A DNA stretch of 64,000 nt, from positions 2,108,001-2,172,000 of the forward strand of contig OY756146.1 in the NCBI GenBank assembly GCA_963576785.1, given 5' to 3'. The notes beneath the pieces are model-generated. The model was given only the letters and a program-made list of their open reading frames with translations, had not been told where the DNA came from and did no database searches. The DNA is from Chlorophyllum brunneum. Lineage: Eukaryota > Basidiomycota > Agaricomycetes > Agaricales > Agaricaceae. This document shows, one piece after another, positions 1-64,000 of the stretch. Position numbers and translations under genes: made by a program. Numbering within the stretch: position 1 is the first letter of the stretch; every line of letters starts with the position of its first letter.

Positions 1-2018
1 CCCTCACCGACAACGATGACCCCAACGACGCCCACGAATCCATCACTTTCCGCCCCCCACCCGTCACGCAGACACACCACTGGATCGGCGCCAAAACACC
101 ATCAGCGCCTGTACCAGCGTTTTGCCGCCCCTCAAGCCCAGGAAAAACAACAACAAACCCAATCCCTTGCCCCTAACGACACCGCTGCCGTCCTGGGCGA
201 TGCCGCTCTCGCACTCCAGTCCGATATTCAGATCCATTCTGAACAGATCCGGAGAGAGCGTCAATCGAAACGTGCAAAACAGCAAGCCCAGGCCGAGGCC
301 GAGGCTGCTCTCACGCGTACTGATACGAGAGGAACGAGAGGCACGAAGGATGAGGATGATTCTAAACCTCTCGTTGGTAATCTGATCGGAGAAGACCACG
401 TGAATTATGTGTTGATGTATAATATGTTGACCGGGATTAGGATTGGTGTGTCGCGGTGTCAGGCCAAGATCAAGAGGCCTTTGACCGAGGAGGATTTTAT
501 CGCAAAACACAAATATTCATTCGATATGTACGCCTTTCTCTTACTATCCCCCTACCTGTTCTAATACAGATCCAACCAGTGTCGGAAACGAATTAACGCC
601 CTCAGCAAAATATGACTTCAAATTCAAGGACTACGCACCATGGATTTTCCGTACCCTTCGCGAAGACTTTTTCCGTCTTGATCCCGCAGACTACCTCCTC
701 TCCCTCACCGCCAAATATATCCTCTCCGAGCTGGGCTCTCCCGGAAAATCCGGCTCCTTTTTCTACTTCTCTCGCGACTACCGATTCATCATCAAAACCA
801 TCCGTCACTCCGAACACAAATTCCTTCTCAAAACACTCAAAGTCTACTATCAACACGTGAAAAACAATCCTCATACACTTCTTTCGAGGATTTATGGTTT
901 ACATCGAGTGAAATTACCAAGAGGGAGGAAAATTCATTTCGTGATTATGAATAATTTGTTCCCGCCGCATAGGGATATTCATGAGACGTACGATTTGAAG
1001 GGGAGTACGTTTGGGAGAGAGTATTCCGAGGAAAAGGCGAAAAAGAATCCGAGAGCTGTGTTGAAAGATTTGAATTGGATTAATAGAACGAAGCAGTTGG
1101 AACTGGGTCCGGAGAAGAGGGCGTTGTTGGCGGAACAGTTGAGGAGGGATGTGGAGTATCTTGAGAGTGTGGATGTGATGGATTATAGTTTGTTGGTTGG
1201 GATTCATAGTATGAAGAGGGGCAATAGAGATAATGTCAGGAAGAATACGTTGAGGGTGTTTGAGGTGAGTAGTCTTGGAAACCGATTTTCCTTTTTTTTT
1301 TTTTTACTGATGATTGGTTTGCAGCCCGAGTTGCCGCAGGGACCAAGATCGAAACAGTCGGCGAGAGGAACAAAGACACCTGAGGCGATTGCGATGCGGA
1401 GAGCGATGCGTTCATCGGATCCTAAAGCCCTTAGTTCCAGTCCCGCCGCTGGTAACTCGACATCATCAGCTGGCGTATCGAGTACGTTACCTTGAACATA
1501 TCTATCCACACATACTAAAATTACTTTTACAGCAGCGATCCAAGTTCCCGGCGGAACACTACATCCTCCAACATCCATAACAGGAACAACGACTTTAACA
1601 GCATCACCGACACCTTCCTCTCCTCATCTCCAACAACAAGAATCCGCAGGATTGTTCTTGGATGAAGATACGACTACTGATAGACAGTATTTTATATTTT
1701 ATCAAGATGAAGGAGGATTGAGGGCGACGGATGAAGAGAATAAAGGGATGGGAACGATTTATTATTTGGGCGTGATTGATATTTTGACTCCGTATGGAGT
1801 TGTGAAGAGAGCGGAGAGGTGGTGGAAGGTTATTTGTCTTGGTGTTGTTGGTGGTGCTGATCGGGTGAGTTGGACTTGATTTCTTTTTGGTCTCTGTTCT
1901 GATGCGGTGTTTTTAGAAAAAGATTAGTCAGGTACCACCGAAAGAGTATGGAGGACGGTTTTTGGCGTTTATGAGAGCGGTGATGAGAGGTGGAGGGGGT
2001 GGGATGAGGTTCAAGTGA
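1..2018 (+). CDS. MSS4: Phosphatidylinositol 4-phosphate 5-kinase (5' end outside window)
   Basis: Makes PI(4,5)P2 from PI4P at the plasma membrane. The reading frame is open at base 1, so the N-terminus may lie outside; an in-frame ATG at 16 is possible. Exons read as 1-527, 580-1264, 1325-1481, 1533-1864 and 1917-2018, joined by GT-AG introns of 50-60 bp. Visible PIPK marks in order: LVGNLIGEDHVNYVLMYN just before the kinase core, the ATP-binding lysine in RFIIKTI, DLKGSTFGR, the catalytic MDYSLLVGIH, then, after a Ser/Pro/Thr-rich insert, IYYLGVIDILTPYGVVKRAE with the activation-loop basic residues that select PI4P. It ends in a glycine-rich tail before TGA at 2016. The insert between catalytic loop and activation loop is usual for fungal Mss4. 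The family call is secure. Confidence 0.93.
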
Positions 2019-4027
2019 GTAGCGGAACAAGTCGAGAGCTTGTTTCCTCGATTATTGGTACGCCCTCGGAGTATTTAATAGTGCGTCCCCTTCACGGCGC
2101 TACTCCAAGCGCCATGAAACAAAGTGCTGTTATGGCGTGGCGTGGTTTTGATTTTATACAAAACAAGATAGTCCTCCCTCACCACCCAACAAACACTTTT
2201 TCCTTATGGTTATGTTTCGTCATGGACCCTTGGTGACATATCATCTTTTGCATACACATACATTCCTTTCATGTTGATATTATCCCTACACACTCTTTTC
2301 TCTTTCCCTCATATACGCTTTTTTTTTACTTTAACACACCGCCCTTTAGGGTTTATTTGTATTATATATTCGTGCATCAGAGGATTTGATGGTACCGTAT
2401 TTTTTTTGTTTTTGTTGTTGTTATCAGTTTTTTTTTAAACCGTCATTATACTTTTTTTGGTCTTTTGTGTTCAAGGATGTAATTTGCCCACACTCTCTCT
2501 TTTGGTGAAAAGAAATTGAGATTTGATTTTTGGTGTGTTATACAGTTGGATTCTCTTTGTGTTCATGTTTGTTATTTTTTTATTCTTTTGTGGTTTGGGA
2601 GTATTGGTATTGGATTGGAATGGTATTTATTTATGGTATTTGGGTTTTGGGTGAAAGAGTGTTTCTTTGGGTTTTGTGGTTGGTTGGTACTCCTGATTTG
2701 TGCTCGATGGATTACTATGTACTATGGCATGGGGATATCTAGGCGAGCGAGGTTGTCTGCCGCTGGTGACCTTCCAGGAACCTCATCACACACCCGAGCG
2801 CCGAATCCCCTGCGACCACGCAAGACACCCGACTTCTCTGGAAAAAGATTCCAGTGCAGGGTTTGTGGTTTGGACAAGCACCCTGTGTAGACATTACTAA
2901 TAACGATCCCGGGACCTGAAAGAAGTCTAAGACTCGGTTTGATTTGGGGGATGGTGAAGGATGTTATCCTGCACGGGTGCAATACAGTCACCTTCGGTCA
3001 AATAAACCGATCAAAATCTTTTTGCCTTTTTCATCACACAAGTAAATTTATTATCGACGCTGGTATGATGATTTGGTATGTACCTCAACTAGGCGATATC
3101 GATAATCATTCTCCAGGCTATGCATGAACGTTGCTTGGTGGATAAGAGATTATGTGCGTTCTCCCAGGTAACCCCCTCATCCCCCGCGGATAATCTACTT
3201 TTGACATTCTGCGAGAGACGGCGACACCGGAGCTGTGGGTTTCAGGCACCATCGACCATACACTTTGACCCACACAAAACATTCACCCTCATGCTTCCTT
3301 TTTTTTTTTCCCGTCCCTTTGTATCGAACCCCTCTAAGCGAGACCGAATGTTTTTCCACGAAAATGAAATGGAGATGTGTTTGTGTGCCTTTTTTACCGA
3401 GGAGTGTGAGGTTTATTATACTCACGGTTAGCTGCCCATTTCACACAGACGGTTATGTTTGGGAAGGGGCTTGAATCTTCTTTGGGTGTATATACGCCCA
3501 CAGTTGTATATAACATATAGCGCCCGTGAAGCCGCCCAGGGACGGGCTACCTGGGCCCACACACAAGAATCTGTAGCCCTGCACAGAACCAAACACAAGC
3601 GTTATCATACTCCATGCTACTCCCCTAACATAGATACGTGTTGAATGATAGATGGACATGAACCTTACTTCGTAAATTCTCTCTTTGATGGTCATTGTCA
3701 GTTTATTGTTGACACATCTGTACAGGGCGGCCAAGGCACGTTACATATACGACAGCGGGTACTTGCAGAAGCAAAAGGTGGGATAAAACATTCGCCACGC
3801 ATCAACATATCACGGTGATGGCGCGGGGATTTACAGATATCTTTAGAATCAGCGTGAGATGGGTCTCTTTTTATTTTGTACTCGCGAGTAGATGGCATTC
3901 GTGGTAAGTACTTATTAGACAACGGAAGCTGTTTGGTGAAAGTTCTTCCCTTCTCTCCGTATCTTTCCCTGGTCCCCATTTCGGCACCGACATATACGAG
4001 CAGCAGTGGTACCGTACAATCAAGGAG
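2019..4027. other. Intergenic, no supported gene
   Basis: About 2 kb after the PIP5K gene. The first 600 bases are T-rich with several poly-T runs, fitting a 3' UTR and terminator region. Short open frames at 2.5-2.9 kb and 3.1-3.5 kb lack recognisable domains and convincing splice partners. An AT-rich TATATAC/GTATATAAC patch lies at 3489-3515. Confidence 0.5.
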
Positions 4028-6066
4028 ATGGCGGATATTATGTCGGAGCTGATTTTGGAGGCTGTCCAGCCTGGTTCTATCTTCTTGGGTGGGTTCGCGG
4101 CATGCATGTACGTTGTATGGCTTCCTCATGGCTCGTCCCACGAGTATTAACCCGGTCGTTCCCAGTTTATATGGAATTACCTGCCTGCAGACGTACATTT
4201 TCTTCTACAAGAACCACAGAGACTCGTGGTTCTTCAAACTATATGTGAGTTGGTATATTTCTCATGTCATCTCATAGCTAATAGTCTGTCGCTCAGATAT
4301 GTACACTTTGGTGAATTTCCAGGTTATAGGCACGACATTGCGCAGATACTTATAACCATTCATTAGGGTATTGGATTCGCTACACATGGCTATGGTCATT
4401 CACGGTCTCTACTATTACCTGATTCAGAACTTTGGAAAGGCCGCTGCAATGCTCAAACCTACGTGGTGAGTGATTTGGATATATAATTTTCATTTTACGC
4501 GATATTAACGTCTGGAGCAGGAGTCTCCTTGTGAGTATTTCGAAAATAGTCATGAATATCAAGTGTCTCAACGCGTTGACGCGCCTTAGATACACGTATA
4601 CTTCACGGTGAGTTGAGTCTGATCGTCTCCCCGCATGAGTAACGTCTGATGTACCACAGGTTGCTAGTGACCTCCTGATTAGAGTGTGCGTATAAGCTGG
4701 AAAGATAATAAGCCGATCACTGACATGGTTGCCATCAATCTAGTATCTTCGGCAAACGCGTCTGGACCTGTACGTTTCTTTACTTATTTAATCAACAAGT
4801 ACTCATTATTTCCAGTGAGTCGTAGCTACGTGCTGACAGGTAGCATCGTGAGTCCCACCCGCTCCTGAACCAGAGTGGCCGACTTACCCAGAAGCTAGGC
4901 TGCAACCACATTAGCATGTGCAGGTCAGTCTCGGGTTTGGTTCCCCTTGAATTTTCGCTGATCAATTTCAGCCACTGGAATCAGTAAGTGCTACAAAGTT
5001 TGCGGCTACGAAGGATTCGCGAAGCTGAGCGATCTGTGAAATCAATAGTATTTGTCTCCAAGGCGTAGGTATTCTCCTCCACTTATGACACGTCGTTCTC
5101 ACCCCCATTTTACTAGCTTCCGTCTGAAAGGCGGATTCGCAGACTTCCATTTTATATCTGTGTGTAGCTTTCCGATATGGACTATGCGCGTTTTCCGCTT
5201 AAAAGTTAAGAATACTCATTATTCCCATCCAGGCCTACATGTACACATCACTGGCCTCTGGGGTCGCAGCCGATATTCTTATCGCTGTCTCGCTTTGCAT
5301 AGGACTCATGAAGACACGCACTGGTTTCCAGAGGTAAGGAACCGGTAATTTTATTATACCTTGACCTGATTTAATGTACTCTACAGAACGGACGGTTTAG
5401 TCCACATTCTAATGGCTTATTCTGTTAACACCAGTCAGTCGCACGCTACTTATAACGTCCTTTGTAATGAGAACTTACCGATATATTTCCCGAACCCAGG
5501 TCTTCTCACCACGTACGTTCGGCCGCTTCTATCTCACAACTCTCCTCAAAAGGCTTAATCCCAGGCTCTGCTCCATCGCATGTTTCATCACCTACACTGT
5601 CTGGCCGGAGAAGTTGATATTCTTGAGCATCTATTTCTGTCTCAGCAAACGTCAGTATTCTCTTCCTATTTCCATGATCCACATGTTCTCTCTTATCAAT
5701 ATTCACATCATTGACGTTGATCCCACGCAGTATACTTCAACAGTCTGTTAGCAGCGCTCAATGCACGCCACTCGCTACGTGAAAAAATATCAGGACTCTC
5801 AACAGCGCCCACGTCCGTCACTGCAGCATCATCATCAGATGGACAATACCGCGGACGAGGTCACAGTGGGCTGTATCTCAAGTCAGACTCAGAGTTCTAT
5901 GAATTGGAAAGTGGTATCACTAGTCCCACGGCAACTTCGGTAAGTTCACAACCCCTTGCCATTTGTGATTGCCGGACCACTAAACTGGATCGAGCAGAAG
6001 ATCGTCGTTAGTATCGATCGGCATGTTGCTGTTGATAACTATAAAGGGGTTGGTGTGGCTTTATAA
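4028..6066 (+). CDS. DUF6534-type multi-spanning membrane protein
   Basis: Agaricomycete-specific family of seven-helix-like membrane proteins of unknown function, usually 300-400 residues. The ATG at 4028 opens a helix containing PGSIFLGGFAACMYVV. Later exons carry the family's standard blocks: YGITCLQTYIFFYKNHRDSW, VLDSLHMAMVIHGLYYYLIQ, YMYTSLASGVAADILIAVSL with the following MKTRTGFQ, and finally the hydrophobic segment ending in FCLSK joined to LYFNSLLAALNARHSLRE. At least eight short introns are needed. A last intron at 5940-5997 (GTAAGT to GAGCAG, with a CTAAAC branch-like site) gives a tail with KIVVSIDRHVAV and TAA at 6064; if it is retained, translation stops at 6011. Some middle exons are tiny, so exact splicing there is uncertain. 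No enzymatic role is claimed. Confidence 0.82.
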
Positions 6067-6604
6067 TATAGAGAGGCTCTCGTGAGAAAGAAGCCCAAAT
6101 TCTATTTTTGGATGTATTGGTAAAGTTGTGTTTCCTTGTAAACTATTCGTTCTCTATTTCTCTACGTTCTCTAGGACCGTCTGTCATTATTGTCACTACT
6201 GTTGCCCTTCACAATGGATTACGATCATTTAATTTTCTTCAATGTGGGTCGGATCAGTCTCCCATATGACCTGGGAATATTTTGGGAACAACACGCCCAC
6301 ATTCTCCAAAGCCGCTAGTCTTTACACGGTTGTAGCGGATACCTGTCCACCAGTCAATCAAATATCGGGCGGGAGAAATTTGATTAATATAGACAGTTCT
6401 GCCCCTATCCTTTCGACAGGGCGTGCACACTTCGAAGGTAGGATCCATAAGCATCATTTATTACAGATCATCAGTACCACAATACACATATCATGACATG
6501 GGGCACAATAGAAATCGAATCGAATCTTCAGCAATACCGTAATAGCGCGTAGCACGGTGGTCGCGCTATGATTTATACGTTTCCGTGCAGTCGATTTGAC
6601 ACTG
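6067..6604. other. Convergent intergenic region
   Basis: Space between two genes that end facing each other; it should hold both 3' UTRs. No conserved open frame or RNA gene was seen. Confidence 0.5.
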
Positions 6605-9405
6605 TCAATTATCATCATCATCATCATCGTCATCATCATCAGGACGCGAGCTCGCAGCATCGCTCTCCTCTTCTTCGTCTGTATCCTGATCTGCATTCTG
6701 TTGCGAGGAGGAAGTGGCAGAGGCGACGAATCCAGCCAACGCCCCACGAGCAGTACCAGCGCCAGCACCACCAGCAGACCTCGCCTTCCAAGCATGAGCC
6801 ATCTGTAAAAACTTGAACGAAGTGGGGTTAGCCTCGCGTTCATCATCTGCAAACACAAGGTCCCAGTCTTCAACAGTTTGACCCGTCTCTTGGTCGACGT
6901 GGCGTCGTTTACTGACAATGGGCATCATAGATTGCACTTTGGCGACATCCTCTGACGTGCCATGTGTTTCTTCAAACGACTTCCAAGTTTCGAGAAGAGC
7001 GACTCGCTGTGAGATTTTCGGTCAGAAGCGATTGGGAGGCTGAACGGTGAGGAAAAGGATGGACATACCTCGCTCTTCAAGCCTCGGGCCTTCAGATCCT
7101 TATAACCTCTCTCGAATACTTCTCTTGCAGTAGTAGAATTACCAGGAGTCATCTTGACTTCCTCCTCATCACCCTCTTCCTCCTCTTCCTCCTCTCTCTC
7201 AGCCCTCGGAACAGGAACGGCTTCACCCTCAAAAAGCGCATATGAGATCCAAACCTTGACATGCCCGCTGTGTTGTACGAGTGTCTCATAAAGATCACGC
7301 GCATTCTCACGTTCGCCTTCTTCGATTTCAAAGTCGATATAAGCTTTCCATAACACCTCTGGCATCGAAAGCGGAGATTGGGTGACGCCAAGTTTGAAGA
7401 TTGCACGAGTACGTGCGAAATCTTGAAGTTGGGCCTCGAGCTCGGCAAATTTGATCCAAGCGGCTGAATTCGATGGATCAAACTGCGGAAGAATGTTAGA
7501 GCTTGGGCGCGATCATATGTGGACTTATACGCTTACTTCAAGATATTTCTGGTACAGCTCCCGGACTCGATCAAATTCTCGGAGCTAGAAGGAGAATTCA
7601 GAGTGATCTGATTGCGAACAAACATGTAGGACACAGACCTCCACTTCCAAATCGATGTAACCCTTGAATAGAGCTTCCTTTGGGCACATGCCAATGGCAG
7701 CTCCTAGGATTTTTCTTGCAGCTGGTAGATCGAGTCGCCGAACTTCGAATTTGGAGAACATTACCCACAGTTTGGCGAAAGTAAATTGTTTGTGGGGTAC
7801 GAGTTTGAGAGAAGTTTGGTATATTTGCCGTGAGCGGTCGTAGTCCTGGTCATGGTGAGCGAGGATGCCTGAGGGAACATCGGTGAGGGCTCATACCTTG
7901 GTCTCAATCTCCTCAAATAACGCATAATCCAGCCACAAGAAGATATACCGCCTCCAGTGGCGCTTCTCACCTCCTGGTGGTACCTGAGCCACTGCTCGCT
8001 CGTAGACCTCTCGTACGCGACTGGCTGCGGTATCCATTTCTTCTGCAGTTGCACCTTCCTCCCTAAGATCCCTCCACGCACCCTCCTCCAGCCGTGCATA
8101 ATCAAACCACACGTCATAATTACGGCCGTCGTGCGCCACCTCTTCTTCATATTGTATCCGGCGCTTGCCAAGAACAGTATTTTCGAGTGTTGAGCGTGTA
8201 CCATGCTGCTTTTCGAATTTGGTATACGAAGCGTATAAGCCAGCAGACTTCGACCTTGGGATGCGTTCAAGTGCAAACTGGGACCAAGTAAATTACCTGT
8301 AGAAGGTATGAGAATGAGCACTCACCTTGTAGATAACTCTTGCGCGCTCATACTCTTTCTGACGCGTCTCCATCTTGGCAAACGCGCCAAAGACTGCTTG
8401 GGCCTTCTCCACCTGCTCTTCGTCGTCACCGAAGAACTCCAACGCCGTTTGGAATATCTCACGCGCTTTGTCCATCCTTGCTCTCTCCTCCTCAAACTTG
8501 GCCCATTTGACCCACACCCTTGGGTCAGGTCTCACAGCAACCCATCTCTCATATATCGCACTAGCCCTATCTTGCTCGTCATACCGTTGTTCCATTTTGA
8601 TATAAGCCTGCCAGGCCTTGTCATCTGGTTCCCACTGCATCCATCGTTCAAACACCTGACGAGCTCCGGGGACATTTTGCAACAGTTCTTCTAGGTATAC
8701 GTATTTATACCAGAGTTGGTCCACGCGAGGGAGAAGGGTGACAGCACGGTCGAAAAGGTTGCGGGCGTGCTGCACGTTTCGTGACTTGAGCTCCATTTCC
8801 GAGTACGAGAGCCACAACTGGATGCTTCGAGGATCGACATCGAGGGCACGTTCAAAGACAGATCGCGAACGGTCGAATGAATTTTGGCTGGCCTAAATAA
8901 TGTCCTATTTTGATTTCAAAGTAAGAGTGTAGAGAATGAGAGTTCGTACCTCCCAGTTGGCATATTGTAGCCATTCTTTTCTGAATGAAGGATGAGATTG
9001 AAATCTGCTAGTTGAAAGGATCTAGACGTACATGTTTCCTCTCGTCCTCCGTATACGCTCCTCAAATTCCTTCCGTTTGCGACCTTGATATTCACTGAGT
9101 TCTTCAAAGTCCTCAACTCGCTGTTTAGGTGCCCGAAACGTTGGCTCCTGCCGCTCTTGTGCCTGTAGAATGAATTATAAATGTGTCTTTATTCTCCCGA
9201 GGAAGAGTATCGCTCACCTCACGCAAGATTTGCTCGGCTGTGATCTAGTATAATCCAAATATCAACGAATGTGTACCTGTGACCAGCCAAAATGAATACG
9301 CACTTGAATCGCAGCCGGCGCGCGATTTTTTACCCTATTTTTCTATCAATCATGGTCCAATACACTTTGGTGACTGCCATACCTGGGTGCCCGACCGTCT
9401 TGCAT
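6605..9405 (-). CDS. CLF1: Pre-mRNA splicing factor Clf1 (crooked-neck-like, HAT repeats)
   Basis: Scaffold of the NineTeen complex that helps U4/U6.U5 tri-snRNP join the spliceosome. The first exon starts at 9405 with MQDGRAP, then a ~48 bp intron, then [11 protein letters not shown] and a third exon [16 protein letters not shown]: the canonical Clf1 N-terminus, which fixes the start. The rest is a long array of half-a-TPR (HAT) repeats with the W..Y..E and PR.W..Y..FE signatures, for example [33 protein letters not shown] and [17 protein letters not shown]. The C-terminus runs through [16 protein letters not shown], as in other fungi, and ends in a run of about ten aspartates encoded by a GAT microsatellite at about 6608-6645. 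Roughly ten introns. The product is about the usual size for the family. Confidence 0.93.
6608..6645 (-). repeat. GAT/GAC trinucleotide run encoding poly-Asp
   Basis: On the plus strand this reads ATC/GTC repeats; on the minus strand it encodes the acidic C-terminal tail of Clf1. A coding microsatellite of this kind can vary in length between strains. Confidence 0.75.
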
Positions 9406-9629
9406 AGTGGAATTGTTGCGCTCGTCGGTGTTGCAGATTACAACAACAAATTCCTTCAAGCGCTCATGACATTGCCCTCTGGATACAACACGCACAAACA
9501 TTGCTCATAACGCGTTAATATTAATGATTAATTGGTAGACTAGATGTTATTCTCTAATACCGTAGGCAAGAAAAATGATGTGGGTATAGAAGACAAATCG
9601 AACGCCAAAACATGAAATCCTATGCCAGC

Positions 9630-12600
9630 TCAGAGATAGAAGGGTATTCCGTATACAACAGGTGCCGCCCCAGTGAGATACTTCAACTTGGGAACGCTAC
9701 GTGCATGCGCAACAGCCGAAACCAAAGACACGCCTGTACTACTCGAACTATTCCATGTGCGTACGTTCTCTGGATTCAGCTGAACTTTATCAAAGACGGC
9801 TTGACTGAACTTATCAATGTCACGGTCAGTTACGTCCCACAGGTTTGCAACGAGGGTTGGACTGGTGGTGTTAATGAATCTTGAGTACTCGAGCATCGGA
9901 ATCATAGATATAAATCACTCACCAGCCCCCCAGCATGTATGCATTGGCTGTTCCTATCCGATCAAAGTCACCCATCTCGCGTAATGCACCTGACGAACAA
10001 CCCCAAAGCATAGTCACGGCACATGATTGCAGACGTCGGACCTTGTATGTCCGCAAGTACTGTTCTCCCCCACCATGGCCAAAATATCTGAACAATCACG
10101 ACATTAATTCACACCATAGAAACAGAAATAGTAAGATGAAGATGACTCACACAACAAGGTCCATCTGACGCAAGGCATTCTCAAATTGCTGCTCGCTCAC
10201 CGGTTTCCCAACGACCCCACTCCACCCTGCCTGCTTCATCCCGTCAGCCCAATCCTTGAAACGTTCCTGCGTTCGCCGAAGATCACCACTCGGGTTCAAA
10301 ATGAAATATCCTTTGCGTGGATCTACAACTGCGCCGAAGGGGACCGATTTGTCAGAAGGCGGCTGGGTGCGTCTCCTAATCTCGGCATACTCCAGACGGT
10401 CGATGAGGAAATCCACGCTTGGTACCCTACTAACGCTCCGTCCTCGTAAGATCGGTATACTCTCCCAAGGTAACCCCTGCAAGTTTTTATCCAACACTAG
10501 GAAGACATGCTCGTCATCAAGCTGATCACCTCCATGTTGTTTCCCGCTCCTCTTCAATCCCCGCATCTTCATCGAATGCTCTTCCAAAATCGTCCTAATG
10601 TCGACCACCATCTGCGTGATATCAACCTCGGAAATGGGTATAGCGACTCCGTGGAACTGGTATAGATCCAAAATAAAGTAAATCAAATCTTCCAACTCTT
10701 CATCTCGACATTTCGGTGAAAGAGTCGAGAAGCAGCGAAGCAAACCATCATCGAGTCGGACTTGGCCGAAAGTTTGAATTTGAAATTGCGACGATGTCTT
10801 CCTATGGGTTGCCCCCCGTTTCTTATCTTGTATCCCAAAGCTTCGCCTGAACACCTTTTCAAACCGATCCCTCAATTCCGTGATAGCCTCAGGGCTGATC
10901 TTGCATTTCGGACTGAGAATAGTCTATGACAAAGTGAGACCAGTACCCCACCTGAGGAATTTCGGTGCGTACCTTGAAAGCCCCAAACCAACAAAACTCA
11001 ATATTTTCCAGCAAATTCTTCAACCTCGAATCTAATTCCGCTCGCTTCTTCCACCATGCCACTCTCGCTTCCTCATCATCTGGTTTGACATGTATAGCAG
11101 CCTTAGTTCCCTCATCACTCAACCTCACAATCTCCCGCAACTCGTGTATCGCGCCGTTGAACGACAAATAATCCTCTTCATCATCTCCACTCCCACTATC
11201 CCTCCTACTCTTCAACGGAACAGAGAACACGAGACTGTCACCATCAACGCCCCCTTCTTGTCTCGACACGAAGAGAGTATTCTTATCCTCAGTGACATTG
11301 ATATGAATAACTGTCCAGTTCGACGGTAGCTTCTCCGTTTGTGAGGACGACAAAGTTGAAGAGTTGAAGGAGTACGACCGATAACGCGCTCGTACTGTAT
11401 CCCAATACACCTTTAACGGTGATGTCTCGAGCTCCAACATCTCTTCGTCTTCCTCATCTTCAGGGTCCACTGGAATATTCACCCGTTTCCAGGTGGTAAA
11501 GTTCGTGCCCGCAACGGGAGGAGGAAGCATGTTACCTTCTGTAGTGATGGGCGGCCACTGCATATCATCTACAGCCGGCGACCTAGGAAACTTGTGGTGG
11601 ATAGCTTCAAGCATCTCTCGTCGTAACGTCAAGGCAGCTGAAGCATCTACGTAACCGCCCGTAATCAGCATGTACACAGTAAACCAGACCAAAACATACC
11701 TAACAATCGTGATACCATCACATGCACCTTTCCATCCTTACGACCCATTGAAGTTTGAAATGATTTGATGACAGCTAAAGCAACAGCGGATTCCCTAATG
11801 TCAAGGACGTTTCCTCGCTGCGCTATCAGTGTCAAGCTATTCCAAAATTGCTCCTCCGCTTGGTCAAGAGCGTTATTGATGTCTTGGGCCGAAACGGATG
11901 TGAGTTTGTGTGTGGTCTGCATTCCCATAGGAATAGAAATCGCTAAGCAAGAAATAAATCAGAGGATCAAAAGATCTGAAACGGAAGGGACTCACGAGAC
12001 TCAGCAAGAGAGTTGAGGAACATATCTCCTTGAAAGCGTAGATAAACATTATGAAGGTTTAGTTTCGCCAACAGTGAACTCTCTTGGGCCCTCGTGAGCG
12101 ATGATCGAGGGAGTGAAGTAAATTGCTGAAGGAGAGAATTGAATTGTTCATTATTCTGATCACGCAGAAACCAGACTAGTTGATGTATTAGCCCACCGTA
12201 ACAGAAGAGAAGGACATGCACACCCACTTTGTTGTCTAAGGACATTCATCAAGACCTCTGGTACAATCACATCTTTTACCGTCTTCGCATTAACAGGCGA
12301 CAACCCAAGTGACTTTCTCGGCCTAACACAAACCTTCATCAACACCTTCCTACAAATGACCAGAGCTTTAAAAAAACGCACCCAAACGCAACACCTTCAT
12401 ATTTCTCAAACGCCGCATCAATCTCCCTCAACAAATCCACAGAACGCCCATACAGAACCTGTGCATCATCCTGACCCTCCACGCCCATCCTCTCTCGACA
12501 CTCCGCCGTCAATCTAACAACCTCAACTGAATCAATCGTCGGCACTTCACTCAACACCTCTCCCGCTTTCACAAGCATTTCATACCCTTCCTTCAACTTC

Positions 12601-15600
12601 CCCAACATCACCTGTACTTCTGCCTGTTTCGCCAATGCTCTACTTGACATCGCTGGTGCATTAAGCCCTTGTGCAAGGTCTAAAGCCTGCGTGATAAAAA
12701 ATTCTGATTCTTTTGCTGATCCACGAGCGAGGTAAGCTTGTGCAAGGTCAAAAAGCACTGTGAAGAGTCCTTCAGATATTCGAAGACCTAGACTATCAAG
12801 GTGCCGTTGTGGAGGGACGACGGTTTGTGGGGTTGGGTCTGGAAGTGGCGCTGCTTCGCTTGGGAGTGCCTGTTTGAGACTCGACATTTCGAAGGGGTTA
12901 TCCTCTCGGGCAGGTTTGGGTGGTGGTGGGTTAAGCCGCATGAGGTTATCCATGGCACGATTCCAGAGACGAAGAGATTGGAGTAAGAGCTCTATTGATA
13001 TTGTCAGGTCCTCCTATTTAAATCGTCATCAACTGCCCGGAAAAGGTTATCACGAATAACCGACCTTACAATGCTGTATCATAGATACTGTTCGAGCAGC
13101 CAGAGCAGCCTTTTCGAGCCGTCTCACCCGTGTATGTATCTTCTGCACTGTACTCCCACTCTTCTCGTCATACTCAATACGTTGAGAAATGGCCATAGCC
13201 TCGCAGTAAACTGAAGAACTACACCGACGTTATTAAATCATCCAGTATGCAAAGGAGGTGTAACCTACCTCCTTGGTACATTCTCGATGAGGGCCAGAGA
13301 CTCTGCAAACCTCAACAAAAACAAAGCACAGGTTTCATCCGAAACGCGACCACCGCGGACCGAGTCAAGCGCCTGATTGAATATTGAAGTCGCACGACGG
13401 GTCTTGCCAATACGCATGTACTCATGTGCTAGGTCAAGTGATGCCGAGATGTAGCCTGAAAGGCCCCACTATAAGACGAAAGAAAAATTCCAGAAATGAA
13501 CAAGGACATACCTTCACTAGTAGACCCACTATACGCCTCGGCCAATTTTCGTGACACATCCAGTAGCTGTACCTTGGGTAGACTCAACGAAAGAAGCCCA
13601 AGCACCCTAGCAACAGCCTCTGCAACGAAATGAGAAAGTTACATCGAAAACTCAATCACAAACATACGAAGGACTCCAGAAAACCGATCGAAATCATCAA
13701 ACACCAAAGGCCGTTTCATAGTTTCGGCCTTTGTCCTTGGAGGAGTAACAACATTCAATGACATTGGCTGCAGCACTGCAGAAAAGGTAATGAGCACAAC
13801 AAACAAAAATACCCGAGTCGACAGACCTCCACGCTTTAATACTGGTGCAATTGTAACTGGTTCCTTTCTCCGTGTCGCAGTCGCTTTCTTCGTGGTAGCA
13901 GCCGAAGTCGCACCTGCAGCAACTCTTGCCCTCGTTCTCGTCGTAGTGGCCGCAGTGGTAGTTGTAGCTGTAGCCACTGTCCTCTTTCGTGTTGTCGTGA
14001 CTCTCGGAGGTGGTTGTTGAGGCGTAAGTGATTTTCTAATTGCAATCATTCTTGGGCTACCAGTTGATGGTTTTGAGAACGTTGAGCGCAGGATGCGGCA
14101 GGCCTGTTCAACATGATTGGAAATAAGTGAGACTTGGTTTGGTATGGCGGCGCGATGGGCATGTAATGCCAACCAGAGATGTCCAAGGGCTCGATACTGC
14201 GCTCGATACGGGGAGAGTTCAGAATCCGCTCCGAGAGCCTATGGAAGGATAAGAACAGTGTGCAAGACATATAAACGTAGACCGTACCTCCACGGAAAGA
14301 AGTGTTTCCACCTCTTGGGCCATGGTCTGGATTTTCTCGAACGCCGGGAGCTCATCCGCCCGATACATGACCTCCAAAATGCGTAACGTCACTCGTGCTC
14401 GTCGGATAGGCATCGTAGCTTCCCCATCGTAGACCTTAAGCGCACTCTCTAGCAAGATCCTAATGGCTCGCTGCACTGAGTCCTTGAAACCTCGTTGTTC
14501 AAGGCTTTCAATTTGTTGTTCAATCAAGATACCGACGATTTTGGGATCCTTCAAAGATTCCGAAGTCGTGCATTTCGACAGCGAATGTTGAAGGCAAACT
14601 TGCTCAGCGGGTATAAGCAGTTCATTCAAACCAATGTATGTGACCCTATCAACTATCACTGCGAGTAGCTTGAGTTGACTATTCGCCGCAGCAGATGCGA
14701 ACATTGAGGATGGTGGTGATTTATTGGACTCTTGCTCGGTGTTGTATAATGAGTATGGGAACGCCACCACAGACTGGAGGAAGGCAATGTACGCATTCTA
14801 AATCTGAGGGTTAATCTAGCAAACGTTGCTACACCTCATAGCGCACCTTTCTGTCCCCTATCTTCATATGGCATATGCCAAGTAACTCCCAACGCCGAAA
14901 TAATGTCTCTTCCAGTTGTTTCCAACCTTCCTGCTCCCTGGCTTTCTCCTCGCCGTCAATCTTCTCCTTAGGACGCCGCACAAGTGCTCTTGCACCAATG
15001 CTGCACGCCTCTTTCAGGAAAGGAACAGCTGGACCGTGTCTACCGGCTTGATAGAGACTCCCCCCAAAGTTATAGTGAGCTCCCGACAGACATCGAAGGT
15101 AGTTGGCTAGTGATATCCCTGTGGAGCTGCTGAGTATGTCATTAGCCTTTACGAGATAATCGTATGCAGCGGTATGTGTTTGAGGGTCCTGGATCTTGAG
15201 CGTGAGTTTTGCGATGGTGAATAATGAATCCAAGGTTCTAGTCGTTAGATCTGATAGGAGAACGGAAACTTGGGACGAAATCTTCAGTGTCAAAACCTAA
15301 AAGTGCATCAGTGAAGTCGCAATCCTTCGTGGTTGACAACCTCACCTCTTTAATCGTTGATTCTAGTGTATCCATTATAACCGAAAGTAACTCCTTTAAT
15401 TTTAGAACAATTTGGTCCCCGGTCGCCGAGTACCGTTCGAGCCATGAAGAGATAGTACGTCTGAGTCTTTCCAGTGCACGGTCAACCTTGGCCGCAATTC
15501 GTTTTACATCCGCTCCCACCGCATTCGAACTGACTTGGCTCAACAAGGGAACCAACGACGTCGATGATTGGATTATTTCGACACAGGATTCGATTCTCCT

Positions 15601-15857
15601 CACCAGGTCGTCCTCTACAGTCAATAAGTAAATATTCAACATAGATGACAGACACACTGACCCTTTGCCTTGCCCTTGCCTTCATCTAAGGCCTCGTTGG
15701 CGAATGTTGTCACCTCGGAAATGAGTGTGTAGAGCTTTGCTCCAGCAGTGGCGAGTTCATTGGTCGCATGGCGAGATGAAGACGACGACGACGATGGTAG
15801 TGTAGATTCTTGTAATTCCTTGGTACTTGCAGCCCTAGATGAAGTTCTCTTGTGCAT
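9630..15857 (-). CDS. ESP1: Separase (peptidase C50)
   Basis: Cysteine protease that cleaves the cohesin kleisin to let sister chromatids separate at anaphase. The C-terminal protease shows every family mark: LDKNLQGLPWESIPILRGRS near 10.48 kb, the catalytic His in YFGHGGGEQY (His codon 10075-10077), and the catalytic Cys in MLWGCSSGALREMG (Cys codon about 9997-9999), followed by TLVANLWDVTDRDIDKF and a short tail ending PVVYGIPFYL. The N-terminal two thirds is a long alpha-helical region with little sequence conservation, as usual for separases. A low-complexity Thr/Ala/Arg-rich linker lies at about 13.84-14.0 kb. The start at 15857 gives a Ser/Thr-rich N-terminus (MHKRTSSRAAS). At least twelve introns; expected product roughly 1800 residues. 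Its promoter carries ACGCGT and CACGTG. Confidence 0.94.
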
Positions 15858-16483
15858 AGATGGGTGAGATGCTCAGCACCGAATGTACAAGGGCACAAAA
15901 ACGGAACGCGTGCAATCCGCGTGTGTCACGTGACTGGCGCGTTGTTTGTCGCCAATCTCTCAAGTAAATGCCGCTGACATAACAAACCAATTCAAGATCC
16001 ACAGAGAAAGATCGCAATCTCATCTAGGACGGTGACGGTCAACGCTAGCTTGATACCTGCCCGCTGTGACTGCAGGACGATCCTCTTCTTCTTTCCACGT
16101 GGCGATTGCGCTCTTCTTCCGCTTTTGATGATCTCGACTCTGTGACCACCTCAACACCATCCCTGTGCCAAAGTCAATCTGAAGATTCCACTTTGGCCCT
16201 ATTCATCATTTGCCAGCCCTCTCTACCAGATCAAATAACAACCCCGACACAATCACTCCCCTTGTGCTCTTTGCATATTATCCGGAATTTGCCAGCATTG
16301 ATATATGAAAACAGTCGTGTCCAGAAATATCGAGAGCTTATAGGAGGACACGAGTCGACCTCATGTCTGGCCATCACACTTATCGTCTTATAACATGCCA
16401 TAGGAACCTGGTCGCCTACATCCCCCTTCCCACTAGCCCTATCCCTGAACGACAAACGTCCCTGCACCCCTTCACTTCTGAGC
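15858..16483. promoter_or_regulatory. Divergent promoter between separase and GTPase genes
   Basis: 626 bp between two genes that start away from each other. Close to separase it holds ACGCGT at 15906-15911 (the MluI cell-cycle box bound by fungal MBF) and CACGTG at 15927-15932 inside GTCACGTGAC. A second CACGTG-like site lies near 16095. No coding sequence was recognised. Confidence 0.55.
15906..15932 (-). promoter_or_regulatory. MCB-like ACGCGT plus CACGTG box, separase promoter
   Basis: ACGCGT at 15906-15911 and the palindrome CACGTG at 15927-15932, 49-75 bp upstream of the separase ATG. ACGCGT is the known binding core of the G1/S factor MBF; CACGTG is a bHLH core. Function here is inferred only. 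The same two cores recur before the condensin gene. Confidence 0.45.
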
Positions 16484-17720
16484 ATGAATACCACGGACGA
16501 CGCACAAGCAACACCTATTGATGTCAGTCTCCTTAAAGATATCAGACAAGATGATATAATTATCGCGTAAATTGATATTCACCTGAGTGGAGACATTCTC
16601 ATCCGAGCCGTCCATAGGTTTATGGGCCCCTCTGGTAGTGGCAAAACGTTTGTGAGCCAAGTTCTTTGTACTATTTCAGACCAACAGAAGTGACCAAAGT
16701 CGAAACCGCATAGCTCGTCGATGTGCTTGCTGGGCCAACATCCACACGCTCGCAACAAAGACAAACATCTAGCAAGAAGACCGGTATACGAGCAACGCGT
16801 ATCAAGCACCCAGACTACGGCGATCGCATACTGCTTCTAGATACACCAGGGTTCGATCCTATAGTCGCTGACGGGCTGGGTCCCCTCCAGGCGGTGCAGA
16901 AGCTCAAGGAATGGCTGGAAAAACAGTCTGTTGCCAATCCACCAACTTGTACTTGTTCGAGCCTGATAGACCCGCCTGTTGTCCAGCTACGACGAACATG
17001 TAAGGCTCACGGGCCTCGTCTACCTTCAACAAATTACCAACACACATGAACCATATCAACACGAGGCGCTGTTCAAAGACCTTTGCGGCGATACCATCTT
17101 GTCCCGTATCATCCTCGTAACAACCATGTGGAATGAGATCCAGCGAGAAGAAGGGGAACGTCGAGAACAGGATCTCATACCCTCCTGGGGCTCATTAACA
17201 AACTCTGAATCTACAACACATCGGTTTGGAGACGGCACAACAGGCATAGACGACTACGATCAACTACGAAAAGAAGCTTTGAAGGATTTTATTATCCCAT
17301 TGATCATTAAACACAATGATCGCGAATCAATCCTCCTTCAAGAAGACTTCGCATCACTACGAGACGAATTATGGAAGAGCCCCGAAGGCAGGAAACTATG
17401 GTCTACTTTGGAAGAATTCTTACAAACAAGGGCACAAGTTGACGAGAAACTATCCTTGGCTCTCGGGAACGACCGCGCACAAGAACTTCTCCAACACTTA
17501 CAAAAGGAGCTTGGGGGAAAGACTTTACGGAAACGAGATAAACTTGCCAGATTACTGAAGCGTATCAGTCCGTGGCGAAGATCCAAACTCAAATGGTACA
17601 TCTCTCTAATATCTTATTACCTCCTCTTGCCAATACGTTTTTAGGTATAAAGATGTCGTTGATGTTCGTCTCGAAGTTCTGGATGGAAGGAGTGAACAAA
17701 ATAGCGAGTATTCTGCTTGA
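16484..17720 (+). CDS. P-loop GTPase-like 'G domain' protein
   Basis: Member of a large Agaricomycete family of predicted AIG1/septin-like GTPases of unknown role. The start at 16484 leads to DDIIIA; a 49 bp intron then joins it to FMGPSGSGKT, a perfect Walker A/G1 motif. G3 is LLLDTPGF at about 16.84 kb, and the G4-like VTTMWNEI follows VYLQQIT and LFKDLCGDTILSRII. The C-terminal part is helical and charged (DEKLSLALGNDRAQELLQHL) and ends after a last intron near 17.6 kb. Splicing between G1 and G3 is unclear: several short introns are needed and one donor (near 16.93 kb) looks weak, so partial decay cannot be excluded. The last exon was chosen to end at TGA 17718-17720; intron retention gives an earlier stop after a hydrophobic tail. 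Confidence 0.72.
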
Positions 17721-18421
17721 TTTCATACATATCGTGGGAGTAATGCTTGGAGAATCATATTATGTTTTCGTAAGGCGTGAATAACGTTCGTATTTTGTTC
17801 GGGCCGGGCGGGACTTTACAATCGAGTCGCCCTGTGGAAATGTGTTGGCTGTCTGTGATCATACCATCTGAAATCATGAGCTATGGGCTCCTCTTTGCCA
17901 TACAAAATACAAATACTGATATTTACAAGGAATAAAACGTATTTAGGACCCTTTAACCATTATATACACATATATATCCATATATACCGAGACGCGTGGA
18001 GACACCTTAGGTATTCGGGCAGGAAGTGCAACCCTGATCTGACATATTGAGCGCAGCTGCGCACCTAAACTATACTTAACATGTTTCTTGTAAACGCCGT
18101 ACCTAGGTAACTTCACAGCTGGATCGTTGTACCAACACCCGTCATCTATCCTATTTCACCGCTTCGACCCTCAATGCTCAATATAATGACTGCTGGATAC
18201 CCCATCCCTCAGGTATAGGGACGCAGCCCGAAAGCATTACATTATGCTCTTATCAATCCCCCGGTTCCGCAGCGTGTCTCCATGCAATCTGGTAGGCGGC
18301 TCCTCCGATACTCTCTAGTTTTCCGCCAACAATGGCGCTTGCAATGAGGAGGCTCCACGCGGCCAGGTGTAGGGTCCAATGTTGTTATCAGCTAGTATAT
18401 ATAGATGGTATGCAAACTCAT

Positions 18422-18450
18422 GGGGGGGGTGGCGAGGGGGGGGATAGGGT
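18422..18450 (+). other. G-rich tract with quadruplex potential
   Basis: Two runs of eight Gs separated by TGGCGA, then ATAGGG and TGG. Several G-tracts of three or more with short loops meet the usual quadruplex pattern. It lies in non-coding DNA. Confidence 0.5.
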
Positions 18451-18585
18451 GGCAGCGCAACAGAGCGAACCCAGTGGGGTGATCTGCACAGCGCGAATCT
18501 CAGACAATGATAGGCCGAACAAACAGTTCTAGTCAGAATCTTACTGCACCCGATAGGGTAACGGAGCCCCAAGCGAGGGATCTTT

Positions 18586-18660
18586 GGACCTGGGAGGACC
18601 CCAGGGACACAGATCTGATAAAAAGGTCTTTGAGGACCCCGGAACACAGATCGGGTAAGG
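18586..18660 (+). repeat. Short direct repeat, two units
   Basis: The word GAGGACCCC followed by a G/A-rich spacer and ACACAGATC occurs twice, about 43 bp apart, in otherwise unremarkable sequence. No link to a gene was seen. Confidence 0.5.
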
Positions 18661-19088
18661 TATAAGTAGAGAAAGCCATTTCTTGGACATTCGCTCTGCT
18701 AAGGAAAGCCTTCATAGGTTTTACAGAGTGTCTGTAGCCTTATATACCCATAGCACATCCAATCCTCTTCCCTCCCCATTGACTTCGACCCTCGGGATGG
18801 GAAAGCTCATGTTTATTTTTAGTTCCTGCTAAACAGCAAAGAACAACAGGCCGGACCCCGTAAGCACCAATATAACTACGGGGTGGCATCCCTCCCCTTT
18901 GCAGATCTACCTTCTTCATCCCCCTCACCCCTCCGGCCTTCAGGTCTGTTTTGGCTTCTTGAATGGTCATACAGGCACTCATGTGGACACCTAACACAGT
19001 CTACCATATTGAAGACACCCCACCCAAGCCATCTGACCTGAAAGACTCATGGTGAACTCCGTTGTTGAGAGGGTAGCTGAGGGTTCCA

Positions 19089-19340
19089 GTGAGTCCTGTG
19101 AATCCTATATTCTGTTCAAAACACATACATTCTCCTTCAGCAGCAGATAACTTGAACCAAGAAGACTTCCCTGCACTCGAGTATGCCATGCGGTGCCCAC
19201 CAACACCCCGATTTCCTTGCATCGACCTCCCCACCATCAACGACGACGACACTATTCAGGGTGTGGGTGTAAATGTCAGGTCTGGTGACGAGGACACCAG
19301 TCCTGAAGATTCGCTTATATGTTCCCGAACTTCTGAGTGA
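19089..19340 (+). repeat. Diverged repeat copy A (inverted relative to B and C)
   Basis: The plus-strand reading contains FPALEYAMRCPPTPRFPCID then LPTINDDDT, closely matching the minus-strand reading of copy C near 27.4-27.6 kb (GPALQDTKCYPSAPRLPCVD then LPAVDDSS). Nucleotide similarity extends into the VRSG region. There is no start-to-stop gene around it, so this is most likely a fragment of a dispersed element or of a former gene family. Confidence 0.55.
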
Positions 19341-20037
19341 GGAGCATGTCCGGCCAGAGGCGATAACACGTTTAGCGTTGACCTTTAATCCCGTTGATAA
19401 ATTTCTCCCGTTGTTGGATGATGTCATCTTGACTTTACAGCATTATCCGTTGCTAAGGATGAATGATCCGTGTTTCTTGATCGACTGATCCGGATTCAAA
19501 GATTTGAATCGGCTCGGGTTGATTGGCCGCTCCCACGTGACTTTACCTACACCATCGACTAGACGAGCTCGATGGGTTCAACAGGACCACCAAGTTCAAG
19601 GCTAGCAAATACAAACAAAATTTAATTCTCCAATAAATATCTCGTTGGGACATCCACAAGCTGGGGTCTATTGCGCCAGGTTAATTCGCTCGCACGCTTA
19701 ATTAGTCTTCTTTATCATGGCCCTGGGTACCACTTTCAAACTCGACAGGGTGAAATAATCGACCCGGATACTTGTGAGCTCTTCAATTGTGCAACCCCTC
19801 TGAAGCAGCGAATATACCAGCTTGCATCCCGTTCCTGAAGCAGGGGCCAGGTCTTTAAGGGCGCCGCCATGACTTCATATATCTGAGATGCCGTTACCAG
19901 TTACCAGTGTTGCATGAAATCCTGGGAGAACATCAGTGTGATATTAAATAGAAGTATAGGGATGTACAATCGCAGAACATATTAATACAACAATCCAAGA
20001 GAAATACCAAGATAGCCGGGGTGATATCATACCGGGA

Positions 20038-23000
20038 CTAATCGTCTTCTTCTGTTTCTGCGACAGCCTGACGAGCGGAAGGCTTTCTTCTCGCAGGAGC
20101 TGAGCGAAGCTATCAGTAAAGAAAGGTGACAAGCCCAACAGACGAAAACCAACCTTTTCTTGTTGCCCGTTTCTTTGCAGCAGCCTTTCGTTTCTCAACC
20201 AGATTCTCGAACGCCTGATCCTCTTCTCCTTGATTTTTATGTTCTTCCAAGATCTATGTGCAAATGACATTAGAAGCTGATTTTAGAACGGGATCCGATT
20301 AAGATACCCACCTTCTCGAATTCATCCAGCTCAGTATCCGGTTTATCCTTCGATTTATTACTCCGTGCCTATCGTCATCAACGCCCTGAACAAATCCTTG
20401 AACAAAAGTAATCCCGTACCTTGATAAGAATCTCGGTAAATTTGTCAAAGACAGCCTGCTCATGCAACTTGTCGCGATAAAACTGCAATCCCTCAATCAA
20501 TTTCTTCACCGATCTCTCACTCTTGAATGGCAACAGTGACATGCAGAACGCAATATCGCGCCATTGCCGTGGATCCTCCGAGAGCCGGAATCGTTGACAG
20601 AGCTTCTCAACAATGTTCTCTGCTTGTCTTTCCTGTTTCCCGATATTAGACAGGGGGTCAAGATCGGAAGTAAAAAAAAAAGTGCGAACCTTGTCGATGA
20701 AAGTAAAGATATACCGTAGCGTGTCCTGGAACATCTTCTCGGAAACCGCATGCTCTCCCGTCGAGAGGTGACTGATAACTACAAACGCTCGCCATCAGTC
20801 CACTAAGCTAAACATCAATAGATTCACTCACCATCGGGCAGATTGTTGTAAATTGCATTCTCCTTTCCTGACAACTCCTTAAAGAACAACTTCGACAGAT
20901 CCTGGATCCTCATATCATCGTCTTCCAAACACTTGGCCATCTCCCCAAGCTGTCCTTTAACTTTCACCATCCCATTCAAAATCAAGTGTGTCAACACCAT
21001 CAACGTGTTCTTCTTGACTTGCACTACACCATCCGACAAGCCTTTATACATTTCGTTCGAGTTCTCGTCAATGATAGATGCGAACGACACAGCGATATCT
21101 CCGAGAGCAATAACAATATTACTCCTGATTGTTGAATCTTTCGATTTTTCGAGGAGCCTGAAAAGAAGAGGGAGATGATCTTCACAGAATTTCGGACTAA
21201 CGCAGAGGAGCTTGCTGAAACTAATCGTGGACGTCCTCCGGAGGATGGGGTTCTAGTTGAGTGAACTGAGCGGATGGGTAAACCGGGGAGAAAGTAGGAT
21301 ATACCTTGAATAATTGAGGACTACCACATACGCGCACTATCATTTGCGCATAAGGTGCCAACAACGAATGCTCTCCATAAAGAATCTCAACTTCCCTCAC
21401 AGCCTGAATCCGATCTCCGATTTCATCCTCTGCATTTCCCGCAACTTGATCCAACTCTTCTCCATCTTTGTCCTTTCCAGACTTGTTCCCTCCGCTTGCC
21501 CGCTTCTCCGCTATACCCATAGCGCACACACCAATCAGCCAAAGCATATCAAAACCAAAGATCGACAAGGCCGTACCAGCAAGTGTCTCGTCCTTTTGCC
21601 TCTTCCACTCCCTTTCCACGAGTTCCAAAAATACTATCTGTTTGAGGGCAACATGCCCAACAACAAAGAACAACTGACTCATCTCAAAATTATCCGCGGT
21701 GACCTTCTCTCCCGTACTACCGCCTTGTATCTGAGCTGGAGCGAACGACATATCCGCCTGTGACATCGATATATCCCCATCCCCATCCGCTTCTCCATTC
21801 TTTTTCTCATCTCCGTTATCACCTTCACCTTCACCTTCACCATCTGCACCTTCTTCCTTTTCCTCCTCCATACGCTCCTCTCCTTTTTCTTTGGGCCCAA
21901 ATGCTCTCGCGGACAACTTTTTAATGAGGTCCCCACACCATACGTCGGGGTGCTGTCCCAAGGCATAGACAGTATTAATCGCCTGCTCGGCCAAACCAAA
22001 CCAGTCCAACAGTCTACACGGCCGTTCTACTGCTTTAGCCAATGCTGTGAAGACTTGGGAATTCATTGGATATCGAACGGTATCGTCTCTGAGGGAACCT
22101 TTGACCTTCTTCGCACTCCCATTGAGGCGTTGTAATGCAACGCACGTATAACGAGCGAGTTCGAGATCAAACTTCGAGAGAAATGAGTATCGAGAAAGAG
22201 GGTTTGGTAAGGCTTGTACTTACCCTACCAAGCTTTCCTAGACCGACTTTAAGCATCGTATCGACATGGTCTTCGAGAATGCTCTTCTTTGCTACAGCCA
22301 TCATTCCAAGTATCATGATTGCGGCGCGTCTTTGAGGTTTCGGTATTGGCTTGGTCGCACCTACCACCCGAGACCATCAGGAACACACTCTTACTCCTGT
22401 GCACGGCAGGAAAAACTCACCATAAATCTGCCACAATTTGGCAATGACATCTGGGTGTACGCGATCTTCCTCTGTCATTATCCGCATCATCTCCTCCAAA
22501 CTCGTGATATCGGCCAAGGTACAATCAAAGGTTCGTCTGAATCGTCTGATCAGCATGATACCTGGTATTGAAAAGATAAAGTACTTACTCAATCATATTC
22601 TTCGTAATCCGGTTAATCTGTCCTTTCGCATCGTCTCCTATTTCAGGGTCGGCCTCAAAATACAATGAACAATACACCTCGATGAGCCGCTGGCGAATGC
22701 CCTTCAACTCCTTGCCATCCTCTGACGTTGATGAGCTGTTATCTTTCACCCAGATGAGGTGAAGCATCTTCTGAATACCCTCCTATAAACAGTATCAGCG
22801 CTTTTCCAATCTTACAGCAACAACAAAAAAACCCACCTTTGCGCCTTCCAACTCGTACTCGTAAGCAACCCTAAAGAATTCCATAGTCTCCAACACTTCA
22901 GCTTTATTCGTCGACCCAAGCAATCGAACCAGAGTCTCCATCGAATTCTCGAGCTGTCGGATAAACGATAGCGCTTCCGCGTAATATTTTCTTTTGAGCC

Positions 23001-25085
23001 TCAAGCGAAGGATTTCATCCGCCTCGAGGGCCGCAACGGCAGCTTGTTCCTGTGTGAGTGCTTCCATGTTAAGTTGGGATTTACGAGGCTTTAGTTTAGA
23101 TTTTTTGGTTTTCTTCGATTTCTTAACTTTCTTTGGTGAACCCTCTTCGTCTTCACCATCCACGGACATAGAATCGTCCTCTTCGTCGTCGTCGGTATCT
23201 TCATCATCTTCATCCTCTTCGGTCATAGCTCCATCGGCGTCTTTGTCAACGTCCATCGCGTTCTCGTCGTCACCACCACGTGCCTTAGACCTAAAGTGAC
23301 GACATGAACTTTATACGCACAGTGCGAACCCAATAAAGAACTCACTTCTTAGCCTTCTTTTCCTTAGGTGATCCATCCTCCTCCTCATCGTCATCTTCTT
23401 CTTCGCTCTCATCCTCTTTGTCGCTGTCATTTTTCTTCTTGCCCTCCTCCCCTTCCTCTTCGTCCTGTACCTCCACAGCTTTACCCACCTTACCCTCAAC
23501 CTTCTCCAACTCTTTCCTGACAACATCGTATTCACTGTTCCAAGTCTCATGCTGCAACATCCCACCATGCATCATTCCGTATGGATGTGTGACAAGTAGC
23601 TTGGTCAACAAGCTGACTGCAGCCTTCCTCACAGTCGAAACCTTATCCTCCAATGCCGCCACCGCCGCTCTCACACTTGCCAGTCTCTGTTTTGGGAATT
23701 TTGGGACCTTGATGTCAAACACCTTCGAGAGTACTGAAAGTACTTTGGTTCGAACGTATGACGAGACGTCGAGAATACGTTCATGGAGGAGGTCGAAAAG
23801 GCCGTTAATTTGCTTTTGAGTTTGTTTAGCATCGGTGTCCGAGTCCATGCCTCGAGCGAGCTCTTGGATGATGTAGCCGATGACTTCGACAATGGCTATG
23901 CGCATCGGATAAGCCTGGAAGAGAGAAAAAAGAGTCAGATGGCATTTTTGAAGCACTCCATTTGACGCACTTCAGAGTCCAACTGGTTCAGTAATAGACT
24001 AAGCTGCTTTAACACCGATCTTGGGGCATATTCCGCAAACTTGACCAAAAATTTGGCAAAGTTCCTTGGACCCTTATTATCCTGCGCGTTGAATGACTTG
24101 CTCGCGATCTCTCTCAAAATTTCGTCGCCGAGTTGAGTGTGAACGTATTGAGAGGCGAGGATGTGCAGGCATTCGGCTAGAATTTCCGGAAGATGTTCGT
24201 AAAACTGGAGGTTTTGAATGATGTTGGTGTGCGCTACCAGAATCTGGTTGTGATGTTTGACGGAAACGCAAATGACTTTTTCAGCGCCCAGCCTGATTTC
24301 CTCGACTTTCATGTACTGCTCGTTCTCGAGGACGTGGTATGCGGGTTTGACCAAGCAACTGTCCACTACGTTGAATGAAAATCAAATAGGGAATGAGTCG
24401 AGATGCTAACCTGACGAACGCCTCCCTTTCAGTGGTTGTGGTCCAAATCCTCTGCCAGTGCATCCCTAACCTGACCAGAATCTTACTGATTACTGTCAAC
24501 GTCGGCGGAATCTGTTGCTCCCAGGACCAATTCTCTTCCATCCGTGCAGCAACAGCTTTAGCGGCTCTTGCCCCACCGGCCTTTCCACCCCTTCCCCTTC
24601 TACCCTTTGGTGCAGTTGGAGGTGGTCCGTCATCATCTCTTCCCTTGACCTTCTCGGCCGCAGTGACGAACCATTGAAGTAGAAATGCGAAAAGCTCTAG
24701 AGGTAATCGATGCGATGAGTAGGCAGCTTGGTCGCCTGATTCAATATCGCGCATTGTGGCCTCGATCTCGCCCTGGAGTCCCGATGTAATAGAGTCGAGA
24801 ACTTTGTTCATGACGGTGCCTGGGACAGAGGCGGAATATTTGAGTACGCTCCTAAACACATCAAAAACTTCCGGGTCTCGAATAGCATCACTGGAGTGGG
24901 CGACAGCTTCTACGGCAGCTATACGAGAATTGTCAGTCAGGAAAGCAGATTGAAAGAACCTGATACGTACCTTCAAGAAGTCGTGTCGGGTCCTCCGAGG
25001 CAAAATCACGCTCGTTTGGTATTTCATAGTCTTGAGGGTCCTGTGTGAGGGCACTGAGCTCATCTTGCAGCTCAAAACGCTCCAT
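20038..25085 (-). CDS. CND1: Condensin complex subunit 1 (Cnd1 / CAP-D2, HEAT repeats)
   Basis: HEAT-repeat subunit of condensin, which compacts mitotic chromosomes. The start at 25085 gives MERFELQDELSALTQDP. Recognisable family blocks include LPLELFAFLLQWFVTAAEKV, EENWSWEQQIPPTLTVISKI, a LYVTHPYG-like HEAT block (LLVTHPYGMMHGGMLQHE), the Cnd1 core ISFNGMVKVKGQ-type segment (HLILNGMVKVKGQLGEMAKC) and the C-terminal RQWRDIAFCMSLLPFKSERS. Long acidic inserts (D/E runs near 21.8, 23.2 and 23.4 kb) and a lysine-rich stretch near 23.1 kb are linkers. It ends RRKPSARQAVAETEEDD, TAG at 20038, a basic/Ser tail like that phosphorylated by Cdk in other Cnd1 proteins. Many short introns. Length fits the family (about 1350 residues estimated). 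Confidence 0.92.
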
Positions 25086-25130
25086 CGTCAACGACGCTGT
25101 CAACTTCTGTAATCACCACAAACCACCCAG

Positions 25131-25147
25131 ACGCGTCGAGTCACGTG
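25131..25147 (-). promoter_or_regulatory. MCB-like ACGCGT plus CACGTG box, condensin promoter
   Basis: ACGCGT at 25131-25136 and CACGTG at 25142-25147, 46-62 bp upstream of the CND1 ATG. The same pair of cores, in the same order going away from the gene, sits before separase. Co-regulation is inferred. Confidence 0.45.
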
Positions 25148-25224
25148 CATGGTTTTGTCACCAGCGCGTGCTGTCACGAGCTCTTGACTGTCCTACGCAA
25201 CTACTGTAATGATCTATATCACAT

Positions 25225-26470
25225 ACCAGAGACGACCGGATATATACCTGGCCATCTTCACTTGTACAAACAATTCTATGCTTTGTTTGTGGCATGCCAC
25301 CAAGCTCTCCAAAAAATGTCAGTCCCTGTAACCTGCTTCGCCCCGCACTATTGTGGACTGGTTGTGGATTGCATTGTCCTCTGCGGGGAGCTGAAATTTC
25401 CTAAGCCTGTCTACCATACATTACAGGCAGAGTTCCGGTTGGGTATTGGATTGTCTGCGAGCGCTGCAATCTGTCACATACTGACGTGATCAGCGGCCAT
25501 CAGTTCAGTACAGTGGTGATTATTTCAGTCCAGCGACCTTTATCTCTGCGAGCATTGGTTCAGTTCTATAATCTTCAGTCCAGCATTATCTTTAGTCCAG
25601 CATTATGTCACGTAGCTGACTGATCACTCTCAGCTCTTAACAAGTATGGCGGATCAATGATCCCGATCAATCAACAGGCTATACAGATAAATTAACTCTC
25701 ATGCTCAAGTACGCATCAGCAAATCCCCAATAATGGCATCCCCACTGCCAGATCTGACAGTTATAGCTGCAGCCGAGACCGAAGCATCACTATGACTGCT
25801 ATCGTCAACAACTGGAAGGTCGATGCAGAGGAGTCGAGGTGCCGATGGGCAGCACATGTTGTCCTGGAGTGCAGGGCCATTTCGGAGGTTTGAGGTATTG
25901 GGAGAGGGAAGATGTATACGCAGTTGGAATGAGCAGTAAAGTTAACAAGGCTCACAAGAAACCTCGACTGCATTCTCAAAAGTAGCACTATTCATCGTGA
26001 CTTCTTCGCACTTCAGTTCCAGGGGTGATTGTCAGAATTTCAGAGTGCACTAGACATTGAACCAGTGTGTTCAACTTGATCATGTAGGGAGGTAAAATAT
26101 ACCTCAGGGTGGCACTTAAGAGGTGGTGAGGAAGATAGCTTTCTTGAGAGAAGAGGGGGCAGAGGCGAGGTCTTATGTTTTATTGGAACTACTGAGCATT
26201 TGCCAGCTTTGTGACATGCAACCTGAGATACAACCTATAAATGAACATTGGATTCTTTGAGACATGATGGATACTTCACAATGGTGTTACAATTCATCCA
26301 AGGAATATGCAACTAGGGTTTGGAAAACTCAACCACAAAATGGAAATGAACCATGACAGCCAAATAAACCGTGCTTAGATAGATTTCTATCTGGAGATGA
26401 CAGGTTCAATCGGAAACTCTTTTTTTACACAGTGTTGATCATGATGGGTATTTGACAGTTCTTCGACCAT
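25225..26470 (-). repeat. Segmental duplicate copy B
   Basis: Diverged copy of the unit that recurs at about 26.85-28.32 kb. Shared landmarks on the plus strand: a CTTCA(C/G)TTGTA block, CATACTGACRTGATCAGCG, GGTGATTATTTCA, ATCAATGATCCCGAT, TAATGGCATCCC, GTGATTGTCAG, GGTGGCACTTAAGAGGTGGT (GATGGCACTT in copy C), and GTTGATCATGATG. The first ~280 bp also resemble positions 29257-29625, the 5' half of the intact gene at 28512-29713. Reading frames are broken, so this is a relic. Confidence 0.6.
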
Positions 26471-26847
26471 AACCCCAGAGCGTCTTCCCCTTCCACTTTT
26501 GTAGCATATGAGATTGGGGTCCACAGTTCAAGATCTCGAGATCCTGAGCCATCACAAACCGTGCTACTTCCCTGCTATGACTTTGTACATCACTTCAGGA
26601 CTCTTATTATTAGAACCGATATGCTAAGCAGGTCAAAGTGGCTCATATCAGGGAAGTGTAGCACTCAGGGGGGCGCGTTCCTGGTAATCCGCTGCCTGCC
26701 TATTATTTATTAGTAGTATTAAATTATTATTACAGGACTGCCAGTGTCGATATATGCATTCCTACAATACTAATATAATCCTAACAATACATAAATCCTT
26801 CGTTATATAGCTCAGGAAAGGCCGAAACCCAGATCAAATCAAATATA

Positions 26848-28320
26848 GAGACGATCAGATACATATCTGGCTACCTTCAGTTGTATGAACAGTTCCGTGC
26901 TTTTTTCGTGGTGTGCCGCCTGACTGTCCGGAGGGTGTAGGCTCTTGTAACGCACATGAATTACAGGCATGGTTCCGTATATCAACCGCGCGTTGGGTAA
27001 GGCGGGGTATTGGAATGTATGCGAGCACTGAAATCAGTCGCATACTGACATGATCAGCGATCAGGGGTCTAACGGTGATTATTTCAATCTAGTGACCTTC
27101 AGTTCTGGTCGATTCGGTTCTTTCAAGAGGTGTTGGATCGGTCGATCTTGGACGTGTGACCAGGCCACACGAGTTGCTTCGCCGAATTGCCGAAATTCCC
27201 TTATTTCCCCAATGTCCGTGATCGACAGATCTGACACCTCTTGGGTTCTTTGATCTTTGGTGCAGCACTATGTCAGGTAGGCAATGATAACCCGTGGTAC
27301 CAGATCAATGATCCCGATAAATTTACATACTGTACAGATAAATCGACTAAGTTGAGCTCAGTTTCATCTTCAAGTACTCATTAGGAAGTCCCCGTTAATG
27401 GCATCCCCGCTGCCAGATCTGACAGCTATAGCTGCAATCGGGATCAAAGCAGTACCATGACTGCTATCATCAACAGCTGGAAGGTCGACGCAAGGGAGTC
27501 GAGGTGCCGATGGGTAGCACTTGGTGTCCTGGAGTGCAGGGCCATTCTGGAGGTCCGAGGTACCTGCTATCGGGGGAGGGAAGGTGTATATGCAGTGGGA
27601 GTGTACAATAAACTTGACGAGACTCACAGGAAACCTTGACTGCATTCTCAATGACAACGGTATTCATCATGAACTCTTCGCACTTTAGCTTAGGGGTGAT
27701 TGTCAGTACTTCAGGATGCACTAGGGGTTGAACCAACGAGTTCAGCTTGATCATGCAGGGAGCTAAAATATGTACCTCAGGATGGCACTTAAGAGGTGGT
27801 GAGGAGGATAGCTTACTGAAGGTAAGAGCAGCAGAATCATTGGTACTTATGTTTTCTTGGACTTGCTTCGATCGTCATCACCCTAAACTTGTCGAGAGCA
27901 CGAAGTTGTTTTTGGACATGTTTGTACATGTGTGTAGATGACGGATACCTCACAATGAGTCAATGACGCATCAGTACACCAAGTAACCCTGACACATATT
28001 CTAAACTTTAGTTCCCGATGTTACAAACATAGAGTGGATGTTTTCCTCTAGGAAATCTGGAAAAATCTGCACCTGGACTCGATTTCCGTAGTCCGACTTT
28101 TCCCAGATTTTGAATATGTTAATGACATCGACCTCAATTTCAGAGCGATTTCGGGGATGTCTTGACCGTTTTGGACAGCTCCTAGACAGCGAAACATCAA
28201 ACCGTGACAGCGGAGCGAACCGTTATCCGAAATATATTTCAATCTAATATACACCAATCGGGAGAGAGATGTATCTATCCATCACAGTCATGACTCAGCG
28301 CTCAGTTGATCATGATGAGT
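26848..28320 (-). repeat. Segmental duplicate copy C
   Basis: Partner of copy B, offset by about 1.63-1.87 kb because of small insertions and deletions. The first ~220 bp resemble the 5' half of the gene at 28512-29713; the block at 27.4-27.85 kb also matches copy A near 19.1 kb in inverted orientation. No intact frame. It ends about 190 bp before the stop codon of the intact gene, so copies B, C and the gene form a tandem series. Confidence 0.6.
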
Positions 28321-28511
28321 TGTTGACAAAATTAACCTCAAGGCCCAATCAGATTCTGGTTTCCTAATTTTGTGGAGCAAAGATCATATCTACCGGGATG
28401 CCCGATGCAGTGTGTCCAGTGCCTTCGATCTGTCTGCGGTACATCGCCCAATCCAGCCAAATCCCAATGAAGTTTTCTGCAATCATAATAATAATAAAAT
28501 GCTCCTAAACT

Positions 28512-29713
28512 CTATCTAGTAGTGCTGCGTTGTAGAGCATCCCTCTTGCCACGCCGCTTGTACCAATATGAATACGCCGCAACTCCGATCTGTAAGGCTT
28601 TCCAGTGTCCACAACACAGCTTCAAACACGGATAAATCTCCTCAATCGTAGCTACAAAGTCACATTTGAAAACATGTTCGTTTCTCTTGAAAGTCGTTGC
28701 AACATAACTTCCAGGTCGTCTCTCGAGTTCGGACCAAATCCTCCGCGCAATACCACGAATGCCCTTGATCAGATGTTTCAGGTGCTTGCCGTTTCTGTCA
28801 GTCACGAATGAGCCGTTTGGATAGCCCTTGCCGAACCAGTCGGATTTTTTCCAGAATACTTGAACAGGGAGGTCGGATGGACGGTCTGCTGGAGTTGTAG
28901 ACCATGGGCCAATATAGTTGATCAGTTGGAATCCCTCTAGTTGGGTGACAGGGCCGTATGCGCCATCTGGTGGCATTACAGAAACCTGGGGATTTAAAGA
29001 AATCTGGGGCGGTACGGCGGGGATGGGGACTTGAGGTGCGTCGCTTGGGCTTGGACCCCGCTCTCGTCCATGCACCATCGAAGCGGCGGGTGGACAGGTG
29101 TTCAATCCTGGCGCTTCGATGTCCCTCAGGCTATTCAAATTGGGTTCAATGCGACATTCTCCGCAGGCGTGTTCCTTTTGTTGGAGGTAGATCTGCATAT
29201 ATGCGTCTCTAAAAGCCCAAGAAATGATACAGTTCATATTAGACCACTTATTAGACAAAATCAGACACATACCTGTTCGCCTTCAGTTGCGCCTTCAGTT
29301 CTGCATTCTGTCGATGATACGTCGCCACAGCCGCGCGCATTTCTGTGAGTTCTTGCCAGACATATCGGTAAGCTGCGTTCCCAGTACCCATGAGGGAACC
29401 GTGAGAGGCTTGTCCGATAGCCTGGGCTAGAACGGCGGGATGGGCCTGCACCTCTTATGAGTTACACCGTCAGTCGGAAGGAGCTGAGACGTACTGGGGG
29501 TTCCTGTCTATACATCACAGGTATGTTTCCATAAAAACGACCATCAGTGGAATAAGGGGAGGCGTTGGAGTGTATGCGAGCGCTGCGGTCGATTGCGTAC
29601 TGGCGTGGTCGGCGATCGTCGCTCGAGCCCAACGATGTAGAGAAGGGCGAGCGGTTCACATTACTGTGAGGCAGGGCACGGATCTCAATTTCTTCAGCTT
29701 TGACACCGGGCAT
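28512..29713 (-). CDS. Hypothetical protein with coiled coil and basic C-terminal domain
   Basis: Three exons: MPGVKAEEIEIRALPHS from 29713 to the intron at about 29.49 kb, a coiled-coil exon (VWQELTEMRAAVATYHRQNA then ELKAQLKANR), and, after an intron near 29.22-29.27 kb, a long last exon. The joins are in frame with clean GT-AG signals. The C-terminal domain has PVTQLEGFQLINYIGPWS, VFWKKSDWFGKGYPNGSF and IKGIRGIARRIWSELERRPG, and ends basic. I do not recognise the family; the Trp-rich SDWF/IGPWS block and Lys/Arg-rich end could bind nucleic acid or protein, but nothing proves it. It is flanked on its downstream side by two decayed copies of its own 5' half, so it may be the surviving member of a local family. 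Confidence 0.62.
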
Positions 29714-31347
29714 TAATGGGTTATCGAAGCGGGGGGAAGGTCGATGGATTGGTTCTGGGGCCTTTATACCCGGGTTTAAATCAGACCTTGCAGCATCTTT
29801 GGTATCACGTCATAGCATGTCAATCATCCTTGCTCTTCGAGATCCCCATATTGGAAATTTGGTGGCCGTGAAAAATTCTGCCTAGTCCCTACCCAGAGCC
29901 TGGAGCAAGTCGTACCCTTGATTTGGCTTGAATAGCCTGGATTTCAGGGCTTGAAATACTGGTAGTTTTCGCGGAGTTGTTTCCGGATCAAACGCGTTCC
30001 GTCACGAACCCGTGCCGCGGAACCCGGACGTCACACTCTCAGCACGAGTCCCAACTCTCGTCTTGGGTCGTTCTAAATCTCCAGAAATTGATGCATAATC
30101 TTCTGTGTGCTTGATTGGGTCCAACACCACCAATATCGTATTCTGACTCGACGTCAACGTTCAAACAAAGAATGTCGCTCCTACCTCACGTCTTCTCATG
30201 GAAATCTTGTTCTTCCCTAAACATCATTTGGATTGTGGGTGCTATCACAAATCACGTACATGTCCTAGGCCCTGCTACTCCCACTTTCATCGCATTGTCG
30301 AAGCTCTCAGTCGAGACTCGTCTGGAGGTGGCCACTTTACCCGAAAGTTCCAGCCACATCGCGCCGCTACCATGATTATTTACGGTGAGATTTGACAGGC
30401 CTTTATGGATTCCAACGTTGGCGGGAACATAAACGCGTGTCTTAGTGTTCTTTCCGAGAGACCTCTCTGGACAGCAGTGTGGTCGCGGAACTGGCTGTAC
30501 CCTCCGTGGCACTGCCCTTGTCTGAAGCCCCTGGAATTCGGCACCTTGCCACTTTCAAGCAATGCTTCTCCGACGTAAGTGTTCTGTCGACAATTCGGCT
30601 ATTGATTAATTTAGGATACAAGTTCTCAACGGAATGTTGTCGCAAGCTTACGACAGCCATTTCAATGCATCCTTAGGCAAGGGCTGTACACTTTGGCGTA
30701 AATATGTGCTTTATCGATTACCTCTTGGGTCCAGACCCATCTGAAGACGGATCAGTCACGAACCGATAGTATCCTGATCGAGCAAAGTGAGAAACCACAA
30801 GCGCCGTTGGTAGAGTGAAACGGACAGGACTCCCTGGATTATCTCCGTCTGTTCCCATAGACCCAGCGATCCACTCGTCGCCACATTCCGCGCATTATTT
30901 GTAATCTATAGCCACAGTCCCACGTCCACGTCACTTGGTATACATTGTCTCTTTCCCATCCGTCACGTTCAAGCATCCGCTTGTGAAGACGAGCGTCAAG
31001 ATTCGTGTAGCGCCTTCCTTTTTCTCTCATGTACCGTGAACAAGGACACCTTGACTGGTCCGGTAGCCTCACAGCGGGGTTCAGAACTCTGCAGGAGCTA
31101 AAACACGATCTCTTACACCTTACACTTCTCTCCTTCGGTCGTGTCTCGCATCCTTCATGTCCGTATTTATCATCGCTGGATCCCTAACCCGATTCCTTGC
31201 TTAATCCTACAAAGTTACAGCTCAATCGAGCTACCTAGCAACGGCGGTGCAATCGTCAAACACAGAGTACACAAGATGACCATCAACATACCATACACTA
31301 TCCACTCTCCCACCAAAAGGGACGACACCATAACCGTAGACAATAGA
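29714..31347. other. Intergenic, no supported gene
   Basis: 1.6 kb between two minus-strand genes. A 77-codon minus frame at 30839-31072 and several plus-strand frames near 30.1-30.7 kb show no recognisable motif, splice partner or repeat similarity. Confidence 0.45.
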
Positions 31348-32910
31348 TCAGTCATCCTGTAAACTATTCACCTTTTCGAGAATTTCTCGAACCTTCGCAA
31401 AGTCAATCTCGATATTCAGGTGCTTCCTCATCTCGTTCCGAATGATTTGGTGCTCTTCTAGCACATAATTTTGAAAATCATCATCTTCGTGCCTCCCGAG
31501 ACCCCATGATTCAAGTTCCTCCACAATCTGGTCAGCCGTTGGGCGGTCCTCTGGATTGCGTACCCAACAACGATTCATCAGATCCCACATGTCGTCATCA
31601 ATCTGGTCCAGCCCCGAGGTACTATCAGTATCACCCTCAGGACGGATTGGTAATCCGCCTTCAATGATTGCACGAAGGACATTGATTGCGCGAGATATGG
31701 GTCCTGTCGAGTCATCACCTGGTTATGTTGTAAACTCCTTTGGTTTCGAGAGAGCAAATGTAGATGGTACCTCATAGCAGACACAGCCAAATCTCCGTAT
31801 GCCAGTGGCCTGAGTCTTTCGATACTCATCACCAAGCGACTCGGGTGCTTCCCAGCTGGGGTCTAAACCTGCAGTCACAAGTAAGGATACTATGGTCGCA
31901 TGTGTCTGAGGGCCTATCCATGCTCCAGAGAAGTATGCAATGCAAGCTCGCCCAACATCATTCACAACAACAGAAAACTGCATATGCAAAATTTAGGAGA
32001 GTGCCAGTCAGAGAAGAATGAACCCACACTTGTAAGATTGCTGTGTACAATGTTCTTACTATGCAGGTATTCGAGGCCCTTGGCAATATCATAGATCTAC
32101 AATAATATCAATTCCCGTCCTATAAGGAAAAGAGACACATACAAAAGGTTTACGTGGCTGAAGAGGATTATTTTCTAGAAACTCCTTGATATTACCATTC
32201 GTTATCCACGGAGACACAAGACAGAGGTGTTTGGGATCCCCATCTGGAAAATGTACACCATAAAAGGGTCTTATGTTTGGATGGTAAAGCTGTGACCATA
32301 AAGCAGCTGTATGAGAAAGTACCTATTCCGGAGCCGGTTCGAAAAAAGTTATGAAAAACAACAGAATGAACGCACCTCGGCACTAGAGCCCAGCTCTGGC
32401 TGCTCATGTGTCCAGACAACTTGCAACTCCAGCAGTTGTCCACCATAGTAACCTCTCCGGACGCCACTTCCAAATTCAGTATTCTCCCAGTCGACAGCTA
32501 TGTCTTTCAACATGTACGACTGTGGATAAAGGCCAGAGTATACAGAGAGCCAACCTAACACACGGTTCTGCCAGTCTCGAAGGTTAAGAGCTTGTAAGTC
32601 TGGATGAGAAGTCGCCTGAGCAAGAAAAATCAACAAAAGCCAAAACGAGACTGTTCTTGCGCTCACCAAATCCACGAAATCCAATATCAATTGAGCGTGA
32701 CCACCATTGAGTTGTTCCAGGGCCATCCTCTTGTGTTGAGTGCCCAACACAGATGCGAGCAGACAAACCAAGTCATCACCGATCATGAGGGGATCACGGA
32801 CACCTAGAACAAAAACATCAATAGTACAAACATGAAAATGGGCCAGTACCCTCGTACCATGATTAGGGATCACCTCAACTCCATTGGTCTTGATACGTGT
32901 CATTAAGCAT
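31348..32910 (-). other. Kinase module C (pseudokinase, all three motifs lost)
   Basis: The pre-kinase helix LLASVLGTQHKRMALEQLNG aligns with modules A and B. Beta-3 reads LLELQVVWT (Gln for Lys), the catalytic loop reads IVHSNLT (Asn for Asp) and the DFG site reads CIAYFSGA. The fold is kept (HPNIRPFYGV, CLVSPWI, GLEYLHSKN, FGCVCYEV, MNRCWVRNPEDRPTADQI). The module ends VREILEKVNSLQDD. Confidence 0.78.
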
Positions 32911-35900
32911 CTTTAAAGCTCCAAAACTAACGAACAACTCGCCTTGTGCAGTATGTACTGGACACGAAGCGACTTCTCGACCGTCATCACCGGGTTAGTT
33001 CTTGGCGCCTTCTCGAGCACTTCGTCTCTGTGTGCGAGGTAGCCCCGGACTTCCTCTTGGCGTTCTCTGAGACCCCTGGTTTCGAGTCCCTGCGAAATTT
33101 CCTGCGCAGTAGGTCGCTCCTTGGGTTCGTCTGCCAAGCACGACTTGATCAATTCCTGCATTTCACCGTCGATCTCGCTCATCTCCAACGTGGAGCCGCC
33201 TAGACAGGTTGGCTGTACGGGAAACTCTTTCGAGGTCACGATCTTTTCACGGTTAGAATAGAGAAGTCAGAACGAAAGCGCAGGCTATACCTCGTAGCAT
33301 ATGCATCCGAAAGCCCATATATCACCTGGTTTACTATGCTGGAGCTCGCCACTAGAAAGCTCCGGGGCCGACCAACTTGGGTGTGCAGTAGGAGTAGGAC
33401 TAGCGTTGATATCGCCAGAGGCAGTCCGCACGGTTAACATGCCAAGGTCGGTGATGCAAGCTCTCCCAAAGTAGTCCACAAGCACATTTGACTGTCAACA
33501 GGCTTAGGATGAACACTACAGGGGTAGGGAGTCGTACGATACCATTTTCAGCCGACCATGAATGATTTCCTGGTCGTGGAGATACTCAACGCCGCTGACG
33601 ATGTCATATATCTGGGCGATTCCGTTATTGAGGTCCAGATCGTAATAAACACGCTTACAAAGTATTCACAGGGCATGGATGGGTTTCTCTCCAAATATTC
33701 GCTAAGCGTATTAGCCTCCCTCCAGGGTGTCACAACGCAAAACCGCCTGGGGCTTTTATCCAGGTAGTGGACACCATACAAAGGCATGATGTTCGGGTGA
33801 CTGAGTCGTGCCCATTGGAGAGCCTCTCTCACGAAGATCTAGCCACGGTCACAGCATCAGAAGAGAACTAGAGACAGTCAGAAAACAGACCTGAGGCACG
33901 CAGTCCACGTTTGCTCCCTTGAATACCTTCACGCACGACTGTTGCGCACCATAATGGCCTCGGTAAATATCATGGAATTCTCCTGCATGCGGCTCGGGAT
34001 CCAACACGACTTCACTGATTACGAGTCGCTGCGGATACAATCCCAGGGCTTCGCAGAGTCGGCACAAAGTGGTAGTGGCACGTGTCGCAAGATCCGACTG
34101 AGAGGAGGGAGATAAGAACGATCGTGCGTTGACGAATGGAAGGAAGTCCACCAGCAATTGTGCTGCATCACCTTTCAGTTCTTGCAGGGCCCGGTTCTTC
34201 TGTGGGTCATTCAACACAGATGTCAGAATTTCGGAGAGACGGCGATTGGTTGACAAGATGTCACGAGCGTCCGGGACTGAGAAACGATGAGTCTTACTAG
34301 TGGGTCTGAAAGAAACTCAATTGATTGTACCGTGATTGAAAGTGCTTTCGGCGGTATGGATCTGGGGCTCATGAGCGGTCAATGGACAATAGGTTGGGAG
34401 GGTACCTACTTCATCAAAAATTGCCTGGACCTCGTTCTGATCGACCTTGGCTGTACCCGTGCCCACGATAGTCGCAGGTATTGTGGTATATTCCATTTCA
34501 TCGTCCCGCTGACCGACTCCTTGGCGCTCAAGTTCCTCCAATATTTGTTGACACATTGGGCGTGCTTCTGGGTCCTGCGACCAGCACCGGTCCATCAGTT
34601 CCCAGGTTTCTTCGTCAATCCTGTCTCTGGGGTCCGCTTGGGGTTCCTTGTCTCGCCGTGCAGGAAAGTCACCTTTGCCTATGGCCAGTAAAATCCTGAA
34701 GCTGGCGTGAAGACCTTTCATCGAGTGAAAGGGAAGCCGCCTGGATGAGATCTGACGCGGGTGTATAAGCAACACTCACTCGAAGAAGTGCACGCGCACC
34801 TCATAACAAACACATCCGAAGGCCCATACATCACTAGCTCGGGTAGGGAGAGTATTATCTTGCACAAGCTCGGGAGAGGCCCAACGGCCTGAATAGCTAG
34901 CGGCGCTACCTGTCACGTTCGTGAAGCCTATGGTCCTATCTACACGAATAATAGATGATCCAAAATCAGCAATGCACGCTCGTCCGAATTGATCCACGAG
35001 GATGTTCATCTAGCAGGCAATGCAACTCATGAGCCGAGGCAGATCTACACATGGACACGTTGGACCGACCGCTTTGAGATCCCCATGGATGATGTTCTCA
35101 TTGTGGAGGTATTCAAGGCCCAATGCAACATCACGGACCTGAAAGTCGTTGTCCTGTATTAGCGAAGAAAACAAGTGATGAATGGTGGGTCCACCAATAG
35201 TTTCCGATGGGCATCGGGGTTCCCCTTAAGATAGGCTTCAACGTTGCCGTTGTCCATCCAGGGCGAGACGAGGCATATCTTTTCCTTTGCCTCGTTGAGA
35301 TAGAAGATTCCGTAGAAAGGAACTATGTTGGGGTGACGGAGCTGGCCCCACACAATTGCCTCCTTCGCGTAGAGCTTTGGGAATCACGAGTGAGTTAGTA
35401 CGTGTAGTAGCGGGTAAATGTAGGCCAGGACGAACTTTGAGTGCTTCCGCTAACTCTGAACGAGTCAACCGCACGAGTTTCAAGCAGAGGACCAGGGAGC
35501 CTTGTTTTCCCCCGAATGAATGTCACCAAACATCCCACCTTCTTCACGGGATCTAAAATCGGTGATGCCCTTCAACACATACCAGCTGGGGTAGAGCATC
35601 GAAGACCCGCAGAGCTTTCGGAGAGCCAGGAGTGTGTGTTTGCGAAGCCAGGGCATTGAATCATTTGGGGGCTCTGACAACAACTATGAGGTTGAATCCC
35701 GTGAGTAGGTATGCACAAAGGCATCAGGACCGATTAGCGCCGACCTTGTACATGAAATTGATGACGGATTGAGCACGATCGTCTTTCAGATTCTCCAGAG
35801 CCTTTCGTTTCTCGGGGGTACTGAGGATGCTTGCGAGTGTGAACAGCGCGATGACTGAAGCCTGCAGAAACAGTGCGCGTTGAGTAATATGAACTATTGG

Positions 35901-36561
35901 GATTACAACAAATCCGATCGAACTGTCCGATAAAGAGATGTTCACCTTTGGATCATCCTGCGCTGGTATTGGGATATGCGGTGCCACAGCCCCAGACTCT
36001 GGGTGTACTGTTTCTGCATCCCGCGTTTATGGGAGCTGCCGGCGGGTCTTCGTTTTCAGAGCTCTCGCTCCCCTCCGACGAAATATCACTATTTTGTCAG
36101 TCTAACGACACATAGATGACAGGCCGGAATCAGCACCTCATTATAGTCTCCTCTTGGATCCGCTTGATTAATCGTTCCAGATCATGGCGCCATTGTCGAC
36201 TTCTTTCTTAACCTCACTCTTATGTCCTTGAATTGTAGGCGTGTCGCTCGACCACGATTGAACACGCGCCAGGACTTTCTCCAATGTCCTGGAATAACTT
36301 GGTCGATAACACAGGATCCGACATCTGCAAATGGAACTCACACGATACTCTCCTCGATCGTTGCTTGAGATTTCAAGTTGACCCGCATTGCTTCCAGTGC
36401 AAGCTCCACGCTCTTCATTCCCAGTATTCTGACGTGCTGTAGGATGGATCAGTAATGATCTCTCGAATCCGGAAGCCTCAAATTACCTTGCTCGCCCCGA
36501 TACTGGTTACATTCTCACAAGACTTGACGATCTCAGACGCCAGATCACCCATGAGTGGCAT
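31348..36561 (-). CDS. Tandem kinase/pseudokinase protein (three TKL-like kinase modules)
   Basis: Inferred single gene with an N-terminal helical region, an acidic linker (DISSEGSESSENEDPPAAP) and three kinase modules in a row. The modules belong to the Agaricomycete Tyr-kinase-like group (HPNI..FYGI, CLVSPWM, GLEYLH, HGDLK, DVWAFGCVCYEV). They are joined by two in-frame introns: 34277-34330 (54 bp), which removes the TGA after module A, and 32911-32958 (48 bp, GTACAT to TTAAAG), which removes the TAA after module B. Module B has no ATG within the 40 bp after module A's stop, so a separate gene is unlikely. The start at 36561 (MPLMGDLASEIVKS) is the first clean ATG but is uncertain. Module A carries a one-base frame break near 35505-35513, unless a 38 bp intron is spliced there, which would remove the glycine loop. 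Alternative: two or three separate genes, one or more decayed. Confidence 0.6.
32959..34276 (-). other. Kinase module B (catalytic Asp lost)
   Basis: Begins directly at a splice acceptor (VPDARDILSTNRRLSEIL). The beta-3 lysine is kept in CVKVFKG and HPNIMPLYGV is normal, but the catalytic loop reads IIHGRLK, with Arg at the HRD Asp position, and DFG reads DLG in CITDLGML. DIWAFGCICYEV and the ERPTAQEI region are intact. Likely a pseudokinase. Confidence 0.75.
34331..35990 (-). other. Kinase module A (canonical motifs)
   Basis: Pre-kinase helix TLASILSTPEKRKALENLKD, glycine loop GGMFGDIHSGE, beta-3 lysine in LCLKLVRL, alpha-C Glu in AKEAIVWGQL, HPNIVPFYGI, hinge CLVSPWMDNGN, catalytic loop IIHGDLKA joined to NILVD, DFG in CIADFGSS, ASPE, and SDVWAFGCVCYE. 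All catalytic residues are present. A frame change lies between the glycine loop and beta-3. The C-terminal part ends VQAIFDEVGTL and then STFNH at the junction with module B. Confidence 0.75.
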
Positions 36562-37362
36562 CAGCAGTGCATATTCAGACCGGCGATAGTGGTACCAGGG
36601 CTTCGCTGTGCAGACATGGTGGAAACTGAAAGGAAGGGGTAGGTGTGATTCGATAACACGTGGTCACATCGAGAATCAGAACATGAATAGTATTCGCATA
36701 CAAATCCCAGAACCAGACTAGAGCAAACGGGATGCATGGAAAAGGAACAGTCGATGGGAAGGATAGAAGCGTCACCATAGGGGGGTCGCAAACCGACGTT
36801 CAAGCGTCCTTCCCGTCCATTGCGCCGTCAATCGTCTTTCTCGTCGAGTTCTCAAACGCCTCTTAGTCCACGGTCCCCTATCCATCAAAGAATGAGGTAT
36901 TGGTCTATACGGCCTTAGTCTTTCGCTTCTACGGTGGTGAATTCAGCGGTGTTTGCAGAATGATGGGAACTATCACCGTAGGCATACACCTGCCAAGTTC
37001 GCGGACACTGGTGAGGGCTGGATTCGGTTCCGGAGTCGGTGTATTGCGCGGAGATCGAATATCCCACTTCGAGATGAATTTCATATTCCTGTTGTCCGAT
37101 AGACGATCGTGATCATGATCGGAGAGATAACCCCTTTCTTCCGAGCAATCGGAAGAGATGGTTATGATCCGAGCTCGTGCAGGGGAAGTATCTCAGTGGC
37201 AGTGCTCAAGGTACTTTGCACATGCACAACACACGCTGAGCGTCAGGTCACAAAACGGTGAGTTAGCCCTCCTTGACTTAACCTCTACTAACTCTGCGAC
37301 ATATTATACAGCGATGCGTCAAATCCAGATTTTCTGGCCTTCTAAAGCTCAATATCTTTGGT

Positions 37363-37911
37363 GAATACAAACACTCACACTCTCCACTTCATCAAAAATG
37401 CTATCGAATTGACGACTCGTTATGGATGAGGGCAGCGTGTATGAGGCACTTCCCCCTAACGAGAAGTGCGTCGTGGATCAGCCGACATCGTTGTAAATGT
37501 ACGTCCAGTCATTCTGTCTAAGCGCAATTTGAAGATCGTATTGGGTGATACAAAAGCATGAATGACTCTTGTGGAAAACACACAACAAATCAAAGAACTC
37601 GATTTCTGATCAGTTCCTTCCTATTTGACGATATTTCCTCTACTTCTTCGAACAAGCGCGAAGCCACTGTCCACAAAGACTCTCCTCGGACGCCCCGCTA
37701 GATGAGTACCAAACTTGAGCAGATTCCGTTTCAACGGGATGATAGTCGATGAAATTCGATAAATAAAAGTGTGCAGTACGCGGCTCAAATCCCTTGAGGA
37801 ATTCATTGAAGTTGCCTTTAGCAAGCAGAAAACCTCAAATGCAGCCACACGAAGAAGCGTTGTGTTCTGACCGGGAGCAGTGACTTTCGGCCGTGGTATC
37901 AGTTTTTGAAA

Positions 37912-37942
<31 letters not shown>

Positions 37943-37968
37943 CAAAAAATCCAACGCACCAATGTCAC
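37363..37968 (-). pseudogene. Relic of the tandem kinase gene (helical part and C-terminal end only)
   Basis: A minus-strand reading at about 37.38-37.43 kb gives RQFDSIFDEVESV, matching VQAIFDEVGTL at the end of kinase module A. Just upstream (37.62-37.86 kb) is a helical frame, TLLRVAAFEVFCLLKATSMN and IISSTIIPLKR-like sequence, resembling in pattern the N-terminal helices of the kinase gene. No kinase core lies between them. Similarity is short, so this is tentative. Confidence 0.35.
37908..37950 (+). repeat. (CAAAA)n simple repeat
   Basis: A-rich tract of CAAAA/CAAAAA units. It could be a simple microsatellite or the decayed tail of a retroposed sequence; no flanking duplication was found by eye. 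Confidence 0.7.
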
Positions 37969-39464
37969 GTAAGATTCGCCTACTCTGTATCGGGGTCACA
38001 ATTTTCATCTCTGGGCAGATATCTTTAGCTGATTGACTCACCTCTCTTCCCGGATCTGCAGCCCGATATCGCTCTTCCCCTTTATCTCGCGGCTCCTCCC
38101 ATTGTTCGCGACCTCTGAATGTGTGGTCTCCTTTCCGTCTCCCCTGGGCCTTCCTTCGGTCTTCAGGCTGTTCCACCAGTCAAAAATCCTGCACGATATT
38201 TGCGGACCCGAACCATCATTCATACATCCGCTGTCGTTGAGGTGATTTCCTGACACCACGCGCACGCTTGTCGGTAAAATAGTCCTCGTCGCCGTCATGC
38301 TGACGTTCGATAGGAATGCGTTACCGCATACCTTGTGACCGGGACAAGTGCCCACAAAAATAGCTGGTGTTACGTTGATGGTTTGGAGCGGTGGTAGCAC
38401 TTCTTTTATTTCCGCGCAGAATCCTAACGATGCGGACCTAAGAATTCATAATATTTGTGTTCTTACACTAGACCGCTTTTTGGATCACCTCTAAACCCTG
38501 GTGTGACGGTTCGCAAATTCACGAATATCGATATTGACACGAGAAATTTTTGAGCCTCTGGAAGGTTTGGCGTCTTACACGTTCTCAGTACTAGCGATGA
38601 TGACGGAAATACAGGGTCTACTTTTACTACGACCGTATTGGAGCAATGTTGCTTCAGTGATCTAACGTATCACCTCGGAGCAGTCCCCGGTTTGAAGGGG
38701 GAGCCCAACGCACCGCGGCTTGAAACTCACCTTCATTCCCCACCGTAAGTACGAACGATTTACAAACAATTCCATCCCCATCTTCATCCTCATCACAATC
38801 TTTTCTTTTTCCCGTTCGCTACATCGCCTGTCAGTAATTAGTCAATTCACCCAGTTCTATAAATTACATACCTTCAGACCCGTCGTTTTTCATTCTCACC
38901 CACGGTATATCATTTAACATCATCTCGTTCTCACTTCGGCGGCGTAGCATCTGAAAACGGATATTAATATCGATGTACTGTGAAACTTCCATCTGGCATT
39001 ATGGTAATCCGCAGCGATACCATTGACAAGATTGTCCTCATGGCTGTAACAATGTTCCGCCGACACACTATTGCCACTCTGAGTTACGTTATTTTCCAGA
39101 GTGGATTCAACGGAAGGTGGAGGGGTAATTTTCAACGTTCCCTGTGATAGGTACAAGATCCTCACTAGCTAGGATAGCGTCCACTCAATCAATGAATACC
39201 TTTCTAATTATTCAGTAGCTCGGATTTATACTCGGAGATGCGTTTATATGTTTATCCTTTGCTCGAGCAGGAAAAACGCGAAATACCCGCCGCAGAGTCC
39301 GTCATCACGATCTGCCATCGTTTTAACCCCTGTTCTGAGAATTTAACTACTGTACAATCACTCTATGGGGTAGATCGCCCCAAGTCCTAGCTTCCAGGAT
39401 AAGTTTAATAGATAAATTCCTTAACGAGTCACAATATGATAATATATAGTTCAGATGCATTCCG

Positions 39465-40762
39465 CTATCTGTTCCGCAACCGTTTCTCTGAACGCTCTCC
39501 GGAAACCACGATCCGGTACTCTGTAGAACTTTCCAAAGAAATAACCACCTTGGTAATCGTTGGGATCACCATGTCTTCCTCAATGACATTCAAATGATCT
39601 TCCAACTCTCCCTCAGGTCGCTTCCGTTTTCCAAGACCCTATCGGAGATTTACACTCACTTCATTCAAATGTAATCTGAAATACGTACCTTCAGGTCTAC
39701 CACCATCTCAAACTGGAATTCATTACTCTTGTCACCCACTCTGCTATAACCACCACTACTAGTAAGATCTCCAGTCTCGACTCGTTCCTCCTTAACTGAC
39801 GGCCTCTCTGGTGATGTATGTTGTCGTTGCCTTTCTCCGTTCACCGAAACATTCCCAGTTAATGAACCTGATATAACAGTTTCCGAGTCCGAAACGTCCT
39901 GCTTGAGCGATTGGCTTTCCCAGACCCGTTCAAGGACAGCCAAAAACCCTGCCCTTCGCTCGTGTTCCTCCCTGTCATCAGGTGGTGGTGGTGGTGGATC
40001 TACAGTGTGCATCTCCCCAGATGATCCCTCTGTTCTCAATCCAGTCAGCTCCCTCTCACATTCTCTCAATCGCGTCATCTCATCTGCCTTTTTCTGTTTC
40101 TTCGTCTTCTGCCCTCCATTCAATTTGATCATCTCTCGCTTTTCCTTCTTTCTCGCTTTACGTTCCTTTTTAGTGAGGTTTTCGGTCGGCTGTTGTTCTA
40201 CCCTCTGTTGCACTACTACTTTCGGTTGCAGAAACTCCTGCTGTTCTTCAAGTCTCCGTTTCTCCTGTCTTATTTTCCTTTCATGCTGCACCGCTTCCCA
40301 AAAGCTGCTGAAACGAGCGGTCCATCCCGGAGTATCACCCCTTGCTTGGGTGCTTCCACCTTCATCCAAAACTACATCCTGCTCTACTTCTTCGACCTTG
40401 GGCTCCACCCCCATCACGACTGTCTCCCCTGGTTCCTGAGGTTCCTCGTCCTCATCTTCCCATTTTCCTTTTCCTTCGTTTCTATAACCATCCTCCGGTT
40501 GGACTTTGGAAAGGCCAGCATCCCAGGTACCTTCTTTGGCCACCTCATCTCCCTTATCATAAACCCCGTCATGAATACACTCAGCTTCAACACTAATCTC
40601 ATCCTGTGCGGTCCCGTCCACTACATTCATCGTTTCCTGGATACCCATCGGCATAGTATCATCCTGGGATACAACTTGCATGGGTAAATCCATCGATATA
40701 ATGAAAAGGAGTGCGAAACCCGACAACGAAACGACTGTGTGACCAGCACCCGTGATAGTCAT
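39465..40762 (-). CDS. Hypothetical acidic/basic low-complexity protein, paralogue 1
   Basis: Two exons joined at the intron near 39.64-39.69 kb (FQFEMVVDLK joined to GLGKRKRPEGELEDH), ending TEYRIVVSGERSEKRLRNR with TAG at 39465. Order of regions: short hydrophobic start (TVVSLSGFALLFIISMDLPM), a Glu/Asp-rich stretch (WEDEDEEPQEPGE), a Gln/Glu coiled-coil stretch, a strongly basic block LTKKERKARKKEKREM that could be a nuclear signal, a poly-Pro run, AVLERVWESQSLKQDVSDSE, and the conserved C-terminal FEMVVDLK/VVISLESS part. About 420 residues. No known domain recognised. Clearly paralogous to the gene at 42133-43668 through most of its length. Confidence 0.7.
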
Positions 40763-41195
40763 AGCCCCGAAATCGTGTTTCTCCCACAGTGGCTATAATA
40801 ATAGATCAGGAATAACGTAAACATAATTTATGTTCAGTGTTTAAAAATACAAAGGTCATTAACATGTGGAGAAACTGATGGAAGTTGAGCCACGATATTA
40901 CAACTCAATGCACAACATTTCCGCTTCTACTCCAGAATCAAGTTTACTGATCAGGTATCCTCATATTCACCTAAAACGTTCATGGTCCATCAATATACAC
41001 TGAGTATCTCTGATCATGAAGCAAGGAAAACGTATAGCCAAATTACGATATACGCTTAACATTTAATGACCAAAATATCGGTAGCGAATGCGGTTACTGT
41101 GGTCAGTCCCTACGTGGACGGTACCTGGGCGCGAAGCTTCGACAGCAGCAATTGGATCGAACAAGCGAGGAGGGGAAGTGCTACGTTGTTTGCCC

Positions 41196-41832
41196 TTATT
41201 CTGCTTTACATTTTGTCCCCCTTGATGAATAGTATATACTAGGAACCACTACCGTCTCCGAATGGAGGCCATCCGGATGTACTTCGCGTATAAAGGCCAG
41301 GTCATTAGTGTATGATTGAGCTTTCAGGCGAACCCAGGAGCCCGACAAGGGACGAACGGTGGCCAATGGCGATTTAGATAACTCATCTGCAAATGTCACT
41401 ACCCGAGTCTCCCACCATTCCTCTACAAATGGCGACGGCTTCGGACCATAGGAAGGCTTCTACATATATCCTCCCAGGTATACCATACGACGTAAATGCA
41501 CTTCTAGGCGGATTATGGTGTACGTACAATCCCTCTTTTACACGCTGGAGGATACGGGTGGCGGTGGTATGTTCAGTCCCAACCTTGCGAACCATCTGAT
41601 GAGTATAGTGCGTACCGTCATCTTCATCATCCTCAAGATCTTCTTCATCCCCCGATCCTTCTTCTTCACCTTCAATATCGGGGAAAGAGTTAGAAGGTCC
41701 TTCCTCTCGATTATTAGACAACCTCGCCCGTTTTCTCGCTTGATGATCCTCAAAAAATGAATTTGTGTGAATGTTAATACACCTTGTATCTCCATTCCCA
41801 CCCAAATTAAATACCTGGACACCATCCAACAC
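41196..41832 (-). pseudogene. Spt5-like NGN/KOW fragment, frame disrupted
   Basis: Spt5 is a transcription elongation factor; Agaricomycetes carry many short Spt5-like genes. The first part holds an acidic stretch (EGEEEGSGDEEDLEDDEDDG) and then PGRIYVEAFLWSEAVAICRG, which is NGN-like. The second part (SGSWVRLKAQSYTNDLAFIR then VVVPSIYY) is KOW-like. The two parts are in different frames and overlap at 41383-41399 with no room for a normal intron, and the second half of the NGN domain is missing. A stop follows shortly after VVVPSIYY. It lies between the two paralogous genes on either side. Probably a decayed Spt5-like gene. Confidence 0.55.
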
Positions 41833-42132
41833 TACACTTTGAACTGAATGCTAGTATTTCGAGAATGTCAGTTATCATCGATACGCGCCGAACCGAGTTT
41901 TTCACCTGAGCACTACTCGCCGTTAGACTTCGAGTCTATTTTAGTATTTTATCAGATGGATCAGCAAGCCAGCGAATACCGGAGTCATCGCAGCCATAGT
42001 AAACCGGTAATCAAAATTTTCACTGTCTACTACACGTCACGAAAGGTTAAAAGAAAGAGAAACGGAATCGTAGAACGTTAATTAGCAGAACCATAGCCTT
42101 AGGGCAGGTTCTTCGAAGTCACATGAAATAAA

Positions 42133-43668
42133 TTACATTTCAATCATTTCTTCCGCCCGCGACCGTTTCTCTGGACGTTCACCAGAAACCACAATCCGGT
42201 ATTCTGCAGAACTCTCCAAAGAAATAGCCACCTTTGTAATCGTCGGAATTTCCATATCTTCCTCAGTCAAATTTTTGGGGTCTTCCAACTCTCCATCATC
42301 GAGTCGTTTCCGTTTTCCAAGCCCCTATCGCAGATATACACTTACTTCATATGAGTACAAATCCGAAATACGTACCTTCAGGTCTACCACCATTTCAAAT
42401 TGGAATTCATTACTCTTGTTACCCACTCTACTATAAAAACCCCCGACAGTAAGTTCTCCTGGTTCCTCCTTAACCGTGGGTCTCTCTGGAGCAGTAAGTC
42501 GTTGTCGCCCTTCTTCGTTTACCGACCCATTCCCAATCAGCGAACCTGATATAATAGTTTCCGGGTTCGAAACGCCCTGCTTGAGCGTTTGGCTTTCCCA
42601 AACCCGCTCAAGCACAGCCGAAATCCCAACCCTCTGTTCCCTATCACCAGGTGGTGGTGGTGGTAGTGGCCGTAACGGTGGATCCACAATCCGCATCCGC
42701 CCAGCTGATCTCTCCGCTCTCAATCTAATCAACTCCCTCTCACATTCTCTCAACCGCGCCATCTCAACCTCCCTTCTCTGTCCCTTCGTCATCTTTCCTC
42801 CATTCGTCTTCTTCCCTCCATTCACCTTCTTCCCTCCATTCAATTTAGCCATCTCTCGTTTTTCCTTCTTCCTCGCTTTACGTTCCCTTTTCGTAAGCTT
42901 TTTATTCGGCTGTTGTTTCACCTTCCCCTGTTTAACTCCTTTTTTCGTTTGCGGAGCCTTCTGTTGTCCTTCAGGTTTCTGTTTTTCTTCTTCTTCAGGT
43001 TCTCGTTGCATTTTAACTTGATTCCGTATCTCTGCTCTCCGCTCCCTCTCCTCTCGTTGCTTTTCCACCCGCGCTTCTTCCTGCTTTTTCTTCCTCTCGT
43101 ATTGCATCACTTCCCAGAAGGTACTGAAACCAGCGGTAGGCTCCGTCACTGGAGGAGCATCACAAGTCCTCCTGCTTTCTTCCAGTATTACATCCAGATC
43201 CATTTCTTCGATCACGGGCTCCACCGCCGTCAACGCTGCCTTTCGCAGTTCCGGAGGCTCCTCGTCGTCCTCATCTTCCCATTCCCCTTCCTCTTTTTCA
43301 TTCCCATCCTCCTTTTCATTCCCGGGCAAGCCGTCATCCAAGGCACCTTCTTCGGCGTCCTCAGTCCCCTTATCATGACCTCCATCACGGTTCCACTTAC
43401 CTTCAACACTAATCTCGCCCTGTGCGACCCCACCCACCATCCCATCCTGCAATAAAATTCGCATAGGCAAGTCCATCAGTACCAATGAGAGTAAGGAAGG
43501 CGACTGTGTGACCGGTACCGGATTGATAGTCACAGCCCCGAGTTCATGCTTCGGCTCTTCCGCGGCGATTACAGTAATAGCAATGGCCATATAAATAACG
43601 TTAACAATAGAGTTGGAGCAGGAATCCGAGCTAGAATATGATGGGCGCCCATGAAAAACTACAGGCAC
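42133..43668 (-). CDS. Hypothetical acidic/basic low-complexity protein, paralogue 2
   Basis: Same architecture as the gene at 39465-40762: hydrophobic start with MDLPM, acidic EWEDEDDEEPPE, FWEVMQYERKKKQEE coiled coil, LTKRERKARKKEKREM basic block, poly-Pro run, AVLERVWESQTLKQGVSNPE, and FQFEMVVDLK spliced at about 42.33-42.37 kb to GLGKRKRLDDGELED, ending SAEYRIVVSGERPEKRSRAE then EMIEM. It has extra NGGKK repeats (VNGGKKTNGGKM), in phase with a 24-27 bp repeat at 42.79-42.84 kb, that the sister gene lacks. The start is uncertain: ATG at 43668 or a downstream ATG near 43.59 kb. Function unknown. Confidence 0.7.
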
Positions 43669-43689
43669 AACGAATCCATTTCATCCTTG

Positions 43690-46600
43690 CTATGACTCCT
43701 CGTCATCCCCATTCGGACTTTCACCCTCATCTTCACCTTCACCTACGTCACCCACCTCGCCAAGCTCTCTTTCAGGCTCCCCACCACCCCCATCCAAAAT
43801 TAGCCCTAAAACGCTCCTCTCCTCTCCCGGTACTACATCATCCCGTTCCACCACTGATTCCGATTCCGACTCCAACTCTAGTCCTGGCTCTGGCTCTGGC
43901 TGCTGTGGTAGTACCGAAATCTTTTCCTCCTTCACGTCCCCACCTCCATCTTCACTCCCAGTCCTACTCACAATTTTCTCAACAACTTCCTCAACCACAT
44001 ACGCCAATTTTTCATCTACCATTTCCTCTTCCTTTGGTACTACTCCATCTTCATCTTCACCTTCAGAATCAGGTTCTTCGATGACGTATCCCGCATCTCT
44101 AAGGATCGGCCAAGAAGATTCACGGACCTACCAATGTCTTGAGTGTGTATATTTATATAAAAGTAGAGAGAAGGACATACAGCTAAATTCTCAGCTGCAC
44201 TTAAATTTTTGAGAATCAAGTTCTCATACGAGGTGTGTAATGTTCTTCGGAAATATCGCGTGAAGAATGTGTTGAGCGACGTGAGTGGCCATTGATCTGG
44301 TACGAGTGTCACGACCTGTCATAAAAGTTCAGCGTCAAAGAGAAAAGAAAAAAGTGGACAAAGTGAACGTACGTCGACAACGTCCAAATTGACACCTTGG
44401 GAATCCAACAATCTTGTTGCATGTTCCATCTCAAACGCCCTTTTTAAAAAAAGGCATCATCGTTAAAACAATTCCCTCAACCAGGAGAAGGAAGGACGTA
44501 CGCATTACGCATATAAACCCCCATCAAATCCGTGAATAAAGCCTTCTTCACATCCTCTTTTACACTTTTCTGCCTCACCACAGCCACCGGTGCCCCATCT
44601 CCCATTGTTACCTTTACGCCACGTTTAGGTTGTGGTGGAAGTTCGAACAACCCGAAATACCATTCCCTCAATCCCAACTCTGATGATGCTGAACGAGTAG
44701 GAGGACTACTACTAGTCGTGCTTTCGGCAATGCTTAAAGCAAGTTTCGCGGGAACGACTTCTCCACCAAGTGTACAATACGTTTCTGCGGAGGATGAATC
44801 TCGGAGGTCGTGTACGAGTGCTGAAAGTGCCAGCGCGTGATTTTCAAGCTGATGGTAATCGAAAAATTAACACTCGAGGATTATACCGGGAAAAGTAAAT
44901 AATATACCTTGCCGTCTAGAATGGCAGATTCGAGAGCAAGGACGTTCACTCCTTTACCCTTACCTTTACCTTTTTCACCCTCAATTACTTCTTCGCTCCT
45001 CGTCGCACTGTTCCCGGCACGTAACCGCTCTTTCACAACCTTAGCATCGTACACACCGCTCCCCGAGAGCATGAATACAGCTTTTAGCCTCAAGCGTTTT
45101 GATATCGAGTCAGGCGTTGTTGAAGCGAAATATGAAAAGAAAGGTTGTGGGAATTGAGATTGAGATCGATGACGACTGAGGAGAGGGGGAGGAGATGGGA
45201 GTTGTAGTTGAGGAGAGAATGGTTGATGCTGTTCGGTTGATGAGGACGTGGGTTGTTGTGAAGAGTTAGAGGGACGTGGTGAAGCGTATGACGAGGCTAT
45301 ACACAAGAGGTAAGAAGAAGATTGGACAGATGAGTGCATGGGGTACCTTTTGCCCGCCAGAGTTTTTCTGTTGATTCTTCCTGTAGGCAATGTAGGAGGT
45401 CGTCAACGCATGAGAGTGCTAGTCGGGTATGTAGGTCGGGAGACTAGTGTGTGCATGGTCAATATCGAGCCAAGGAAAGAAGGTGTGGAAGCGTACCATG
45501 TTTCGTTTTGTCAGGACGAGGTACTCGAGGAACCGTCTACCAGCATCTGCATTCGCATCGGTGATTTGTTCGAGGAGCGCAAGGTCATCTTTAGAGCGAT
45601 CTTTGTCTCTTCGTTTTGGTAATTCTGATGGAATGAGAAGCTGTATTTCCTTCAGGACGTATCCGTAGCTTGGGTAAAGGGACATACCTTCATGCCACGA
45701 TCCACGCCGCCCCTTCTGAGCATCCATAGACCCCACTTGATCTGTTGTTTCCTGTCCCTGTCCTTTCTCGATTCCAACAACGCTACAATGTTTTCTAGTG
45801 GATCCTGAATGTCAGGATTTGAGTATATGCCTTCAACGCAGCCGGAGTAAAGTTCAAGTAGTTTCTCTTCCTCTCCGCGTTGTTGGTATAGATTGGCAAG
45901 TGGTGAAAGAAGGCCGAGTGTTTGTAGGGAAGGTTCGATTTCGGACAATACGGCCTCGTTCGGTTCGGATAATAACGTCCGTAGATCCTGGTGTCTGCCA
46001 AAATGGGCATAAAGTTTTCCTAGCACCGTATCTACAACCTTGAAAGTACCGTTAATGTTTTGACAAAATGAGAACAACAAATAAGGCACTCGGACAACTT
46101 CACTTCTGACGTCTTCCCTCCTCTTCTCAACCTTGGCCCGCGTCCTCGATTTTTCTAGAAATACAAGTAGCATTTCTCTTGCAGCATCGCCCAAGACGCG
46201 TCTGAGTTCAACAGCAGCAGGTGCTTCGCGTATATTAGGTTGGAGGTGTGGAGAATAATTCCTGACTAGGTTCATTGCGACTGTTAGTTCCAGTTTGCAT
46301 GGAACATGGTATAGACGCAAGGGGAGTTGATAAGTCGTTTGTCGGAGGGCATGATATTTTTACGTGGGGTGGGGGGATATAGGTGGGCGAAGGAAGAGAG
46401 GAATAGAGACTTACCCAGGTCGTCGATGGTTTTATCTGTTGGCATACGTTCTGCCACGCCGGCGTATACATATACTTGGTCTGTGTCCGAAAAGAGCCCT
46501 CCGCGCAAGTCTGGGTAATAGCTGACGAGTACCCTGGGGTCCAGCGCGCCATTAAACAGATTCCTGCCTGCGTCTTCGAAGAGAGTCTCCGAGAAGCACT

Positions 46601-46881
46601 TGAATCCAATGACCTGGTAGACATACTCCAGTTCCTCGGCCTACAATTATCACAGTGTTCAACACACGTCATTGACTGCGGATACAGCACCATACCTCGT
46701 CTGGATCAACAGTCAGGTTCCCTTCGAGCTTTCGTCTGCGCTGGCCGACGAGCAGAGCAGCGTCGTCGATACGATGGGTATCCAGAAGAGCATCGACCTG
46801 GTCTCTGAGTGTCGAGGGGATGAGGGCGGCTAGAGCATTGTCGTGGAGGATGAGGAGGGAAGAGCGGGGAAAGGCGTGCAT
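43690..46881 (-). CDS. Vps3/TGFBRAP1-like CORVET subunit lacking the N-terminal CNH domain
   Basis: Vps3 tethers Rab5-type endosomes as part of CORVET. The protein begins MHAFPRSSLLILHDNALAAL at 46881, a sequence that in family members follows the CNH propeller. Next come the alpha-solenoid blocks: DQVDALLDTHRIDDAALLVG, LFNGALDPRVLVSYYPDLRG, LYAHFGRHQDLRTLLSEPNE, LANLYQQRGEEEKLLELYSG, then DLMGVYMRNAFEMEHATRLL and the Vps39/TGF-beta-receptor-associated domain VTLVPDQWPLTSLNTFFTRY with YENLILKNLSAAENL. It ends in a very acidic tail with TAG at 43690. In-frame stops upstream of the ATG and a divergent gene 81 bp away leave no room for a propeller. Most introns are short and in frame. Either a truncated gene or one that works without CNH. 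Confidence 0.75.
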
Positions 46882-46962
46882 GTGGTTGGCGGAAGAGAAT
46901 TTCCATAATTATTTATTTGTACCTGCTTTAATTATAATTTCAATTTTGCGTCCGCCCACTCC
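46882..46962. promoter_or_regulatory. 81 bp divergent promoter, Vps3-like and TBC genes
   Basis: Only 81 bp separate the two start codons. The space is AT-rich (AATTATTTATTTG, TTTAATTATAATTT), so the two genes must share their core promoter or have transcription starts inside each other's 5' ends. Confidence 0.5.
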
Positions 46963-49011
46963 ATGCCTCTCGACTGGCCACATCTCCGCCGTCGCTCGTT
47001 GCTCCCAGGCGGCTTTGGCGAAGACAGAGTGCATATATGGTCCGTGCGCATTCCCGTTCTTTGTTATATACCCCTCACATCCAGCAGGCCGCGCCTTCTC
47101 AACGTCGACCCCGCTCGCCTCCAGCCCTCGTCCTCCAAATCAGAATTCCACCGCGACGAATACCAGATCAAACTAGACACAGCTAGAAGCTTCGTCCTAT
47201 ACCCTCCCAACTCCTCTGACGGCCAACGCACCCGACTCCAAAAAGACCTTCACCAGCTTATAATCGCTCTCTTCCACAAACGGCCAAAACTAAACTATTT
47301 CCAGGGATACCATGATATCGTATCAGTCTTGTTCTTGACATTGCCAGAAGAATTGCAACTGGTTTGCCTTGAGAAATTGAGTCTGCATAGGTTGAGGGAT
47401 TCCATGGGGCAGGGCCTGGAGCCTGTCCTGGGTTTGCTTCGGTGCGCAGCGCTGTTCTCTTCATTCTCCACGCGGGATGCTGACGCTTTGTGTGCTTAGT
47501 CTTACCAAGAAACTGATCAGACTGGCTGATCCAGACATGTCCGCTATGCTTGACCAGTACGCCCCCACTCCATCCACTCCGCGCTTGATCTAACAATGGA
47601 ACCAGATCTTCTCAATTACCCTTCTTCGCGCTCTCAAACCTCCTCACACTCTTCTCACACGATATGCCCTCCCTCCCACTCATCCAACACGTTTTTGATT
47701 ATCTATTGTGTCGCCCACCTATCGCTGTCGTGTATCTCGCAACTGCGGTACGCCCCACCTCCGCTATCGATGTTGATTACTAAAGTTATATATAGATCAT
47801 ACTTTCGCGGAAGGAGGAAGTGCGCAGGTTGCAAGACGAGGACGAGGATGGGATGATCCACTCCCTCCTGAGTAGTCTCCCCCACCTTGTTGACGACGTC
47901 GAGCCCCAACTCTCCCCGGAACGCGAAAATCAAGTAGAATCTAACGATATTGAACCTTCGTCCGCAAAACAACTGCCCAATGGGACCGCCCATTCAGCGA
48001 ACGACGAACCAACTTCAGCCGACGACACTGACATCACGGTCGTTGTAAATCAATCAAGTTCAACATCCCCCGATGAAGATAAGGACGAATCAGAGACCGA
48101 AGCGGGAACGGAACGAACATCGTTCTCGCCTCTACCAGAATCAGAGTTGACTCTGGTCGATACAGTCGAAGCGAAAGCAGTTCCAAACCCCAAGGCCGAC
48201 GGAGAAGAAGAGTCCACCGCACCAACGAAACGCGTCGAAACCACAACACAGAACATCGCAAACCCCAACTCCAAATCCACACCCTCAACTCCCGACGCAA
48301 CCAAAATCCCTCTTCCCGCCTCTCGTTCCCCCACTCCAACCCCTCCATGCCCTGCGCATCTTCACCCTTCACCTCCCTCCATACCATCCTCCAGATCCCC
48401 CTCCCCATCTCCCTCACACATTCCTCTAACTCTCACCGCGTTTCTGACCAGCGCCGACGCTCTCTACAAACTCTACCCGCCAACTCACCCGCAACTCTCG
48501 CTATCTCTAATCATGGGTCCGCAATCAATCATCCACACTTGGTCTCAAAATTTCCGTGATTGGCCAAGTGACAATGACGCGGAGGTTATGGTTACCAGAC
48601 CCGATCTAGTTGTATACCCTTACGATCCTCAATTTTCCGCTTCCGAAGACGATAGTGATAGTGAGGGTGGTGAGAGTGAGAGTGTAGGTGAGGAACACGA
48701 GAATGCTAGAAGGGGACGGAAGGGTGGTAAGAGAAGGAAGAGAAGGAAGTTGACGAAATCTCCGAAACAGTATCAAAAGCATAAAGAAAAGGCAGCTAAG
48801 AAACATAAGAAGCGATTCGGGTTTGTTAGAAGTGTTGAGAAACGAGCAATGTTGACTGGGGCGGTTGTCGTACTTGGAATCGCTATGACAATGTATGGTG
48901 TTAAGAATGGTGGCAAAGGTGCATCTGGTGAGTGTGTTTTGTTGTTATCAAATTTCACAATTACCATCATCGATGTTTATAGGAGGACGACATTGGCCTT
49001 GGTCGTGGTGA
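46963..49011 (+). CDS. TBC-domain Rab GTPase-activating protein (TBC1D20/Gyp8-like)
   Basis: Stimulates GTP hydrolysis by Rab proteins at the ER/Golgi in the TBC1D20/Gyp8 family. Exon 1 (46963 to about 47.04 kb) encodes MPLDWPHLRRRSLLPGGFGE, joined by a ~49 bp intron to PRLLNVDPARL. The TBC arginine-finger motif IxxDxxR is seen as IKLDTAR and the glutamine-finger YxQ motif as LNYFQGYHDI. Family blocks LEKLSLHRLRDSMG, LSNLLTLFSHDMPSLPLIQH and SRKEEVRRLQDEDEDGMIHS follow. After an acidic Ser/Pro-rich linker the C-terminus has a basic patch (KRRKRRKLTKSPK) and one hydrophobic helix, AMLTGAVVVLGIAMTMYGV, as in ER-anchored TBC1D20. A last intron (about 48.93-48.98 kb) leads to a short end GGRHWPWSW, TGA at 49009. 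The linker is longer than usual. Confidence 0.88.
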
Positions 49012-50561
49012 ACTTGTTCTATAATATAGTTCGGCCCTTGGTGGACTCACACATCTGGAGTTATTTAATATCTACGTTCTCATTCTTTTTAAATTATTCT
49101 CAGATTTAGGGACTTTTTTTGTTTTATATAACTCTGAATGGATTTTAACACCTATGTTGTTAAACATATCCAGTTTAAACATGCCTTGTGAAAACCGGCG
49201 TAGATTGACATTCGTTAATGATAATACAGGGAACAATGTGATAGAACTGGACCAAAAATGTTATTATCTACCCAAACCAAGGTGCAGAAAAAAAAAACAG
49301 CGAGAACGAGCGGGATCGATGACAGTAAGCCCCCCCTTCGCCGATGCCAGAATAACGTTTGCTAGTCAAAATACAACGCTATCCCTGTATAACAAAGGTC
49401 AACGGATATCGAAGAGAAAACGCACGCGCTCAAGTTAAAAAAAAAAATCAATAACATAACTACATTGCAAGAGGTTCGTAAATATGCTTTCTTGGGACAC
49501 GTGACAAGTCACAAGATTAGAGTAGGTAGTTCCCAGCGAGACCATGTGTACTCCCTCGTCCACCTCATTCGCGTTCGACTCGACATAAATCCCCTAAACG
49601 ACATTCAATTTTTTATTTCCCACCCACCCACCTCAACCCTTCTCCCTAGTGTTATATCACATAGTCAAGAAGTCATATCAAGCCAACAAACCGTGCAGTG
49701 ACCCTCGAAGAGACATTTTTTGGGCAACCCGTCTGCGTCCTCTCCTCAGGCTCACACCTGGCCAATATCGGAATCTCCCCCTCTTCGAGATTCCCATCCA
49801 CCACTTCCAAAAGACTCCGCATGGTTTGCCTAAGCGTTAACTACGAGCTGATACGACATACCTTCCCTTAAGTGTCACCCTATCCCAAGAATTAATCTCG
49901 GTTCCTGTAAATGGAGATGCAATAAACTCAATACACACACACACTGGCAATTTTGCACAGGTGTTGGAAAAGGGAGTTGGGGCTCCAGAGATGAATAATA
50001 ACACTGCTCACCTGGTCCCCCCCCGGCAAAAAAAATAAAACCAATGACACCTCACTCTTTTCGAATACAAGAAGTATTATCGAAAAATGGCACAAATATA
50101 TGTGAATGTATGTGATGAGTGGAGGGTTAGGCTAACGCAGATGCGGCTCGGAGAGAGCCACTACGGTATTGTGTACGATGTGTGTGTGGTGGCATTCGAT
50201 GCATGCTTTTAGATGGTATGAAATGGTGACGAACCTCACATGTCGAAGATCTGTTAACCCTAACAAATAACAATTGCATAGTCTTGCAGAAGTCATATTG
50301 ATCCGTGCATTGGATTGTCGTGCCTTACAATAGTCATATGTTGTAGATGTTGGGGATGTTGAAGGGACCCAAAGTGGGTGGTATCGGGGAGTAATTAAGT
50401 AAACTATCGGTGTATACACTCAGAGACCAATGAAGGCAAAAATTAAAACTCAGATGTAGACACGAGGATACTCCACAGTTTACTATTCCAACAGAAGATA
50501 CTGACCAAAGTTCCACCAAGTGTTCTTACAGTAAGTAGCCCCACCACTGGATGATCCGCAG
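49012..50561. other. Convergent intergenic region
   Basis: 1.5 kb with poly-A/poly-T runs, a CACGTG at 49498-49503 and no supported gene. It should hold both facing 3' UTRs. Confidence 0.45.
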
Positions 50562-52397
50562 TTAAAGTTTAAAAAAGGAGAGTGCAGCAGTACAGCAAGC
50601 ACATATATAACAGTACGAACGACAAGCCATTGCACAAACCCACCAAGGTAAAATGATATATTTAAGCTCAAATGGGACTCGGTGCTCTTTCAGATTCAAC
50701 CAGGAAAGCGCGAGGAGCATCAAGGTAGCGATGGAAGTCAAAACCGAATGAAGAATTGTATACCCCATATTTCCCACGAGCACAAGTCCATACTCTTTCG
50801 CCCTCATCGTCTCATTTCTCTCAACCACACTAAGAACAGCAGGAGTGATGACGAGTTGATCTGTCAAATGAAATCCTTCGGTGGATTCCTTCGTCCCAGA
50901 AAGCATGTATTCATTCATGCCGCTATTAATCTCGTTTACGGAGTGTGGTGGCAAGGTAAATGCGTTCTTCCCCCCTTCCGATGAGGAAGTGGTCAAGAAT
51001 ATAGTCATTGCGATCGTGTTGAAATTGTTGGGTTGCGTTTTAATAGGGTATGCCCCGAGACTATCGTCCGGCTCGGTGGTGGCGAATACCATGGACTCCG
51101 CGAAAATAATATTCGAAGAGTCCTGATCAATGTTTCCAATGAACGTCGAATTTCCCGGGTATGCATTGAGGTCGACTGCCTGAATATCCGCAGCCGGCTC
51201 AAGTACTGCCGTTCCCGACAGGAAGGTGAGGTTTGGGTCGCAGACCAAAATGGAAGCGACGGGTGCAGTAAAATAGGTATTTGCGGAGACTAAGTCAAAG
51301 GCTGCCAATCCCCGTTCATCGTGAAGGACAGGGAGTCCCGTGAGGTCGATGTCGGAAACGTTATTGTTATTCATGACAGGAAACTCAGAGTTTCCCCCGA
51401 GGAAGAGATAAGCTGATGCACCATTGTACTGTGTTGGATTATCGTTGACGAGAGCGATGATCGTGGAACCATTCCTTATAGCTGTCCAAGGGACGATTCC
51501 GACTCAGTATCAATGCAGCTAGGTAGGGTGATACCTTACATTCGGAGTGGAGATCGGATTGACGGGCAAGAAGATCAGGGTAATAAGAGCGCCACGTTTG
51601 GTTCTTCACAGTGAAACCCCCGTTGAATGCATCTGGTAAAACCCATTCGCATGAATAATTGAACTGGACAAGGTCAGTCCCATACTGAAGCCTAGACAAT
51701 TAAGGATCGCCGAAAGGAAGAGGGATAAACCAATTGGAGGCTGGAACATATCCTACGATGACTTTGTCGATTTTCTTCAACTCCAAAATCTGCCGCGCTC
51801 TGAAGAGACGATCATAAAAGATCTCAGTGGTGGAATCAGGAGGCCCTTGTTGCGCAAGGGTAATGGAGTCGATCTGAGGAATGACGGTAAGAGGGACGGG
51901 TTTAGAGGACTCCGACATCGTCGAAACCGTAACGGTGGCCGGCGCTGTTGACCGCATAATGACGAGGATAATGGATGTAAGAAATGCTGTACGGTACGTC
52001 TTCGTCGGTTTTCTGCTTCTGAAATATTGGTAACGGTGCCATAGAGACGCCGTCAACTTGGATACCCCATCCGTCGGTGCAGCCTTGCTTGCCTTCCACC
52101 TCGACTGAAGGAATTCATGCAAACTCCGGTCGCAACTGGGATGGCAGTATTATGCCAAAAATTGGAGGCTGTATGAAAGCCGCTTTGGGTAACGGATTCC
52201 CGGAATGAAGAGTGGAGATGGATTGGCGACAGATAGCAAACCCAAGCTAGGACCGCAAAGCCAGCTTCTGCAATGAAGAAGGCAAGGCAGAAGTAGAAAT
52301 CACTGTACCTAGGAAAATGCTTGGTACGGGAGGAGCACGGATCCGAAGGCACGGACTGATCCATTGTTACTGACGACCTGTACTTGTTCCCTTCCAT
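50562..52397 (-). CDS. Hypothetical multi-pass membrane protein with large luminal domain
   Basis: Starts MEGNKYRSSVTMDQ at 52397. A first hydrophobic helix, FYFCLAFFIAEAGFAVLAWV, is followed by a short cytosolic-like stretch and a second helix (TAFLTSIILVIM). A long region without helices then carries many N-x-S/T sequons (NQT, NGS, NVS, NST, NET), so it probably faces the lumen or outside: VPLTVIPQIDSITLAQQG, WRSYYPDLLARQSDLHSE, GLPVLHDERGLAAFDLVSAN. A last helix, HSVLTSIATLMLLALSWLNL, lies near the C-terminus. Splicing at about 52.1 kb and at the end is uncertain; the last bases may be an unspliced intron. I do not recognise the family; similar proteins with flanking helices around a beta-rich ectodomain are common and uncharacterised in Agaricomycetes. 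Confidence 0.55.
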
Positions 52398-53284
52398 TGT
52401 GTCCTTTAGGTTTGGTCGAAATGGTGATGGGTTTTCAAATGCAGGTAGGTTTTAAGAATTTAAAGAGCTGATGAACGTGCATTACTCATGGGCGATGTGA
52501 GGCCAATGCCGTCCAGAACATTGGCATGAACAGGAAAATGGATGGCACCTTTTCATTAATCCCTGTCAATGTAAGTTGGTAGTGAGCGATTCGGGTTCGT
52601 TCGCTCACGAAGTTACCTGGATCAATGAAAATACAATGCGGTCTGAAGACCTCGAACTTGCCAGCCAGTCGCCATCTGAAGCCCATGGAAGCAGACATAG
52701 GGTCCGCTTGTTGCGTGCGACATGGTAGAGTCACTGCACAGATCTCGAGAAGGTAAAACACAAATGAAGCTCATATCCAAGAATGGGACAGAGCAAGTAG
52801 AGAGCCTGTCCTGGGGGAATCCCATGGGTGCCGTGGCCGACAAAGTTTTGGGAGCTCCGTCAAAACCGAAACCATCATGTTGATCGCTGGGCTGTGGCGT
52901 GCGGGAGTTGGTTGTCGGGCCTTGCCGGATTTAGTGGAGTCCATGACCCCCGATGAGTTTGGGTCCTCATTAATATCCCGAACAAGGCATTGGACTGAAG
53001 GTGTAATGCATGTGCCTCTGAAGGTCTAACTGAAGCAAGGTGTCGAGATCAGTGGAAATCAAGCATCCAAGTCGGATGCCATACACATTACTCCATGGCA
53101 ATTATCATGGTCACTACCTCTTCTGGGTGGTGATTGTCCCCAGTAAAGGTCTGCAGAATCACTGGTGGGCTAAACATTTATCCTGAGCGGCGAGACCCAC
53201 TCGCAAACAATTTCAGGGGTAGACCAGGGTCAAATATCAAGTAAGGAACAAGAGGACCCTCGTTCATTCTCGGTGACGTTTGTC

Positions 53285-53487
53285 CCAGGTCTGCAGATTT
53301 TAGGCCACTTTGGCCAGAGGTCTGTCCAGGATCCGCAGGTAATAGCCCTGTTTCTGGCCACTAGGTATGTCCGACGGTCTACAGGTCATAGGCGGTCTGT
53401 ACAAACACCAGATCCACAGGTTCTAGGGGACTTGTGCGGGGTATGTTATGGATCCACGGATAATTGGGGATCTAGGCTGTTTTCAGT
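53285..53487 (+). repeat. Degenerate ~41 bp tandem repeat, about five units
   Basis: Units begin near 53285, 53326, 53371, 53408 and 53448 with the pattern CCRGRTCYRCAGRTNNTAGG (N-rich in places), for example CCAGGTCTGCAGATTTTAGG, CCAGGATCCGCAGGTAATAG and CCAGATCCACAGGTTCTAGG. Spacing is 37-45 bp. Confidence 0.6.
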
Positions 53488-54113
53488 CCATAGATCGAGC
53501 CCCGTGTCCGGGAACATACCTCTGAGGGTATGTTCGGTGGTCCTGCAGAAGGCGGAGCGGTGCAGAACTGGAGGATCGGCTTGAAGGAGATAAGATGAAG
53601 CTTTACGCACGGAAGGTTGTCCCCTGCTGTCCCGCAGGGAGACAATAGAGGAGAATGTAGATGGACCTGAACTAGGAACGGAATTAATAATGGAGTGTCA
53701 GAGAGCTTAACCTGAAGACTTGTCCCGAGGTACCAACCTAAAGCTGATGTCGATTTATTCGCCATCCAGCAACCGTCCGGCGAATGCGCGCAGTCCGCAG
53801 CAGAAGAAAATACTTCTTGGGCAGGAGTCTGGTGGTACATAGCGTTGAGCGTTGAACGTTGAAATTGCAATATTGAAACATCAAATTTGCCAACCGAAAA
53901 CGAACCTGTCTCTTAGGCTTCAAGTCATGACGTTGCTAGGTCCTGGTCGAATACATCAAACGGAGCTGTTGTTGAACTCTTCCTTGAGCTTGATAGGTTC
54001 CCTAAGGCAAGGGAACTAGGGTTGATGGAGTGAAGTCAAATACGCCATCAACCGGGTCTGGTGTAGGCTTTCAAGGGGGATGGTACGAAAACGGGAAAAC
54101 GCGAGGCACAGAG

Positions 54114-54148
54114 CATGCTAAAGGAAAGTACCATGCTAAAGGAAAGTA
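54114..54148 (+). repeat. Two-copy 17 bp direct repeat
   Basis: CATGCTAAAGGAAAGTA occurs twice in direct succession with a one-base spacer. Recent-looking because the copies are identical. Confidence 0.75.
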
Positions 54149-55343
54149 GCAATAAGAGGTCCGAAAAGCAGACCAGCCCAAATTCATCCGTGGGTGAAAG
54201 TTCAATCTGTACCAGGATACGGAGACATCAAAACGTTCGCCCAGTCATAGGCGGTCATCGAGGTGTGTCTTTATTTCGAGTTTTCGATGGATTTGAATTT
54301 GATCCACCTTTGTGCAGTTTCGACCCATGGGCAGACGGCCAAATCAAATCTGGTCTTGAATTCAGTAGAACCTGGTGAAGGGAACGCGGCCCCCGGCATT
54401 CGAATCACGGCGTTGATCTGACGTTGACCAAATAGTGTCGGAGAAGTCTAACTTTCGGATCTTCCATTTACCTGTCGCCCGCCCAGCTCCGAAGACATCA
54501 AGTATGACGTAGATGCTGAAACCTCAGATTTTCATGCAGGGTGGGCGGTGAGCCGAAAGAAACGGGGACATCAAGGGACAAGCAATGTAGACAAGTGGAG
54601 ACACCAGGAGGCAGTTTTCCACTCGTAATATACCGCCGGCCAAGGGCCACACAGACGCGAAGCTAGCAACAGCCCGTGCTTCTACTAGGGTACTGTCATC
54701 CGAACCATGCAAAAGTTCGAAGACCTGTGGAACGGGACAGGTATGGAATGTCAGGTCCGTTGTGGTAGGGTAAAAGAGTTGAGGCATAGGGTAGGGGCGG
54801 CGCGGGTTTGGTGGTTCCGATGTTGGGGATATGATAGACCACTCCCACATCATTATTCCACGCTCTTTTCAGTTGTCTCTGGCGATGTGGTAAAGCCTTG
54901 GGATTGGAAGCACACCTCTTTCTAGAACTGGAATATGTACCCAACGGAATTTAAAGGCGCTCGTTGGGGGCATTGGACTTGTTCGAATTACCGTAGTCCT
55001 GGTGTCACTTGACGTGGGTTTCATTGTTTGTACGCCAGTGTTGCTAGTGCACACTCCAGGGTTTACACAAGCTTGAACGTTTCGCATGGTAACCGATCTT
55101 GAAAAAGTTAGGGATCTTTCAATACTTGATCTAGGTTACGAGTCCTCGACATGATATTGCCTCCGAACGATCTCCTCGTAAAACATGGTGGATTGAATAT
55201 CGACTGTGGGCGTAAAAGCTGCGAGACAATAAACTGAACTGTATATCCATTTAAGCGCGCTGAATTGACTACTATCAACGAGCGACACGTCGTCAGACAG
55301 GGAAGGTTGCGCAATCTATGAATCGAGCCAGAACATCGTGCGA

Positions 55344-56549
55344 CTACTTTGAAGACGAGGGAGAGGTGACATCCGCGATGGTTTTCTTTCCATCGACGAT
55401 GCTCTGCAAGGTGGGTAATACCTTTTTGAAGTCTTCAAAAAGTAAGTGTGTGATACCTTCTCTTTTGCAGTATGCGGCCAGATCATTGTCTCCTCCGGGC
55501 TTTGATTTTACAAACAGTAGGTCGGCGTGCTTTGCAGCTGAGATATCTACAGTACCAAGTATCGTAAAATTGATATCTAGTGGACCCCTGAGAGCTAGTG
55601 TACGTACCAGAGACGCCGTCCCCAAAGAAAAAAAGTGTGGGTGGGTTTGGAAGATTCCGATAAGGTAGAATTGCCTGTGACTTGTCGTGTCCGAAACCGC
55701 TAACATGTACGTAGTGAGTTATGTACGTTTCACGGTTCATGAAGGAACAGCACCACAGCCACGTAGTCTCACCTAGTAGGGTGCCGGAACTTGATCTCCC
55801 ATTTGCCATCCGGCTGAACAGTTACATCGTTTGAGATGATCTCTATCTCATTTGCAGCCTCTTCCCCAAGAAGGTTGGACAGGACGGCACGGATAAGGGG
55901 TGCCATTCCGCTGTCGGACCCCTGTGTGTAAGTTCCTGCCGTGATTCCGGATTGCGAATACCCACCTTGACACGATGATGACAGGTATATCGACTGACTT
56001 GCACCAAGCATAAAACTCTTTGAATCCAGAGTCTAATTTTATGTCTGGATTCCTAGCTGAGTGAATTACCAAGACACTAAAACTTCTCACCCACTGTCGT
56101 GTAAAACCTTTTTGCATTCTTCAAAGCTATGACCATTTTTGGCGACGCTCTGGAGCATCTCCCGAAACGCATCTCTAATCACAGCCATCCAGTGCCTTGA
56201 GACCATGAATCTGATAAAAGTCCGCCTACTCACCGAAAAGTGACGTTTCCGGCGAGAATTTCTAAGTTGCCTTCCCTCCTTTTCTCCTTGCCGAAACCCA
56301 AATTATCCGTCATATCTTTACGTATAACCTGGCGTCAATGCGAGACACCTTGGGCCTCTGCAAGGGCAGTACTCACAGTCGTTGGAATCGTATGTTGTGA
56401 TCGTGCCATCCCTGCCAAAAATGCGTTCAGACCGGGCGAATTGCGTTTAAAATACCATGGCAGACCAACCAATCTGAAAGTACGACAAATTTCTTATCTT
56501 TATGGACAGGAGGATAGGGTAGGGTGCTTGTAGGCGCAGAGTCGGACAT
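55344..56549 (-). CDS. HAD-superfamily phosphatase (phosphoserine phosphatase/MtnX-like)
   Basis: Predicted small-molecule phosphatase. The start at 56549 (MSDSAPTSTLPYPPVHKDKK) leads to an intron of about 51 bp inside the active-site motif; splicing gives LSDWDGTITTYDSND. The two catalytic Asp of DxDGT are present, with Trp where relatives usually have Phe. Later blocks: NLGFGKEKRREGNLEILAGN, FREMLQSVAKNGHSFEECKK, LDSGFKEFYAWCKSVDIPVI with VSSGM-like motif II (Ser) and PLIRAVLSNLLGEEAANEIE, KSQAI motif III Lys, and FFFGDGVSDISAAKHADLLF motif IV with Asp residues. The end is TSPSSSK, TAG at 55344. All four HAD motifs are intact. The substrate is not shown by sequence. It lies 373 bp from the inositol oxygenase gene, which it follows. 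Confidence 0.82.
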
Positions 56550-56922
56550 AGTTCGCAACGACGCGAGAAAGAGAGCGAGCGGAGGTAGCAAGATACTCCT
56601 CTCCAAGATAATCAGTGACTGATCAATTGACGTCATCGTATATCGTAAACAACAATTTGCATTTTGATCGTCTATGTAGCTAGTAGCCAGTGCTAGGAGG
56701 ATAGGAAAATCCATACGATAGAAATAATAGGCTGTAATTAAATACAAGAGTCTTCTAATAGAGCAAGGATGGGTGTTATGCAAGGATGTTTAATAACGAG
56801 AAAGCAGCGAAACGGCAGAGTATATAAATAAATAAATCCAAACGATAATAACATCTAAGGCTGCGGGGACGAGCGTTTGATCTAGATAGCGGATTCGATG
56901 AAATTGTGTGGTCCTAAGCATT
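56550..56922. other. Short intergenic spacer
   Basis: 373 bp, AT-rich, between the inositol oxygenase stop and the HAD phosphatase start, both minus strand. It should hold the terminator of one and promoter of the other. No further feature seen. Confidence 0.5.
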
Positions 56923-58145
56923 CTACCAATCGAGGGTGGGAGGGAAGAATTTCGCAATAAGTCCTTCGTAGTATGGCCGAAGTTTCACCGGGTCAACACG
57001 TTCGTCACTCTTGCTGTAGAGGTCGTACGGGTTAAAGGCTTGGACAGCTGCCAAGAGTTGTCGATCGTTTTCGTTGGAGAGATGCTCATATGCACCTTCG
57101 CGGTGCCAGGGGTAGAAGCTATGATACCTGATCATAGCAAGACCCTCCGGAGGAAGCGTGCACTGGTCCTTGAGAACATTGTAGAGATACTAAAACAGAG
57201 TTTAACAGGCTTGAATTCGGGCAATTATGCGACGCATACCTCGTCATGACCCCAGGAGAGCATAACCTTATCGAGACCACAGTGCGGCTCGTAGATGCCG
57301 TACTTGGTCGAATACACGGGGTCCTTAGCGTCGGGGTTACCCTTGAAGGTCTCGGGATAAATGCACTTATCAGAGAACGCGCAACCGACAACAAAAGTGT
57401 CCTGCAGGGCTGGTAAGAACTTCGGACGCTGACAGGGCACTAGCAAAGCTCACCCCTACAACATCCCACTGCCCTGCAGAACCGAAGACAAGAAGGAGTT
57501 TGCCCAGATCATGGACAAGGCCGGTAACCTAGGAGCAATAATGTCATCAGGGTGTGACGGAAGCACGGAAACGACGACTAACCTGCATCCATTCCGGCTT
57601 GCCATCACGTCGAATGGCTTCGGCCGTCTGGAGTAAGTGTTCTATTTGCGAAAGGCTGGTCTAGGAGTCTGATGCGTCAGTCACGGAAGCCGGGAGGCGG
57701 TGAAACTACCAACATCGGGGTCCGACTCATCTACAAGTGTGTTTAGAAGTTCTATGGCTCCCCATACACTCATAGTAACACGTTTGCGATCCCGGAATGC
57801 TGCGCGGGCTTCCAAGTTGAATTCCATCGTTTGGTTTTCTGTTAGTCCAGGTTATTAGGATGGAGTCGATCATCCAGTAAAGGGGAATCGCGTACTGTGC
57901 TGCAAGCGGTAGAAGTCCTTCACTCGATCGCAAGCACTCTCGTAGTCACGGAAGTTGCTTTTATCTTTTTCGTCATCGAATTCGGATTTGTCGTTCCATA
58001 GTTTCCCTTTGAGAATGTTGACTAAGATGAATGTCAGCGGGTGTACGCGGTGTTATGAGCGAGCGAACCTACCGTCATCAATGGCGTCGGATACGCCCTC
58101 GAGCTCGCGACCTTGACGAGACAAATCTTCGGTTACAATGGACAT
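56923..58145 (-). CDS. myo-Inositol oxygenase
   Basis: Di-iron enzyme that opens myo-inositol with O2 to D-glucuronate, in the cytosol. The start at 58145 gives [20 protein letters not shown]. Family blocks in order: [20 protein letters not shown], the intron at about 57.85-57.90 kb, [51 protein letters not shown] (first His ligand), [13 protein letters not shown] (His-Asp), [40 protein letters not shown] (His), [19 protein letters not shown] (His) and [17 protein letters not shown] (Asp). It ends [14 protein letters not shown] at 56923. All iron ligands of the family are visible. Length fits the usual ~310 residues. Upstream lies an aldo-keto reductase that could use its product. Confidence 0.94.
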
Positions 58146-59291
58146 GATGAAAGAGAACCGACACAGGACTATGTGGTTGGGAGCAGAGAGGAGTCGGGGT
58201 GAGTTGGTGACGATGCACAAGGAATGGTGCCCTTTTGTAGGCGCTGTATTGAATTAGGATATGGAGAAGATTCCTCCGTTGGCGATTCCGGGATCTTTAC
58301 CATCACTCCAACTTGCCACATCCACCGTCTCCACTGGAAATTTTCAAATCCAGTAAACTATGGGACTGCAATTATGATTCCAATCTTTAAGTCTGTCAAG
58401 ATCGGATCTGGATGAGGCACCAGCTGAGAATATAAACCTGAGAAATACACGTGTCGTCATGACACATCTGTAGGCGCACTTGGTTAGTTGACGGTTGCCG
58501 AACGACAAGCCGGCTCCCCTGTTGCTTTCGTAGCCTTTTCGAGCCATTCCGGGGGCTCGCTGAGTTTGTTTTGTGTGCATAATAAGATTTCCGTCAAACT
58601 TTCAAGCTAGAGTAGGCTATAGTCATCTCCGAGGATATTCAGAAACGATTAATGCATTTCCCTCATCTAACGCCTTGGAGGTATTACGATAGCTTTCCCG
58701 TCATTTTCCACTCCCATGAAAGACCTGTTACACTTGATTGAGTGTGTACATGTTATTCATGTGCATGACCAAGCCATGAGAGCGAACATTGCCTCCGAAC
58801 AACGTTGAATATTGAATGCGGAGAACAGGTAATTGAATGTGCTTTCAATTCCAAACTTATCAAAGCAAAACTTCGCCTTCCAGGTCAACCTAGTCATCGC
58901 AACAGACGCTATTAAGTACTCTCCCGTGTTCCCACAATGAACCTGGGTGTTCTGTCAACTGACCCGTTGACTCAACCAGCGTGGAAAAGTTACACAAGCT
59001 TTCGGTCGCAAGTTTTTCAATTGCCTCAATTTTAGTACCTTCGGGAATGAACCGACCAATTTGATCGCAAAGCTTCATAGTGGTTCTGCTCATCCCTGAA
59101 GGCGCTGATCTGGGATCCCTGTTTCCCCGAGAGCGAGACCCTCCGTGCATATCCATAACGTTCGGTACAGCGGAAATAGAAAGTCTCTCTAGAACATATA
59201 TGTAAGTTATCAAACGACGCGGCTTATGAAACTATTTAAGTTTCAATGCCAACTAACGTGGCTTCCGTAACAACCTGCCCTTACATCGCCT
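58146..59291. other. Intergenic, promoter side of inositol oxygenase
   Basis: 1.1 kb. A 107-codon minus frame at 58890-59213 has a plausible composition but no recognisable motif, and was not called as a gene. A CACGTG lies near 58447. Confidence 0.45.
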
Positions 59292-61005
59292 TTAGAGTAG
59301 TTTGGGCCAGTGGTCGAATCCAAGGTCGACAGCTGAGTAAACGGCGACCATTATCAGCTATATGCTCAAATGAAATAAAAATAGGAAAACAGTACATACG
59401 CCAAGGTGGAGTAACAAACCTACAAGCGTGCGATGAGAAGTGCGTTGTCAACAAGTAAAACTTATGCGAATAAGGGAATGTCAAACCTTTTTTGCTTGCC
59501 AGCAGCAGCCAGGCCATCCAATCGTTCAACGTCTGGTATGGTGAACGTTTCGAGAGCCCTGACGGCACCCGCGAGGTTGGCGGTTATCCGGGAAGGAGTT
59601 ACAGATTTAGGGAGAACAATTATCCCTTTCTTAACTATAGGATAAGAGCGAGCGATTGGTCCAGACAGAATTATCACAAGCAAATTGCTTACGGAGATAC
59701 CCTAGCAGGACCTCTGCAGGTTGTAAATTGTGGTGCTTCGCGATCTCCAAAACATCTGGATCGCTCAAAAGAGGAGATTTGGTAGAGCCAAGTGGAGAAT
59801 ATGCCTGTGGAGTGATTCCTTTTGATTTCAGGAATTCCAGGAGCTTGTGTTGTGGATTGTACACGTGAAGCTCCAACTGTGTAATCCACACATACCATCA
59901 GGAACAGTAGTAACACATAACCATTACGAACCTGATCTACGACAGGGATGATCTCGGCAGTTGGAAGTATTTCTTCGAGTTTCGCTTGTGAGAAATTCGA
60001 GACACCGATCGATTTGACTTTGCCTAATCAACGGAACATTCAGAAGGGTGAGCCATCGAGAGGTCCAGACTTGCCTTTCTTGAGAACGGCTTCCATTTGT
60101 TTCCATGTATCCTTAAGATCCCACGAATGATCAACATCACGTTTGCCGTCGGGAAGCAATGGGAAGACGGGATGATTGCCCTTGGGATTTAACGGCACGG
60201 GCCAATGAATGAGATACACTGCCAACGAACACAGGTTATCACCTCCGATCCATTCAATAGGTGACTCATAGCAACGAGCTACAGGGGTGCAGCCGTCATA
60301 TACTTACGATCGAGATAGTCAATGCCAAGGTTGGCCAGCGTCTGGTCAAGGCAATGTTCCACGCGAGAATGCCACGTTCCCCAAAGCTTACTAGTGATCT
60401 AATCCGAAAAAGCAGACGCCAACGAGTCAGTACTGAGGTACAAGAGCCTTTCCCATACGGGAAAAGTGCAAGTGCTGAGGAGTTGGACCTACGAATAATT
60501 CAGATCGAGGGACCCCTGATGCACGGATTCCTTCTCCCACATCCTTCTCATTCCCATACCCCCTGAAAGATCCGTGGGTCAGCCGTCCAATTCCGTGACC
60601 GTAACCCCTTCCTCTAATTCAAACAATTCAAAGAACCGAACGAAAAGTGATATGGGACGCCTTGCATGTCTGATGAGAACTCTTGAACTCTCGTGATACT
60701 CACCAAGCACAATCAATATGTCGGTATCCCTCTTTGATTGCATGGGCAACGGCATTTTTGACTTCTTCTGAACTTGACTGCCAAGTACCTGCCAAAAAAA
60801 CAAACACAAAAAGAAGTGTGTGGAAATGACGTTAGCGTCATATGTGTTTCAATTATCAAAGATTCTGAGAGGGGAAAGGGCGTTTGAACTTTGAAGCACG
60901 GATCCGCCCGAGTGCCTGAAAGGGAGGATTCCAACGCTCACCTAACCCTACAACAGGGATCTCCTTGCCATCGTTAAGTTTTATCTTGGGAACGTTGACG
61001 GACAT
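59292..61005 (-). CDS. Aldo-keto reductase (GCY1/YPR1-like)
   Basis: NADPH-dependent carbonyl reductase. The start at 61005 gives MSVNVPKIKLNDGKEIPVVG; splicing then yields GTWQSSSEEVKNAVAHAIKE, GYRHIDCAW joined to GYGNEKDVGEGI (catalytic Asp and Tyr), ELFVTSKLWG (catalytic Lys), DYLD and YLIHWPVPLNPKG (catalytic His). IGVSNFSQAKLEEIL, QLELHVYNPQHKLLEFLKSK, AYSPLG and GIIVLPKSVTPSRI (the NADPH-binding KS site) follow. The C-terminus needs two more introns: KRF-VTPPW joined to PVDLGFDHWPKLL, TAA at 59292, which matches the family's usual end; without them a false stop appears at 59462. About eight introns. Substrate not certain; the neighbouring inositol oxygenase suggests D-glucuronate. Confidence 0.9.
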
Positions 61006-61461
61006 GGATCTGCAGTGCCTTGTTGGACTTTGGTGGTAGATAATCGATCTGTGAAGTTTCTCAGAGTTCGCAATCGGGTTTGATCTTATAGCACTTGGGC
61101 GGCCCGAGGATGAATGTAGAAGAGGCCATACCGGCCCGGATTGGAATGGAACCAATGGGCAGCTGATGCCGCTCAACCTTTCTTGAGTGTGGTGGCAGTC
61201 TCTCGTCAGTTTCCGCCACAAGAAGCAGTCGGGTGCTATTCTCACTTCTTAACGCGCAAAAACTCAAAACGTACCGCGTGCAATTGCCTGGTTGGCGGGA
61301 ACCCCGAGACCCGACGTCGATTGAAGATTGAGTTTAATTCAAGTTATTCAACACTTCCCAAAGTCCTCACTTCCCACACGGCGAACAAAACATAAGCTAT
61401 TAAACAACACTCTTGTCAAGAGGGTCCTATATCTACAGATGTATACTCTGCAAAAGGACGA

Positions 61462-62766
61462 TTATACTGCCCTGCCCACCTCGAAATGGTTGAGGTCAGA
61501 CACAGCGATCACCTGCGCAGATCCAAGCAACGGAACCCGTTGTGCTTGCTGGACTGTAGCGACCACTGGTTGACTAGCTCCTGTCCCCACGGATACGTCC
61601 GACATTGTTACAGTTGACAGTGTACTCGCTCCTGTTTGGGAGGATACTCTTCTGCTAGAGTACAGGGGTAATGTTGAAACGCTCGGGTCTGTTCCTGGGT
61701 GAGAATTTCGACTTAGAGGCGGGTCGTTCGTGTGATAGCTGGGAGCGCGGAGAATGCTAGTATTAGCGCCCGTAGAGTTCGCGGACTGTGGAGTGTTGTT
61801 ACTACGTGGGCTTGGGTCTCTTCGAACGTCAACCATGGGGGGTGGCGGGAGGGGAAACGCATCAAGGGAGGGAGTAACGAGTTGGCGTGAGATGCCCGAT
61901 TCTTCCGTTAATGGGGAATCGAGCCTGAGGCTCGCGCTGCTAGTAGCGGCAGATGCCAATTGGTGGATAGGTAAGCCATAGGTTTGAGGAGTCAAGTTTC
62001 GTGAGGACGGGCTGGATCTAAGGTCAGGGAAATGACTTGAAGGAGAATTTATCTCGGTGTCTTCCACGCTCAAGCCTGTGGCGTTCATAGATCGCTTTGG
62101 CTTGACGTGAATAGTGCCATCGCGAGAGATAGCTCTGCTGCCCCCATTTGACAAACGATTCGACATCGATTCTTCGTCAATGCGAGATAATTGTACACGC
62201 TGTTCCGATGGTCCTGCTCCGATATGATCCTCACGAGTGCCGGAAAATATGTTTTTCCCTTTCCACGGCTTGGGTTGCATCCTCTCAAACCCCCCACCCC
62301 AAAGGTCTGCGTCCGTGTACCCTTGCGCATTTCCAGACGGACCACTACCCGAGCCACCACCACTCCTTGAGTTTCTCTGGGATGTTGGACCACTCTGGAT
62401 ACTGTGTGAGTAAGTGCAAAGTTTGCAAATCACCGGTATGCACCTTGTCAGTTTTGAATTCTGGCCGCTTCCGCGTTCTCCTCCACCCCTTCCAGACAAA
62501 TATCGTGCCGAGCCTTGACCTACTCGACCGTCCCATGCAGTGAAACACGCATAAACCAACTCCAGCCAGCCACAATCCCAGATATACCAAAGCCACAACC
62601 GTGCTTACAGTTGGTCCAACTTCGATCTCGCGTTTAATGAAACGAGTCTCACTAACCGAAAGCATTCAGTTTCAGCCCTCAGTAATAGACAGTGGCGGGG
62701 GGCTTACCTATCATTTGCGGAAGCATAAGCTCGATGATTACTAAAGCCAGGTATAGCGATATACAT
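61462..62766 (-). CDS. Single-pass membrane protein with Ser/Pro-rich tail
   Basis: Exon 1 at 62766 reads MYIAIPGFSNHRAYASAND; an intron joins it to SETRFIKREIEVGPT, and one hydrophobic helix (VSTVVALVYLGLWLAGVGLC) follows. A short basic stretch (GWRRTRKRPEFKTDK) then leads, through an intron at about 62.40-62.44 kb, to a ~330-residue Ser/Thr/Pro-rich tail: SGPTSQRNSRSGGGSGSG, GGSRAISRDGTIHVKPKRSM, HFPDLRSSPSSRNLTPQTYG, PTEESGISRQ-like stretches. It ends SDLNHFEVGRAV, TAG at about 61462. Positive-inside charge suggests the tail is cytosolic and the short N-terminus outside. The layout resembles Agaricomycete orphan membrane proteins of unknown role; no domain recognised. Confidence 0.6.
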
Positions 62767-64000
62767 GGTAGAATTATATGAACCTTGAATGAGCCACAAG
62801 GGCTTAGGCGTGGAATTAAGGACTCAGTGGTGGTGGTGGTGGTAGAGGGAAGAATAGAGGTTTTCCTTGGTAAGCCGCATAATGTTAGCCCTAGGATGCA
62901 GGATGCATAGGTTTACGGTATGATCCTTGTTCAACAGGTGGGATGAAGTATCTTGATGATATGATGATGATGAGTTTGATAAGTATTTTTAGAATGTGAA
63001 AACTCTTTGTTCCTCAAATATTGGATTCATACCACTCATGGGATCATTTGCTTGGTCCTCGCGGTCTCCTGTAAAAACAAGTTAACTGTTGTGTGAAACC
63101 GTTAAGGTTAGATGAACTGTTCATACCCGAAGGCGTGACTGTCCTCATTTACGCTCCCTGTATCTTTCCACATGATGGCCGAAGAAGGCAGTGTAACCGA
63201 GCGTTGACTACGGATGATTTCCTAACAGACAAGGGAACAAGAATAGCTCTGACTGCTGGCGCCCTTGCATTACCGGGTAACAAGGAAACGGAGTAGAGAT
63301 GAGATGTTTACGTGCATGAGTCGGTGGTATCAAATACAGGATACCGATCGTGCATTGGGTCAGGCATCGAGGTACTATTTTTAGGTATGCTTAATGGTTA
63401 TTTCTGAGTACCGCTTTTGTTCCCAAAGCTCTCGTTTGATTATTGTTCGTATGTGTAGTTGAAGGACAAAGCAACCCTGGTCTGGCCGAGCGGTTGTGTT
63501 GATTTCAGGAAACTGTATATCAGTATATCCAAGATCGACTGGTTACAGATAGACATCATTGAAATTGAAAAACACATACATAGACCCTGATTGTGATTCG
63601 GTTCTAACCAAATAAGCACTAGGTGATCAATTGTTAATCAGTTTATCATTTCGAACTGAGGACACTGTGGGGAATGGTTTCTATACACCCGAAGCGACCG
63701 TGGAAAGCATCAAACAACAGTTGATAATCAAAGTTCGATGAAGCTTTAGTGTGAACAAGAATACTTGTAACGCCTGTTGTATATGAGGTGAAACTCGCAG
63801 CACCAAGGTAGTTTCCTGGCTGCGCGTGAAAATGGTGACGGCATGCATGGGATTAGTAGTTTTTTCCCAGTTGAGGTGGGATTGGAGCTCTTCGGGGCTG
63901 AAAATATGGGCGTTGGCGTTGGCGAAGATGTCGCACGTCTTTGCCGAGCGTCAATGGGGCGTTTTCATGGGTAAGAAGTGACTGTTATGCATATTAGTGG
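62767..64000. other. Intergenic to window end, no supported gene
   Basis: 1.2 kb with a TGG repeat at about 62827-62842 and GAT-rich repeats at 62950-62975. A tRNA-like start near 63480 lacks a T-arm. Frames at 63.09-63.30 kb have no recognisable motif. Confidence 0.45.

Follow-up and report, generated by a model that had tools for sequence, protein, structure and literature searches.

An apparently inactivated member of a putative kinase–pseudokinase–pseudokinase gene family in the mushroom Chlorophyllum brunneum

Tandem kinase–pseudokinase proteins matter in cereal resistance to rust and mildew and in animal cytokine signalling. Three kinase-like modules, here called A, B, and C, lie head to tail on the minus strand of a 64,000-nucleotide stretch of the Chlorophyllum brunneum genome (the window), and this locus raises the question of whether a mushroom gene encodes all three and what its product might do. 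An earlier note had read the modules as one gene for a tandem kinase/pseudokinase sensor or scaffold. Pfam matches bore out three modules in a row: against the Pkinase and PK_Tyr_Ser-Thr profiles (PF00069 and PF07714, with curated cut-offs of 31.7 and 23.1 bits), module A scored 129.6 and 126.8 bits (exons A3–A6 only), module B 105.5 and 105.5 bits, and the main piece of module C 44.0 and 63.2 bits, scores that place all three in the protein kinase superfamily. The short last piece of module C fell under the cut-offs when scored alone. The modules are arranged as one gene, with the features listed in Table 1.

Table 1 Predicted features of the window copy, in window positions.
Feature	Position	Strand	Remarks
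First exon	36596..36617	-	By homology, placed by eye; start ATG at 36617
Intron 1 position	36549..36595	-	AG acceptor of sister copies missing
N-terminal region	35946..36548	-	Predicted helical by eye; frame breaks near 36197 and 36024
N-terminal region exons	36548-36487, 36436-36342, 36288-36137, 36088-35946	-	
Module A, helical pre-domain and kinase	34410..35861	-	Frame break near 35512
A–B linker exon, 31 nt	34331..34361	-	Flanking introns 34409-34362 and 34330-34277
Module B, pseudokinase	32943..34276	-	Frame open
B–C linker exon, 31 nt	32858..32888	-	Introns 32942-32889 (GC-AG) and 32857-32804 (GT-AG)
Module C, strongly degenerate pseudokinase	31348..32803	-	Frame break near 31694

Splicing the window copy from exon A3 to exon C5 gave a single open frame of ~1,010 aa. 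The A–B and B–C linkers have an identical design, in which a 31-nt exon lies between two introns. The in-frame A–B join that had been proposed across 34277–34330 was upheld: a phase-1 intron is found at this site in nine of ten aligned copies from the same genome, and another alignment places it there in the tenth (L044) as well. The second A–B intron had been missed. As also claimed, module B lacks an ATG of its own, none opening its frame ahead of its conserved part in the window linker sequence. At the B–C junction the in-frame join survived but the proposed intron, 32958–32911, was rejected in favor of a GC-AG intron common to the sister copies, the first of the pair found in relatives; the corrected intron likewise takes in the TAA at 32913, so the join stands. 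The conserved first B–C intron is 54 nt long and has a GC donor in the window copy, L036, L037, L040, L041, L044, and L045 and a GT donor in L042 and L043. A start at the ATG at 36561 was rejected, as this position falls in the intron-1 region of sister copies. The first exon, with a MSAQRNPS-type start, aligned in L036 and L040–L043 and was also seen in L037.

In the window copy the frame is broken at four places, and intron 1 is missing the AG acceptor seen in sister copies. With neither an uninterrupted frame nor all its splice sites, it looks like a pseudogene: as assembled, it cannot yield the full protein, and the copy is neither sensor nor scaffold. Each break involves one or two bases, the remainder of the frame is open, and the break near 35512 coincides with a short stretch of G and A, all of which would fit an intact gene with assembly errors. 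However, the window copy has four breaks over 3,984 coding bases, compared to none over 15,738 in four clean copies of the same assembly (Fisher p 0.0017, only indicative because these copies were chosen for being clean), and the lost splice acceptor comes on top of them, making an intact window copy unlikely. A short intron drawn by eye across the break in module A was dropped, since the glycine loop, retained in the other copies, would be lost with it.

Of eleven sister loci inspected in this genome, four were clean, one apparently open, and six broken. L037, L040, L041, and L042 are free of stops and frame breaks over the whole gene, have both pairs of linker introns in common, and have a length of about 1,320–1,341 aa, rather than the 1400+ residues previously suggested. 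The reading of one gene for a kinase and pseudokinases is supported by the open sister copies with the same linker introns, whose gene structure gives a tandem kinase–pseudokinase architecture. In L045, the apparently open fifth copy, the third module has been swapped for a different, catalytically complete one. Including the window copy, 7 of 12 loci are broken (the others being L036, L038, L039, L043, L044, and L046). L040 and L041 differ by 15–33% of nucleotides in two blocks and by 0–7% elsewhere. The aligner score was 6028 for the window locus against its own query, 3103–4297 for eight of ten sister loci, and 2089 and 1992 for the two most decayed; other kinase loci (L047–L052) scored 713–1181 and five controls (reversed, complementary, or shuffled) 278–359.

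Catalytic residues were tabulated for ten copies (window, L036–L038, and L040–L045). In the window copy, module A has K, E, HGD..N, and DFG all present. HGD..N is found in all ten rows and the full set in eight, as would be expected of an active protein kinase; the exceptions are L041, which reads GFG, and L043, which has a gap at DFG. Since L041 lacks the DFG aspartate, a clean copy is not necessarily a catalytic one. Module B of the window copy reads HGR for HGD and DLG for DFG. HGR is present in 9 of 10 rows, the decayed L038 being the exception, and the lysine is retained in all ten. The window module C lacks the VAIK lysine, the alpha-C glutamate, and DFG. With the decayed L038 and the swapped L045 set aside, the lysine is absent from all eight C-type rows and none has DFG. 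L037 retains HxD and L040 reads DFS, indicating that the individual sites of module C are not dead in every copy. The consistent loss of catalytic residues marks both B and C as pseudokinases.

Among the four clean copies, five pairs (the L040–L041 pair was kept apart) had dN/dS values of 0.10–0.25 in module A, 0.22–0.27 in B, 0.26–0.28 in C, and 0.18–0.54 in the N-terminal region. Values of 0.10–0.28 across the three modules in these informative pairs argue that B and C are constrained. The constraint is not visible on the short L040–L041 branch, where dN/dS was 0.53 in A, 1.42 in B (with a dS of only 0.02), and 0.40 in C. These values bear on whether B and C are functionless passengers of an internal duplication, now decaying. 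Both modules lack residues needed for catalysis and more than half of the loci are broken, as such decay would predict. Yet dN/dS for B and C stays at 0.22–0.28 in the five pairs, their frames are open over ~800 codons in four copies, and the HGR replacement is near-invariant, unlike random loss; we consider passenger modules improbable. In a tree of eight loci built by a quick method (L038, L039, L043, and L046 were left out), A (8 rows), B (8 rows), and C (7 rows) each formed one clade with an SH-aLRT of 100, indicating that the triplication is older than the expansion of the family.

The N-terminal region had no Pfam match and no relative in the PDB, the best hit being a flagellin with an E of 0.035, and none of 2,899 candidate proteins shared it at an E of 0.01 or better. 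A likeness to the N-terminal stretch of a two-module database relative, P0001, was spotted by eye and then aligned; the model of P0001 has a pLDDT mostly under 50 there. A short charged region ahead of kinase and pseudokinase domains recalls MLKL, a cell-death executioner with an N-terminal four-helix bundle and pseudokinase regulation. With no Pfam match, PDB relative, or confident model for the region, however, an MLKL/HeLo identity is not supported, and we consider an MLKL-like executioner improbable.

Among the matches listed, the nearest relatives were fungal, chiefly Agaricomycete, and the nearest named ones came from Leucoagaricus and Leucocoprinus. A search for three-kinase architectures, as had been proposed, found predicted three-module proteins of the present type, which databases list as 'hypothetical' or 'kinase-like'. 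Four from Leucocoprinus birnbaumii (P0007, P0013, P0014, and P0017) and P0122 resemble the family in carrying three modules from this superfamily within 1,158–1,253 aa. P0122, an uninterrupted product of 1,184 aa, comes from a 3,770-base contig and shares ~50% identity along its length with the four L. birnbaumii proteins. By contrast with the present family, these triples have the reverse order, pseudo-pseudo-kinase (the lysine of the third module of P0014 was unaligned), and their modules fall in a different clade, so their triple arose separately. A search of the C. brunneum genome for this reversed-order type gave 57 exon-level matches (best E 3e-17) and no close copy. P0001, an uninterrupted 945-aa product on a 4,104-base contig, differs from the family in having just two modules, and its end coincides with that of module C. 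Its first module is complete and its second lacks the catalytic aspartate; it may look like the state that preceded the split of B and C. Its model has two kinase folds with four helices ahead of each (mean pLDDT 73.0, pTM 0.54); that of P0013 reached a mean pLDDT of 66.9 and a pTM of 0.48.

We then surveyed modules in the best 120 of 424 and best 120 of 226 matches, with candidates of 0.55–1.75x the query length, a range that favors multi-module proteins; some entries were non-fungal, and fused gene predictions may be included. Of 224 listed relatives, 160 were single-module and 62 had two or more. Among the latter, 36 mixed complete and incomplete modules, 13 had all modules complete, 4 had none complete, and 9 were undetermined. 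The figure of 36 is probably low, because the alignment misplaces the lysine of the third Leucocoprinus modules; those of P0007, P0013, and P0017 read complete in a separate alignment. Although single-module Agaricomycete kinases resemble each module and neighbors do get fused by automatic predictors, two or three separate tandem genes with their own transcripts, wrongly joined, are very improbable given the same in-frame two-intron linkers in sister copies, the lack of a start codon for module B in the linker, and the uninterrupted multi-module products P0001 and P0122.

On balance, we favor the view that this is an inactivated member of a multi-copy Agaricomycete family of TKL-type kinase–pseudokinase–pseudokinase proteins in which B and C would regulate A, comparable to plant tandem kinases, JAKs, and GCN2. 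The sequence shows one spliced frame with common linker introns, catalytic residues kept in A, a fixed loss in B, and a variable loss in C. The predicted protein would have a short N-terminal region and then three repeats of a helical pre-domain and a TKL fungal-type kinase fold. Module A would be the catalytic output. Module B retains the ATP-site lysine, the metal-binding aspartate, and in most cases the catalytic-loop asparagine but lacks the catalytic base; it may restrain or activate A in a nucleotide-sensitive manner, like the JAK pseudokinase domain. Module C, in which the usual ATP-Mg coordination should be impossible, could be a protein-binding scaffold, sensor, or bait. Modules are lost, swapped, and exchanged in mosaic fashion between copies, which suggests a diversifying binding face of the kind seen in recognition gene families. 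A sensor or scaffold role would fit the constrained dead modules and the multi-copy, mosaic, birth-and-death history, and a putative part in immunity or self-recognition is plausible. A bolder proposal, which we offer tentatively and think doubtful, is that mushroom kinase–pseudokinase receptors arose several times independently, convergent with plant tandem kinase–pseudokinase proteins (TKPs) and JAKs and unrelated to GCN2; the present family would then serve intracellular recognition (self/non-self or anti-parasite), in which A would give the signalling output and the third module would be a bait subject to rapid exchange.

Four clean three-module genes, and apparently one more, are kept in one fungal genome; they offer a lead on the ways in which mushrooms may use dead kinases for regulation or sensing. 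If transcripts confirm them, it becomes possible to test directly whether pseudokinase control evolved repeatedly in mushrooms, and a concrete hypothesis is gained for the large, unexplained expansion of Agaricomycete kinases.

Among the papers listed, there was no described fungal kinase–pseudokinase–pseudokinase protein or expanded family of this kind. The earlier note likewise knew of no described fungal triple; this is qualified by GCN2, a described fungal pseudokinase–kinase protein, and by the predicted three-module proteins in databases. In the available text of PMC3937382, FslK is a fungi-specific kinase lineage expanded in Agaricomycetes; it shares with the present family the fungal class, a tyrosine-kinase-like sequence, and species-specific expansion, but its members are treated as mostly catalytically complete, with additional domains in 16 of 241. 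Neither 'tandem' nor 'pseudokinase' occurs in the main text of that paper, and 'tandem kinase' appears once in PMC12550465, in the title of a wheat reference. GCN2, present in fungi, has a pseudokinase beside its kinase that is described as scaffolding the latter, in the order RWD-pseudokinase-kinase-HisRS-like-CTD (available text of PMC12394161). It is a conserved stress kinase with a single pseudokinase and is not an expanded family, whereas the present family has two in another order; no RWD or HisRS-like domain matched in Pfam in the gene pieces scanned, and the family is distinct from GCN2.

Plant TKPs such as WTK1/Yr15 and RPG1 are alike in, among other features, having no other known domain (available text of PMC6170490). 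However, they derive from plant kinase families and their role in immunity is established in plants, whereas the present modules are fungal TKL-type, three per protein, each with a helical pre-domain. As its nearest listed relatives are fungal, the family is not a member of the plant TKPs, and the likeness is convergent.

In JAKs, the pseudokinase domain acts as a regulator of its neighboring active kinase. Their order, FERM-SH2-pseudokinase-kinase, is the reverse of the kinase-first order here, and the present family has two pseudokinases. Pfam gave no FERM or SH2 match in the gene pieces scanned, which with the different order places the family outside the JAKs; JAK was also absent from the 50 best structural matches shown for P0001. 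Nevertheless, JAK/TYK2 (JAK is named in the available text of PMC6170490) provides the working analogy, in which a pseudokinase regulates an active kinase in cis.

We spliced the window gene by hand on the minus strand (31348-36561 plus flanks). As an earlier note had claimed, three kinase modules (A, B and C, in gene order) lie head to tail on that strand: the repeats can be read directly, and pieces of all three gave Pfam protein kinase matches. In the window copy, two matching exons have the same length in every module (180, 180 and 180 nt; 69, 69 and 69 nt), the A-B and B-C linkers each contain a 31-nt exon, a common design expected of an internally repeated gene, and splicing yields an uninterrupted frame of ~1,010 codons running from exon A3 through C5. 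The A-B intron proposed earlier (34330-34277) was confirmed; the proposed 48-nt B-C intron is not the conserved one, which we place at the first B-C intron of the table. The donor of this intron is GC in the window copy and in six candidate sister copies from the same genome (L036, L037, L040, L041, L044 and L045), and GT in two others (L042 and L043). Across the aligned window copy and five sister copies, 131 of 136 introns have a GT donor and 5 a GC donor; these borders are no independent test, since GT-AG and GC-AG are all that the aligner accepts.

Linker introns and Pfam matches in the window
Feature	Position	Strand	Remark
Additional A-B intron	34409-34362	-	upstream of 34330-34277
First B-C intron	32942-32889	-	GC donor in window; conserved site in sister copies
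Second B-C intron	32857-32804	-	downstream of 32942-32889
PIP5K match	485-1492	+	long open frame, Pfam
Separase (Peptidase_C50) match	10150-10923	-	long open frame, Pfam
Condensin Cnd1_N match	24284-25087	-	long open frame, Pfam

A search of the same genome (38.9 Mb, 14 contigs) returned 114 exon-level matches, other kinases among them. Of the 17 regions that we fetched and aligned with a purpose-written spliced, frame-tolerant protein-to-genome aligner, 11 were candidate copies (L036-L046). Scores were 3103-4297 in eight of ten sister loci, 2089 in L038 and 1992 in L039; L046 scored 1383, other kinase loci 713-1181 and five controls 278-359. L037, whose first exon was identified by eye only, L040, L041 and L042 aligned without a stop or frame break. 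One in-frame stop interrupts L036. L043, a near-duplicate of L042, carries a stop and two frame breaks, and decay is greater in L044, L038, L039 and L046. Counting the window copy, four of the 12 loci are clean, one is apparently open with a swapped module and seven are broken. In the swapped locus, L045 (G000:C6:833000-840000, minus), modules A and B are open and the same linker introns lead in frame to a different third module, which is catalytically complete (K, HGD..N and DFG present) and belongs to another clade; where the gene ends was decided by eye on the basis of a single open frame. This arrangement is an apparent module swap. Among the other kinase loci, L050 (G000:C6:822000-829000, minus) is another apparent three-module gene. 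It aligned without a frame break, and two stops lie close to its start, where the alignment is poor; its modules read HGN, HNN and HGD/GFS, each lacking a catalytic residue. L052 (G000:C5:2283000-2290000, minus) has two adjoining kinase modules that read HCD/HGD and DFG; a segment containing a GxxGSGKSS motif lies ahead of them, and the locus resembles P0018, a database protein with a GTPase-like part and two modules.

The frame of the window copy is broken at four places, near 36197, 36024, 35512 and 31694, and the intron 1 acceptor present in sister copies is missing from it. This amounts to 4 breaks in 3,984 coding bases versus 0 in 15,738 of the four clean copies (Fisher p 0.0017, only indicative because the comparison copies were picked for being clean). 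Assembly error is an unlikely source of these breaks; judged from its sequence, the window copy is a broken member of the gene family. It shares the window with housekeeping genes, as seen when ten long open frames were scanned against Pfam. At E 0.001 there was no match for 39668-40792 (-), 42328-43680 (-), 47796-49106 (+) or 61465-62604 (-), frames of 375-451 aa.

We tabulated catalytic residues in ten rows (window, L036-L038 and L040-L045). Module A has HGD..N in all ten and DFG in eight (GFG in L041, a gap in L043). Module B reads HGR in nine of ten, keeps the lysine in all and has DLG or DIG in every row but L038. The eight C-type rows have all lost the lysine and none has DFG (L040 reads DFS); HxD is kept in L037 and absent from the other seven. 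This pattern points to the predicted order of a kinase, then a pseudokinase that may retain a nucleotide site, then a pseudokinase that is more degenerate. Nei-Gojobori dN/dS for the five pairs that the four clean copies form besides L040-L041 was 0.10-0.25 in A, 0.22-0.27 in B, 0.26-0.28 in C and 0.18-0.54 in the N-terminal region ahead of A, and thus the dead modules appear to be under constraint, slightly weaker than that on A. Constraint was not visible in the L040-L041 pair (A 0.53; B 1.42, with dS 0.02; C 0.40), two clean copies at ~1.82 and ~1.87 Mb on G000:C8. They differ by 15-33% of nucleotides in the aligned blocks 241-420 (module A core) and ~961 onward (module C) and by 0-7% elsewhere, a mosaic that suggests exchange between copies.

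In a quick-method tree of 120 modules, covering eight loci of the family (all but L038, L039, L043 and L046), A (8 rows), B (8 rows) and C (7 rows) each formed one clade with SH-aLRT 100, so the triple predates expansion of the family; the third module of L045 was placed elsewhere in the tree. In the two-module database protein P0001, module 2 clusters with B and C (support 93); a 13-row set (support 95) joins module 1 to A and to four single-module proteins. The simplest candidate history would be a kinase-pseudokinase pair followed by doubling of its second half.

We surveyed 224 distinct proteins among the matches listed, the best 120 of each of two database searches. By our own threshold, 160 have one module, 46 two, 11 three, four four, one five and two none. 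The 62 listed proteins with at least two modules comprise 36 mixing complete and incomplete modules, 13 with all complete, four with none complete and nine left unclassified. Four three-module proteins of Leucocoprinus birnbaumii have the order pseudo, pseudo, kinase. A three-module relative of 1,184 aa, P0122, is ~50% identical over its length to these triples; being uninterrupted on a 3.8-kb contig, its source is most easily read as a spliced transcript. Relatives of its modules lie in a clade other than that of A, B and C, so three-module proteins evolved more than once. A search of the genome that holds the window copy for a triple of the P0122 type found no close copy.

For P0001, AlphaFold predicts a unit in which a kinase fold comes after four helices, and this unit occurs twice (mean pLDDT 73.0, pTM 0.54); the model of P0013, a Leucocoprinus triple, is weak (mean pLDDT 66.9, pTM 0.48). 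Foldseek against the PDB placed an entry titled EGFR-KDD first for P0001, KDD being kinase-domain duplication, followed mainly by single kinases such as MerTK, DDR2, BRAF and RIPK1; no JAK was among the best 50 matches listed.

The gene family is real, and the window shows it through a broken member; its three-module architecture is well supported, and its function is something we infer. No report of a like fungal family appeared among the matches listed from open-licence literature on tandem kinases and pseudokinases in fungi, basidiomycetes, mushrooms and Agaricomycetes. The FslK kinases (PMC3937382) are likely the family of these modules. Among known systems, plant TKPs are defined in PMC6170490, HELL-kinase proteins of fungi are mentioned in PMC12881547, and GCN2 (PMC12394161) is a described fungal protein in which a pseudokinase adjoins a kinase.
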